Source of the DNA: Tetrahymena thermophila SB210
Taxonomy: Eukaryota > Ciliophora > Oligohymenophorea > Hymenostomatida > Tetrahymenidae
Reading direction: 5' to 3'
Length of the DNA stretch: 64,000 nt
Assembly (NCBI RefSeq): GCF_000189635.1
Contig: NW_002476351.1
Coordinates: 62,001-126,000, forward strand
Shown here one piece after another: positions 1 through 64,000 of the stretch (its first letter is position 1; each line of letters opens with the position of its first letter). The notes under the pieces were generated by a model, which saw only the letters and a program-made list of their open reading frames with translations, had not been told where the DNA came from and did no database searches. A program made the translations under genes and the position numbers.

Positions 1-898
1 AATTGTATTTAGCTATATATCCACTTTTGTAGACAAGTCTTCCTTGTGCTATTTCTGATGAATAGGCTTCAGATTTTTAGCAAGGTTCTATTAAGGTCTT
101 ATCTCCGATTACTGTTATTTTTGATGGTCTGAGATTTCCTGATTTTCTTAAGAGAATCAAAACTATGTCTTATGAAGAAAGAGCAGCCCCATAAATGACT
201 AGATGATGATTAGCATATTGAGATATCTTAAACTTTCTAAAGTTATGTGCATGAATAATATCACCACTGAAAATGTGTTGATCTGGAATTGTGGGATAAT
301 TAGGAACTGAATAATGGCCAGTGCATACAATTACATAATCTGCTTGTAAAAACCTTCTGTTTAAGTTAAAATCATTCGATTAAACTAATTCAATAACAAA
401 ACGTTTTTTTGGCTCAAAGTTAAGAGATTATTTTTCTTGCTCAGTCAGGTTTTTTGTTAATCTAACAGATTCAACAAAGGTATTAAATGCCATAAATCTT
501 TAGATGTTATTCTTTTTTACATAAGTTTACATATACTCATAGAACTGTTCACTTTTTATGAATTCTTCATATTCTCTGTTATAAGACTAGCCTTTGAAGC
601 ACATATCAACCTTACACCCATTGCATTAAAGATCCTCGTAGAGGGAGCTTTACAGATGACCATAAGAGTTGTAGAAAGCATCTGTGTGAATAGAAGGATG
701 GTTAAACTCGTTTAGATCTTCAAACTTCCATAGTCCACCAAAGCTACTCTTACCATCTACACATAGGACATTATTGTTTTATGATATGTATTTTGTATTA
801 AGGATACCAGCAGGTCCAGCTCCTATAATTAAAACACTACTATAAAATAAATTATAATTATTAATATAATTTATTTCACTCTCTTCAATCATACTCAT
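1..898 (-). CDS. FAD-dependent flavin monooxygenase-like protein (3' end outside window)
   Basis: Read from the minus strand with TAA/TAG as Gln, the frame starts at ATG 898-896 (context AAAATG) and stays open to the window edge, about 299 codons. Near residue 18 is the FAD-binding motif SVLIIGAGPAGIL, followed by a conserved FGGLWKFED segment. Further on come VIVCTGHYSVPNYP and FSGDIIHAHNFRKF; the latter matches the FMO fingerprint FxGxxxHxxx(Y/F). A second Rossmann turn, VIYGAALSSQDI, sits where the NADP-binding GxGxS motif is expected but is degenerate. Family members use NADPH and O2 to oxygenate N- or S-containing substrates. The substrate cannot be told. No intron is needed in the visible part. 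A decayed copy of the first ~40 codons lies upstream. Confidence 0.85.
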
Positions 899-1542
899 TT
901 TATTTAATAATCGAATAAAGATTTTATTTACTTACTTTACTTTCTAAGGAAATTATTCAATTTTTATCAATTATCAAAAAACAGTCGAATTATCGTGCTC
1001 TATTTATAGCTCATAAAATCAGTAATCTTAATTTAATTTTTACTGCTAAATTTAAATTTAATGAAAATCAGTTTTTTTTTTAATTATTTGCATAATTTAC
1101 TTTCTATTCTAAATTAAAAAACAAAGTGTGTGATTTAGTTTTTGATTGCTAAGGAATTTACTCTATAATAAAAAAAATTATGATTAAAAAATTAAAAATT
1201 TTCATTTCTATTTCAAAAGCATTTATTTTTAACAAATAGATTTTTTTAAATTAGATAATAAAAAGTAAAAGCAATCTTGTCCGTCCTTTCTAAATATTAA
1301 AAATAGATAATTTGAAATAAATAAATATTAGGTTTTTTTTTTGATTTAATAAAAATATAAATTAAGAATTTCAAATACATAAAAATGAATCTTAAATACT
1401 ATCAAATTTTAATTGAAAAATACTATTTAAATTATAAATTAAAGTTTAATTTAGGATTCTAAGCGAGTATAGCTTACCTGATCTTAGAAAAAATTCAGGT
1501 TTTTTAAATATCAGTTTTTTTAGATTTTGTTACAAAATATGT

Positions 1543-1680
1543 TCATGATTTGTATTTCGCATTAAAGATACAAGCAGATCCAACTTTAATAATAAAATAA
1601 TTACTCTACAATAAATTATAATTCCTTATTTAATTATATCAGTTTATTTAATGATACAAATGTCATCATTTATACTTAAT
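1543..1680 (-). pseudogene. decayed 5' fragment of the FMO-like gene
   Basis: The plus-strand text from about 1543 (catgatttgtatttcgcatt) parallels that from about 776 (tgatatgtattttgtatt) through the region encoding the FAD motif and on past the start codon. In the copy the GAGPAG codons are degraded, the original ATG is not preserved, and nothing downstream of roughly codon 40 is present. I read it as a truncated segmental duplication, not a functional gene. Confidence 0.7.
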
Positions 1681-1740
1681 AAGAATATAAAGATTTGATT
1701 TACTTAACTTTCTAAAGAATTATCCTATTTTCATCAATTA

Positions 1741-1960
1741 TCAAAAATAGTCTAACCTAAATACTGTTTTGATTGATCAAAAACAGTCTAACCAAAATAC
1801 TCTATTGGTCGTTCAAAAACAGTCTAACCAAAATACTTTATTGATGATTCAAGAACAGTATAACCTAAATACTGTATTGATGATTCAAGAACAGTATAAC
1901 CAAAATACTGTATTGATGATATAAAAACAGTCTAACCAAAATACTTTATTGATGGTTCAT
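1741..1960. repeat. 36-bp minisatellite, six imperfect copies
   Basis: The block AGTCTAACCAAAATACT recurs with an exact 36-bp period: the AGT(C/A)TAAC anchor falls at 1749, 1785, 1821, 1857, 1893 and 1929. Copies differ at a few sites. The parent segment near 975 has a single related unit (acagtcgaattatcg), so the array grew after the segmental duplication. There are no distinct spacers, so it is not a CRISPR array. Confidence 0.9.
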
Positions 1961-2473
1961 TACTCAGTTTACTTAATTTAATTTTTATTGCTGAATTTAA
2001 ATTTAATTAAAATGTATTTTTTTTAGTTATTAGAAGATAACTCTTATATATATATATAGTACTCTTAGGGTACTGCCTTTTTCAAAGCTATACACTAAAT
2101 TTTAGATATTAAGGTAATTAAAAAAATAAATGTGGTAAAAATTTGACTAATTTTTGAACCCTTTAACAATTCTGTTTGACAGTTTTATATAATAAAAAAT
2201 AACCAAAATTATTTTTATTTACATGAAAAAGAAGTTTATTTTATTTTATTTTATTTTAAACTAATAATTTTTTATTTGTATTTATTTATCTAACTTAACT
2301 ATTATAATTAATTAAATTGTAAACTCAAAAGAAATTTTATTTTAACTTAACTAGATTCTAAAATATAAAATAGTATTATAAAACATGATTATAACAAAAG
2401 AGGCAAGATTGACTTGAAACAAAGAAAAAAATGACCAAATTGATAAATTAAGATTAAAGATAATAATTTATTT

Positions 2474-3921
2474 TCATTATTTGTAAACTACCTCTTTTAT
2501 AATTCCAATAGCAACTATCGTATTCATGTCTCTTACTATGAATCTACCGAGAGGAGGGCATTGAGAAAATTTCTCTACAGAAAGAGGTTTAGTAGGTCTA
2601 ACTCTTACAACGGCAGCTTCTCCATTTTTAATGTAATCCGGTTTATTAGATATTTGTTATGCAGTTTTTCTTTCTACTTTTGATAATATGTCTATGAATT
2701 CGCAAGCAACAAAGGCTTAATGAATGCAAAACATAGGTCTATAGCCTCTTTTTATACTTCCTGGATGGTTTATAATTACCATTTCTGCATCAAAAGTTTC
2801 ACATTCTCTAGGTTGATTTTCTCCAGTGTATCCACAAATCGATCCCTTTGTTAAATCATTGAGATTTAAATTTTTAATGCTAAATCCTACATTTTCACCA
2901 CAAAAAGCTTCTTCCACTTACTTATTTTATATTTCAATTTATATGATGTCAAATTTGTTTTCGCTTTTACCTAGAAAAGGAGCAAAGCAGACAGTTCTAT
3001 TAGCTTTTAAAATTCCTTGTTCTACTTTACCAGTTATGACTTATGTGTCTTCTCCAACTAAGAAAGCATATGAAACGGGAAGTCTTAAGTCACCTTCATT
3101 TTATCTAGATACAGGCATCAAGTTATCCAAAGCTTATAAAAACGTAAAGCTGTTGTACCAAGGCATATTAGGACTTTTTTCAAGTAAGTTGTCACCTAAA
3201 AAAGCTGATATTGGAATAAATTTTATATTTTACAAGTTAAAATTTATTTTCTCGAACTGCTACTTAACTTCTTTTTTTATTTCATTAAATCTTTTTTGAC
3301 AAAAACTGTACTTGCTATCATCCATCTTGTTTATACACACAATCATCTATTTTAATTCACATAATTTAAATGATTAATTTATTTTATTAATCAATTGATT
3401 ATACTTGCTTTATTCCAAGGGCGTAGGAGTGCAAAATAAAATCCTTGGTTTAACCATCTTTTCCAAACCCTTTTTCAAATTCATCAGCAGCAGCACTTAT
3501 CATTAAAACTGCCGCATCTGCCAAACAAATACCTGTCATCATATTTTTTGTATATTAAGTATCTCCAGGAGTATCAATAATTGTGATCTAGAATTTATCA
3601 GTTTCAAAATGAAATATCGACGTATCAATAGACTATTTGCGCTATCTTTCTACCTTTTTAGTATCCATTATATATGAGTAATTGATACCATCTTATCCTA
3701 TTAATATTAAAAGCTAATATCATTTACGATGATTTCATATCAAAAAACAATACAATTTTACCTTCTTCTTCACAAGCCTACTTAACCTCTTTTAATTTTT
3801 GATCATTTACTTATCCTAATTGTATAGCTAAATGGCCACACATAGTTGATTTTCCAGATCCTATATTACCTATAACTGCTAATGTAATTCTTTCTTTTTT
3901 TTATAAACCAATCTCTTACAT
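2474..3921 (-). CDS. divergent eEF1A-like translational GTPase
   Basis: Minus strand, ATG at 3921, TGA at 2476-2474. Two short GT...AG introns (3698-3761 and 3347-3404) must be removed; the spliced length is then exactly 442 codons, as in eEF1A. Visible motifs: G1 GNIGSGKST; G3 DTPGDTQYTKNM where eEF1A has DAPGHRDFIKNM; G4 NKMDD; G5 PISAFLGDN. Domains II and III follow (KVEQGILKANRTV; GENVGFSIKN; PPLGRFIVRDM near the C-terminus). Canonical eEF1A carries aminoacyl-tRNA to the ribosome. Here the catalytic G3 His is Asp, the switch-I RGIT is replaced by a KQSI-like segment, and the P-loop Asp is Gly, so this is probably a specialised paralogue and not the housekeeping factor. An eRF3/HBS1-type role is possible, but no N-terminal extension is present. 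Confidence 0.88.
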
Positions 3922-4860
3922 TTCTAACAACAATTAAAAAAAATAATGATAGAAGTTTAATCAAATTGTCAAATTAATTTTTTTAGTAGAAAATTTAAAC
4001 AAAAACTAAAAGATATCAAGAATGAATTCGAATTAGACAAATAATATTTTTATTATTAATCTGATTAAATAATTATATAAAATTATTCTTAAATTTTAAC
4101 TAAATAGTTTTTTTATGATATTATTTTTAACATAATAAATAAATAATTTTAATTAATTTTTATTTAATAATTCTAAGATATTTTTCTGTACATTTTATCT
4201 GATCATTAAAAGAAAAAACTAAAAAGCAAATTTAAAGGATATTACAAAACCATTAAATTACAGATAAATTTAACAATGCTAAGAAAAGGGATTATAATTT
4301 TATCATCAAACTCTTAAAATTCTAAAAAAATTGTAATCAAACATTCTTAATAAGATCATTTTAATAACTCTTTCAAAAACCCTAGTTAAAAAAGAGACAT
4401 TAAAAAAGATTTATTATTAGGATTTGTTCGGATTTAAAATAAAAAGAACAGATTAGAATCTATTTAATATCCTTTGAGAAATACTAAAAATTATTAATAT
4501 GTATGTATGTATGTATGTATGTTTGATTTTCTTAAATTTGATTAAAATAGTTTTTAGTTTTAAATATCTAAAGTTTTAATATTAAAAAAATAAGCATTTT
4601 CATTCAAATAAAAATAATTTTAAATTAAAATTTTAAGATTTAAAAGATAATTTAAAGATATATTTTAACCATGAAAAAAATCCTAATAAATTAAAGCACT
4701 CCTCTGTGAAAATAAGTAAATTAATATTTCTAACAAAATTAATTTTTGTTGCAACAAATAATTTAATTTATTTAGTTTTATTAATATCAAATAGACGTTT
4801 TTAGAAATTTGTAAATAAATAATTACAGAAGATTTATTTGGTTGTATCTTTAAAACAAAT
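3922..4860. other. intergenic, divergent promoters
   Basis: Very A+T-rich spacer between the divergently transcribed eEF1A-like and TTL-like genes. It contains one tetranucleotide microsatellite (entered separately). I see no convincing gene, RNA or conserved signal. Confidence 0.6.
4499..4523. repeat. (GTAT)n microsatellite
   Basis: About six uninterrupted GTAT units in non-coding DNA. A similar short TATG run ends the SINE-like insertion near 14047-14058, but nothing else links the two. Confidence 0.9.
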
Positions 4861-6906
4861 ATGAATATTAAGTGTTATCATTTCTTACCAATTTTACTAA
4901 GCTTTATTTTTGGGATGTGGTATGTGCATTTCAAAAATAAAAACATAGAAATTCCTAATTTAGATCCTATTAAATATGAATTTGATTGGCTTAGACTTTA
5001 CAATTTGATGGAAGAAGATTATTTCAAACAGAATCAAATGAGTTTGAATTTTAGATATTTTTTGCCAAGGACTTACTTTTTTATTCCAAATCATATGAAG
5101 TAGTTCTATTAAGAGCCTTTATACAATGAGGATCTTTTAGATCCTGTTTATGGGTTAAATCAAACTTTTACAGAAAAAAAGATTCAATTTAGTTAAGCAA
5201 TAGGAAGAAATGTTTTAAAAAATTCTAGATTTTCTAGTTTTATGAAAAAATAATTAGATAACAATGGCTATGATATATTAATGTTTTAAAAGTAAGTAGA
5301 TTTGAATAAAAATATATTGTAAAATAATAGATTCTTAAAGGCTTTTTGTATTAACAACAAAATTTACTCCTCAATTGATGATAAAATAATAAATTAATTC
5401 TTTTAAAATGAAGATAGTGCTGTGCTAATAAATAGAATTCTTGAGATTCAAAAGTATTTAAGTAAATTTATAATAATGAAAAATAGGAGGTGCATTAATT
5501 TTAACATGTTCGAAATAGAAATACTATTTACTTAATAAGAAGGCAAATACAAAAGACCTTATGTTGATAATATTTTTAATGTTAAAAAGGTTTAAACAAA
5601 TAATATTGATATTTCTAAATTAGTAGAAATAAATATCAGTAAAAACTACATTCAAAATGATACAAAGTATAAAATATTTAGTTATGATTATGACTTTCGA
5701 TTAAAAAGAATTATCCATTAATGTGTTAGCAACTATAAATATCATTACCAATGGATAAAATAATAAGCAGATCTTCTTTATTTAGAGCCTATTTGTGATC
5801 AAAATAGTAATAAATTAGCTGAGGTAAATAAAATATATAGACGCTCTGATATATTGCTAATGAAAAAGCTTGATAGATTCATTTTAATTTAAAATTTAAC
5901 TATTTACAATTTTTTGATGAATTCAGATATTGTGAATAATAAACTTCATTTTTATTAAATTGCTCATCAGCTAGATTAAGAAAATCGCAAATATGACTTT
6001 TCACTTTCTAAATTTCTCCCAAAGACATATGCATTTAATTTAAGTAGCAATAATTATACCTAATAAGAAGAGGAATTTATGAACTTATTGGAAAGCGAAA
6101 TGTGGATTAGCAAGCCACTAGATCAATTGGGAGGAAAAGGAATTAAAGTTTATTAAAATTCAAGCCAAATTAAGGAGCATATAAAAAAAATAAAACAAGA
6201 GAGTACAAATTAAACAGAAGAAGATCAGTAAGTAATAGTCTAAAGATATATTTAAAATCCACTTTTGGTCAATAAGAAAAAATTTGATATTCGCTCTTAT
6301 GTAATTGTTGTCTCTACTGATCCATACATAGTTTACTTCCTCAATGGCTACGTAAGACTGACAATAAATGATTACAATAAAAATGACACAGATCTTTTAA
6401 CACATTTAGTGAATACAAATATTCAGAAAAAACATCCTTAATTTAATTCAAAAAAAGATGATTCACATTGGGAGCTACATAAATTTGAGTCTGCCTTGAA
6501 ATAATAATATAATATGACAGACGAAGATATTCAAATTAAAATTTATAATCAAATGAAAAAAGCAAGTGCTTACCTTTTTAAAGGATTAGAATAGTATTTT
6601 AATGTATTTACAGCTAATTTCTAAATATTTGGACTGGATTTCATGTTTGATGAAGATTTTAATCAATATTTTATAGAAGTTAATGAAATTCCTTAATTAC
6701 TTGGTTAGACTTCAACACATAGAAATGTATGTCCAGAAATAGTCTCATAATAACTTGATAGTAGTCTTTATGCAAATGGCTAAATATTGAAAGGTGAAGA
6801 AATTGATATGAAAGTTCTCCAAAATAAATGCAAGAATTGTGACTTGCTTATCAACTAAGAACAAATATTCTATGTAAATGAAATTAATGCTAAAAAAAAG
6901 GATTGA
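4861..6906 (+). CDS. tubulin-tyrosine-ligase-like protein with N-terminal membrane anchor
   Basis: A single 681-codon frame from ATG 4861 to TGA 6904-6906 with many in-frame TAA/TAG. The TTL-family ATP-grasp core is in the C-terminal half: FLPKTYAFNL, then WISKPLDQLGGKGIKVY (about residue 414), VQRYIQNPLLVNKKKFDIRSYV (about 460), GLDFMFDED (about 591) and FIEVNEIP (about 606). These carry the Lys, Asp/Arg and Glu/Asn positions that bind ATP and Mg. Family members ligate Tyr, Glu or Gly to tubulin or other proteins. Unusually, residues 5-24 form a hydrophobic segment (ending FIFGMWYVHF) that would act as a signal anchor, so the enzyme may face a membrane compartment. The amino-acid specificity cannot be told from sequence alone. 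Confidence 0.9.
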
Positions 6907-9900
6907 TAGTTCTCTGCTTTTTTTAATTAGCTTTTATTGAACCTATAACACTTAAAGAATTTAAATTCTTGTAGATCCTAAAACTCAAGAGTTTAATTAT
7001 TTAATTTGCTGTGAATGAATTTAATAAATTATTTTATTTTGATTTTTATCTAATAAACCTACCTTGTTTTATGATTTTTAAATTTGAGCATATTATTTTT
7101 TAGATATAAAAACTAGATCACAAGATTTCAAAGCTTAGGAAGTATGGTGTCTAAATAAATTTATTATAAAATAGCTATTTATTGTTTGTTTGTGTTATTT
7201 ATCAAAATATTTTATAAATTGTAGTTTTTATTTCTATTTTACAATAATTGGCATGCTCTTTTAACTTTTTTTTTATAAAAAATCTCACTTTTATGCCCAG
7301 AAAAATGGTTATTTTTATTTAGATAAAATCTAATCAAATTTAAAGTATAATTATTAATTATATTGAAAAAGAAATTTAATAAATTAGCTAAATTTCAAAC
7401 ATTTTTAAAAACTTCAAGTTAACTTTTACAATTTTCTAGTTGCATTTTTAAGTTTCATTTATTTTTCTTGAATTATTAAAATATTTTATTTAAAAATAAT
7501 CTTTTAATTAAAAAAATTTTTATTTAATTTTATTTGTCATGAAAAAAGTATATTATATCTTTATCAATATTAAAAAAGAGTACTTTGGTCAAGAATTTTT
7601 AAAATTGATGACAAGATTAATCAAATGAAAAATAATAATTTAGTATGTTTAATAACAAAGTTAATATAATAATAAAATAAATACAAGATAATTAAATGCA
7701 TGTTTGATCAAAAATTTTTCTTAATGTAACCCTGAAATGTAAGAAAACTAAGAAATAATAATTAGCATTTTGAAATGAAAAATCAGATTAAATTGAATAA
7801 ATAAAATATAATTGAAGACATAAATCAATAGATAGTTGTAGGATAAATAAAATAAAAAGTAAAAATCCAACCTAAATTTTAGTGATAAAATAACTTGTTT
7901 TATAATTTAGATGACAGTAGAGTTAACAGAAAATTAAATTTTTTTGATTTTTAAACACTCATTAAAATGTTTTATTTAAGCAAATTATTTTGCAATTTGT
8001 TAAAAATTAATGAGTAATTATCTCATAAATTATAGTTGAAAGCTTCAAATTATGAAAGCTTTTTAAATATATGATTATTTTAAAATAAAAATTTATTTTA
8101 TATTGTAATTAAATGTAAAATTTAAAAACTATTCATTTTGAAAATATTATTAATTGATTTAGAAATACATAAAAATTTAGCTAATAAAAATTTGAGTCTA
8201 TTTGTTCATAATAAATTATAAATATTTCTCAATAGAATTTTAAGTTTTAATTTATATTTTTTCTGAAACACTTATTTGAATTACATTTAAATTATTTTTA
8301 CAAATAAATCTCTACTTAGACTGCGTTATGAGCAGCTGAGAGTCTTCCCTTAAAATATAAGTTTTTATATCGTTTAGTAATAAATTAAGGTTCATAGTCC
8401 TTGCTAAATGTTGAAAATTTTAATATTATTTTATATTTTTCTACGAGGCTTTATTTTTATGAACTACAAAACTCTATGCAAATGGTTTTATGGTATTATT
8501 ATATACTAAAAAAAAATAGAAGTATTATTTATGCAATTTTGAGTCTGGTCAATAAATGAAACAAATCTTATAAAACTGATTTTACTTTTCAAGTTAGAAA
8601 TATAAACAATCCATTAAAGCTTTTTAAAATGTGGTTATTAACTATGCCAAATAATACCATAATAAAAGCAATAAATTCTAAAGTAAATTACTTAAATTTG
8701 TTTTGTTTTTACAAACTGGCTAAATTAATATTCAAACCATAAATTATTAACAAAAGTAAGAATTGAATTGAAGGATATTTTGAATTTATCAAGAAAAATT
8801 ATTTCAAAATAAACCTTTTTGAATTATTATAATCCTGAAATACTTTTTGCTTTTCCTTTTATAATAAGAATATATTTTATTTCAGAGTAGAAAAATAAAA
8901 ATTCTCATAAATACTTTATTTTTATAAGGATATTTTGTTAAATTTATATGTTCACTTTGAAAAAAACATTTAAATTATTATTTTATATAATCAATGTTAA
9001 ATATTTAAAATTTTAAGTAAAAAATTGATTTATTAATTAAAATAAAACATTTAAATTATTCTCTTTTAAAGATTCTTCGCAATAACTTTTTTTTAAAAGA
9101 TTTAAGACGGCTTTTAGTATGAATAAATAAATAACTTAAATATATAAAAATCCTACTAAGAGTCAAAAATCAAGATTTAATAATTCATTCTCTCTTACAA
9201 CTTAGTGAAATTTACCAAAATAAAAAATAAATCGATCCATTAAATCTAAAAATTTCAATAATAACCACAATTAATATAAGTAAAGAGTAATAATTACCTG
9301 AACAAAAATTATACAGAATAAATTTAATTTAAAATTACTGGCTATAAGCACGCACAATCTTCCATTTTTCGAATACTTTATAACAATAATTTGAGAAAAT
9401 ATTATCCAATATTAAATATTTAAAAAGATTTAAATATAATTAATAATAAAAAAATAATTTTATTCAGTTATTATTTTTTAGTCCAAAATAAAAATGAACA
9501 TCTATTAATTTATTTATTTTTTTCTTTTGATAAATTGAATTAACTAACAAATTTATTGACAAATTCAAGCAATCAATTCATTTAAATCAAAACAAAATTA
9601 AAAATTTATGGAAATTATGAACCATCAAATCAATTTAAATTATTGGTCTATTATTTTAATTTATCTTGTGATAAATAGAAAATATATGTAATAAATACTG
9701 ATCTTATAATTATGGTGATTATTGTTCTAAATACTGATCTTATAATTGTGGTGATTATTGTTCATATTAGATTATTCTTTTAATTTATTTACAACGTGAA
9801 ATTAAAAGAATGTTAATTTTTATTCAAAAATTACCATTTAACAAACAAACTCTTTTTTCAAAAGTGTATATTTTTCTATGATATTATTATAAACCCATAA

Positions 9901-10168
9901 AGATACTTGATAAGTTAGAAAATATTTTAAATAAATAAAAATATTTCTGCAATATTTTAAAGACAGACTAAGCTTTTTTCCATAATTTATTTTGTTTTTT
10001 ACTCAAAAGTGAGTTAAGAAGAAAGTAGAATTTTATAAACGCGGACATATAAACAAACGAAATTAAAATTTCAATGAATAAGATTTAATAAATATTTGAA
10101 ATTGTATAGATTCTTTGCATTAAATTAGTAATTAATTAAATCTAAATAAATTAATAAAATCTCAAATT
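6907..10168. other. gene-poor A+T-rich spacer (3.3 kb)
   Basis: No frame shows family similarity or sustained coding-like composition. Long TGA-free runs occur by chance in such A+T-rich DNA. The only defined structure is a two-copy 36-bp tandem repeat at 9692-9763. A slightly GC-richer patch at 8318-8350 is unassigned. Confidence 0.5.
9692..9763. repeat. two-copy 36-bp tandem duplication
   Basis: TAAATACTGATCTTATAATT begins at 9692 and again at 9728. The 36-bp copies differ at two positions. They lie about 400 bp upstream of the cysteine protease start. Confidence 0.9.
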
Positions 10169-11203
10169 ATGCCTTCAAAAATTTTAACTTTATTTACCTT
10201 ATTTATTCTTGGATTTGCTTGCTGCTAACAAAGTAACTCATCTGGATCTGTTACTGACCTTGTTAACGCTCTTACTACTTACAATTTATGGAAAAAAACA
10301 CATAATGTTAAATATGAAGATTCTTCTATAGAGGCTTATAGAAAAGCTATCTTCCTTGATAACCACAATAAAATTATTGAACATAATTCTGATCCTAGTC
10401 ATTCATACACATTAGGTCACAATCACTTATCTGATATGACTCATGAAGAATTCTCTTTATATTAGCTTAATCCTGCAAGAACTGCTTCAAAATCATCTAA
10501 AGGAGGAAATAACTCTGGAAACTCCAGTGGTTCAAGCAACCCATATGTTGACCCTCCTATTACTACTAAAAATGCTCCACCTATGGATTGGAGAAACGCA
10601 AGCGCTATTACCCCTGTTAAATAACAAGGTAAATGTGGTTCTTGTTGGACATTTGCATCTACTGCCGTTTTAGAATCTTTCAGTTTCATTAAGAATGGAG
10701 CACCTTTAACTAACTTCTCTGAATAACAAATCCTTGATTGTGTTTATGGAAGTGGTTATTATTCTAATGGATGCAATGGTGGTTTTGGTAGTGAAGCATT
10801 AAATTATGCAATTTAAAATGGTATTGCTCCTTTAAGCTAATATCCTTATGTAGGTAAATAACAAGGATGCAAGTATAATTCTACTAGCAATCGTTATTAT
10901 CCTAAATAGGTATCTTATATTATAGCAACTCCTTACAATATGATAAAAGCCTTATGGAAGGCTCCTATCGGAGTAGTAGTAGATGCTACTAAATGGTAAT
11001 TTTATAGATCAGGAGTCTTCAATTCATGTGATAATAACAATGTTAATTTGAATCATGAAGTCTTATTAGTAGGATATGACGCTAATCATAACTGGATCAT
11101 CAAAAATTCTTGGGGTGTTGGTTGGGGCTAATAAGGTTACATAACTCTCGCTGCTGGTGATTCTTGTGGTATAGCAGATCAACCATATGGTTTATCAGCT
11201 TGA
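10169..11203 (+). CDS. papain-like (C1A) cysteine protease, secreted or lysosomal
   Basis: One 345-codon frame from ATG 10169 to TGA 11201-11203. Residues 1-19 (MPSKILTLFTLFILGFACC) form a signal peptide. The pro-region has an ERFNIN-like helix (EAYRKAIFLDNHNKIIEHN) and HNHLSDMTHEEF, typical of the I29 inhibitor propeptide. The mature enzyme begins near APPMDWRN. Catalytic residues are all visible: oxyanion Gln153 and Cys159 in QGKCGSCWTF, His296 in LNHEVLLVGYD and Asn313 in IIKNSWGVGWG. Disulfide-forming Cys in CNGG and DSCGIADQP are kept. A Ser/Gly/Asn-rich linker (about residues 110-125) separates the pro- and mature parts. Expected role: proteolysis in phagolysosomes or outside the cell. 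Everything needed for activity appears intact. Confidence 0.95.
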
Positions 11204-12385
11204 AAATATCTAATAAAATAATTATAAATAATTTATAATAAAGGTATTACACTTTATATGTTACATTAGCTTTAAATTTATTATCATTTCTTTAAAGTTT
11301 AAATAACTAAAAATTAAATTTTTAAATAAATATTAAATTCTTTTTTCTATGTATGTAATCAATAATTAAGAGTGTTTGTTTTTGAAAAATATTTTTTATA
11401 CAATGTAATATAATGAAAGTAAATGACATTATAAGGTTTTTTTTAAAGGGCTGTTTATCTCGTTTTTAAATCTCAATACTACCTAATACTATTATTATTA
11501 AATCGAAATATAAAGAATCGAGCATTTTTCCTGCTTTCAAAGCTAATATGGCGTATGTTTTATTTAAAATTATTAGGTAAGACCATATATCGTATTTAAA
11601 AACCATATATATGGTCGGTCCCTAGTTTATTAATATAATTTGTAAAAAGCAAACAAAAAAAATTAAAATTTATATTTTTAAATTTAAATCTAATATCTTT
11701 TTTTGTTAAATTATGATTGGATTATCTAATAATTTAAAAATTAAATAATTTTAAAAATATTCATATAACACAAAATAAAATTTTAATATGACCTCATGCA
11801 GTATTTAAAATTATTAGGTATGACTATTAAAATTTTGATGATTTTTGGTAAAATCCGAGGGTTGGTTTAAGAGGTATTAATTTATTTATTTAAGTAAATT
11901 TAATTTTAAATTTTTGTATTTTTATAAGATACTTTTTAACTTAAAAGGATATGATATTCATAAGTATAAAAACAATAATAAATTTTATCTATATTTTAGG
12001 TTAAATTATCCTATTTCAAAATATTTTTTAATAAAACATATTATATTCTATCATTTAAATATTTCATATTTATTCATACTTTTTTCACTATTAGTTTATT
12101 ATCATTAGAATTTTATTTCGAAGACTACTAATCTTTTTGATTTAATACACTTGCTTTTTACTTTCAATTATTATTATGATTCATTGACTTAGTTTTCACT
12201 TTTATTATAAATAAGAGTAAATCACTTAAAAAATATTAAATAAAATAAATTTTTTAATTAAAAATAATGTTAGCAGAATAAATAGTATTAAGAAAAATAA
12301 ATCAAATAAATTAAAAGAGCTTTATTGCTTTAAATTCATTTTATAATTTAAAACATCACAAACAAAAAAAGCAAATTCTTTTTAC
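11204..12385. other. intergenic, with short hairpin
   Basis: Spacer between the protease stop and the 3' side of the LRR array. It holds a short inverted repeat at 11581-11616. A minus-strand reading from about 12240 down could supply the last exon of the LRR gene: AAG at a possible acceptor, then some 20 codons ending in TGA. That is only a guess. Confidence 0.45.
11581..11616. repeat. 10-bp inverted repeat (hairpin)
   Basis: GACCATATAT at 11581-11590 is perfectly complementary to ATATATGGTC at 11607-11616 with a 16-nt loop, followed by a GC-rich ggtccc. Nearby 'aaattattaggta' occurs at about 11566 and again near 11809, suggesting an old element remnant. Function unknown. Confidence 0.6.
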
Positions 12386-13271
12386 CAAAGGTGAAGTTTC
12401 AAATTTGAGAGATTAGTACAATTTGTTAACGCAGAACCTAAGTCTGAAGCACCAATTGCATTAATTTAACTATCACTTTTAAATATTGTAGAAAAAATAT
12501 ATTATTAATTATCTATTTAGAGGGAAAAAATGAAGAAAATATATAAAATAATAAGAAATTAATTAATTAATAAATTAAAAATAAATAAATAAGTTAAAAT
12601 AACAAAGAAAGAAGTAGAAAAAAAGCAAACACAATAAAAAGAAAAAATAAATTAAATTAAATAAAAAGCTATCAAATAAATTAAAATAGCTTTTTTTAAA
12701 TGCATTTTTAAAATTATAAATATCACATTACAAAATAATTTAACTAATTTTACCTAAGATAAAGTGTTAAATTTAATATATTATTGCAATTTGCTAAAGT
12801 AGAACCTAGACCTGATGCACCTTCGTCACCAATTTAATTACCACTGTTTAAAGATTGAAGAAAAAATAATTTAATTAATTAAATAGTTAGTTAGTTAGTT
12901 AGAAGATGGAAAAAACGAAGAAAAATATTGAAAAATAAGAAATTAAATAATTAACAATAAAAGCAAAAGTTGAAAATAAAAAAATGAGTTAAATTAACAA
13001 AAATGAAGAAGAAAAAGCTAGCACTATAAAAATAAAAAGTAAATTAAATCAAATAAAAGATATATTATAAATTAAAAGGGCTTTTATGTTTTAAATTTAT
13101 TTTTATTATTAAAAACAAACACCACAATGTAAAACAAATAAATTGTTTTTACTCAAGACTAAGTGTCAAATTTGAGAGATTAGTGCAATTTGCTGCAAAA
13201 CCTAAGCCTGATGCACCAATTGCACCAATTTAATTGTTACTTTTTAAATTTTGAAGAAAAAATATAGTTAA

Positions 13272-13319
<48 letters not shown>

Positions 13320-16300
13320 AAGGAAAAAAGGAATAAAAATAAGAAAATAATAAGAAATGAACTAAATAATAATAAAAGCAAAAGTTAAAAATAAAAATGA
13401 GTAAAATTAACAAAGAAAGATGAAAATAAATCAAGTATAATAAAAAGAAAAAGAAAAAAAATAAATCAAATAAAAAGCTATCAAAAAAATTAAAAGAGCT
13501 TTATTGTTTTGAGTTCATTTTTATAATTAAAAATTTCACAACAATCTAAAACAAATATATTGCTTTTACTCAAGAATAAGTGTCAAATTTGAGAGATTAG
13601 TGCTATTTGCTAAAGCAGAGCCTAAACCTTATGCACCTTTGTCACCAATTTGAGAAGGGCTAAGCGGCTCGAGTGGGCGAGTCGGAGGGTCTTAGCAGTG
13701 ATATCGGGGGTTCGAATCCTATACCGCCCCCTTTATTTCGAAAAATTCCATGTAAAAATGTGAATGTTACCAGCGGTCTCCTTGGTAGGAGGGAAGGGCC
13801 AAATCTGATAGGAGGTAAAGAAGAGGCCCCATTCTGAACAGAAGATCTGGAATACAAATGGGAAGCGAGCATAATGCGTAGTCAAATCATGGAAGATTAG
13901 TAGAAATGCCATTAGGGTGTAGGTGACCCTTCCCTTCTAGTATATTATCCACAATTATATATAAATAAATTGGTATACGTATAATAATAATGTATAAGTA
14001 ATTATATATAGGGCCCCTATCCCGAGTGCATGTCACCATGTGCGAGTATGTATGTATGTCACCAATTTGATTGCAACTTTTTAAATTTAGTAGAAAAATA
14101 TATAATTAATTAGTTACAGGGAAAAAATGAAGAAAAAAATATAAAATTAATTATAAGAAATTAATTAATTAATAATAAAAGTATAAGTTGAAAATAATAA
14201 AATCATTTAAATTAACAAAAAAAGAAGAAAAAACAAACAATTATATTAAAAAGAAAAAAAAAACAAATCAAATAAATAAATAAAGAGCTGTATTATCTTT
14301 TAAATTAATATTTATAGTAGAACATATTGCAGACCAAAACAAATAAACTTTTTTTACACAAGGTAAAGTGTCAAATTTGAAATTTTAGTGCAATTTGCTA
14401 AAGCAGAACCTAAGCTTGATGCGCCTTCGTCACCAATTTAATTATCACTTTTTAAATATTGAAGAAAAAATATATAATTAATTAGTTAGTTAGTTCGATA
14501 GTTACTTATAAGGAAAAAATGAAGAAAAAATATCAAATAATATGTAATTAATTAATAATAATAAAAATAGTTGAAAAAAAATGAGTTAAATTAACAAATA
14601 AAGAGCAAAAAAAATCAAGTACAATAAAAAGAAAAAGAAAAAATAAATAAATTAAAAGATATAATATAAATGAAAAGAGTATTATTATTTTAAATTAATT
14701 TTTATAATTTAAAATATTGTAATCCAAAACAAATAAACAGTTTTTACTAAAGTTCAAGCCTCAAATTTGAGATATTTGTGCAATTTATTAAAGCTGAACC
14801 TAATTCTGATGCACCTTAGTCACCAATTTAATTGCAACTTTTTAAATATTGAAGAAAAAATATATTGTTAATTATTTAGTTAGAAGGAAAAAATGAAGAA
14901 AAAATATGAAATAAAAAAGCAAAAGTTGAAAATAAAAAAATGAGTTAATTTAACAAAGAGAGAAGGAAAAATAAGAAAGCACAATAAAAATAAGAAGATA
15001 AATAAATTAAATAAAAAGCTATCAAATAGATTAAATGAGCTTTCTTGTTTTAAATTAATTTTTAATAATTAAAAATATCAGAATCGAAAATAAATAAACT
15101 GTTAGTACTCAAGAATTAGTGTTAAATTTTAGAGATTAATGAGTTAGTTAGATGGAAAAAGAAATTAAAAAAAGTATGAAATAATAAGAAATGAGCTAAT
15201 TAATAATGAATATAAAAGTAGAAATAAAAAAATGAGTTAAATAAACAACAAAGAAGAAAAAAAATGAAGTTAAATAAAAAGAAAAGAAAAATAAATCAAA
15301 TAAAAAACTATTAAATAAATTAAAAGATCTTTTTTATTTTAAATATATTTTTATAATTAAAAATATCACAATCATAAACTAATAAACTGTTTTTACTAAA
15401 GTTTAAGTGTCAAAGTTGAGAGATTAGTGCAATTTGCTAAAGCAGTACCTAAGCCTTATGCACCTTCCTCACCAATTTAATTGTTACTTTTTAATAATTT
15501 AAGAAAAAATATATAATTAATTAATTAGTTAGTTAGTTAAAATCAAAAAATGAAGAAATAAAATAAGAAACAATTAATAGATGAAAATAAAGAAATGATT
15601 TAAATTAACAAAAAAAAAAGAAGAGAAAATAATCAAGAAAAATAAAAAAAATAAATCAAACAAATTAAATAATTTTTATTGTTTTAAATTAATTTTTATA
15701 ACTAAAAATATCACAATCCAAAACAAATTAATTGTTTTTACTTAAGACTGAGTGTCAAATTTGAAAAATTAGAGCAATTTGTTGCAAAACTTAAGCCTGA
15801 TGCACCAATTGCACCAATTTAATTGTCACTTTTTAAATATTGAAGAAAAAATATAGCTAATTAGTTAGTTAGAAGGAAATAATAAGAAATTAATTAATAA
15901 TAAAAGTAAAAAGTGAAATTGAAAAAATGAGTAAAATTAACAAAGAAAGAAAGAAAAAAATCAAGGATGATAAATAGAAAAATAAATCAAATAAAAATCT
16001 ATTATATAAATTAAATGAGCCTTACTATTTTTAATTCATTTTTATAATTAAAAATATCTCAATTCAAAACTAATAAATTATTTTTACTCAAGAATAAGTG
16101 TCAAACTTGAGAGATTACTGCAATTTGCTAAAGCAGAACCTAAATTTTATGCACCTTTGTCACCAATTTAATTGCAACTTTTTAAATATTATAGAAAAAA
16201 AATTATAATCAATTAGTTAGTTAATTTAAAGGAAAAAATGAAGAAATAATATGAAATACTCTAAATCCTCATATATTAAGGCCCCCCCCCCTTCCCCTAT

Positions 16301-18639
16301 ACACTTTTAACATATTGTTTTACAAATTTCAAAAAATCAAAAATCGGCCTTAATTAAAAGTGTCTTAATATATGAGGATTTAGAGTAATAAGAAATGAGT
16401 TAATAAATAATAAAAGCAAAAACTGAAAATAAAAAATGGGGAGGGGTGGGTGGAAATCTGTGTTTACTAAAAAACAAATGGAATTTTTATTAAAAAATGT
16501 ATCTACTCTCCCTCAAGTCCAAAAATCAAGGATTTTCACACCATCCCTACTCCAAAAAATGAGCAAATTATGAAAGAAAGAAGAAAAAAAGTAAGCACAA
16601 TAAAATTAAAAATAAATCAAATAAAAAGCCATCAAATTAATTTACAGAGCTTTAATGTTTTAAATTAATTTTTCTAATTAAAAATATCACAATCCAAAAC
16701 AACTTAACTATTTTTACCTAAGGTAAAGAGTCAAATTTAAGAGATTAGCGCAATTTGCTAAAACAGACCTTAAGCCTAATGTACCTTCATCACCAATTTA
16801 ATTGAAACTTTTTAAGTATTGAAGAAAAAATATTTAATGAATTAATAACTTGTTAGAGGGTAAAAATGAAGAAAAAATATGAAATAATAAGAAATTAATT
16901 AATTAAAAATAAAATTTGAAAATAAAGAAATGAGTTAAGTTAACAAAGGAAGAAGAAAAAAAATCAAGCAGATTAAAAAAAAAAAATTCAAATAAATTAA
17001 AAGAGCCTTTTTGTTTTCAATTTATTTTTATGATTAAAAATATCACTACCCAAAACAAATAAACTTTTTTACTAAAGTTCAAGTATCAAATTTTAGAGAT
17101 TAGTGCAATTTGCTATAGCAGAGATTAAGCTTGATGCACCAATTGCACCAATTTAATTGAAACTTTTTAAATATTGAAGAAAAAATATATCATTAATTAA
17201 TTAGTTAGTTAGAAGGAAAAAGAAAAAAAATATAAAATAATAAGAAATAAACTAATTAATAATAAAAGCAAAATTTGAAAATAAAATATGAGTTAAATTA
17301 ACAAAAAAAGAAGAAGAAAAATCAAGCAAAATAAAAAGAAAATAAATCAAATAAAAAGCTATCAAATAAATTAAAAGAGCTTAATAGTTTTAAATTCATT
17401 TTAATAATTAAAAATATCACAGTCCAAAACAAATAAGTTATTTTTACTCAAGGTAAAGTGCTAAATTTGAGAGATTAATGAATTTTGCAATAGCAAAAGC
17501 TAAACCTTATGCACCCTCATTACCAATTTAATTGTCACTTTTTAAATATCGAAGAAAAAATAAAAAATTATTTAGTTAGTTTGAAAGAAAAAATTTGAAA
17601 TATTAAGAAATGAATTAATTAGTAAAAAAGTAAAAGTTGAAAGTTAAAAATGAATTAAATTAATAAAAACATAAAAAAAAAGCACAATAAAAAAACAAAA
17701 TAAAATTCAAATAAAAAGCTATCACAATTAAAAGAGCTTTGTTGTTTTAAATTAATTTTTACAATTAAAAATATCACAATCCATAACAAACAAAGTTTTT
17801 ATTACCCAAGCCTAAGTGTGAAACTTGAGAGATTAGTGCAATTTGCTAAAGCAGAACCTAAGCCTGATGCACCTTCGTCGCCAATTTAGTTGCAGCTTTT
17901 TAAATATTCAAGAAAAAAAATGTAATAAATAAATTAATTAGAATGAAAAAAAAAGAAAAAAATATGAAAAATAATAAATGAATTAATTAGTAAGAAAAGC
18001 AAAAAGTTGAAAATAAAAAAATGAGTTAAATTAACAAAGAATGAAGAAAAAATAATCAAGAATAATAAAAAGAAAAATAAATCAAATAAATAAAAAATTT
18101 TATTGTTTTAAATTAATTTTTATAATTAAAATATCACAATTCAAAACAAATAAACTGTTTTACTCAATTATAAGTGTCAAATTTGAGAGATTTGTGCAAT
18201 TTGCTAAAGCAGAACCTAAGCCTTATACACCAATTGCACCAATTTAATTGCCACTTTGTAAATATTGAAGAAAAAAATAAATTTAATTATTTTGTAAAAG
18301 GAAAAAATAAAGGAAGAAAAATATGAAATAATAAGAAATGAATTAATTAGTAATAAATGCAAAAATTAATTGAAAATAAAAAAATGAGTTAAATTTACAA
18401 AGAAATAAGAAAAAAAAATAAAGTAAATTAAAAGAAAAAGAAGAATAAATCAAATAAAAAATTATCTTTATTAAAAGTGCTTTATCTTTTAAAATTTATT
18501 TTTATAATTAAATACATCACTATCCAAAATATTAATAAAATGTTTTTACCGAAGTCTTAGTGATAAATTTGAGAGATTAGTGCAATTTTCTAAAGCAAAA
18601 CCTAATTATGATGCTCCAATTGCACCAATTTAATTGCCA
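12386..18639 (-). CDS. leucine-rich-repeat protein built of tandem 90-nt exons (ends undefined)
   Basis: On the minus strand each ~370-bp unit holds one exon bounded by A/T-rich AAAG| and |GTAAAAAC splice signals. Exons on plus coordinates: 18550-18639, 18164-18253, 17806-17895, 17448-17537, 17073-17162, 16718-16807, 16088-16177, 15742-15828, 15397-15486, 14748-14837, 14358-14447, 13153-13239, 12754-12843, 12386-12475. All are 90 or 87 nt, begin and end in the same phase (1), and have no TGA in frame. Joined, they give a 29-30-residue RNI-type leucine-rich repeat: core NQIGDEGASGLGSALANC followed by TNLSNLTL. This resembles the LRR half of ciliate LRR/kinase-type proteins, which bind partners. 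One further unit (from 13570) is split by an insertion and one (15119-15140) is truncated. I cannot find a certain first exon or stop, so it may be a partly decayed gene. Confidence 0.7.
13272..13319. repeat. (TTAG)12 microsatellite inside an array intron
   Basis: Twelve perfect TTAG units. Every array unit has the same tract at this place with 1-12 copies, so it is an unstable part of the intron. It is not the ciliate telomere repeat (GGGGTT). Confidence 0.9.
13654..14056 (+). mobile_element. SINE-like insertion with tRNA-derived head
   Basis: About 403 bp of conspicuously GC-richer DNA interrupts an LRR exon. It is flanked by a perfect 14-bp duplication, TGTCACCAATTTGA (13640-13653 and 14057-14070); removing one copy plus the insert restores a normal unit length (788 minus 417 = 371 bp). 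A pol III B-box-like GGTTCGAATCC lies at 13709-13719 and an A-box-like CGGCTCGAGTGG at 13665-13676, spaced as in a tRNA. The 3' end is a short TATG repeat. These are hallmarks of retroposition by a LINE machinery. The tRNA-like part does not fold into a proper acceptor stem, so it is not a working tRNA. No convincing protein is encoded. An assembly contaminant is unlikely given the duplication. Confidence 0.75.
16259..16385. mobile_element. 127-bp MITE with perfect 22-bp inverted ends, TA duplication
   Basis: The left end CTCTAAATCCTC...TATTAAG (16259-16280) is a perfect inverse of the right end (16364-16385). The element is flanked by TA on both sides (16257-16258, 16386-16387), and the uninterrupted array units read gaaataataag at this place, so one TA was duplicated. 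TA duplication plus short inverted ends is the signature of Tc1/mariner-type MITEs. Inside are a run of ten C and a second inverted pair (acacttttaa / ttaaaagtgt). It lies in an intron of the LRR array and encodes nothing. Confidence 0.88.
16439..16553. mobile_element. 115-bp insertion with 8-bp duplication and imperfect inverted ends
   Basis: Flanked by AAAAAATG at 16431-16438 and 16554-16561; other array units have a single aaaaaatgagttaaa here. The ends GGGAGGGGTGGGTGGAAATC and the complement of GATTTTCACACCATCCCTAC form an imperfect inverted repeat. An 8-bp duplication fits a hAT-like non-autonomous element, but the duplicated octamer is A-rich and so less decisive. Removing this and the 127-bp MITE gives a normal 378-bp unit spacing. 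Confidence 0.65.
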
Positions 18640-20701
18640 CTTTGTAAATATTGATGAAAAAATATATATTTAATTAGTTAGTTAGAAAGAAAAAATGAAG
18701 AAAATATATGAAATAATAATAAATTACCAATAAAAGCAAATGATGAAAATAAAAAATGAGTTAAATTAAAGAAAGAAGAAAAACATAAGCACAATAAATA
18801 GAAAAAGAAATATTAATATTATAAATTATAAGGGTTTTATTTTTTTAAATTAATTTTTATAATTAAAAAATAAAACAAATAAGCTGTTTTTATCAAGTAA
18901 AAATGTTGGTAGCAAAAAATGAAGAAAAAATATCAAATTATAAAAATGAATAATGAATGAAAAATAAATATTTAAAAATTAAAAATTAAAATTAATTTAA
19001 AATAAATAAAAAATATTTGTTTAGATAAAAATTAGTGGATTATGAAAATTTTAATTAGAAAAATTATATTATGAATAAATTCAAAGTTAAATAAATAAAA
19101 AATATAAATAATAATAATATTTATAAATTAAGCATACCTCATATCAATATCGAGAAATTAGTGAGATTTAAGTGAAGAGTTTTAAAACTTTTTTTATTAG
19201 TAAAAAAAATTTAAAGAATATTTATAAAATAATAAACAATTTACTTCCTCTAAGTTGTTGTAATATTTAATCTATTATATCATTTATTTTTTTTTTCAAA
19301 TATATTGAATAGCAATTTATTAAAATTTATGAATTATAAATGAATAAATGTAAAAATTAAATAATAATAATTATCATTATGGATTTATAAATTTGCTTTT
19401 AGGAAGAAAAATCATAAAAAAGTTAGTTTAGCATTCATAATTTAAGCTTAAAATTTCTATTTAAATTATTTACTTAAAAATATAGTAGGTATTAAAGATG
19501 TATATTGAGTCAGTCATATGTTGAAAAAATTATTGTTTCTTAAATTTTATTAAAAAGTTATATTTAAAAAAAGTTAGTCCATTTGATTTTGCCATACCTC
19601 TGTATATATTCCACTACCTTTTATTTTAATTAATTTTTGTAGAATGAATGAATAAATGAAGTTTATTATAAAATATATAAAAATATCTAATTTTTATTTT
19701 TATTTTTTTTGAGATATTTTTTTAATATTATAGATTTTTATTAACTAATTAATAGATTTTTGAGTTCTAAAATTATTATAAAGAAGCAATTTTTAATATT
19801 ATACATCTAAATTTTAATTTAATTACAGCTTTTAATATTTAACTTGATGCATTTTTATTGATTTTAAAATAATTTTAAGAAATAATAAAAATTTTAAAAT
19901 AGAAAATTAAAGAGAAATGGTAAAAAAGATTAGCTTAATTTGTTAAAATCCCTAGAATAAATTGAGTTAAAGTGAGCTTAAAATAGAATTCAAGGTTATA
20001 GAAGAGGGATTAAATTAAGTTATCTAAGTTAATATAGGTATATTAAATTCAAAATAAGGAGCAAGTGCAATGATAAGATGGCGATAAAAAAAAGTAATAA
20101 GAAACTAGTAAAGAAATATCCTTTAAAATTAGATGGAAATTTCCATGGAAATAATTAATAGAGTATTTTTAAGTTTTTTTGTACACTTCAGCAGAAAGAG
20201 TTAGATATATAGATAGATAGAGAGATAGATAGATAACAAAAGCACTTACGAAAGAAGATATATTATAAGTATTAATTGGTTTTGATAAATAGTAAAAATT
20301 AACAAATAAATTAATATTAGAGCTTGCTTATAGTAAATATAAATTAGTTCGCAAACAAATAAATGGAGTATTTAGCTCATTCATTTTATTAATAATAATA
20401 TTAAAGTAAATAAAAAAGTTTGTATTAAACCCAAAAGTAAAAAATCATCACAATTAAAAATAATTAAAAAAGAACAAGCACAATTATAATTGAATGCATA
20501 ATTAATTTATTGAAAGAAGATATTTATTTGTATTTTGTAATAATTTAGTTAATAATTAAATTCCAAAAAATAGAAAAAATCAATCAAAAAATCATTTATT
20601 TTTTTCAATTAAATACTAATACAAATAAAAAGAGTGTGTGTGTATTTAAGATTTAAGTATAGATAAACCTTCCATAAAGATACCAAAAAAAAGAAGCGTC
20701 A
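18640..20701. other. intergenic, array edge and possible upstream LRR exon
   Basis: A degenerate array remnant lies at 18889-18960. On the minus strand around 19880-20060 a stretch reads LGILTNQANLFYHF, faintly like the LRR pattern LGxxLxNxxNL, but no splice sites or start can be fixed. A short imperfect GATA-type run (agatagatagagagatagat) is near 20210. Nothing else is supported. Confidence 0.4.
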
Positions 20702-23700
20702 ATGAGCAATTTAAATAAATAGCAACTAAGCGAAAACCAAAAGAAGGCTTAGTAGTACCTTAAAGATCATAGGATAGAGGAAATTTTAGGAGATATTTTG
20801 AATACAATAGCACATAATAAATATGAATAACCTCTAGTTTACATGGTATAGTTTTTTTTTTAAATATCTCAATTTTAAGTTGAAGACTATTTATTTTTGC
20901 ATTGTGCTACCCTATTTTTATACCATTTTACGATAGAAACATGAAATTATCATTCTTGAATTAATTTAGCTGATAATAAAAAATATATTTATAAATTATA
21001 GATAAAATATTTAGCCAAGTAGCTTCCTAATGAAGTATTAACTACAAATGGAATTTCTATTCAAAACTAGGATGAAGTAGATACTATCATGCAAATACAA
21101 TATCCTCAATTTGATTAGAATTGCAATAATATTTTTCGTTAAATTTTATCAAGAGAAGTCTACTAGCAATGTAAAAGCATCTAGACAGAATATAAAAACA
21201 ATTTAAGACACCTTATTTAGCTAGCATTGGAAAATTAAAAGCACAAAGTAGGTTTATTTGCATGCGATTCTTCGTGTTATACTGCTTTCAAACCTATCTT
21301 TAATCTTGTTCAAAACTCTATTTTTACTAAAATATACCCTCTGCCTGAAAGCTTTGAGTATGAAAGATTACTACAATTACCAAAAAGTACTTGCCTGAAC
21401 CAAGAATTCAAATATTTCGAAGAGTTCAACATTAAAATAAAAAGAAATGTATCAGGATATCAGTTTAATCCTGTTATGAAGTCTACTGAGAGAGAACAAG
21501 TTAAATCTAGCATAATCGATTGTATTTAAAGCAAGTTAAATAGGTTATTCACACAGCTTTATAATTTAGGTAACATATATTAGCAAGTTATTATAATTAA
21601 ATCAAGAATAGTGTTTTTCTTGCTTAAAGATTAGAACCCTATTGAAATAAATAATCATTAAGTAAAAGAAGAAAACTAGAGCAAACAAAAAATGAAATTG
21701 AGAAAAGAAATTTAACAATTTAAATTTATTTAATAAACTAGAGGATTTATAGAGTGAAGATAGGACGAATTTAGCAGTACAATTCAACAAATTAATTAAA
21801 GAAAGCAACGCGCTATTAAGAAGTGGTCTCAGATATAGGGAATGGCCAGATTCAAGATCTATTGCCATTTCAAATAACAAAAAGTAATAAAAATGATGAT
21901 TTTTTAATACTATCATGACAAAATAACTAGCTAAATGCAAATTACTTATTTCTATTGACAAACTCAAGGAATTTTGTAAAGAAGAAATTTTATGGCAAAG
22001 TAGAAATAAAAATTCTACTTTGAGATTTTCCATTTTATTAGATAATTTGTATCGCGTGTGTGGAGAATTTTCACAGTAGAAAGAAAATTAGTTAGTGACT
22101 AAGTATCTAACTTAATTGATTCCCGAATTTTCTTGAAAAAAAATGATTTAATAGAATTTATTAGAAACAATTCTTATTAAAATAGAAAATATAAATTGAA
22201 TCTTGTCAAAATAAGAACAAAGTTTTTCTGATTTTACAGAAATTAAATTTTTATATAATTTTTTTCTACTCTTATTCATAAATAATAAATTTATTAAGCA
22301 GCAAAAAACTAATAGATTCTACAATTGTAGTTATTATTGCTATTTAAAATAAATTGTTTAGTTAGTATTATTTTCAATATTAATTTATAATAATAGGTAT
22401 TTAATTCAAGTTAATAAAGAAGATCATTTTGAATTGAAATGCAGCGGAACAAAAGAATTAAATTTTTTAGAATACCTTGTTTAGTCTATATAAATTACTT
22501 AGTTACTTGATAAGCATTTAGGTTTTAATTTTGATAGTAAAGAAGGCTTTACTACAGTAAAACCAATTTACTAAGGATTAGCTCTTAAATTTAAGATCAA
22601 AGTTAAAATACCATCTTCTTACTAAGCTACTTTTAAAACTAATATAGAAAATTTAAAGAAAAACCCATCTTCATATATAGATATTAAATCAATTAAAAAA
22701 GTAATTAATTATTTAATTTAATTTTTAAATAAATAATTAATATTTTTTATCAAAGGATTCTAATAGGTGGATGATTACATTAAATAAAACATTTGGTTTA
22801 ACTTGGAATACACTCATTTAATAAATAGAAACTAGTTTTTAGTCATTATTTTAAAATATAACAGATAAAGATTAAAGTCCAACATAGATTAATATTATTA
22901 ATTTAGATTAATTCACAAGTGATGATATAGCTGAATAAGAAGAGGAAGAAACCGATGAAATATAATAGAGTGAAGTTTAAAGTTAGCAAAACAATAATAA
23001 AGAAGAAAATGGTTAGTAGCATAAAGAAGAAGAGTTATAAAATTAAAAATAAATTAAAGAAACCCAAGAGCAAGGAAAATTAATATAAAAAAATGGAAAC
23101 ATGACTAACTAAAAGGATTAATATAATTAAGCTTAGCTAAAAGAGAGCAACATTAATAGTAATTAATCGTAAAAAAGAAATTACTCAAATCACTCCTCAA
23201 AAAGCACAGATGAGTCAGTAAATCATTAAAATGAAATTGAAGAAATTCATGTTACAAAAGAAGAACCTATTTAAAAGAAGAATAATTATCAAAAAAATTA
23301 AATAGTTACTTACATAAAAAAATCTGACCTAATAACATAAAATAACGAAAATACAACTCAAAATACACATTCAGTAGCTAAAATATAGTCAGAGTCTTCA
23401 AATTAAAATAATGAAATTACTAAACTTGATCACATAGAAATTACGATAGAAGAAAACACCAATGATAAAGAAGAAACAAAGTGGCAAAACGAAATGAAAA
23501 ATGATATCTAAATTTTACCTTATGGTAATTAATTAATCAATTTAATCATTTAAATAAATAAATAAATTCAAGCAAAGCCAAAAAATTTTAATAATGATTG
23601 AACTAATGGGCTAATAAATTTTTTTAATATAATTTTTATAGATAAACTCTTTATTTTTTTATATTTGAATTTACATTAAAGAAAAAATATCTATTTTTAT

Positions 23701-25616
23701 TTTCTTTGATTTAAATAGATTTCGATAGAATTTTGCAGTATAAAAGAGTAGAGAGAGCAAGCAATTACTCTGAACTTTAGGTAGAAATTTCTAAAATCAT
23801 ATTGCGTAAAAATAAAGAAGAGCTTTAGGCTAGTTAAAATGAGCTTTATTAGATTATTTCAGAATCAGATACGAGCGTAGTTTTATAGTCTTACAGTTAA
23901 CCCAAAGAGTTTATCAAGGAATCTTATTTTATTCTCAGAAGAAATTTTAAGTCTATACCCCTTAAATCAAAGATGAATGATGAAGAATTTTAAAAGGTTG
24001 ACTAAAAGTTACTGCAATTTATTAAGCAAATAGAGGTAATTGTTAGAAAAATAAATATTTGTTTAAAATACTCATTTATTATTTAAATATAGAACCAATA
24101 TAAAGGTCAGCTAATTCTGGCTAAAGAACAAAACTATGAAAAATAAATGAACCAATTGTTAAAGTAATACCACCTGTATGAAGATAACGAGACTTTCAAT
24201 TAACTTAAAGGATTTGACAATGAAAGATTTTCATATGGTTCTCTACTTTATAAAAGTGAAAAGTAAAATAAATCTCAAATATATTTCTTAAAAAAATTTT
24301 TGTTAAGTTTAAAAATATTAGGAAATTTAGATGACCATTTGATTATTGTTTTGAATATCACTTAAGATGATATTATTGAAAGCTTAGTAGAATTATATAA
24401 AATATACAATAAACTCAAAGAATAGGTATGTAGAGATGATTATTTTGGATATTTAACAAGAAATCCAAAACTATGTGGTTCCGGTTTGTCAATAGTTTAC
24501 AAAATTAAAGAAGTTAAAAGATCAAACATCATACTCTCAGTAACCTAGACTGATGAAAACTCAAACATAATAACTCAATACTTAGAGAAAGATAACTGTG
24601 TGCAGATAGAGTTAAATAGAGTTGATCAAACCAATTTACACCAATTTGCATAAGATTGTAACAATCACCTAGCTCAAATTAAACTTGCTGATTCTTAAGA
24701 TTAACTTCTCACTGAAAATCGTAAATTAACATAAAAAATTACTTTAATGTCAAATAATTTAAACATTAAATAAAAAAAATTAGAGCTTACCTACCTAGAC
24801 TGCTTTGATTAACATGGTTTTATAGTTGCTCCTGAAAAAGAATGCTATACATTTTTCAAAGATGCTTTTGAAAGATATATCAAGAAGTTTAATTTAAATG
24901 AAAGTCCATTAGAATTAACTTATTCTCCAAACCTTTTGATGTTTAATGAAATAAATAAAGATATTACAATTCAATATGAAATTAGAAGAAATTTTGAATA
25001 ATTTAATTTTACTAAATATATGACTCACAAAGAAGTGGAAACTTTGAAATAATATTTTGAAAAAATATTTAAAAACTAAGATTTTCATGTAAAAAGTCAA
25101 GAATCGAACTCATACAAAACAGTGACTTACATGCATAACTTTAAATTGTAAAATAATATTTTTTTAAAAAATATTTTTTAATTGATTTAATTTAAAATTA
25201 GCTTCAAAGTAGATGTAATGAAAAATGATCACTTATCAATATATTCGTTTGGAAAACTTAAAAGTTTGTAGAAATCGTTGGCTGAAACATTTGATCTTCT
25301 ATAAAAACTTTAAAATGAAAAATTTACTTATTTAAGAGATGAAAATCTTGGTTACCTTTCAGAGCAAGGACAAAGATTGGGAGATAATTTCTACATAAAG
25401 ATAGAAATGACTGTGAATCAAGAGGAATTAGAAATAGTGCAGAAATTAGCTAAATCACATTAGTATAATCTTACAGTTTAAAATACTAAAGGCTAAACTT
25501 ACAACAATCACATAGAGTTAGAATTAAAAAGATGTGGCTATTTCCGTTATGAAATGGAATTTATAATAATCTTAATAAATGCTCTATCAGAAAAGAAAGA
25601 ACATAAAAAACAATGA
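20702..25616 (+). CDS. phosphagen-kinase-like pseudoenzyme with RIIa-type docking domain
   Basis: ATG 20702, TGA 25614-25616. Introns at 20846-21001, 21662-21752, 21884-22396, 22701-22755, 23525-23718, 24036-24092 and 25148-25201 give exactly 1,265 codons. Residues ~18-57 (LKDHRIEEILGDILNTIAHN, then PLVYMIKYLAKQLP) look like a RIIa/Dpy-30-type dimerisation-docking domain. Three arginine/creatine-kinase-like domains follow: the first with KRNVSGYQFNPVMKSTEREQ, YREWPDSRSI and IQVNKEDHF; the second and third at 23.7-24.5 and 24.75-25.6 kb, separated from the first by a ~220-residue acidic Gln/Asn/Glu-rich linker. Each lacks the catalytic Cys of the CPTNLGT motif (TVKPIYQG, RNPKLCGSG, EQGQRLGD instead) and the first nucleotide-binding Arg residues. 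Active phosphagen kinases shuttle ATP energy, notably in cilia; this one is probably structural, perhaps axonemal. Confidence 0.85.
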
Positions 25617-25703
25617 AGTGATTGAAAAATAATAATTAGCTTAATAAATAAATTAGCAATTAATTGTAGGATATTACAAACTTTAATTAAAACTTAAATC
25701 ATA

Positions 25704-25735
25704 AAATAAATAAATAAATAAATAAATAAATAAAT
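25704..25735. repeat. (AAAT)n microsatellite
   Basis: Eight AAAT units about 90 bp after the stop codon of the phosphagen-kinase-like gene. Confidence 0.9.
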
Positions 25736-26614
25736 ACTACTTTCAAACTAAACCCTATTTCTAAAAAAAACATTCTTCTAAATTATTAAAATTTTTAAAA
25801 TTAATTTAAATAACTTCTCCTCACTTTTTCTACAAATCACTGAAAATAAATTTCTTTTAAATGGTTCAAAAAAATTATTGAACCAGATAATAAAATTAAT
25901 TATTCAATTAATCCATAAATAAATTCACTGTTAAGTTGAAAGAATTTTTATATAATAATATAGAAATCTTAAAATAAATTATAAAAAATTAAATTGTAGA
26001 ACGAACTTTATTTTAGTAAAATTACTGAAAAATATAATTAAAATATGTTTATGAATTTAATTAAGATATTCAATATGATTTTATTCATTATTTATTTAAT
26101 TCTTTTTTGTATCTTTTTTATTTTTTTAAATTATTTTATGTTAAAAATGTTATTTAAACCTGAATGTACTCAATCATATATTTGATTAATAATTTAAATT
26201 TATATTATCTTTTTTTTAATGAATGTAATCCCTCATTTATTAATTCACCTTGATAAAATATGTTTATATTTTTAAAATTTTATTTCTAAATGAGGCTTAA
26301 TAAAATTTTCAAATTATAAAATTATTAAATACAACTAAATTACAGTTTTTAACAATATACATTAAAAGTTAACTTTAAAGCTCTTCAAGATAAATTAATA
26401 TCTTAAGAATTTTGTTGTAAATATAACATCATTTGTATTTTTAGAATCTTTTTTTATATTTTAACATACACGATCATCTTTAATTTATTTATAAAAATAT
26501 TTTAAATTCATCTTTTTATTCTTATAAAATAAAATAAAATAAATATTGAGTTAATATGAAGTTATGATGAATCAACTTAATTTTAAATACACATTTTTTA
26601 AATTAATAAAATAA

Positions 26615-26639
26615 TATTATTATTATTATTATTATTATT
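26615..26639. repeat. (TTA)n microsatellite
   Basis: Eight TTA units in non-coding DNA. Confidence 0.9.
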
Positions 26640-29123
26640 GATATTATAAATCTATTTGAAGCAGTTCTAACTTAAACAAATGATCTAAACCTAAAATTAA
26701 ATCAATTCAATAGCTAAATAGCTAGAATGATAAAAAACTAAATTATAGTATTATTGTTATAGTTTTACTCATTTCCTAAAAGAATACATATTATAATTGA
26801 AAATTAAAAAGTTATAAAACCTATAAGAAAATCATAAAAAAATAATTTTGCAATTTATATGGTATAAATAAATCTAATTTAAGGAGTGAACAATATATGT
26901 ATTAAAGAGTTTAGAAAGCTTATTTAAACGATTTATCAGAATTATTACTAATTAAATATACTTGAATTACCTCAAGAGTAAAGGAATCTTAAAATAAACC
27001 AATTTATTTTATATCAAAATTTTAAAGTACAAACATTATTCTCATTAAAGATAATGCTGACAATAATTTATGCAATAATAATAATTTTGGCATTCAAAAT
27101 ATCCTGATTTACATAGAAAAAGAGCTAATTTAATTAGAGAAAAAATCTTTGCTTTAAAGACAGCAAATATAAATTTAAATGTTTATATCAAATCTATAAT
27201 TTTAATATAAGTAATATGAATTAACACAAAAAATAAATATAGTTAAATTAATGGATGATTGGAAACCATAAAAATAAGTGTATCATATTTTATTTTAATC
27301 TAAACAGCAGCCTATTTAAAACTGAAAACAAATATTTGTTGTGTAAAAGCATTCAATCAATATATGGAAATGGACAAAATGTACAATTTACCTTTTAACT
27401 TAAATAATATCCTAAATATAATGTTGCATATCTCAGATTTAGTACACAATAATTGAATTGTTTAATATCGAATCAATTTAATTTTTAAAAATATCCTTCT
27501 ATACATACTCACATAATAATTAACTTCGTTAAATTCAAGTTTTATAGCCTCTTATTTTGATATTATATTTAAATAAAATCGACTGCTATTTTATTTAATT
27601 TAAATATTTATTAGGCTCTATTTACTATGCATATAGATACGATTACATAATTATATGGTAATATTTTTTATATAAAATAATTTTTAAATAAATAGTGAAA
27701 ATTTTAAATAACTCTTTAAAAAAATATCTCTATATTTAATTTATAATAATGAATAGTTTAATTAGAGTGAAAAAAAAATTTGACTATTTTATTTATTAAA
27801 ATAGTATTTTTATAAAAATAAATATGTTTTAATTAATTTTATTGTAGTTGAGTTAACAAAATTTAAATTTAATAGTTATTTATTTTTGTTTAAACGAATG
27901 AAAAAAACTTCAAATAAATAACTCTTTCTATAAAAATCAGTATATTTTATTAAAAGAATAAACTAATAAAAAATTATATTTTACTTTATTAAATGTTAAA
28001 AAAATTTTTTTATCAAAATATATTTTAATTAATATTTTTTTAGTTTAGTCTTAATTTAATTTTAATAGCCATTTATTTTTATTTAGAGTTTAAGTGATGA
28101 AATATTTTATTAGATTAATATTAAATTAAATTAAATTGTTTATATAAAAAATATACACAAATAAATACTTAAATGAATGATATTTCAAAATCTAAATTTT
28201 TACTTTTTTTATAAAAAATAAATAAAATATTAAAATTTATCAAGTATGAAATTTAAACAAAATAAATTTATTTCCTGTTTCTATTTTTTTAATATCTTTT
28301 TTCTAATTAATACTCATATTAAAATTAGTAAAAGAATAAAAAAGTTGTAATGATTTAAAATGATCAGAAATTTTTTTTTAACCATTTATTTAAATAAAAA
28401 TAAGATTAGGAGTAGTAAGTAGTGTAAGTATGTAAGTGTTTGTATTGTGACTGTAAAAAATTGCAACCTTACTTACTTATTATAATCAATTTCCAAAAAA
28501 ATTAATTAAAAAAGCCAGAAAAAAGCACCACAAATTTGAACCTAAGCTAAAAAATTAATTTTTTTAAATTAGTGGTAATCTATAATAAATATGATATACT
28601 ATTTTATTGTAATTGATTTGTATTATCACATAATTTTTATTTAAACTATTTAACCTACTATTTTAATCATTAATAAAAGAAAAATTATAATGTGAATATG
28701 ATGTAATTTAGCTTACCAAACTATAATTTGCTTATATACTTTAATTTTTTCTAATTAATGATTGTAATTAATTTAATAATACTTCTGAATTTATGAAATT
28801 AGAAATCGAATGTAAGATTGTTTGAATAGATCAATTACTCAAATATGGAATATCTGAAATAGATAAATAGTGATATTGAAAGGTTAATTTTTAATAATTT
28901 GTTTATTAACTGATTGTGTGAACATAAGGTGATTGAAGATTAATATAAAAATCTTAATTATTTCCGACATCTAGCTATTTTTTAAAAACTCAAAACGTAT
29001 CTAAAATAACTATCTATCTATCTAGATATATGTCTAATTTTGTAGTATAAATAATAATTTATTTTTGAGAAATATCCTTTAATTATAAATTTACTAACAA
29101 AAAGATAAAATCAAAAATTTGAA

Positions 29124-32100
29124 ATGAAAACATAATTCTTTCTTTTAAAAATTGCCTTCTCAATATTTGTAAGCTAAAATCTTATCGTCTTCTTAAGGGC
29201 TGGTAACTAACTTTACAATAAATTAACTAATTAATTAAAAACATTTTAATATTTTTTATGACAAATAGACGAAATATTGTTTGCTTAAGAATATGATAAT
29301 ACTAGTCCCATAAATGATTATAAGTAAATGATATGTAATTGCGGATTTTGGTTTGAATATAATACAGAGTACATTATAGGCTAGTATGACTCTACTTCAA
29401 ACTCTAATCCGATAATAAGGACATACTTTTCTCTGCCCCCTCATTGGAGCATCGCATTTAGTTTTGATTTAATTTTATTTAATATAAATAATTGGAAAAG
29501 CTAGGATAAATTACAAATCTCAGTTGATAATAATGTCTTAACATCATATTAGAAAGAAAGTATTAATCCTTCCTTATCATTTTGTACCAGTTCAACTTAT
29601 GACACACTAAAATTTTATCATATAAATGTGACTCATTCCTCTCCTTTTGTTTAGCTTTAAATAAAATCTAATTTTGTGCCTTCTGCCTCTAGTTATGGGA
29701 TTAGAAATATTATTTTGCATGTGGAAACATGTCATTAAAGTTGCCTTACATGCAATGGTCCAACATCTGTAAACTACTTTATTAGAGAGATATTTCTTTT
29801 TAATTATTTAATTAATTACCACAAGTTCAATTTTTTAATTTCTGATAAAATATAAAAAAGGATAATTGCTTATCTTGCCCGAATAACTTTTCTTTAGTGG
29901 GAAATACATGTAAATGCGCTGTTGGATATTTTTAATATCAAAATACATGCTTATAATTATGTCCTTAAGGATATAACTAAAACTAAATTAATTCAAAATG
30001 CGAATATGATAACTGTAATACCTTAAATTGCTAAACTTGCAACTCCTCGCCTAAGCGACAATGTCTAACATGTAAACCAGGCTTTTATCTTCATATTGAT
30101 TAATGTGTTTCTTCTTGCCCGCCATATGCACCATTAACTAATAATATCTGTTAAGATCCTATCTCATCATTAAAAAGTAAATATTTTTTTTAATTAGTTT
30201 GTCAACATTTATTTTAATTTTCTTTAATAAATTAGATGGCAAATACGCATTAAGGGGATTATTTAGCTAGACTTTTGGAGAAAGTGAAATCAAAGGAATG
30301 AATTTACTAACTTAAAATTTTTATGGTAATGGATTAGAAAATAATAATCCAAGTAATTAAGTTTTTACTAATTGTGGAGGAGTTCAGTTATTTGGAGGCG
30401 CGAATTTAGCTGCAACACAATCAAAAATAATCTGGAGAAGCTCAAATTTGTATACAAAAAATTATAAATTAAAATGTATTTTAAATAAATTAATAAATAA
30501 ATAGAGTTCCTCATTATTAGCTGACTATTTCTTTTAAGGCTTACATCCTTGATTCTTGGGATTCAGAAAATTTCTATTTATAAATCGACAATAATACTAT
30601 TTTTTAAGTTAATGAAGATTTTAATAATTTTAGTACTTAATTATGTGGTTTGAGTGAGTACAATGATTAAATAGAAACAATCTATTAAACAATTGCCCAC
30701 TCTAGTCCAACTATAGAAGTAATAATCTCCTCAAACTTAGATGAAAATCCTTACAACGAGTCTTTTGGTATAAGGGAACTTTACATTTTATTAGAAGCAG
30801 TAAGAAATATTTTTACTTTAACACATAAACTATTTCATTTAAAATTTTTAAGTGTATAGATAACTGCTAGCAATGTAACGATAGTATTACGTGCTAAAAG
30901 TGTATGCCTGGGTATGGATTATACAATTCTAAATGTTATCAACCTTGCCCAGATTCATTTTGGAATAATTAAGGTATTTGCACAGCTTGTGATTCTAGCT
31001 GCTTAAATTGTAGTGGATCAAGTAATATAATAAAAATTAATTTATTTTTTATTGAAAATATAATTCATATTTATTTTTAATATATTAGGCTCTTCTTAAT
31101 GCACCTCATGTAAACCAGGCACATTTTTATATAATAATACATGTGTTAAGTCTTGTCCCGATATTCAATACTATCCAGATACTTAAAACAATATCTGCAA
31201 ACCTTGTGATGCAAGCTGTTAAAAATGCTAGAGTCCTGGTAAATTTATCAATTGATCAATCTTTGTTTATTTGCTTGAGATTTAGTCATTAAAATATAAT
31301 CTAACTTTTATTTTGAATTAGGTGATAATAAATCTTGCACTTAGTGCTAACCCACATTCTTACTAAACGGATAATGCTTAAGTAACTGCCCTGATTAATA
31401 TTATAAAAGCGGAAACGTTTGCAAACCATGCGATTCAACTTGTCTCACCTGCTCTGGGCCAAATCCAAATTAATGCTTAACTTGTCTTCCTCCAAATAAA
31501 TTGCAAACAAAAGATAATACATGTAGTTTGACTTGCCCTGATACTGATTAATATCTAGATTCTAACAAATGTATTAATTGTGACTCTACATGCGCATCTT
31601 GCTCAGCTGCTGGAGCTAATGCATGCACTAAATGCAAAACTCCACTGTAAATATTTTCTAAAAAATATCATTTTAACTTACAACATATTATTAATAGTTT
31701 TTTAAACACCAATAAATGTGTTCCAACATGTCCGAGTGGTTAGTTTGCTAATTTAAGTGATCTTACATGTAAACCTTGCGACTCTAATTGTCTAACTTGC
31801 TCTAATTCTTCTATTTAGTGTTTAACATGTTAATAACCATTAAAATTTCAACCAAAGACTAAATAGTGTGTAAATAGCTGTGATGATAACTAGTACTTTG
31901 ACAGTGTAAGCAACTAATGTTTATCTTGTGATCCGAATTGTAAGGGATGTATCAATTCGTCTACATAGTGTATTTCTTGCAATCCTCCTAAGTAAATATA
32001 TTATGCATTATTAAATAAATTTAAATCAAAATAAAAACAGTTTTCTTAAACTTTCTATGTGCACAAGTGACTGTGGGTAAAATTAATATGGAGACTCTAC

Positions 32101-35100
32101 TGATTAAAAGTGCAAGCCATGTGATCCTACTTGTTTAACCTGTTCAGGGCCTAATGGTAACTAATGCATAACTTGTGTTCCTCCCTTAATACTCTATTAA
32201 GCAGAAAAGTAATGTAAACAAGCATGCAGGAATGATTAGTACTTCGATAAAGCTTCTAATTCATGCATTTAATGTAACTAAGATTGCTAGTAATGTTCTG
32301 GTCCAAACAATAATCAGTGCTTAAGTTGTAACCCACCAAAGTAAAAATTAAATTTATTAATTAAATTTATTTTAAATATAAAATAATAAATTAGAATTTT
32401 GCAAGGAACTCAATGTTAAGGGAGCTGTGATAATGGCTTCTATGCTAATACGAATAATATATGTCTGCCTTGTGATCCAAATTGTTAAACTTGTGTAAAT
32501 TCGTCTACTGAGTGTATTACCTGCCCATCTGGGAAACTTTTAGATACTGTTTCTAAAAAATGTGTTTCATAATGCCAAGATGTATAATATTAAGATCTAT
32601 AAAATAAGGCATGCAAGCCTTGTAATATTTAATGTAAAACTTGTCAAGGACCTCTTGATTCAGATTGCTTAAGTTGTAGTCCTCCATTGTATAATTAATT
32701 TTTTTTAAAAACCAAAATTTTTATTCTAATTTTTTATAAAAATAATATAATACATTATCTATTTATTAGCCGTTTTGCTTTTTTAAGTTTATTTAATGAT
32801 ATAATTTTTGGTAAAATAGTGTTTTATAAGGAACTAATTGCTAATAGAAGTGTAATGATGGATTTTTTTACAGCTAAACTGATTAAAAATGTATGATTTG
32901 CGATTAAAATTGTTAAACTTGTTCTGTTTCATCAAAATAATGCACAACCTGCCCTACAAATTAATATTTAGATATAGTTTCTAAAACATGTGTTTCTAAG
33001 TGTAGTGATAATTCTTATTTAGATAGTTCAAATAATTCATGCTTCCCTTGTAATGCTAGTTGCAAAACATGCTCTGGTCCTTCATCTATTGAATGTTTAT
33101 CCTGCAATCCTCCTAAGTAAAAATTTTAATTTTCTTTAAAAGTAATCTATTTAAACTAATTATATATAAATAGTGTATTATAAATAAACAAATGTTAATC
33201 TGAATGTGATTAAAGCTATTTCTATAGCTCCATTGATTAAAAATGCATGAAGTGTGATTAAAATTGTAATACATGTGAAAATAAATCAACTGAGTGTTTA
33301 ACCTGTCCCCCTACAAAACTTTTAGACTCTGTTACTAAATCTTGCGTAAGCAACTGTGCATAAAACGAATATTAAGACATACCAAGTATGTCTTGCAAAG
33401 TTTGTGATAAAACTTGTAAAACTTGTTCTGGACCAACTCCTTAAAACTGCCTAACATGTGAATCATCATTGTAAAATATTAATTTGTTTAAATTTTTTAA
33501 CAATAAATTTTAATAATTTTAAAATTTAGTTAACTCATAAACGGAAAATGTGTACCAATTTGCACAGTTGGTTTTTTTTAGGATAAAGATTTTACATGCA
33601 AACCATGCGATCCAAGTTGTACTTCATGCAATTTGTCGTCTAGTAATTGCTAAACTTGTAAAAGTCCTTTTATTCTCAATAAACAATAATGTGTTGCAAA
33701 TTGCAATTCAGATCAATATATAGACATAACCAAAAATGAGTGTGCATAATGCAATTCATAGTGTTAAGCTTGCACTGGCCCTTCAAATAATCAATGCACA
33801 AGCTGCCCTTAGGGAAAGTAAAATATTTTTATTATAAAAAAATTAAATATATTATTAAATGTTAGGTTTCTTAATGGAAGTGCTTGCTTTGATACCTGCC
33901 AAGAAAAATAATACACTGAAAATAATGTTTGCAAAAACTGTAATTAAACTTGCGAATCATGTACAGGAGAATAAAATAATTAATGTACTAAATGCTCTAA
34001 AGGTTCTTACTTGTATAAGAATATGTGTATATCTTAATGTCCTGAAGATTTATTTTAAGATCAAACTAAAAATGAATGTGCTAAATGCCATGAAAGTTGT
34101 TAGAACAATGGATGTTATGGTCCAGGTATGGATCAGTGTAAAACATAAAATTTGGATTATAAGAGATCTTTAATTGTAATGATTGTCACAGGAAAAACAA
34201 TATTTTGGTTAGTTAGCTGCATTATTGGGTTCATTTTGGACAGAAAGGATAAAAGAATTTACTCAAATAAGGTTTAATCTATTAATGAAGAACAGATAAA
34301 TGAATCTCCTAGAGATTTAGAAAATAAGTAGGAACTTAAGCAAGAAGAAGAATTCTTAGAGAATCCTTAAAATGAATTTACAAGAAGGAGAAAAAGACAG
34401 AAATTTTTATAATCTTAAATAAATAGTTTAAATGTAAACTCTGCAAACATAACAAAAGAATAAACACAAGCTCAAAATTCATAAATAAATAGCCATAATA
34501 TTAGTACTTATCGTACTCGAAGAGCTAGGTCTAAAATTGCTATTCTTTTGTCTTAAGCAAACACTTTCTAGGATTTGAGCTAAAATAATTTAGATTAAAA
34601 TAGCTAAGCTGTTACTGATTTTACACCATCATTAAAAAAATTAGGATCGAAATCAAATATGGCAAGTAATTAATTTCTATCAGCCTTTTTTATTGCTAAT
34701 TAATTAATTATTATATTTTTCTCGTTAGATGAATAAGAATCGCCATTTTGCACTTAAGTTTAGCTTGAAGAGAGTAAATAAAAAGATTAATTCTATTAAT
34801 GTAATCAAAAGCTTAAATATACATTTGTAAATACATTTTTTTAAATTGGTTTATTCTTTTGTTTAATTCATTTTTAAAAAACTTAAAAGATTGGAAGCGA
34901 GTTAATATCTTTGTTTAAATTATATGATCCACAAATAAGTAGAATTTTTAGATCTACACTGATATACATAAAATATTTAGCTTTCCTTTTTGCAACAGAG
35001 TTTGTATTCTATCAGGTAATTAATCAGTTATCTTAATTTATTTTTATTTATAAAATATTTTTTTTAAATAGGGGAATATCATATTATTAATACCTTCAAT

Positions 35101-35455
35101 ATTCTTTGGAATAACTGTTAAATTCTTATTATACTAAATTTTAACTTCTTTAAATATTTTCTTGAGATATGGTGCAGTAATCGCTTCACTAATTTTAATT
35201 GGAGCATCTGTTTCTGATATTTATCTTTGGTTCTTACCCATAATTAAAAACCTCTATTGGAATAAAGACTTTACTTGGTCAGTATTTTATGCAGCAGTTT
35301 TTAGTGTTGATCTAATTGTTATTTAATAGATAATATCTTTGTTTAAATACTTAAGCTCAGTAAGATCTTTAAATGTTAAAAAAGAATTATGGTAAAATAT
35401 TTTAAATAAACTTCTTACTAGTAGAGCGCTTATATTAAATATTAAGAAAAATTGA
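29124..35455 (+). CDS. Cys-rich furin-repeat, multi-pass membrane receptor-like protein
   Basis: Starts at ATG 29124 with a signal peptide (KTQFFLLKIAFSIFVS); TGA at 35453-35455. Many introns, e.g. 29203-29268, 29769-29860, 30177-30235 and ~30476-30506, mostly placed between Cys-rich units. After an N-terminal beta-rich region (FCTSSTYDTLKFYHINVTHS) come furin-like/GFR repeats: CHQSCLTCNGPTS, CEYDNCNTLNCQTC, CKPGFYLHIDQCVSSCP. A characteristic internal segment, LTISFKAYILDSWDSENF, follows, then about 20 further CxxCxxC-type repeats to ~34.1 kb. The C-terminal part has a first TM (MIVTGKTIFWLVSCIIGFIL), a Gln-rich charged loop and several more TM helices ending VSDIYLWFLPII and WSVFYAAVFSVDLIVIQ. 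Such proteins are a large ciliate surface family of unknown ligand. Exact intron set not fully verified. Confidence 0.82.
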
Positions 35456-36465
35456 GTATAAAATTTATTTTAATAATATTAAAAGTGTTTGTTTGTTTGT
35501 TTAATCAGAATTTATAAAATTTATTTTTGTGAAAACAGACAGATAGACATAAATATTATTTTGCAATATTAAAAAATAATAAAATTAATTAATTAAGTAA
35601 CTCTAACTCCAAATTAAATTCATATTATTTTATTTATTTCAACTATATAAATATACAATATTTCTTTAGGATTTCATTTCATAAAATTAATAATATAATT
35701 ATTAAATACAAAAAATAAAATTTTAATATTTATTTATTTATTTCGTCAACAATAAATTTCTTTGTTTATTATAAATTGAGAATTATTTAAGTAAATAAAA
35801 ACGTTATTTTGTATCATTAAACTTAAAGCTAAGTATTAGTTATTTTCATCAATGTAAGGTAGAAGAATTTAATTGATACATTAATATTACTTTATTAATT
35901 TATTCAAATAAGATATATAAATCAAGAGGCTTAGTAATTTCAACTGAAAACATATTTTTATTCCATATTTTGTATTTTTTAAGTGATTTAAATAATAATT
36001 CAATTGATTAAAATTTACAAAAAGTAAATTATAAATAAAGCTATATTTATTATTAATCTTCATTAAATAACTAAACTTATTATACATTTGTATATCTAGA
36101 TTTATTATTTGAATAATCACTATAATAAAATTCTAGGTCTTGAAATTAATTAATTTCTATTCTTTCAGGTTTTATAAAGTCTATTATAACATAATTTATT
36201 AACCTCACTAATTAAATTGCAATACTGAATTTGCTCCACAAATTTTCTTTATTTTCTTGCATAAATTATTTAACATTTCTAATCAAAAAGATTGAAATTT
36301 GAAAATTTTATTTGAGTGACTTGAAGATACTATGAAATAATAAAAATTATATGAAGGAAAAAAATATATTATGTAGTGTTTATATGCATTAATACAATAA
36401 AATAATAAATAGAGTAAATCAAACACATTTTATTTATTTATTTATTAATTAATATTCATTATAAA
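35456..36465. other. intergenic between convergent genes
   Basis: The furin-like gene (+) and the OSCA-like gene (-) converge here. The stretch has a short gtttgtttgttt run near 35488 and otherwise featureless A+T-rich DNA; it should hold both 3' UTRs. Confidence 0.6.
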
Positions 36466-39400
36466 TTTGATTTTTCTATTAAAATTTAATCTGTGACTAA
36501 AATATTTTCTCTATCTTTTGAATCTAAGATATTATTTCTTATGGAGGTGTTTCCCTACTAAGTAAAAGCTGTGTTCTTGTTATCTTAATTTTAAAATTTA
36601 CTTTTTGGAGTCTAGTTGACTCTTGCAGCAGCATCATTATTATTGATTTAAAAAATATTAATTTAATATTGGTTGGAATGCTATTAAGTAAAGTATCTGT
36701 TCATTTTTCTCATATCAAATTCATTTTATTAATTAGGATTAATTTCAATTTCCTATTAATCAATATGATCATGGTGTTCTTAATTTGTTTGAGGTTTGTG
36801 TGAAAATTGCTATTTTAGCATTGGCATAGCATTTAGATTTGGCAAAAAAGTTAATTTTCTATTCGACTTTCCATCCTGCTGCTAATGAAATATTAACAAA
36901 TAAATAAATTATTAAATATATAAATAAACCTTATAAAATTTATTTACTAGTAATTGAAAGTTAATTGGTTAATTAAAAAGTGGATTAATATTTCTGTTCT
37001 GTAAAAACGGGAAATTTTCTGATTCAGGAATTAATTTTATGGGAACAGCCTGCATGAAGCTACTTTTTAGCAAAGAAGAGTTTATTTTAATAGCTTCAGG
37101 GTCAGTTTGATTGCTTTTTAGAAAAGTTTGCATATTCTACATATACTATTACTAAGCTTATGAAGCAGTAGCAGGGTTTGCTCTATCATAATCCTAAATT
37201 TTAATATAAATAATTTTTGAGATCAATTCACTCTTTTATTAACTTTTGTTTACATTAAAGAAATACTAAGAAACATTTTAATATGTTTTATGAGTATTTG
37301 GATTTGCTTGATTTTAGGTGCATAGGTTTATTATTTTTTATATAGGTAACACATAATAAAAAACACTAAACTGTATCTAAATCTAAGTCCAATCATCAAT
37401 GCTCCCATAAATCATGTATTACCAGTAACAACACCCAATCTTATTAATTAATTAATTTTCTTAAATTTATTTTATTTCCAAAAAATTTTATTATTAAAAT
37501 AATTCTAATTACAGCAAAAATCAGGATGTACAAATCATTAAAGTATTTTATATTTGCAAAGAACAATTCACCAGATATTGCAGGAGGAGAAGCATGCCTC
37601 CTCAATAAAAGATACTTTTCTAGCCAGTAATCGGCAATAATCATTAAAAAGTTCCAAAAAATAATATTAGGACAAAGATATCCAACAAAACAATTAATCA
37701 GCATTAAACGAATACTTATTGCATAGTTTTTATCAGCGTTAAAGGTTGTTCCTTCAAATACTCTTTATATAATAATGACAGTTGAAAGAGTTTAAAAAAA
37801 TTCAAAATTGTTAGAATATTAAAGCATAAAATAAAGTTAAAATTAAATCGAAAATAATGAAAATTATATTTAAACACATTAAATAAATAAATAAACTAAT
37901 TTTAAGAGCTTTTTAATTGCTATTATTTAAGAAATAAACATTAAATTGGCTTTATTTTTATCTTGTAAAAACATATTATCTAAAGAGAGTTAAAAAATTT
38001 ATATTTTAAAAAGATAAAATTTTATTTTTAGAATAAGTAAGTGTGTTAGCAAAAATGTTTATTTATTTATTTTTGAGGTTTTCATTTGAAATAATTTATG
38101 TAAAAATAAATATTTTTAATGTAATTAATTACTTATGAGCTTCATACTGTGTAATAGGACATTTATCGCCTTACTTTTTAATAATCCTTCTTTTGATAAA
38201 TCTAACAACAAACCACATATTAAAGTATTAATTGAATAATGGGAAAAGAGTGTTGACAAGCACGTTATACTATATACTCATAATTACTCCTCCATTTGTC
38301 ATTAAATCTCTTCCATTTTATATATTATCGTTGATTACACTGATCAAAATAGAATTGATAAATTATGCCTAAAATAATTAGAAGAAGTTGAATTCTAAAT
38401 ATGAAATAAAAAACTAGTTATGAATGAATTACCATGCCTAAACTCTAATCCACACTTATTAGGTATTTGGTATAAGTTGGATGCTTTTCTGATGCAGCCA
38501 AATTTTTTATAAGCTTTGAAATGACTGTGTTGATTATAAAAGTCAATACTGATATTGATAATGCAATAGCTTCTATTAGTAATGACTCTCCATAGTAATC
38601 TTTTATCATAGTCTATTTAGTTAAAAATTTTATTTTAAATGAAACAAATATCTTAATTAATTAGCTACCTAAATGAGTTTAACACAATAAATTAAAGCAA
38701 AAGCAATGCAAATACTTAAAAATTATTTTGACAATGATTTAATTCTAAATTTAAGTCTCTCTTTTTTTGAATAGACAAGATTTTCCCACAATATATCTCC
38801 TGGCTCTGGTGCTTTGCTGACCTTTAAAAAAACAAACATATAAATTAATCTCCTTTTTATTTATCAAAATCATTTTTTATAAATACTTTAATATAAGAAC
38901 CCATAAAAGACTTATTATTTTAGCAAAATATATAGCTAAAGAACCTTTCTATATCGTTAGTGGGGAAATAATCAGTAACTATCTAGACATTTTCTTCATT
39001 TTTAAATGAGACAAAAGCATATCCAGTGTTCCTCAAGTGAGTACTGTAAGATTTACATATTTCATTAATTTTTTTGTCTATTCTGAGAATCTTTTTACGT
39101 ATTTCTATTTTATCGTTTTCTATTTCTTTTAGCTCATTTAAATCCTCTTCCAAAGTTGTCTCGTTTTTCTTCTTCTTTTTCTTTTTAAGAATTTCTTGCT
39201 ACTCTTCAGGTGTTAGCAAAGCAAATTTCTTCTTTTCTTCTATCTAATCTTTTAGTTTGAATTCCCTACCAAAAAATGAGTTTTCCTTTTTAATCACTGA
39301 AGCTCTCAGCTTCTAAATTGCTGATAAATCTTTTATTTCATAACCTTATACAATCTTTACTATTTCTATTGAATCGTTCTAAATTACTTCATAAAAGAAT

Positions 39401-40613
39401 TTTTTTAGCTACTCATTCGTAACTCCTTAGGGGATATTTTCTACCATAATTGTAAAATGACTTGGAGTTATAAATCTACTTTCCATTCTCCTATCTATTT
39501 ACTTGAATATACTCTAATAAATAATAGTGACTAATATCAATATCATAGTAGCTAAAAAGTTTATCTTTGAAACAGTGTGGTCAATATATTCGTTACTTCT
39601 ATTTGCAGACATAATTCTATTAAACTCAAAGTCAAATATAAAAAATGTTTGTGTACATTAATTTTTAACATCACAGCCATTACCTTAAATATTCATAACT
39701 AATGAATATATCTACAAAACTCCCAAAATAAATGTCAATATTGTAATAAATATCATCCACTCAAAGTACAAAGGTACTCCACTTCCTAAAAAACCTAACT
39801 TTTCTCTGTTAACGCCAATAGGAAGGAGTTCGTTTTCCTAAACAAAACGAATAATTTCATAAACATTTTTAGATAAAGCCTTAAATAAATTACGATTTAA
39901 TTTCCGCAGCAAGGACAAAAATTATCTTTAATTGAGTCATTTATAGTTAATTTTTTATTTTAAGCAACTCTTCTCGCTTGCTTTAGTTCATTAATAGTTA
40001 ATTTTATTATTTAAAACATTAATGTAAATTAATTATTACTGCATGTTTAATAGCTAATTCTAAATCAGGAGGCCTTTAGTCAGGATTAAATCCTAAAATC
40101 CTATCTTTTTCTTAATCAAAGCTACGATCTAAATGCGATTCTGAGGGAACTTTGTGACTATTTTTTTCAGAATGGTTGATTGAATCGAAATTGCTGCTAA
40201 TTTTAAGCAAATCTTTTTGTTTAACATTTAAGTAATTCTTATTTCCAAATTCATCATCTTCTCTATCGTTTAGCTATTTCAATTGAATGAGTGGTGCTAA
40301 ATAAAAAGAAAGATAAATATACATTTTTATCTTCTAGATCTAGAGATAGGTCTATTCCTATATCTGAAAGTTCTTCGCTGTCTTCTTAAATCATGAAAAT
40401 ACCTTCAGTAATATTAAAATTCTAATAAATTGTATCTATATTCGTATATAAATAGGCTTTATGCTTAAAATTTATCAAATTAAATTCAATAAATTTACAA
40501 TAAATGTAAAGAGATAATATAATTAAAGAATTTGTTTTTGAAAATGCAGTAAAAAGTGTAAATCCTTACTAGATTAAAAATAGAGTTACTCGATATAAAA
40601 ATGATTTACTCAT
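36466..40613 (-). CDS. OSCA/TMEM63 (CSC1/DUF221) family channel
   Basis: Minus strand, ATG 40613, TGA 36468-36466. Introns include 40274-40322, 39880-40039, one just before VSKAPEPGDILWENL, and one near 36.9 kb. Order: an N-terminal TM (RVTLFLIQQGFTLFTAF...), a Ser/Asp-rich cytosolic stretch, TMs (WMIFITILTFILGVLQIYS; INFLATMILILVTIIYQ), the RRM-like cytosolic domain (HFTIMVENIPQGVTNEQLKK ... TGYAFVSFKNEENVQIV) with a Lys/Glu coiled-coil insertion, the signature KAPEPGDILWENL, then the multi-helix channel part and a long Gln/Asn-rich tail. Family members are mechanically or osmotically gated cation channels of the plasma or contractile-vacuole membrane. The first 73 residues before the second Met are chosen as coding because they form a plausible TM helix in frame. 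Confidence 0.88.
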
Positions 40614-40975
40614 TAAGATGGGATTTTGTAAATTTAACTAAATAAATTAAATTTTAAAGCTATTTTAATCAGTATATATATTCAATTAAAACTTTAAGGC
40701 TAAAAGAACTTTAAAATATTTATATACACAGATATCAATTTATTTCAACTTTTATATAATCTAAGATATATAATATAGTAATTAAAATATTATCCTGATT
40801 AAAAGTAAGTAGAATTTATAAAAAGCTATTTTCGATTCAAAAAAATAAAATTTATTAAATGGGGATAAAATTTTTTTAATTAAAAAAACTTTTTTATGAT
40901 TTAATTTTTAAAAATTAATATTCATAAAATTATTTTTTATTAAATTATGTTGATTTTTTTAAATCCATTCTCTTA
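40614..40975. other. intergenic
   Basis: Short spacer between two minus-strand genes: promoter side of the OSCA-like gene and 3' side of the first helicase. Nothing distinctive is seen. Confidence 0.6.
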
Positions 40976-43900
40976 TCAACTTTAATCTTAGTCTGTTTTC
41001 TCTAAAGCCTTCATATCTAAAAAATTATCATAGGCTTCAATCCATTCATCTTCTGAATCTTTATAAATTTTTCTTTAACCCTCTAAAATCCATTTAGAAA
41101 TATGTTAATTTATATTTGTTTCTAGACTGTATTAAGAATCTAAGAAGAAAATACAACCCCAATCATCTTTGTAACGTATGCATCTTCCTGCAGATTAATT
41201 GACTACTTTAACTGCATCTTTCTAATACCATTGACTTTCTCCCAAATAAAGCTAAGCATGGGTTTTTTTACATATTATATAAGGGTCTGAAAGATTTGCA
41301 TAAGGGACACCAAAAAGAATTACTGCTCTACATAAATTGTCTTTTAGATCTATACCTTCAGAGAGCTTACCTCTATTAACAGCCAAGAATATGCAATTAG
41401 ATTTATTCTACTAGATAGATTACTTATAAGAACTATATTATATTTTAAAATCATTTGCATCTCTTTTTTCTTCAAAAAACTTAAAATCTGCATTTTTTGT
41501 CATATTTATCATATATTTGTATTATTAAAGCATTTAATAACTTTTGAAAAATATGACTATTCCACATTTTTCTTTGACCTGTTGACTATACCTATTAAGT
41601 TTTGACATTATTTTATTTAAAACGATTTGAGAATTTTGAAATATTTTATTTTTGTTTTTTTCTTTTTTCAGTGCATTCATACTAAAGCAGATATCTTGCC
41701 CATCACAAGAACTTATAAATTAGGTAAAAAGATTTGACTATGAATGTATTATGTGAGGCGATGTGTAAGTTTAAAATTCTAAACCTAAAGATTTTTAAAT
41801 TAACTCAAATGGTTCAAGTGTACCTGAAGTAAGTATTAAGGAACTAATATCGATCTTTTTATAAATTTTTTTAAATAGGTATGATGCTGATAGACAACCT
41901 ATTTGTAAGATTGGTATGAATTATTATTCTTCTATTCTTAAAAGAGAAATATAATGGTTAGATAAATAGAGAGGATCTTCTTAAGAACCATGTAATTTTC
42001 TCATTTTTAATAATTTATAGAAAAAATGCCAAATCTTAGAAAAATAGCTAATTTCAATTTATTCACCTAGTTTTTTAATATTGTTTTTGTAATTTATATT
42101 TAATTCATAGATTTCATTATTATTTTCTTTTACTATGATATTTTCACCTTAAATATCTTTATTTTATTAATCTTTTTATTCTATATCCTCTTCAGTATTT
42201 ATTTTTATTACTTTCTTTATATATAAAATGATTTTAAATACTTTTTCTAAATTACCCAGAAATTTTTAAGCTGAATCAACATCATTAACTTTAAGTTATT
42301 CAAACTATTTTACTATTTCTTTGTCAGAAAAGAGTTTACAAAATTGTTGAATCTATGATTTATTATTTTAATCAAATATCTTTTCAAGAAATCCACATTT
42401 TTCTTTAATTGTTAAAAAAAGATTTTAAAAATTATCAAGAAAATAGTAGACCTCCTTTATTCTTTATTCTTAATAAAGCTTGAAGATACTTTCAACATCT
42501 ATTTAGCTTTTGTTTATATTTGAGTCTTTTATGTAATTTTATATTTATTATAAACATTATGGAGAATCATCCGAAACTTAAGAACTTTAATTAATTGTTG
42601 ATAATGCTAAATCATACAAATCTTTAGAGGAAAATAAAATGTTCTAATTAAATTTTCTTTTATATAATTTTTATTCAGTATTAACTGCATAGGAGTTGTA
42701 TTTAGCATGTTTGTACTTTTGTAAAAATTTTTCTTCATCTTCATCATTATCATAATCAGCCTCACCATTTTTATCTTGAATATCACTTTTATCTTTTCGA
42801 AATTTTAAATAAGATTAAATAATTTAAATTAAAATTTTACTTTGTTTTTACTTATCAGCTCTTTTAAGAAGTTATTCCTTTAAAAAAAGAGATTCCTATT
42901 TAATATCTAGTTAAATCAATGCTCTAATATCTTAACCTACTTGAAGCATCTCATTTCTTTGAGGTTTTTAAAAAATTTTTTAAACCTTTTCAAGTGTATT
43001 ATTGAATTATTCAAAATATTTATTACTCATTTTAATAATTTATTCTTATTCAGCTTGCTCAGAAACATTATGTGCTTCATCAAATATTACTATAACTTTA
43101 CCTTTAAAAAGATTTTAAATACTTGCTAGAATATTTTGCTTAATGACATAATTATAAGTAGAAAAAACTAATTTAGCATTTTATGTTGCTAGCTTGTTGA
43201 AATAAAATGGGCATCCTAAATTTTTTTACTAAAATAATTTCTTCATATCTTCTATATCAGGCAAAGTATAAGCTTAATCAGAAGCTGAGCGAACTTATGG
43301 GAAGTGTAAATTCATTTTTATAGTTTCTTTTTCCTTCTTCTCTTTTATTTATTAGTAAATCCTATAATGAGGGCACATATAACAGTTTTTTTCCTGTTAA
43401 TCTTAATCTTATTTATTTTAACTAGATCTCTAATTAATATCCACTTATTTATATCTTTAAAAAATACTAAAAGGTTCATCTATATCATCATTAGAAGCTG
43501 CTATTATAGATGTTTTGCACTTTCCACAATTGCAATTTAATTTTTGTTTCATTAAATTGCAAATCTTACTAAGATTTTTATTGTATTTAGATTTTCTGGT
43601 ACCTAGCATTTAAATTTGTGACTTAATTTTATCTATATTCAAGCAAAATGAACCTCTTCCAGCTAAGATAGAGTATCTACTAATATCTGCATAATTTCGA
43701 ATTTTCCTAATTTCTTTAATAAAACCATTTATTTATTCATTTGTTCTAGTTAAAACAAATACCTAAACATTAGGATTTATTATAGCATAAGCAAGAGCAG
43801 AGCAAATAGTTACTAGAGTCTTACCGGTGCCTGTCGGAGATTAAAATAGCAGATTTTTTTTCTCACACAAAGATTTGATAATACTTTTCATGCTTTCAAT

Positions 43901-44101
43901 CTAAATTGAATAAGGCTCAGGATATGGAAATATTTATAGGCAGATCTCAAGTATATTTTGCTAAATATCTTTTTCAGCATCCATTTATTGATTATTATCT
44001 TATTCTTTTTCTTGTTCATAAACTATTTTATGTTTACTTTTTTTAGGGCTTTTTAATTTTTCATCTTTCTCATCATCCTATTTTGCAAATTCTAGTTCCA
44101 T
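40976..44101 (-). CDS. RAD3/XPD-superfamily DEAH helicase (DDX11/CHL1-like), copy A
   Basis: One unbroken 1,042-codon frame on the minus strand, no introns. N-terminus is Lys/Glu/Asp-rich; then the Q-motif-like region FPYPEPYSIQIESMKSI, Walker A SPTGTGKTLVTICSALAYA (about residues 86-104), VFVLTRTNEQ, a Cys-containing stretch that should ligate a 4Fe-4S cluster (FCLNIDKI, then CNCGKC, then CYMCPHYR), DEAH in VIFDEAHNVSEQAE (about 341), LTSGTLEPF, NRGKLSEGIDLKDNLCRAVI and motif VI NQSAGRCIRYKDDWG (about 967). These enzymes are 5'-3' DNA helicases in chromosome cohesion and repair. DDX11/CHL1 fits the Q-motif best; FANCJ or RTEL1 cannot be excluded. Immediately downstream of a close paralogue in the same orientation. 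Confidence 0.92.
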
Positions 44102-44867
44102 TTTAATTAATTATCTTTATTTTTTACTATCGTTTTTTGATATTTTAATAAAGTTGTTCTATTTATCAAAGCTGATTTATTTAATTAATTAATTATGATA
44201 ATAATCCCTGATAAATCAAAATTAATTTACTTAAATTAGATACCTTATTTTATAGATTTGAAAATACAAAATTTAAAATATTGATTATTTGCTATATTAT
44301 TTATTAAAGGGAACATATCTTTTTGAAATTGAATTTTATTCCTATAAAACCTGTTTATTATTATTTTAATAATTTTTTTTAGATCGAATTAGTTTCTTTA
44401 ACAAATATTTTTTATTCTAATCAATTAAATTTATTTTTAATACTTTAAATTAGTTTTAATGTGTGTTATAAATAAATATTCTTTAAATTTGATATTTTAA
44501 ATATATTTAAATTTATTTATTTATATCTTAAAAACGATGAGTTAGTTAATTAGTTATACAAACCAACTTCATCTTGTTTAAATAAATTTAAAATAATTGA
44601 CTTAAAGATATTAACAAAAATGACTAAGAATTAAAGTTAAAATTTTTTTATATTTATTAAAAAGCTAAACAAGGTTTTTACTAAATTATTTTAAAAACAA
44701 ATTTTCACAAATTGATTATATATATTTTAAAAAATCTACTTTATTTAATAAACAAACAACATATATATATTTTCAATTAATTTAAATTTTAATTAATGGT
44801 ATTTGGCTATAATTAAAAAAAATTAGTTAAGTTATTATAAAATTAGAGAAAATACAGAATATATTTT
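44102..44867. other. spacer between tandem helicase copies
   Basis: A+T-rich DNA holding the promoter of copy A and the 3' side of copy B. A small ttaattaattaatt run lies at about 44178. No gene seen. Confidence 0.6.
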
Positions 44868-47798
44868 TCAAAAATTTTATTTTTAGAAATACTCTTAAGC
44901 TTTATTTGATAAAAATTCAGAGTAATGTTAAGTCCATTCATCAGTTTATTTCACTTTTGCTTTTTGGCCATCTAAAATCCATTTTGATATATGTTTATAT
45001 ATATTGCTTTCTGAGTAATATTAAGAGTCTAAGAAAAAAATGCAACCCCAATCATCTTTGTAGCGGATACATCTTCCTGCAGATTAGTTGACAACCTTCA
45101 CAGTCTCTTTTTTATACCATTGTTCTTCCTTTAAATAAAGCTTTGCATGAGTTCTTTTACAAACTACATATGGATCTGTAAAGCATGGATATGGAACTCC
45201 GAAAAGGATAACTACTCTGCATAAATTATCTTTTAAATCAATACCTTCAGAGAGTTTACCCCTATTTACAGCTAAGAAAACACAATTAGTTCGATTATTT
45301 TGAATAAGCTACTTATATTAGCTATAGATTTCTTTAAATTCATTCGCATCTCTTGTTTCTACAAAGTATCGAAAGTCATTAGATTAATAATTTTTAATCA
45401 AAAAGTAGTATTGTTAAAGCATTGAATAACTCTTGAAGAAAATAACCATTCCCCCTTTTTATTTTACTTGATTAGTATACTCATTAAATTTATTTGTAAT
45501 AAAGTGAATTGCTAACTAAGAATGATAAAAAATATTATTTTTATTATCTTCATTTTCAAGTTTTTTCATACTGAAGGAAATCTCTTAATCATTGTAGTGG
45601 CTAATAAATTAAGTAAAAAGATTTGTCTACGAATTAATTATATGAGGAGAGGAATATGTTTAAAATTCTAAATCTAAAGATTTCTATATTAACTCAAATG
45701 GTTCTAGTGTACCTGAAGTCAGTATTAAAGAACTTATTTTTAGCTTTTTATAAATTTTTTTAAAAAGATATGAAGCTGATAGACAACCTATTTATAAAAC
45801 GGGCACTAAAGAATATTCTCCTCTAAGAAGTGAAATATAATGGTTTGATAAATAAATAGGGTCTTCTGAGTAATTATACATCTTTCTCAGTTTTATTAGT
45901 CTATAGAAAAAGAACCATATTTTTTATATATATTTCAGCTTAAGTTGCTCTCCGAATTTTTTTAAATTATTTAAATCATCTTAATTAGCTTCATATATTT
46001 AATTATTTTCGGCTACAAAAATATTGCGTTGAGCATCACTTTTACTTTTAGATTCTTTTTTTTCCTTTTCTGTGTAAACTCTAATCACTTTTTTTAAATA
46101 TTAGAGCATGGTAAACATTTTTGTTAACCTATCAATAAAATTTTCAGCTTGTTTAACGTCAACTACATTCAATAATTAAAATTATTTTGTAATTTCTTTA
46201 TCTGAAAAAAGACAGCAAAAAGGTTTAACATCCTTTTAATTTTTTTCATCAAATATATATTAAATGTTCTCACAATCTTCTTTTATGCTTAAGAAGTGAC
46301 CCTGAAAATTGTTAAAAAAATCCAATATTTCTTTTCTTCTTAAATCTTAATAAGATGCAAATGTACTTTCCATTTCAACAATTGTATAATCTTTATTTTA
46401 TTTAATATCTTTTATGTACTATTAAATTTGTTTAAGATTCTCATCCGAATTTTATGGTAATTCACCATTATTAAAAATTATTAAATTTATTTTATCATAA
46501 ATATCTTGAGAGGAAAACTGGATGTTTTAAATAAATTTCCTTTTTGATTGCTTTTAATCCTCCTGGGATACCTATTTAATGTATTTTACATGCTTAAATT
46601 TAGGAGAGACTTTTTCCACATCATCATCATCTTTATCATTTTGTTCTTGGCTAGAAGAATCTAAATCAGACTTATCACTCTCTGTATCTGTACTTTCACC
46701 CTCAACTATTTTTTTTTAGAGACTAGACATGAAATAATTAGCTTCTTCTTAAATATCTTTACAAATTATATCTTGAACATTTCGATAAAGATTATTTAGA
46801 TTTTAGCTAGAATAATTATTTTTGTTAAAAACTCTTTATACTTATTGAAGAGTAGTATCCAATTAATCCCAATATTTTTATTGCATTTTAGTACTTTATT
46901 CTTGCTCAGCTTACTCTGAAATATTATGAGCTTCATCAAAAATTACAACTACTTCACCTTCAAAGAGGTCTTTAATATTTCCTAATATATTCTATTTAAT
47001 AAGATAGTTGTATGTAGAAAAAACCAATTTAGCAGAGCGTGTTGCTAGTTTATTAAAATAAAATGGGCACCCTAACTCTTATTGTTCGAATAATTCCTTC
47101 ATGTCTTCAATATCAGGCAAATTATATTGTTGATTATAACCTTAACTTACAAATGGAAAATGTATATCCATTTTTAAATTTTCTTTCTACTTCTTTTTTA
47201 GAATCTTTTTGTAAATTTTGAAATGTGGGCAACATGTGCACCCTAGTTATTCCCTTTAATCTTAAAATACTCTTTGATTAATATTTACATATTTATTTTA
47301 TGCAAATAAGCTCAAATCAGGAGATTACATAGCTTTGTGGGTTTCACAATTAGTTCTTTTACATCTATCATTACATTCTTTAGTAAGATGTTTATTAAAT
47401 TTAGATTTTTTTATTCCTTGCTTTTCAAAATCTTTTTTAAAATCATCAAGATTTAAACAAAACTAATTTCTTCCAGCCAAAATAGAATACTTGCTTATCT
47501 TTGGATATTTATTAATTTTTCTTATTTCTTTTATAAAACCATTTATTTATTCATTAGTTCTTGTTAAAACTAATACCTAAACATTAGGATTCTTCTCAGC
47601 GTATGCAAGAGCAGAACAAATAGTTACAAGTGTTTTACCTGTTCCTGTTGGTGATTAAAATAGCAGATTTTATTTTTCGCATAGCGAATTTATAATATTT
47701 TTCATACATTCAATCTAGACAGAATAAGGTTAAGGATATGGAAAGATTTGCAAACAAATTTCGAGTATTTACTCTTTTATATCCTTTTCAATGTACAT
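44868..47798 (-). CDS. RAD3/XPD-superfamily DEAH helicase (DDX11/CHL1-like), copy B
   Basis: A single 977-codon frame, TGA 44870-44868, closely similar along its whole length to copy A. It lacks A's ~35-residue charged N-terminus: it starts MYIEKDIKEQILEICLQIFP. Walker A SPTGTGKT is near residue 45-52, the Fe-S cysteines are arranged differently (NQFCLNLDDF, ECNDRCKRTNC, CTCCPHFK), DEAH is in VIFDEAHNISEQAE (about 288), and motif VI NQSAGRCIRYKDDWG is near 903. A longer Asp/Glu/Ser acidic loop precedes helicase domain 2 relative to A. The tail after the common SQYY.E.NI..HISKWIL segment diverges completely from A. All motifs are intact, so both copies may be active; a recent tandem duplication with divergence is the simplest history. 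Confidence 0.92.
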
Positions 47799-48842
47799 TT
47801 ACTAATCTTAATTTTATTAGGCATTCATTTCATACCCAATTATTATTTTATCTTTCTTAACCTCATTTTATTACTCTTTATTTTATATTATTTGCTGACT
47901 TTATTCTACTTCCATAAATTACCTTTGTTAATATGTATTTTTGATAAATTTTTATTATTTTTTTAATTATTTATGAATAACTTTTATTAAAAATAAATTT
48001 TTAATTTAATTATTATTTCATAAAGATTTAGCAAGCAAGCTAAATAAGAAATTTTCTATTGCAAATTTAAAATTATGAAATATGAGCGGAAGGAAAGAAA
48101 GAATGAATAAATCTAATTTATTTCTGAGGATTTACTTTGAGATAAAATATATTTAATATATAAATCTCAAATAATTAAAACTAAGTTTTATTTTGCTATA
48201 ATGATTAATAACTTTATAATTGAAGTAGAAACAAACAGTAAAATAAAAAGTATTAATAAAAGACTTTTATTTTTTTAAACAATAACTAAAAGGAAAATTT
48301 ATTCTAAAATTCTTTTATTTTGATTTAAGCTTTTAAGTTTCACTAAAATTTGTCCATAGAACATTTAAAAATATTTTTCTTTTCAAAAACTAAATAATAA
48401 AATAAAGAGAAATTAAGAAGATTTTACATTTCTAAAAATAAAATAATTTTGTGAACAATCAACAAATATAAATTAAATTTGGTTGATACATGAATAAATC
48501 TTACATAAAAATTAATGTCGAATAGTGGTTAAATTATCATTCGATATTATAATTTTGATGAAATTGTTAGGTATGATGGCAGAGTTTAAATATAATAATA
48601 CATAATTGTTTAAAATAATTATTTTAAAGTCTTTAAAAAAGATTTCAAATATACTTCTTTTAACTAATATAAAACCCATTAAACACTAAAATATAATTTT
48701 ATTTAATATGATGTACCAAATTTAATTTAAAACAATTATCTATAATAGTCAAATTAATTTTTAAAAATAAATGAAGTACTCAATAAATAAATAAGTAAGT
48801 AATTAATTAATAATAAATAACTAATCGAAATAATAAATAATT
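47799..48842. other. intergenic
   Basis: Promoter side of helicase copy B and 3' side of the two-TM gene. Low-complexity A+T DNA only; short aataaataaataag run near 48783. Confidence 0.6.
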
Positions 48843-51232
48843 TCATAATTAAGATAGTTGATTCACATTACTTACAAAAGTATTCAACTTTCTTTTTTTA
48901 TTGTTTTGATATATTTCATCAAATTCATCTACTTAAATCTAACTCTCCTAAGTTTGATTGTTAAATTATAGATTATGTTGATCTGATTTTTTGAATTTAT
49001 CTTTTCTGTCTTAGAATTATTTTTCAAATAAATTAAACCTAGATTTTGTTGAATTATTTAAAAGTGATGTTTAAGGACTTAAAATGAGTTTAAAAGAATT
49101 TTTATATTTTTCATTTAGCTATTTGAACATTTCTTTCAAAGCAGGATCAAGTTAATTGATTAATTTTTGATCTAAAATAGATTAATCATTTTTATGAGCT
49201 ATATTTTGGTAAGCTTAAAAACTTTCACGTGCCTTTTATAATTCTGATCTATTATCTTGATAAAGCAAGTCAATTTCTAAATCATCTTTTTTTTCATTTT
49301 ATTTAAAACAGATATCAGTTTAGATGGTGGGTTTGGGCAAGTAATCAAACAATTTGAGCTGATCTTAATCAAAAATTAGTCTTTTTAACTTTTCTAATTC
49401 ATTTAATTTATAAATAATGTTGAATACGTCAATGTTATGATAAAGCTTTTCTCTGCTATAATTTATTATATTTTTTTATTTCTTGTAAAATTTACTAAAA
49501 TAACAAAAGATAGTCGATTTGAAATACTACCAAATACTTAGTTACATAGAACTCATTTAATTATCTAAGCGCTTTTTGAACTAATCTTCAATTTATTTCT
49601 TCCTTTTTTCTTATTCTTTCAATGACAGCATTTTGTTAATTTGTTATTTTTGATTATCTGATTTTTCAACTGGTTTTTTTAATTATATGCTTTTATCTTT
49701 AAAATAGCTCATCATCTACTAAGAAACTGTTAATTACTTGCTTTTTTGTTTCCGCCTTTATTCCAAAACAGTATCTTATTGATTTAAATCGCAATAAAAT
49801 TTATCAGATTTTTAATTTTAATAAGTAGGACTATTTTGTTAAGGGCTTTAAGAGAGATTTTGTTTTTAACTGCTTTCATCTATTTAGCCATCATAACAAA
49901 AATTTTATATATTATTTTTAAATGTCTAATTATTTTTTCTCAAATTCTCATCACTACTAGTCAAATTAACTTTGGAATTATTTTAACTTTCTTAACTTTG
50001 CTTTGACTTTTTAAGCTTTTTTTTATTTCCCTGTTTTTGTTATTCATTTATATTTGTTTATTGTCCTTCATTTTATTATTTGCTTTTTAAACTCCCTTAA
50101 AATTTAAATGCTTTGTTAATAAGGTCAATATCTAACTTTGTCTGCGATATTTTTTTGCAAATGATATAACCAATAGCAAGAAAACTCTAAGTAAATCCTC
50201 CAATTTCAGACAGAATAGAATTGAATTTTTTATATGATCTTTTATAGACACCCTCTTTTTGCTTTTCAAATCGGAAATAAATGGTAAGAAAATAATCTTA
50301 AAACGATGGTGGATATTCCTTTTACATAAAATATTATTTTTTAAAATTATTATTTCAGTTTTTTAAACAAAATTTATGAATAAAAATAAAAAATTTCATG
50401 TGATTTTTACAAAACTTTCAGAAAAACTATAAGCTGGAAATCTTTAAGTTGTTACATCAGGAAAAAACCATCCGAAATCACTATAAACATAATTATTACG
50501 AATGTAAACAATAGCATCTTTTGGAAGTAAAGTACTAGTAGCCCAAAACATATCTCTAGAATAAATTTTGAATGGATTATCACTAATAGTTGGATCTACA
50601 TAGGAGTCAGATAATTAAAGAGCAAAACTAGACTTTTAAAGAAATTTGTCCAAAATTTCTTTAGATTAACAATTTTTTGAGCACTTCTTAACAGTAATTT
50701 GAATATCTGAATAAACTTTAGAAGGAAAGTCCCCTTAAATTGGCAACACTAAATCAGGAGGAAGACAATACATATTAGTATAGTTAAGACTAAGATAGTA
50801 TTTTTGGTTTTTAAGATTTTAGAAATTTTCAATTGTGCAAGGTTAGACATTTATGCTCACTTGATTGTAAGTAGAGACATACTACTAAGTAGTCTCATTG
50901 AAAGTTAAAATCTTTTAGTTCCAAAAAGCAGAGATTGTATAAATGCTTTCATCAATATAGTAATTATAATTCTCTTGATTTTCCATTCCAAATGCAATAG
51001 GAAAACTTATACTTGAAGCCTCAAAAATAGCAGGATCATCAACTTATCTTTCGTTGTAGATAACCTCTGGATTATTTCTTTGAACTACGTCTACAATTAA
51101 TACGAATAGCCTGTAAAAGATGAGTACATATATTATGAGGGTAACACATGTGCCTAATCTTGTGTTATAAGTTTGTTATTTGTTAAATCTTAGGAAAATT
51201 TAACTACCAAATATGTCTAACTAATCTAGCAT
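48843..51232 (-). CDS. ciliate two-TM membrane protein of unknown function
   Basis: ATG 51232, TGA 48845-48843; one intron at 50319-50410 gives exactly 766 codons. The N-terminus has a first TM (RLGTCVTLIIYVLIFYRLFVL) soon after the start, then a ~240-residue extracytoplasmic-type domain with paired Cys (VQPCTIENF, YCLPPDLVLP, VKKCSKNC). A second TM lies in SILSEIGGFTQSFLAIGYII, preceded by KKEGVYKRSYKKFN. The rest is a ~400-residue Gln/Asn/Lys/Ser-rich tail. The arrangement YNTxLGT-TM ... IGG-TM is one I recognise from a large Tetrahymena/Paramecium family without known function. It is divergent with the giant gene at 53554. Confidence 0.8.
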
Positions 51233-53553
51233 TAAATAATTGTTTCTTTTTTTAAATTCTCTTAATGCGTTAATTTTATATTATTTATTATAATTTAATT
51301 AAAAGTAATGGCCTTTTAATACAAAACCTAAGTAATAAAAATTAATAATTTGATTAGTTTTATTAAATATCGAGTGATTAAATACACTAATTTTTTTATT
51401 TTATAAGATAATCAATAGGGCTATTTTAGCGATTTATTTATATGATAGTAAATTTATCAAATAATAATTTTTATTTATTAATAAGAAAGTCATTTAATTT
51501 ATTGTCTAGTTAATAATTAATCTTTATTTGATCATATAAGTTAATAAAAATATTTTTTTTTATATATTTCTTATTAAATTAATTTTATTCTAAATTTAAC
51601 ATTAATAAAAAATAATCTAATTTTCCTAAGTAATATTTTTGTTTATCTGAAAAATTAATTATTTTAAATCCTCAAAATAATATTTCAAGTGTTTATCATA
51701 AAAGAAAATTTAAAAAAAAAATAGAACAAAATATATTAGATAGTCAGAGACCTGACTCAACCCCCATTTTTTAGAGGAATTACAGTATATATGTAAATTT
51801 AATAAATTTACATATATACTGTAATTCCTCTAAAAAATGGGGGTTGAGTCAGGTCTCTGACTATCTAATATATAACAAAGTTTAAAAAATACATTTAAGG
51901 AAGTAGTTAAAAAAATAAATATTAAAATATTTGAAATTATATTAGAGTAAAAATATTTTTATCTAAGCAAAATTTTACTACTTATTGATAATCTTGATTT
52001 GTATTATAATAAAAATTTTAATACATATTTAAATTAATTTTGAAATTTAGTTTTTTTAGTGACAATATATCCAACATAAAATAATTTACTTGAAAAATTG
52101 AAATAAAAATTTAATAAAATATATATATTTAAATTTTAACTATTTACCAATTATTGACAGCTACTTTCTATTAGAAAAAAAAAGGAATAAAAATTTTAAT
52201 TTTTGATTCTTTATATAAAACTTTATAATTAAAAGTATTTATGAAATTAAAAAAAGTAAAATTTTAATATTTTAATAAATTAAAATATTCTATTTTATGA
52301 TTTAATCTTTGCTAATTGTTACCATTTATAAGATCTATTTATAGAAGAATGGACTGATGATATTATTAATAAGTAACTAATTAGATTTAATTTCAAATAA
52401 ATGATGGAAAAAATTTAGCAATTATGTGAGTTTAAAAGGTATTATTTAACTATTATTTTCTAAAAGGTTATTTTTTTAAATATCATCTAAATTTCTTTTT
52501 ATTCCATTTTAAATTTGTTAGTGCTGCTATTTAGTCAATTATTATTATGATTAATTTATTAACTGTGTAGACAATAATCTCAAATTTAATTATGAATTAT
52601 TCCTAATCCAAGTTTTAGAAGTATACAATTACTGATGCTTATACTTTCAATAATATACTGTAAACAATTAATTAAAAAATAAAAAAGCATTAATAATAGA
52701 TAAATATTTCCTTTAATTATGCAGAGTAAGATTTGGAAATAGGTTATTTTTGAATCCTCCTTTTTGTAGAGTATCTACGGTTTTCAATTAAATTAGTTAA
52801 ATATTTATGTTTTTTGTTTGAATATGTTTTTATTATATATATATGAGGTTAAAAAGTGTATTTTAACCAATTTTATACTTAAAAGTATAAATTAATCTTT
52901 TATTTTACTTTTAAAAAATAAATACTTTCTTTAATTTAATTTGTTAAATAAAAAATAAATGTTTATTGTAAAATAAATAAAAAAAACAAAAATAAATAAA
53001 ACAAAAATCTTTTGTAAATTAAATAAAAAAATTTATGCAAAATCAATTTACTAAAATAATATTTTTATTATGTCCTTATTTTTTATTTCCTTTATTTTTT
53101 TAAGTATAAATAAAATTATATAAATTGTTTATTTTTTATTTGTTAATTTAAACTCAAATAGGTAAATAAATCAACACTAATAGCTATATTGGATTAGCTT
53201 CCTCAGGATGATGTATTTATTAAGTAAATAAGTTAAATTAAGTATTTTTCAATAAAAAATTATATAGGATGTATATAAGGTTAATTGTTATGGGCTTATA
53301 TTCAATTAATTAAATAATTTATTTATTTATTTGGTTAAACTTTGATCAATTATTAACTCATATCACAAATTAGTATATTGTTAGTAATAAAAGTGGGGGA
53401 AAATTTTTGATTGATGCTTTTTATTTATGTATATATATGCTCATTTTCTTAAAAATAATTAATAGTAAAAATTAGAATTTTCAAGAGATAAAACTTAGAG
53501 AAACAAATCGTATAGAAGCATATTATTAGGATACTATTAGGAGTACTTTTAAG
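51233..53553. other. divergent intergenic region with palindrome
   Basis: 2.3 kb between two divergently transcribed membrane-protein genes. Contains the 143-bp palindrome. The rest is very A+T-rich; short TGA-free runs around 52300-52750 show no family features, so no gene is called. Confidence 0.55.
51731..51873. repeat. perfect 143-bp palindrome (71-bp arms, 1-nt centre)
   Basis: Positions 51731-51801 are the exact reverse complement of 51803-51873 around the single base at 51802. Arms begin ATATATTAGATAGTCAGAG and include a CCCCC block and a nested TACAGTATATATG that next to the centre resembles a Tc1-type CAGT terminus flanked by TA. Perfect identity implies recent origin (foldback/MITE insertion or inverted duplication) or an assembly artefact. 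If transcribed it would form one long hairpin RNA. Confidence 0.95.
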
Positions 53554-56500
53554 ATGAAATCAATTATTGTATAAATCATAATTTTTTTACTCATTCACGA
53601 ATTATTAGGATGTCCAACGGGTTGTATTTAGTGTAGTGATTAAAGCACTTGCTAAAAATGCGAATAGAATTTTAAACTAAATATCTAATTAGGAGTCTGT
53701 GTTTACATAGGCTGTGAGCCTTATTTGTATCTATAGCCCAAAATTAGTTAGACGACATAAGGAGTTTGTTAAACCATCTGTGATTAAGGATATTAAGTAG
53801 ATAGCCAAACAAATATATGTGTTAATCTGAACTAATGCTCGTTGACTTATAGCTCGTAAACAGGTATCAGTCGAGTAAATGAACCAATCAAAACAATTTT
53901 ATCATATTCAGGTGATTATTTTTTTGTTATGTATTCTTCTTATATCAGTGTATTACTTAAGTCTACAGGAAGGTTTATTTAAAGTATTGATTTCCAGTAG
54001 AACTTAGAGTATGTAGATTACTTTGCGGGAAACTTTTATATTTTCTAAAAGGATAGCAAAGTAGCTAAATGGAATTTTTAGAACAATAGAACAGAAATAT
54101 TTGACTACACATTAGATGGAAATATAGATTCAAGTATTTAAATAGTTTCTATTAGTTAGCAGCATGCAGCCGCAGTAACTTTTGACAGAAATAAGTAAAC
54201 AATTTATATAACTCTTTTGTTAGACACCAATTCTCACAAGTTTGTTTCAAAATAATCTGTTATTTAAATAAATTAAGAGAAAGTTAAGGAATATTACTTT
54301 TTTCATGACAAAATTTTCATAATCTCAACAATCGGGGTTTAAATGTAATAAATTTTAGTAGATAATGACTAAAATTTGCTAATTTACAATTACTCTTCAG
54401 AAAATTTATGCTAAAATCTGAATTAAATTAATGTTTAATAAATAGTCAGCTTTAATAAAACATTAAACATAATTTTACTAAAAAATTAAAAGAATTATTT
54501 GATCGTAGGATAATAATTATGTTAAATAATTGATATTCCCTAGCTATGCGCTTAAATTTATAGAATCAACATCTTAGAATCTGCCTACTTCTTTTTACAA
54601 CTGGAAACAATGGTTATCATTTTAGATAGCAATTTGCAACAAGCTGCACAAATATCAATATAAATGAATATTATTAGTTTACTCTGCATCCCTAGTACAG
54701 ATAAATATATTGTTTTGTCAATTCTTGATAGTTCATCTAATTTACAATTTTTCAGGTTAAGTTCTAGTAATTTTGAATATTAGAGTATTTATAAAAAGTA
54801 ATTATATAATTTTAATCCTACAAATTTAATTCTTACTAATTTGTTGGTAGAACCAAACAATAAATTAAAGTAATTTCAAATTATTGCATTCTCTAAATCC
54901 ATACAGTCTTTAAATTTTAATGTAATGGATGACTTTTCTTTAGTCTAAACAAATTAATACTTTTTAAAACCCTTTCAAAGAAAGTTTATTGATATGTAAT
55001 CAAGTATATAGTCTATGGATACAAACGATAAGAGTAATATTGCTATTTTTTGCTCTAAAAATGGTTAGATTATGACTTGGGATTATTCAATTATTACCAA
55101 ACCCAAATTATTCGATTCTACGTTTATAAATAATTAAGGAACATGCAACTCAATATAATTCTTAACAAATAATTATGTGTTAATACTATTTCAGAATAGC
55201 ATAATTGCATTTGATGTAATTTACTCTAAAATTTTATTTACATGGAAATTTATCAACCTACAATCAAAAATGGTCAATAAATTTATTTTACCTTTTAATG
55301 GTAATTCATATCTCTTATATGATTCTTGCTTTAAGGCATTTGACAAAGATTTTTAACTACTATTTTAAGATTGTAGTTCCTTCTTTGACGAAGCTATAAT
55401 TTAAGCCAAACTAGACTCTAGTAAGTATCTAATTATCTAAAAATAATATTCTTTTTCAGTTTTTAAGGTAGAAAATGATAAATTGACATTAAATGCTTCG
55501 TATAACAGCTCATTTTAAATACAGATATGGAAAATAAGGAATTTTCCTTTAAGTTACTAAATAGAAAACAATATTATATTTGAAATAATTTCTTATTTTT
55601 CAGATAGATCGTTTATTATATTTAAATAAGATTTATCACCAATAAAAACTTATTAAAATGTGCTTATATCTAAGGGAATTGACATAAGCTTTGTTTAAGA
55701 TGATCCATATGACAATCTTTATGTAATAGGAGGATAGAGCAGCTTGAAATCAGCCTCAATAAAATACTAGACATATGCACTATTCAAGAATTATACAAAT
55801 ATAATTTAAGTTTCATCACAAAGCAATTTTAATAGTTTTTTTCCAGTTTATAAAAGTGTCAATTAGGCCGATGGTGCTTTAGGTTATACAGTAAAAGCCT
55901 TTTTTTTATTGAGCTACTTGACAATAGTTTAAAGTTATTACTATAATATGTAAAATTATAATAATTTTTTAAGCGCAAATTAACCAAACCATTAGCTTTA
56001 CGTAAATACTTTTTAGCTTTTTAAATAAAATTAATTTTTTATGTTTGGAGACAAAAATGGTTTAATGACAGTTGATGCAAATAGAAATCGATAATATAAA
56101 AATGTTTATAACATAAATACCAATGAAATAAATAGTTAAGATTTTATCTAAGGAGTATATTAGAGTTTAGCCCTTTAAAAGTACTTTATAATAAAATCTA
56201 ATATTTAAGTTTACAATCTATTGACAAATTAATTCATAGAATCAATTGAAGTGAATTAAAATTCAAACTAATTTGATTTTGTAAAATTGTTTTAAATAGT
56301 AGAAGAATAAAGTTCGATTATTTTTATTAAATAAAATATATTATTTTCTAAGAGTTATTTAACAAATTAAGTATACTAATATGATAAATTCCTTAAAATT
56401 ATAAATTACATAGTAAATAACAACTGTATCTACTTATATGGATCATCTCTCTCAATACTCAGTTTTAATTTAAAAGAAATGAATAGCTTAAAAGATAACT

Positions 56501-59500
56501 CAGATAATAATAATATTATTTAATAATGTTATCTAAGCCCAATAGGACTGATTTGTAAAAAAGACACAGCAATAATTTCTGTTTTTGATAAATTAAATCT
56601 AAATCCAATTAATTCCTTTTAGTAGCGTTTCATAGATAACAATTATAAGTTCTAAATAGATAATTAATATTAAAGAATAATCCTCTATTCATCTAATGTT
56701 GAAATTTATAGTTTCAGTGGAAATTTTCAAATGTACATATCCTCAATCAATTTATAGATTTAATTTTTGTAAATATCCTCAAACGATGCCGTCGTAACTT
56801 CTACAAGTAAATTAAATAAATAATTAAAATATTTTCAGTTAAATTAAATTTTTTTCAATTTAATTAAAAACTCAATTTGAAATTTTCAAAATTAAATAAA
56901 AATTTTACAAAAATTTTCTTTGAAAAATCTAATTCTGCAGAATTTCAAATAATTACTTATTAAATAAAAACAAACCGAATATTTGGTAGATCCTTAGTAT
57001 ATAATAATTTTGGTTTTTTAAATTTATGATGAATTTATTGGTAAATCTAAAAGAATTTTCAAGCTAAGATTTAAATTAAAAAAGAATAAATTTATTTATT
57101 TATTTTTTTTAAATGAATGTGAAAAATTAACAGTAAAAATAAATTTTTTGTAATTTAAATTTGGAAAAAAATAATTTTTTATGAATTTAATTATTAAATA
57201 AATAAAATAGATTTTTTAATCTTTGACAGAAAAACATGGAATCTCAGAGGTAAAATAAATAGTCCTAATGGAGGTACCATAATTAACTAAGGATATATAC
57301 CTGAGTTAAACTAGATAGTATTTTATCTATCTTCTATTCGATTTGCCTAAATTTTTACTATTAGTTTAGATACTTTACTTACAGTGATGTAACATTAAAA
57401 CAGCTTTGCTTAAAATTAACCTTCTCTTAGTGTTGCCTATAAATATGATAAAGATTAGAACATATTTATTCTTTTGGACTAAACAGGTAATTTAGAAACA
57501 ATAGATTATCTAGGGGAATTCCCATCATTGACAACAACAAAATTTATAGAATATGATATAAATTCTAATTATAACTTAATTGGATTTTCTTTAGATTTTA
57601 AAAATAACAATATGCTAGCTTACTCTCAAACTTAAGTTTTTCATCTTTGTTATGGTGATTTATTGAATAATGTTATCCAATTAAGAACAAGTAAGAAATA
57701 ATTATTTACCAAAATTTTACCAAGTATTCATAATTAAAACGATGACAATAGTAAATCTTTTGTAATAGCAGGAGATTAAGGTTTATTATACAGATATTCC
57801 AATACACAATTTGAGTATTTTTATCAGCTCGATGAAGAAATTTTGGGTATTATTTACAATTAAAAGTAAAAAATTTTAATAATTGCTCTCTCTTAATCAT
57901 TTGTCATTTTTAAAGACATAGATTAAAATTCACTAATAATCTTTAATCAATTTCAAAATAAATTTGATGTTATAAATTTGAATAGTCCATTTTCTTTATT
58001 TATTAGTGAAGATATATATATGACTAAAAATAGAATAATTACACATTATGATTTTAAGAACCAAGTTATATTAAGTACTATTGAATTAAAAGATCCTCAA
58101 TCCTTTTTAATAAAATTTGTATGCTCATCTAAAACACCTTTTGTTTACTTAGGGTTTAGCAACGGAGACATTATTTTATATAACAGATAAACTTTTAAAT
58201 AATTTAAAATTGACTTGGCAAACAAATAGGATGGTTAATAATAATATGGTCTTGAAATTGGGTTTATTGTAGAAACTTCTACAGATTTATGGGTAAGCTT
58301 TAGTAATTCACTTGGAGTTTTTAAGATAAATATTTAAAATAATATATTTTAATAAATAATATAATTTGATAATTTGACAACTTACAAAATGTAATAATAA
58401 CTGAATGTTATGATATTCGATTTAGATGAACTAAATTCAAGGATATTTTTGAATTTTGTTGGTGAAAAAGTCATGAGGGTTTTTGATTTAAGCGGTAATT
58501 TAGTCTAACATCTTTCTTTGCCATGTGTAATGAATAATAGTTTATAGATTAATGAATTACATTTACTAGTTTACACGACCTTTCAAGTGATGATTTATGA
58601 TAGGAATACTCTCTAATATATTTAAAGTATTAGAAGAGATAACCATTATAATTTTATTATTGAAGTTGTTTAAATAAATGATTAATACTTGGTACTTTTA
58701 AGCTAAGATAAATATGAGCTATTTAAATTATAATAGAATTCAATCGAAGGAATTTTGATTGATCAAGTTATGTTACAAAGCCCAGTGTTTATGGATTATT
58801 CAATTAGAGGTTTAGATGATGCATAAACTAGTTCTTTAATGTAAATTTTTATACTTTCAGACAATCAAGTATTAGAACAAAAATATGATCTTGTTTATGA
58901 AAACATTAAAACTTTAAACAAAATTTGCAGTATTGAAATATCTGTGAACTCTTTTTTTGACGTTATGCTTTCAATCAATAAAATCAAACCAATGTCATAT
59001 CCAGATCCTTCTTAAAGATCTATGATCACAGCAAAAGATTACAGTTTAAACAATTACTTGGATATCTTACTTAACATAGACGATTTGAGGACAATAGATT
59101 TCTAAAATACTCTTAACAGTCTTACTTAAGTGTATCCTGTAAAAAATGCAAATCCTTCAGAAAATGAAAATCTTTCTCATTTGTAGATTTATTAAGATTC
59201 TTTTTAATTGTATTTCAAAAAATAAGTTTAAATAAGAAATTTTGGCTTAATCTTCCAAAATAATTTAGAGTAGATAAATTTTTACTAATTTACACAAAAT
59301 GTCACTTTTCACAACATCTAAATAGCGTCTTAAGTTGTAGATAAAGTATCCTTTTAATTTGTAAATATGAAATTAGTTATTTTAAATGAAATTTAACTGT
59401 GCAAGCTGCAAAGAGAATAGAAATAGTTTAATTCTGGAGATGATTGGTTATTTGTTTTTAAAAATATAAACTAAGTATTAATTTATAACTTAGTTTTAGA

Positions 59501-62500
59501 TAATTAAAATATAGAAAGTTTGAACTTTGGTGGCTTGATTTCAGTATTCAATGTTTAAACTTTAATAATAAAAAACTTGGTTATAAAAAATTCAAAACTA
59601 TATTCTTTAATCTATCTTGGCAAGGTACAAAATCTTACAATAAATAATCTTTAGATAATAAATTGCTAATAAGCTTCTAACAATGAACCTATTTATATAC
59701 TAAATATAGTTGGAGTTACAAGCTCTTATCTTTAGAACATATTAATAACTAATAACTAAAATTTGCTCTTTGTATATACATCTAATATTTATGAAGAGGA
59801 TGGGATCAGGCATTATTTGTAAAGAGATAACTTGAATGTGAAAAATCTAAATGTTACATAAAATTTAATCTCCTATTCTATCAGTTAATCTCTAATCTCG
59901 ATTTAGAATTCAAATTGCAATTTTAACAACATAACTTACTAAAATAACTAAGGAAATATGTATCTAAGTAAATCTTAGAATTTTTTAATTGAAAATAGTT
60001 AATTTTACAATAATACTTCTCTGAATGGAGGTGCTCTTTCTTTACTTTAAAGCAATAATCTAATTGTTTTTAAAAACTGTTAGTTTTAGTATAATAAAGC
60101 ACATGCAAGCGGAGGAGCTATCTACTTTGAAAATGTAAATGCCTAAATAAATATGGATGATACTGTAAAAATAAATTAAAATGAAGCTCTAATTGGTGGA
60201 GGCATAAGACTGTATAACAACTAATAAAATATGCCTTAAACAATCAACTTTAATTATAAAAATATTATATTTAATAATTCAGCTTAAATGTATGGAAACA
60301 ATGTAGGGACATTCATTTAGAGAGCTATGATAAGAGTTATTCAGAAGATTTCATAAGACAATAATAATCTGTATCAGAAGCATAGCTTTGAATATAAAAT
60401 TATCTAAAGTTAAAATATGAGTGAATCTGACTAATAAAAATATTAGGAAATACTTTAAATACAAAAATTTTAAAGCGGAAGCATGCTAAATTTATCGATA
60501 TAATTGGCTGACTATGAAGGAGAATTAATTAGATTTTAGTAATAAAAATATAATTATAAATAGTATCCAGAATCGATTATGGATGAATTGAGTTAGATAA
60601 AATTCAAAATTCAACCTGAAACATTAGATTAAAATATCATGTTAAATGGACACAATATAATAACATCCTCTGACTTTGATGATGCAAATAATTAATTTAT
60701 TTTTTCTGAAATTTAAATTACAAGCATGCCAAACCAAACAACAGATTTAATTATCTTATCTAATTATACACTTTAATATATTAATGTACTCCCGATTTAA
60801 ATACAAATATAAATGAGAGTTTGCTATCCAGGTGAAGTTGTTAAGCAAATAGAAAATAATATTTATAGCTGCAATTCCTGTCCATATGGATAGTATTCAT
60901 TGGTAGATCCGACGTAAGATGAGTTTTGGATATAAAACATAGCAAAAACTAATCAAGCTAGATCAAATGGCAAATTAACTTACTTGTCTTAATGCTAATA
61001 GTGCCCAGATTCAGCTACTTTGTGCTAAAATAATACTATAGCTTTAAAAAGTGGCTATTGGAGAGCAAATAATGCCTCTGCAGATATTGTTTAGTGCTCT
61101 CTTTAATTTAATGCCTGTGATGAATAAGATAATACTAGCAGAAATGGTTGTCTAAGAGGCTATATGGGACCTGCTTGTAAAATATGCGATTCTACTGGAT
61201 AGATTTGGGATGGATAACGATACTCCTATTCATACATTAGTTAGGAAAAATGTAATTTATGTAGAAGCATGCACTAATAAATACTTTTTATCCTTCTTAC
61301 AGGGATTGTTTTGGCAATTTATTTTCTATTTAGCACTATTGCATATTTTGATTAATTTATTCACTCATGTCTATGTTACTACTTAAGGTAATTAAATATG
61401 ATACCTATTTCTAGAAATTCAATTAAAGATTAAACGAGTTTTTATATTAAGATATTTGTTAATTATACATAAATTTCATCTGTGTTGATCATTATTCAGG
61501 TCAATTATTTCTCAGATATTTTCACAAATATGCCTAATTATATTAGTGATCCTAACTCCTAAATAATAACAAATATCAACTGTGTCATTCCAGAAGAATA
61601 TATTAATCAACATGGCTTAGCTCATATTTTATAAACTTTGTATGCGCTCCTACCTCTATTATTTCTTCTTATTCTGATTCTTATAACTTATGTAATAGAA
61701 AAACTAAAATGTATGAATATCAAAAAATATCATAAATATACTCTGATGAACTGCCTCTTTATTTTCTTTTAGCCAAATTAAATAGTTTTTTTTTCGAAAC
61801 AACTAACATGCACTCAAATTGGATCCGAATATTATGTAACATCAGATTTGACCTTAAAATGTGGTGATTAAAGCTATAATTAGTTCACATATACTATGTG
61901 TATTCCTTTAATTGTTATTTGGAGCTTGTTTCCTTTTATTATATTTAAGCTTTTGCAAAAAAAATCTTCAAAACTTCAGTCTTGCATAACCTTGTATTAC
62001 TTTGGATATTACTACTAGGAATATAAAGAAAAATATTATTATTGGGAATTCATTAGAATCTACTTAAGAGTTATTGTTGTCGTTGCTTTTACCCTCACTT
62101 CTTAAACTCAGTTTTTAGGTTACTTAATTGTGATTTTTATTCTCTTTATTTATATCAAATGTACGCTGTATTTTAATCCTATCTTAAATAAACATTTGCA
62201 AAGATTTGATATTTTTTGCTATTAAATAATCATTTTGAATTGCTTATTGTCTGCAGCCAATACATAAATAAACTCTGAAGTGATATCAGCTCTAATTTAT
62301 TCATTCAACTTACTGTTTTTATTAATAATAGTTTTAACAATTATTATTTTCAAATTAAATAATCCTCTAATTAGCATTGGTAAATATTTTAAAAAGTTAT
62401 AATTCTTTATCTTGCCAAATTAGTACTATGTTAGAAATTAGTAAAAACAAGAAACATAATAGAAAATATTCAGTCTTTGGAAGAAAATACAAAGAAATTT

Positions 62501-63090
62501 AAGTCTGATCATTTAGCTAAAAGCCATCGAAAGAGTCAGTGATGGATAATCAAAAATAAAGAGTAAGCCAAATTATTATCATAAAATAAATTACATATAT
62601 TTAAAGATAATTTTTAAATATATAAATAGAAAACTATTCTTTAGTTAGCCCATAAAATAATGCATAACAACATAAGATACCTTTCAATAAAGTTTAGAAC
62701 TCTATAATTATTGAATCATCAAATCAGAATTATTGCATCGAAAGTAATTAATTTTAAAATAAAAATTAAAAATTTCATTTTTTTAAAATTTAATCAGAAG
62801 AAAACTGGATTTAAGTAAAAAAATATCAAAGTAAATTAAGCTAAAAGGGTACTGATTCATAGCTTCCAAATCAAATAAAAAGTGAAATCGAATGTAAAAG
62901 TTCATTTATAAGCCCATCTCAGAAAGATTTAAATGATGAATAAAATTTTAAATCTGATGTATTCTTAAGCAGTAATTTCTCTAAGCCGTTAGATATAAAT
63001 TATGAAACCTAATTCAAACTAATAAAGTACATTGACTCAAAAAGAGAAACCAAAAATTAAAATCAAAAATTTGAATTCATTAAAGACTGA
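53554..63090 (+). CDS. giant beta-propeller / beta-helix / Cys-rich multi-pass membrane protein
   Basis: ATG 53554 with a signal peptide (KSIIVQIIIFLLIHELLG), then Cys-rich repeats (CPTGCIQCSDQSTCQKCEQ; CEPYLY; CQTICDQGY). A long series of WD-like beta-propeller segments follows (e.g. MTWDYSIITKPKLFDS; VMRVFDLSGNLVQHLSL). An intron at 56807-57210 joins in frame through NFLIFDRKTWNLRGKI. About 59.8-60.3 kb is a right-handed beta-helix (ENSQFYNNTSLNGGALSL; ASGGAIYFENVNAQ; NEALIGGGIRLYNN). Then a second Cys-rich block (YSCNSCPYGQYSL; CQQCPDSATLCQNNTIALKS; GCLRGYMGPACKIC) and at least eight TM helices from ~61.27 to 62.4 kb. The cytosolic tail ends SKRETKNQNQKFEFIKD at TGA 63088-63090; one or two short introns near 62.69-62.82 kb are needed there and are not certain. 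About 3,000 residues. A ciliate surface family of unknown role. Confidence 0.83.
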
Positions 63091-63611
63091 TTAATAAATA
63101 AATGAATACTACTCTTTTTAAATATATGAATTAAATATTTTATTTTTATAATATTTTATTCTCTTTAATTCATCAATATTTATATTTTTATCATGGTTTT
63201 TTATGTAATATTCCTAATTTAAATAACATATTGATTTTGTTAAATATTTTTTTTTTTTAAATTATGTAAAAATCCAAATACTAATATTGTTAATTTTTCA
63301 ATAAATATTTATTTAGACAAGATATATTTTGTTAATTTTATTACTATTTCTGTGGCATAATTAGTATTTTTTTAATTTTAATTTTTCAAATATGGTAAAT
63401 TCTTTATTTCCTTCTTAAATTTTTTGTTTTAGTAAAACTTTGTTCAATTTAATTTTTATATCATTAAAATAACCAATAGTGGTTATTTTAAATTTTTTTT
63501 CTATAAAATATCTAAGTTTTTTATTTAGAAAAACGATTGATAAAAAAAGCAGCAAATAATAATACATACATACACAAAAATATTATTTAAATTTAAAAAT
63601 TCTTGTAAAAA
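63091..63611. other. intergenic
   Basis: A+T-rich spacer between two plus-strand genes: 3' end of the giant gene and promoter of the last gene. A short inverted pair, accaatagtggt, is at about 63473. Nothing else seen. Confidence 0.6.
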
Positions 63612-64000
63612 ATGAAGAAAAAGTAAGATTAATTGCAAAAAGAAGAAACCAAAATTTCATAATCATAGTCTCCGTCTTTAAAACCAGGAAAGTTAGAAAC
63701 TATAAAAGCAGGATAATCTTCCTAAAAAGAATAAATAGTACACAAAATATTATTTTTTAATACACATTATTATATTTATTAATTAGGTTACTAAACCAAA
63801 TGTTCCTTCTACTTAAAAACAAACTAATGAATCTAAAAGTTTGACAAATAAAATTTCAAATGAAGATAAAAAAACTATTGCCAGCAAAGCAAATCCTTTA
63901 TCTTAAAAAATTTCAACTGCTAAAACTAGTAATAAGATTGCGAGTTCACAAAAATCTACTGCCAAACTTAATGATAAAAAAGATGGTAAACTTTCAAAAA
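63612..64000 (+). CDS. Lys/Ser/Gln/Thr-rich protein, 5' end only
   Basis: ATG 63612 (context AAAAATG). One short intron at 63738-63786 (GTACAC...AATTAG) joins in frame, and the reading continues to the window edge: about 113 codons. Composition is basic and low-complexity, with loosely recurring ISTAKTSNK, IASSQKSTAKL and KIS segments. It has no recognisable domain. It could be a disordered region of a larger cytoskeletal or chromatin protein; function cannot be assigned. Confidence 0.65.

Follow-up and report, generated by a model that had tools for sequence, protein, structure and literature searches.

Leucine-rich repeat (LRR) genes composed of 90-bp exons have been described in Tetrahymena, and both their architecture and their origin by exon shuffling are published (Xiong et al. 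2019, PLoS Biol, PMC6564038). The LRR units are reported to spread by ectopic recombination, selection between the genes is purifying (Ka/Ks below 1), and LRR introns are the favoured targets of REP (PMC6564038). In passages of the same paper that draw on Fillingham et al. 2004, Tt.REP is a non-LTR retrotransposon with ORF1, ORF2 and a 54-bp conserved tail; 169 MAC copies of the REP tail were counted (PMC6564038). According to passages of the respective papers, Utopia targets U2 genes (PMC4640811), R2 targets 28S rRNA genes (PMC7650587) and Dada DNA transposons target tRNA/snRNA genes (PMC8869645).

The array described here is a further gene of the published 90-bp exon kind. The clean exon-per-repeat design noticed in the first-pass annotation of this DNA is real, but the core architecture, like the exon-shuffling origin, was in print in 2019 and is not new. 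Our reading of the whole locus, to which we assign a probability of roughly 0.8, is that a complete-looking gene of this kind would combine selection on its concave residues with insertion of a site-specific, non-autonomous retroposon into the same exons.

The 64,000-nt stretch of DNA analysed (the window) looks like Tetrahymena somatic genome, with TAA and TAG read as Gln in the ciliate code. A telomerase RNA was also found, and it resembles that of T. thermophila. The window carries a complete-looking LRR gene on the minus strand (19283-12102), in which a start exon, a second exon, 15 LRR exons and a stop exon (18 exons, in this order 5' to 3') join into a frame open across 509 codons, with no frameshift or in-frame TGA, giving a predicted product of 509 aa. 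The parts of the gene, the remnant of a lost exon and an insert in one intron are:

19245..19283, minus strand: exon 1, MIQQIKYYNNLEE, 39 nt, ending before GTAAAT (from the start motif and alignment)
19138..19187, minus strand: exon 2, 50 nt, ending in phase 2 (from alignment with siblings)
18550..18639, minus strand: LRR exon 1, 90 nt (from reading of the sequence)
18164..18253, minus strand: LRR exon 2, 90 nt
17806..17895, minus strand: LRR exon 3, 90 nt
17448..17537, minus strand: LRR exon 4, 90 nt
17073..17162, minus strand: LRR exon 5, 90 nt
16718..16807, minus strand: LRR exon 6, 90 nt
16257..16387, no strand assigned: MITE-like insert in an intron, with perfect terminal inverted repeats of 24 nt separated by 83 nt
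16088..16177, minus strand: LRR exon 7, 90 nt
15742..15828, minus strand: LRR exon 8, 87 nt
15397..15486, minus strand: LRR exon 9, 90 nt
about 15105..15141, minus strand: 3' remainder of a lost LRR exon, in the 559-nt intron (by eye; weak profile match, E 0.0056)
14748..14837, minus strand: LRR exon 10, 90 nt
14358..14447, minus strand: LRR exon 11, 90 nt
13570..13659, minus strand: LRR exon 12, 90 nt if the element-supplied acceptor GCTTAG is used
13153..13239, minus strand: LRR exon 13, 87 nt
12754..12843, minus strand: LRR exon 14, 90 nt
12386..12475, minus strand: LRR exon 15, 90 nt
12102..12198, minus strand: last exon, 97 nt, ending in LKVKSKCIKSKRLVVFEIKFQ and then TGA (a conserved stretch in the sibling alignment)

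Thirteen of the 15 LRR exons are 90 nt long and two are 87 nt; LRR exons 1-7 form an unbroken run of 90-nt exons, at least three in a row being the mark of a 90-bp exon array gene. An AAG or CAG acceptor and a GT donor of their own flank 14 LRR exons (12 of 90 nt, 2 of 87 nt), and the 14 intact minus-strand exons of the first-pass annotation are present at the positions it gave. LRR exon 12 (13659-13570) reaches 90 nt only via an acceptor inside an inserted element. The extent annotated earlier, 12386..18639, bounds the LRR exon series exactly, but the gene runs on, with the two 5' exons and the stop exon outside it. Both ends of the gene had been overlooked, as had the retroposon that splits LRR exon 12.

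Introns are in phase 2 on both sides, and each LRR exon has 1 + 3n + 2 nt; the exons are phase-symmetric as claimed, although the usual naming is phase 2 ('phase 1' follows GFF numbering). The expected intron of about 280 nt per unit holds for most of the 14 introns between LRR exons (255-330 nt), but not for three of 540, 559 and 698 nt, which are enlarged by inserts or the lost exon. All 14 have GT-AG ends, and the outer three introns were chosen to fit GT-AG. Tandem duplication of a phase-symmetric one-exon/one-repeat unit is supported, and the frame-safe loss of units has its example in the mostly deleted exon (remnant about 15141-15105), which is bypassed with the frame unbroken. In the profile search an exon was scored as intact when it had an AG no more than 12 nt from the expected start and a length in a set of multiples of three between 81 and 99. 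The start motif was found upstream of 9 of the 13 arrays searched, window included, its exact form being absent in L075, L077, L082 and L086; the alignment of the exon 1 and 2 region covers 6 siblings plus the window, and that of the last exon 11 siblings plus the window, with L080 excluded where its contig ends.

As the first-pass annotation had observed, TGA is absent despite divergence: it occurs 0 times in the 447 complete LRR codons of the window array and, in the coding frame, in none of 181 90-nt exons (13 of the window array and 168 of 12 sibling arrays), against 150 and 157 of the 181 in the other two forward frames. This indicates an absence beyond chance. The frame and selection counts exclude 87-nt exons, matches above E 1e-10 and opposite-strand matches. 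The product matches Pfam LRR_6 with an E value of 3e-30 (102 bits, cut-off 23.4), and its PDB sequence matches include RNA1/RanGAP, dynein-regulatory and radial-spoke LRR proteins. It is predicted to be an RNI-type LRR solenoid of 509 residues with one exon per repeat, and the ciliate family of equal-length-exon genes probably makes binding proteins. The array has at least 268 DNA matches in the genome; among the matches listed, a 786-nt stretch is 69-83% identical, self excepted, which bears on the Group III (young, consensus-masked) definition with the arrays, rather than the published consensus, as reference.

To evaluate selection on the repeats, the neutral expectation was derived from the introns' own base-by-base changes. 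The comparisons suggested by the first-pass annotation seemed negative when taken whole: raw pN/pS between exons was 0.85 (bootstrap 0.61-1.15, 15 exons), and exons were as diverged as introns (0.22 versus 0.19). An excess appeared once the changes were split by residue and set against the intron-derived expectation. In the window, residues 1, 26 and 28, which we take to be concave-strand positions by LxL geometry, show 40 replacements observed for 12.8 expected (3.1-fold), in line with the binding-surface diversification proposed earlier; the hydrophobic core has 8 for 23.5 and residues elsewhere 48 for 81.1, while the totals are near neutral (N 121/130.9, S 39/34.3, observed/expected). Of 3654 triples, just 6 (this one among them) reach the variability of residues 1, 26 and 28. 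The window codons without a majority base are exactly residues 1, 6, 7 and 28, and a count in which the binding face lacked an excess (replacements 0.55 of neutral) was an artefact of dropping such codons; with all codons kept, the excess is present.

These counts also bear on whether the window array still works as a gene or is a pseudogene in decay. The loss of one exon, the interruption of another by a retroposon, the enlargement of three introns and the near-neutral N and S totals would fit decay, yet the array keeps its start, its stop and every inter-LRR GT-AG pair, has neither TGA nor frameshift, and its core is depleted of replacements. We consider a pseudogene unlikely.

In each of the 13 arrays tested, replacements at the concave-strand residues exceed neutral; core replacements are depleted. 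The 12 siblings were hand-picked from the better DNA matches, not drawn at random; multi-base codon changes are counted more than once in these figures, and duplicated copies are not independent observations. Pooled over the siblings, replacements at residues 1, 26 and 28 are raised 6.1-fold and silent changes 2.9-fold (50/17.4), with a replacement excess in 12 of 12. At residues 3, 6 and 7, grouped as 'loop' post hoc on data already in hand, silent changes (60/6.0, 9.9-fold) stand above replacements (6.9-fold), and residues 6-7 alternate among few forms (D-E, A-M, A-I). Summed over all residues, N (787/477) and S (177/118) are raised alike in the siblings. The silent rise at variable codons arises because whole codons are swapped, which leaves room for localised exchange.

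The residue pattern could reflect localised swapping among a small number of old codon cassettes, or mutation bias with intron homogenisation, rather than selection towards new binding residues. In the introns, G and C positions do change at about three times the rate of A and T positions, and in L080 five introns are at most one substitution apart wherever their lengths match, while six exons differ at 3-13 sites, in certain codons only; the raised silent changes and the toggling of residues 6-7 point the same way. The expectation is already built on the introns' base-by-base changes, however; outside the variable codons silent change runs close to neutral (1.12 in other residues, 0.75 in the core) and core replacements stand at 0.46, replacements outrun silent changes at residues 1, 26 and 28 in the pooled siblings, all of which show the excess, and exchange without selection should not single out exposed residues. 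We give this explanation real weight, but on balance think it rather unlikely, and infer that selection preserves the scaffold and promotes change at the concave-strand residues in the window and the 12 siblings. In the literature searched, in which few subscription papers were covered, we did not meet a within-array excess at concave residues.

The element that severs LRR exon 12 lies antisense to the gene, between two copies of a short duplication:

13640..13653, plus strand: target-site duplication copy 1, TGTCACCAATTTGA, of which the first TG could be a tail repeat
13654..14058, plus strand: SINE-like retroposon with a (TATG)3 tail
14057..14070, plus strand: target-site duplication copy 2

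Its body of 390 bp is followed by the (TATG)n tail, and the insertion brings a new acceptor to stand before the severed exon. Splicing of LRR exon 12 at 90 nt via this acceptor, or its in-frame skipping, is possible. Across the genome the element-supplied acceptor keeps the frame in 17 of 36 copies (P 0.06 versus one third), which is not clearly more than one third, and we do not take the 90-nt exon made with the element acceptor as evidence of selection.

A search of the assembly with up to 2 mismatches allowed gave 42 tails, all of which were read (41 exact, one with 1 mismatch; reversed control 0). All of them adjoin a single, common LRR-exon site and point the same way. Duplications of 12-14 nt, taken by script as the longest shared string, flank 36 of 36 full-length copies in 22 different strings, the duplicated letters staying with each host exon, and were read by eye in three more (L058, L059, L060); the far flank of L059 departs from LRR sequence soon after the duplication. 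L061, at a contig end, L073 and L074 (3 of 42) have no readable duplication. Sites with at most 2 mismatches to two exon-type patterns number 2000 and 1088 (reversed-pattern control 0), and given the site counts, AM/AI-type exons host few copies (2 of 36, binomial P 3e-5).

Since LRR units are known to spread by ectopic recombination, a single insertion might have been copied along with them, with no site specificity, and the pair L047 and L048, with the same flanks on contig C50, looks like one event. Against this, the left and right duplications agree within each of the 36 copies across the 22 strings, bodies diverge by 0.007 (0.7%) and flanks by 0.219 and 0.205, tails range from 2 to 21 TATG units with a variable number of bases at the 5' junction, and L059 and L060 are 5'-truncated with duplications still present. 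We rejected this explanation, to which we give almost no credence, on the matching duplications and the low body versus high flank divergence. By their sequences, the copies are best read as recent, site-specific insertions into protein-coding exons.

The 390-nt body, 12-14 nt duplications, (TATG)2-21 at the 3' end and non-autonomy are features of a SINE. At 390 nt plus tail the element is too short for a reverse transcriptase or an endonuclease, and is at most the client of a site-specific LINE. A 5'-truncated LINE would share the microsatellite tail, the duplications and some 5' truncation, but random truncation predicts scattered ends, and 37 of the 41 copies with a readable 5' side have a common head (L059, L060, L073 and L074 are shorter), which makes a truncated LINE quite improbable. 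The SINE-like element contains GGTTCGAATCC, which by eye looks B-box-like. A tRNA origin of the head was dropped after an Rfam scan up to E 1 matched it to neither tRNA nor 5S nor 7SL RNA; in the window ARAGORN detected no tRNA. The assembly yielded a single RVT_1 match and no recognisable LINE. Among the titles and abstract openings searched, with few subscription papers covered, there was no similar ciliate SINE or protein-exon-targeted element. The word 'SINE' is absent from the text of PMC6564038 and PMC5182062, as are the whole words 'SINE' and 'leucine' from PMC2612030, and the passages searched of PMC13269885 and PMC12859917 held nothing relevant.

We propose the following mechanism. 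With one repeat per exon between phase-2 introns, as read from the sequence, a unit can be gained, lost or damaged with the frame unbroken, and unequal exchange, published for the family, multiplies the units. The LRR exons would serve as the landing pad of the short non-autonomous retroposon. The ends of the 42 copies suggest that a partner endonuclease nicks one bond, the candidate lying beside CCTTCA/TCACCAATTT in the LRR exon, and that reverse transcription begins within the (TATG)n tail, leaving the 12-14 nt duplication. The likely partner would be the REP LINE, most of which the published species eliminates from its somatic nucleus. More tentatively, and at slightly less than even odds, the LRR exon family may be the only home of a retroposon lineage (a REP-type endonuclease and its SINE client at one bond), with arrays that tolerate hits, binding-face residues that diversify and element cuts that feed unit exchange, such that genes and retroelement coevolve. 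If both added results hold, they would describe a mobile element whose one target site lies within protein-coding exons, offer a precise way into the unexplained REP-LRR association, and supply within-array evidence that the ligand-binding surface varies beyond neutral in Tetrahymena LRR repertoires, making the proposed recognition function directly testable.

The likeness to RanGAP/Rna1p (PDB 1yrg, 1k5d) is a sequence match across about 280 solenoid residues; no GAP function is evident for the window gene, whose repeats are far more uniform. With the 90-bp exon family (PMC6564038) the array shares exactly 90-bp exons, phase-2 introns, tandem arrays, a repeat number that differs among genes and an association with retroelements. 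It differs in its 87-nt exons (2 of 15), in an element that sits in exons at one site, whereas LRR introns are the favoured REP targets there, and in a within-array replacement excess at concave-strand residues, in contrast to purifying selection between genes. Like Tt.REP as described in PMC6564038, the element adjoins or sits within LRR units, but it is 390 nt plus tail and whole in the assembly, whereas Tt.REP has ORF1 and ORF2. Utopia, R2 and Dada resemble it in using one site type in a multicopy gene family. In the passages seen, however, their targets are RNA genes and microsatellites, whereas here the target is a family of protein-coding exons and the element is non-autonomous.

The LRR gene of the window (19283-12102, minus strand) contains 15 LRR exons running from 18639 to 12386, 13 of 90 nt and two of 87 nt, separated by introns that have GT-AG borders in all 14 cases. 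When the joined exons are read as one base, whole codons and two bases, the frame stays open. The first-pass annotation was right in its observation of one exon per repeat. Its interval covered the LRR exon series and missed the gene ends. The flanks of 12 related arrays elsewhere in the genome (siblings) have sequence in common with those of the window array, and their alignment suggested the start, second and stop exons, which are listed here with the other features of the window.

Features of the window
Start exon, 39 nt, minus strand; aligned flanks of six siblings and the window array, start motif present in nine of the 13 arrays
Second exon, 50 nt, ending in phase 2, minus strand; aligned flanks of six siblings and the window array
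Stop exon, 97 nt, minus strand; aligned flanks of 11 siblings and the window array
13654-14058, antisense to the LRR gene, retroposon insert, 43% G+C (surrounding region about 16-23%)
2477-3496, minus strand, EF1A-like gene
4861-6903, plus strand, tubulin-tyrosine-ligase-like gene
10115-11200, plus strand, papain-family protease gene
40979-44101 and 44871-47915, minus strand, two adjacent DEAD_2/Helicase_C_2 helicase genes, products alike by eye
53269-56877 and 57384-62711, plus strand, two very long open frames (1203 and 1776 aa)

The predicted product has 509 aa and an LRR_6 domain (Pfam); RanGAP and axonemal LRR proteins are among the solved structures to which its sequence is related. A remnant unit at 15141-15105, from which most of the exon is gone, is bypassed by splicing in the gene model, and unit loss without frame loss is thus visible in the window array. 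Of the 174 exon matches that the siblings gave on the array strand, 172 carry both splice sites, are divisible by three in length and lack TGA, while the opposite strand gave two more, weak and both without splice sites. The genetic code reads TAA and TAG as Gln; TGA occurs in the coding frame of none of the 181 exons of 90 nt from window and siblings, and in the other two forward frames of 150 and 157 of them. The two neighbouring helicase genes are probably a tandem duplicate, and the two long open frames have no Pfam match at E 0.001.

The assembly comprises 101 Mb in 445 contigs. Contig C4 starts with CCCCAA repeats and carries the complementary repeat ~465 kb further on, as a somatic (MAC) chromosome does, and the genome contains a single match to the ciliate telomerase RNA family, above the family cut-off. 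All element and array counts refer to the somatic genome only, and germline copies could differ.

The retroposon, a 390-nt SINE-like body with a (TATG)n tail, splits LRR exon 12, and its sequence has 41 matches across the genome. A search with the tail pattern, allowing up to two mismatches, gave 42 sites, all then inspected (41 exact, one with one mismatch; reversed-pattern control, 0), and in 42 of 42 the (TATG)n end adjoins the same LRR-exon stretch in one orientation, antisense to the exon. Taking the longest shared string, duplications of 12-14 nt were found in 36 full-length copies, with 22 different strings; by eye, a duplication is also visible in three further copies (L058-L060, two of them 5'-truncated) and was not found in L061, L073 and L074. 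Mean divergence among copies is 0.7% for the bodies, 21.9% for the left flanks and 20.5% for the right flanks. With up to two mismatches, the genome holds 2000 target sites in exons of the D-E type (types are named for residues 6-7) and 1088 in the A-M type; despite the latter, A-M/A-I exons hold just 2 of the 36 insertions, a count in which L047 and L048, which look like one event, are entered as two. The copies appear to have inserted recently and independently of one another, by target-primed reverse transcription at a preferred sequence, a reading in which the element ends are observed directly and the enzyme is what we infer. Xiong et al. 2019 (PMC6564038) do not use the word 'SINE', and it is also absent from the passages retrieved from the germline-genome paper (PMC5182062).

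The sole reverse-transcriptase (RVT_1) match found in the genome is at G000:C134:182753-183433 (L062). On the 5' side of the element copies L073 and L074 there is DNA other than the LRR exon, to which the 5'-shortened bodies are joined; these junctions are possibly deletions or an elimination boundary. An LRR intron of the window array also holds a MITE-like element (16257-16387) with perfect inverted ends of 24 nt. A search with this stretch gave 42 matches, 32 limited to the first 43 bases or fewer, mostly LRR-intron flank, and the element proper occurs in a handful of other places (C176, C207, C110, C284; 72-87% match). The same intron has a second G+C-rich insert (about 16430-16560), the ends of which appear loosely complementary (GGAGTAGGGATGGTG / CCACCCACCCCTCCCC).

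In antisense, the retroposon has a GCTTAG acceptor immediately before its 5' end, use of which in the window copy would yield a severed exon of exactly 90 nt. Among the 36 copies, the acceptor would give an exon of precisely 90 nt in 14 cases and preserve the frame in 17 (P 0.06 for the latter against an expectation of one-third), so it is no proof of adaptation. If the severed exon were skipped instead, the frame would also hold.

The comparison of exon and intron divergence proposed in the first-pass annotation gave a raw pN/pS of 0.85 (0.61-1.15) in the window array, the divergence of which is ~3x that of the pooled siblings, and values above 1 in 12/12 siblings, where exon divergence (0.074-0.194) also exceeds intron divergence (0.002-0.088) in every array. 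Since the introns are A+T-rich, with changes about threefold more frequent at their G/C positions, the neutral expectation was rebuilt from the introns' own base-by-base changes, and observed and expected changes were pooled by residue class with all codons kept.

Replacement and silent changes, observed/expected
Siblings, replacements: residues 1, 26, 28 (concave strand) 344/56.4 and residues 3, 6, 7 345/50.2, each above 1 in 12/12 arrays; core 41/90.0; elsewhere 245/300.8
Siblings, silent: residues 1, 26, 28 50/17.4; residues 3, 6, 7 60/6.0; core 27/35.9; elsewhere 73/65.1
Window array, replacements: residues 1, 26, 28 40/12.8; residues 3, 6, 7 25/13.5; core 8/23.5; elsewhere 48/81.1
Window array, silent: all residues 39/34.3

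These figures show a concave-face excess in every one of the 13 arrays and a constrained core in the window array and 11 of 12 siblings. The silent excess at the variable codons reflects whole codons swapped, and at residues 6-7 selection and the exchange of a few old cassettes fit the data equally well. Junction residue 30 ranks with the most variable positions (entropy 3.25 bits). In L080 (G000:C142:157800-161471), no more than one substitution separates any of the five introns (258-259 nt) that match in length, apart from a one-base difference in a run; the six exons show 3-13 differing sites out of 90, confined to certain codons. A literature search for positive selection and introns in Tetrahymena LRR genes found one paper, on a different subject, and 'positive selection', 'hypervariable', 'concave' and 'diversifying' do not occur in PMC6564038.

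What deserves a second look is the retroposon with its specificity for LRR exons, together with the signature at the binding face of the arrays that host it. The earlier interpretation of the locus, expansion of a one-exon, one-repeat unit, is mostly right and not new. Xiong et al. 2019 (PMC6564038) describe thousands of such LRR genes in ten species, with exons of 90 bp and a phase-2 bias, ectopic recombination, association with the non-LTR retrotransposon REP, and REP remnants in introns; with the architecture, the recombination and the REP association published, the central idea was already established.
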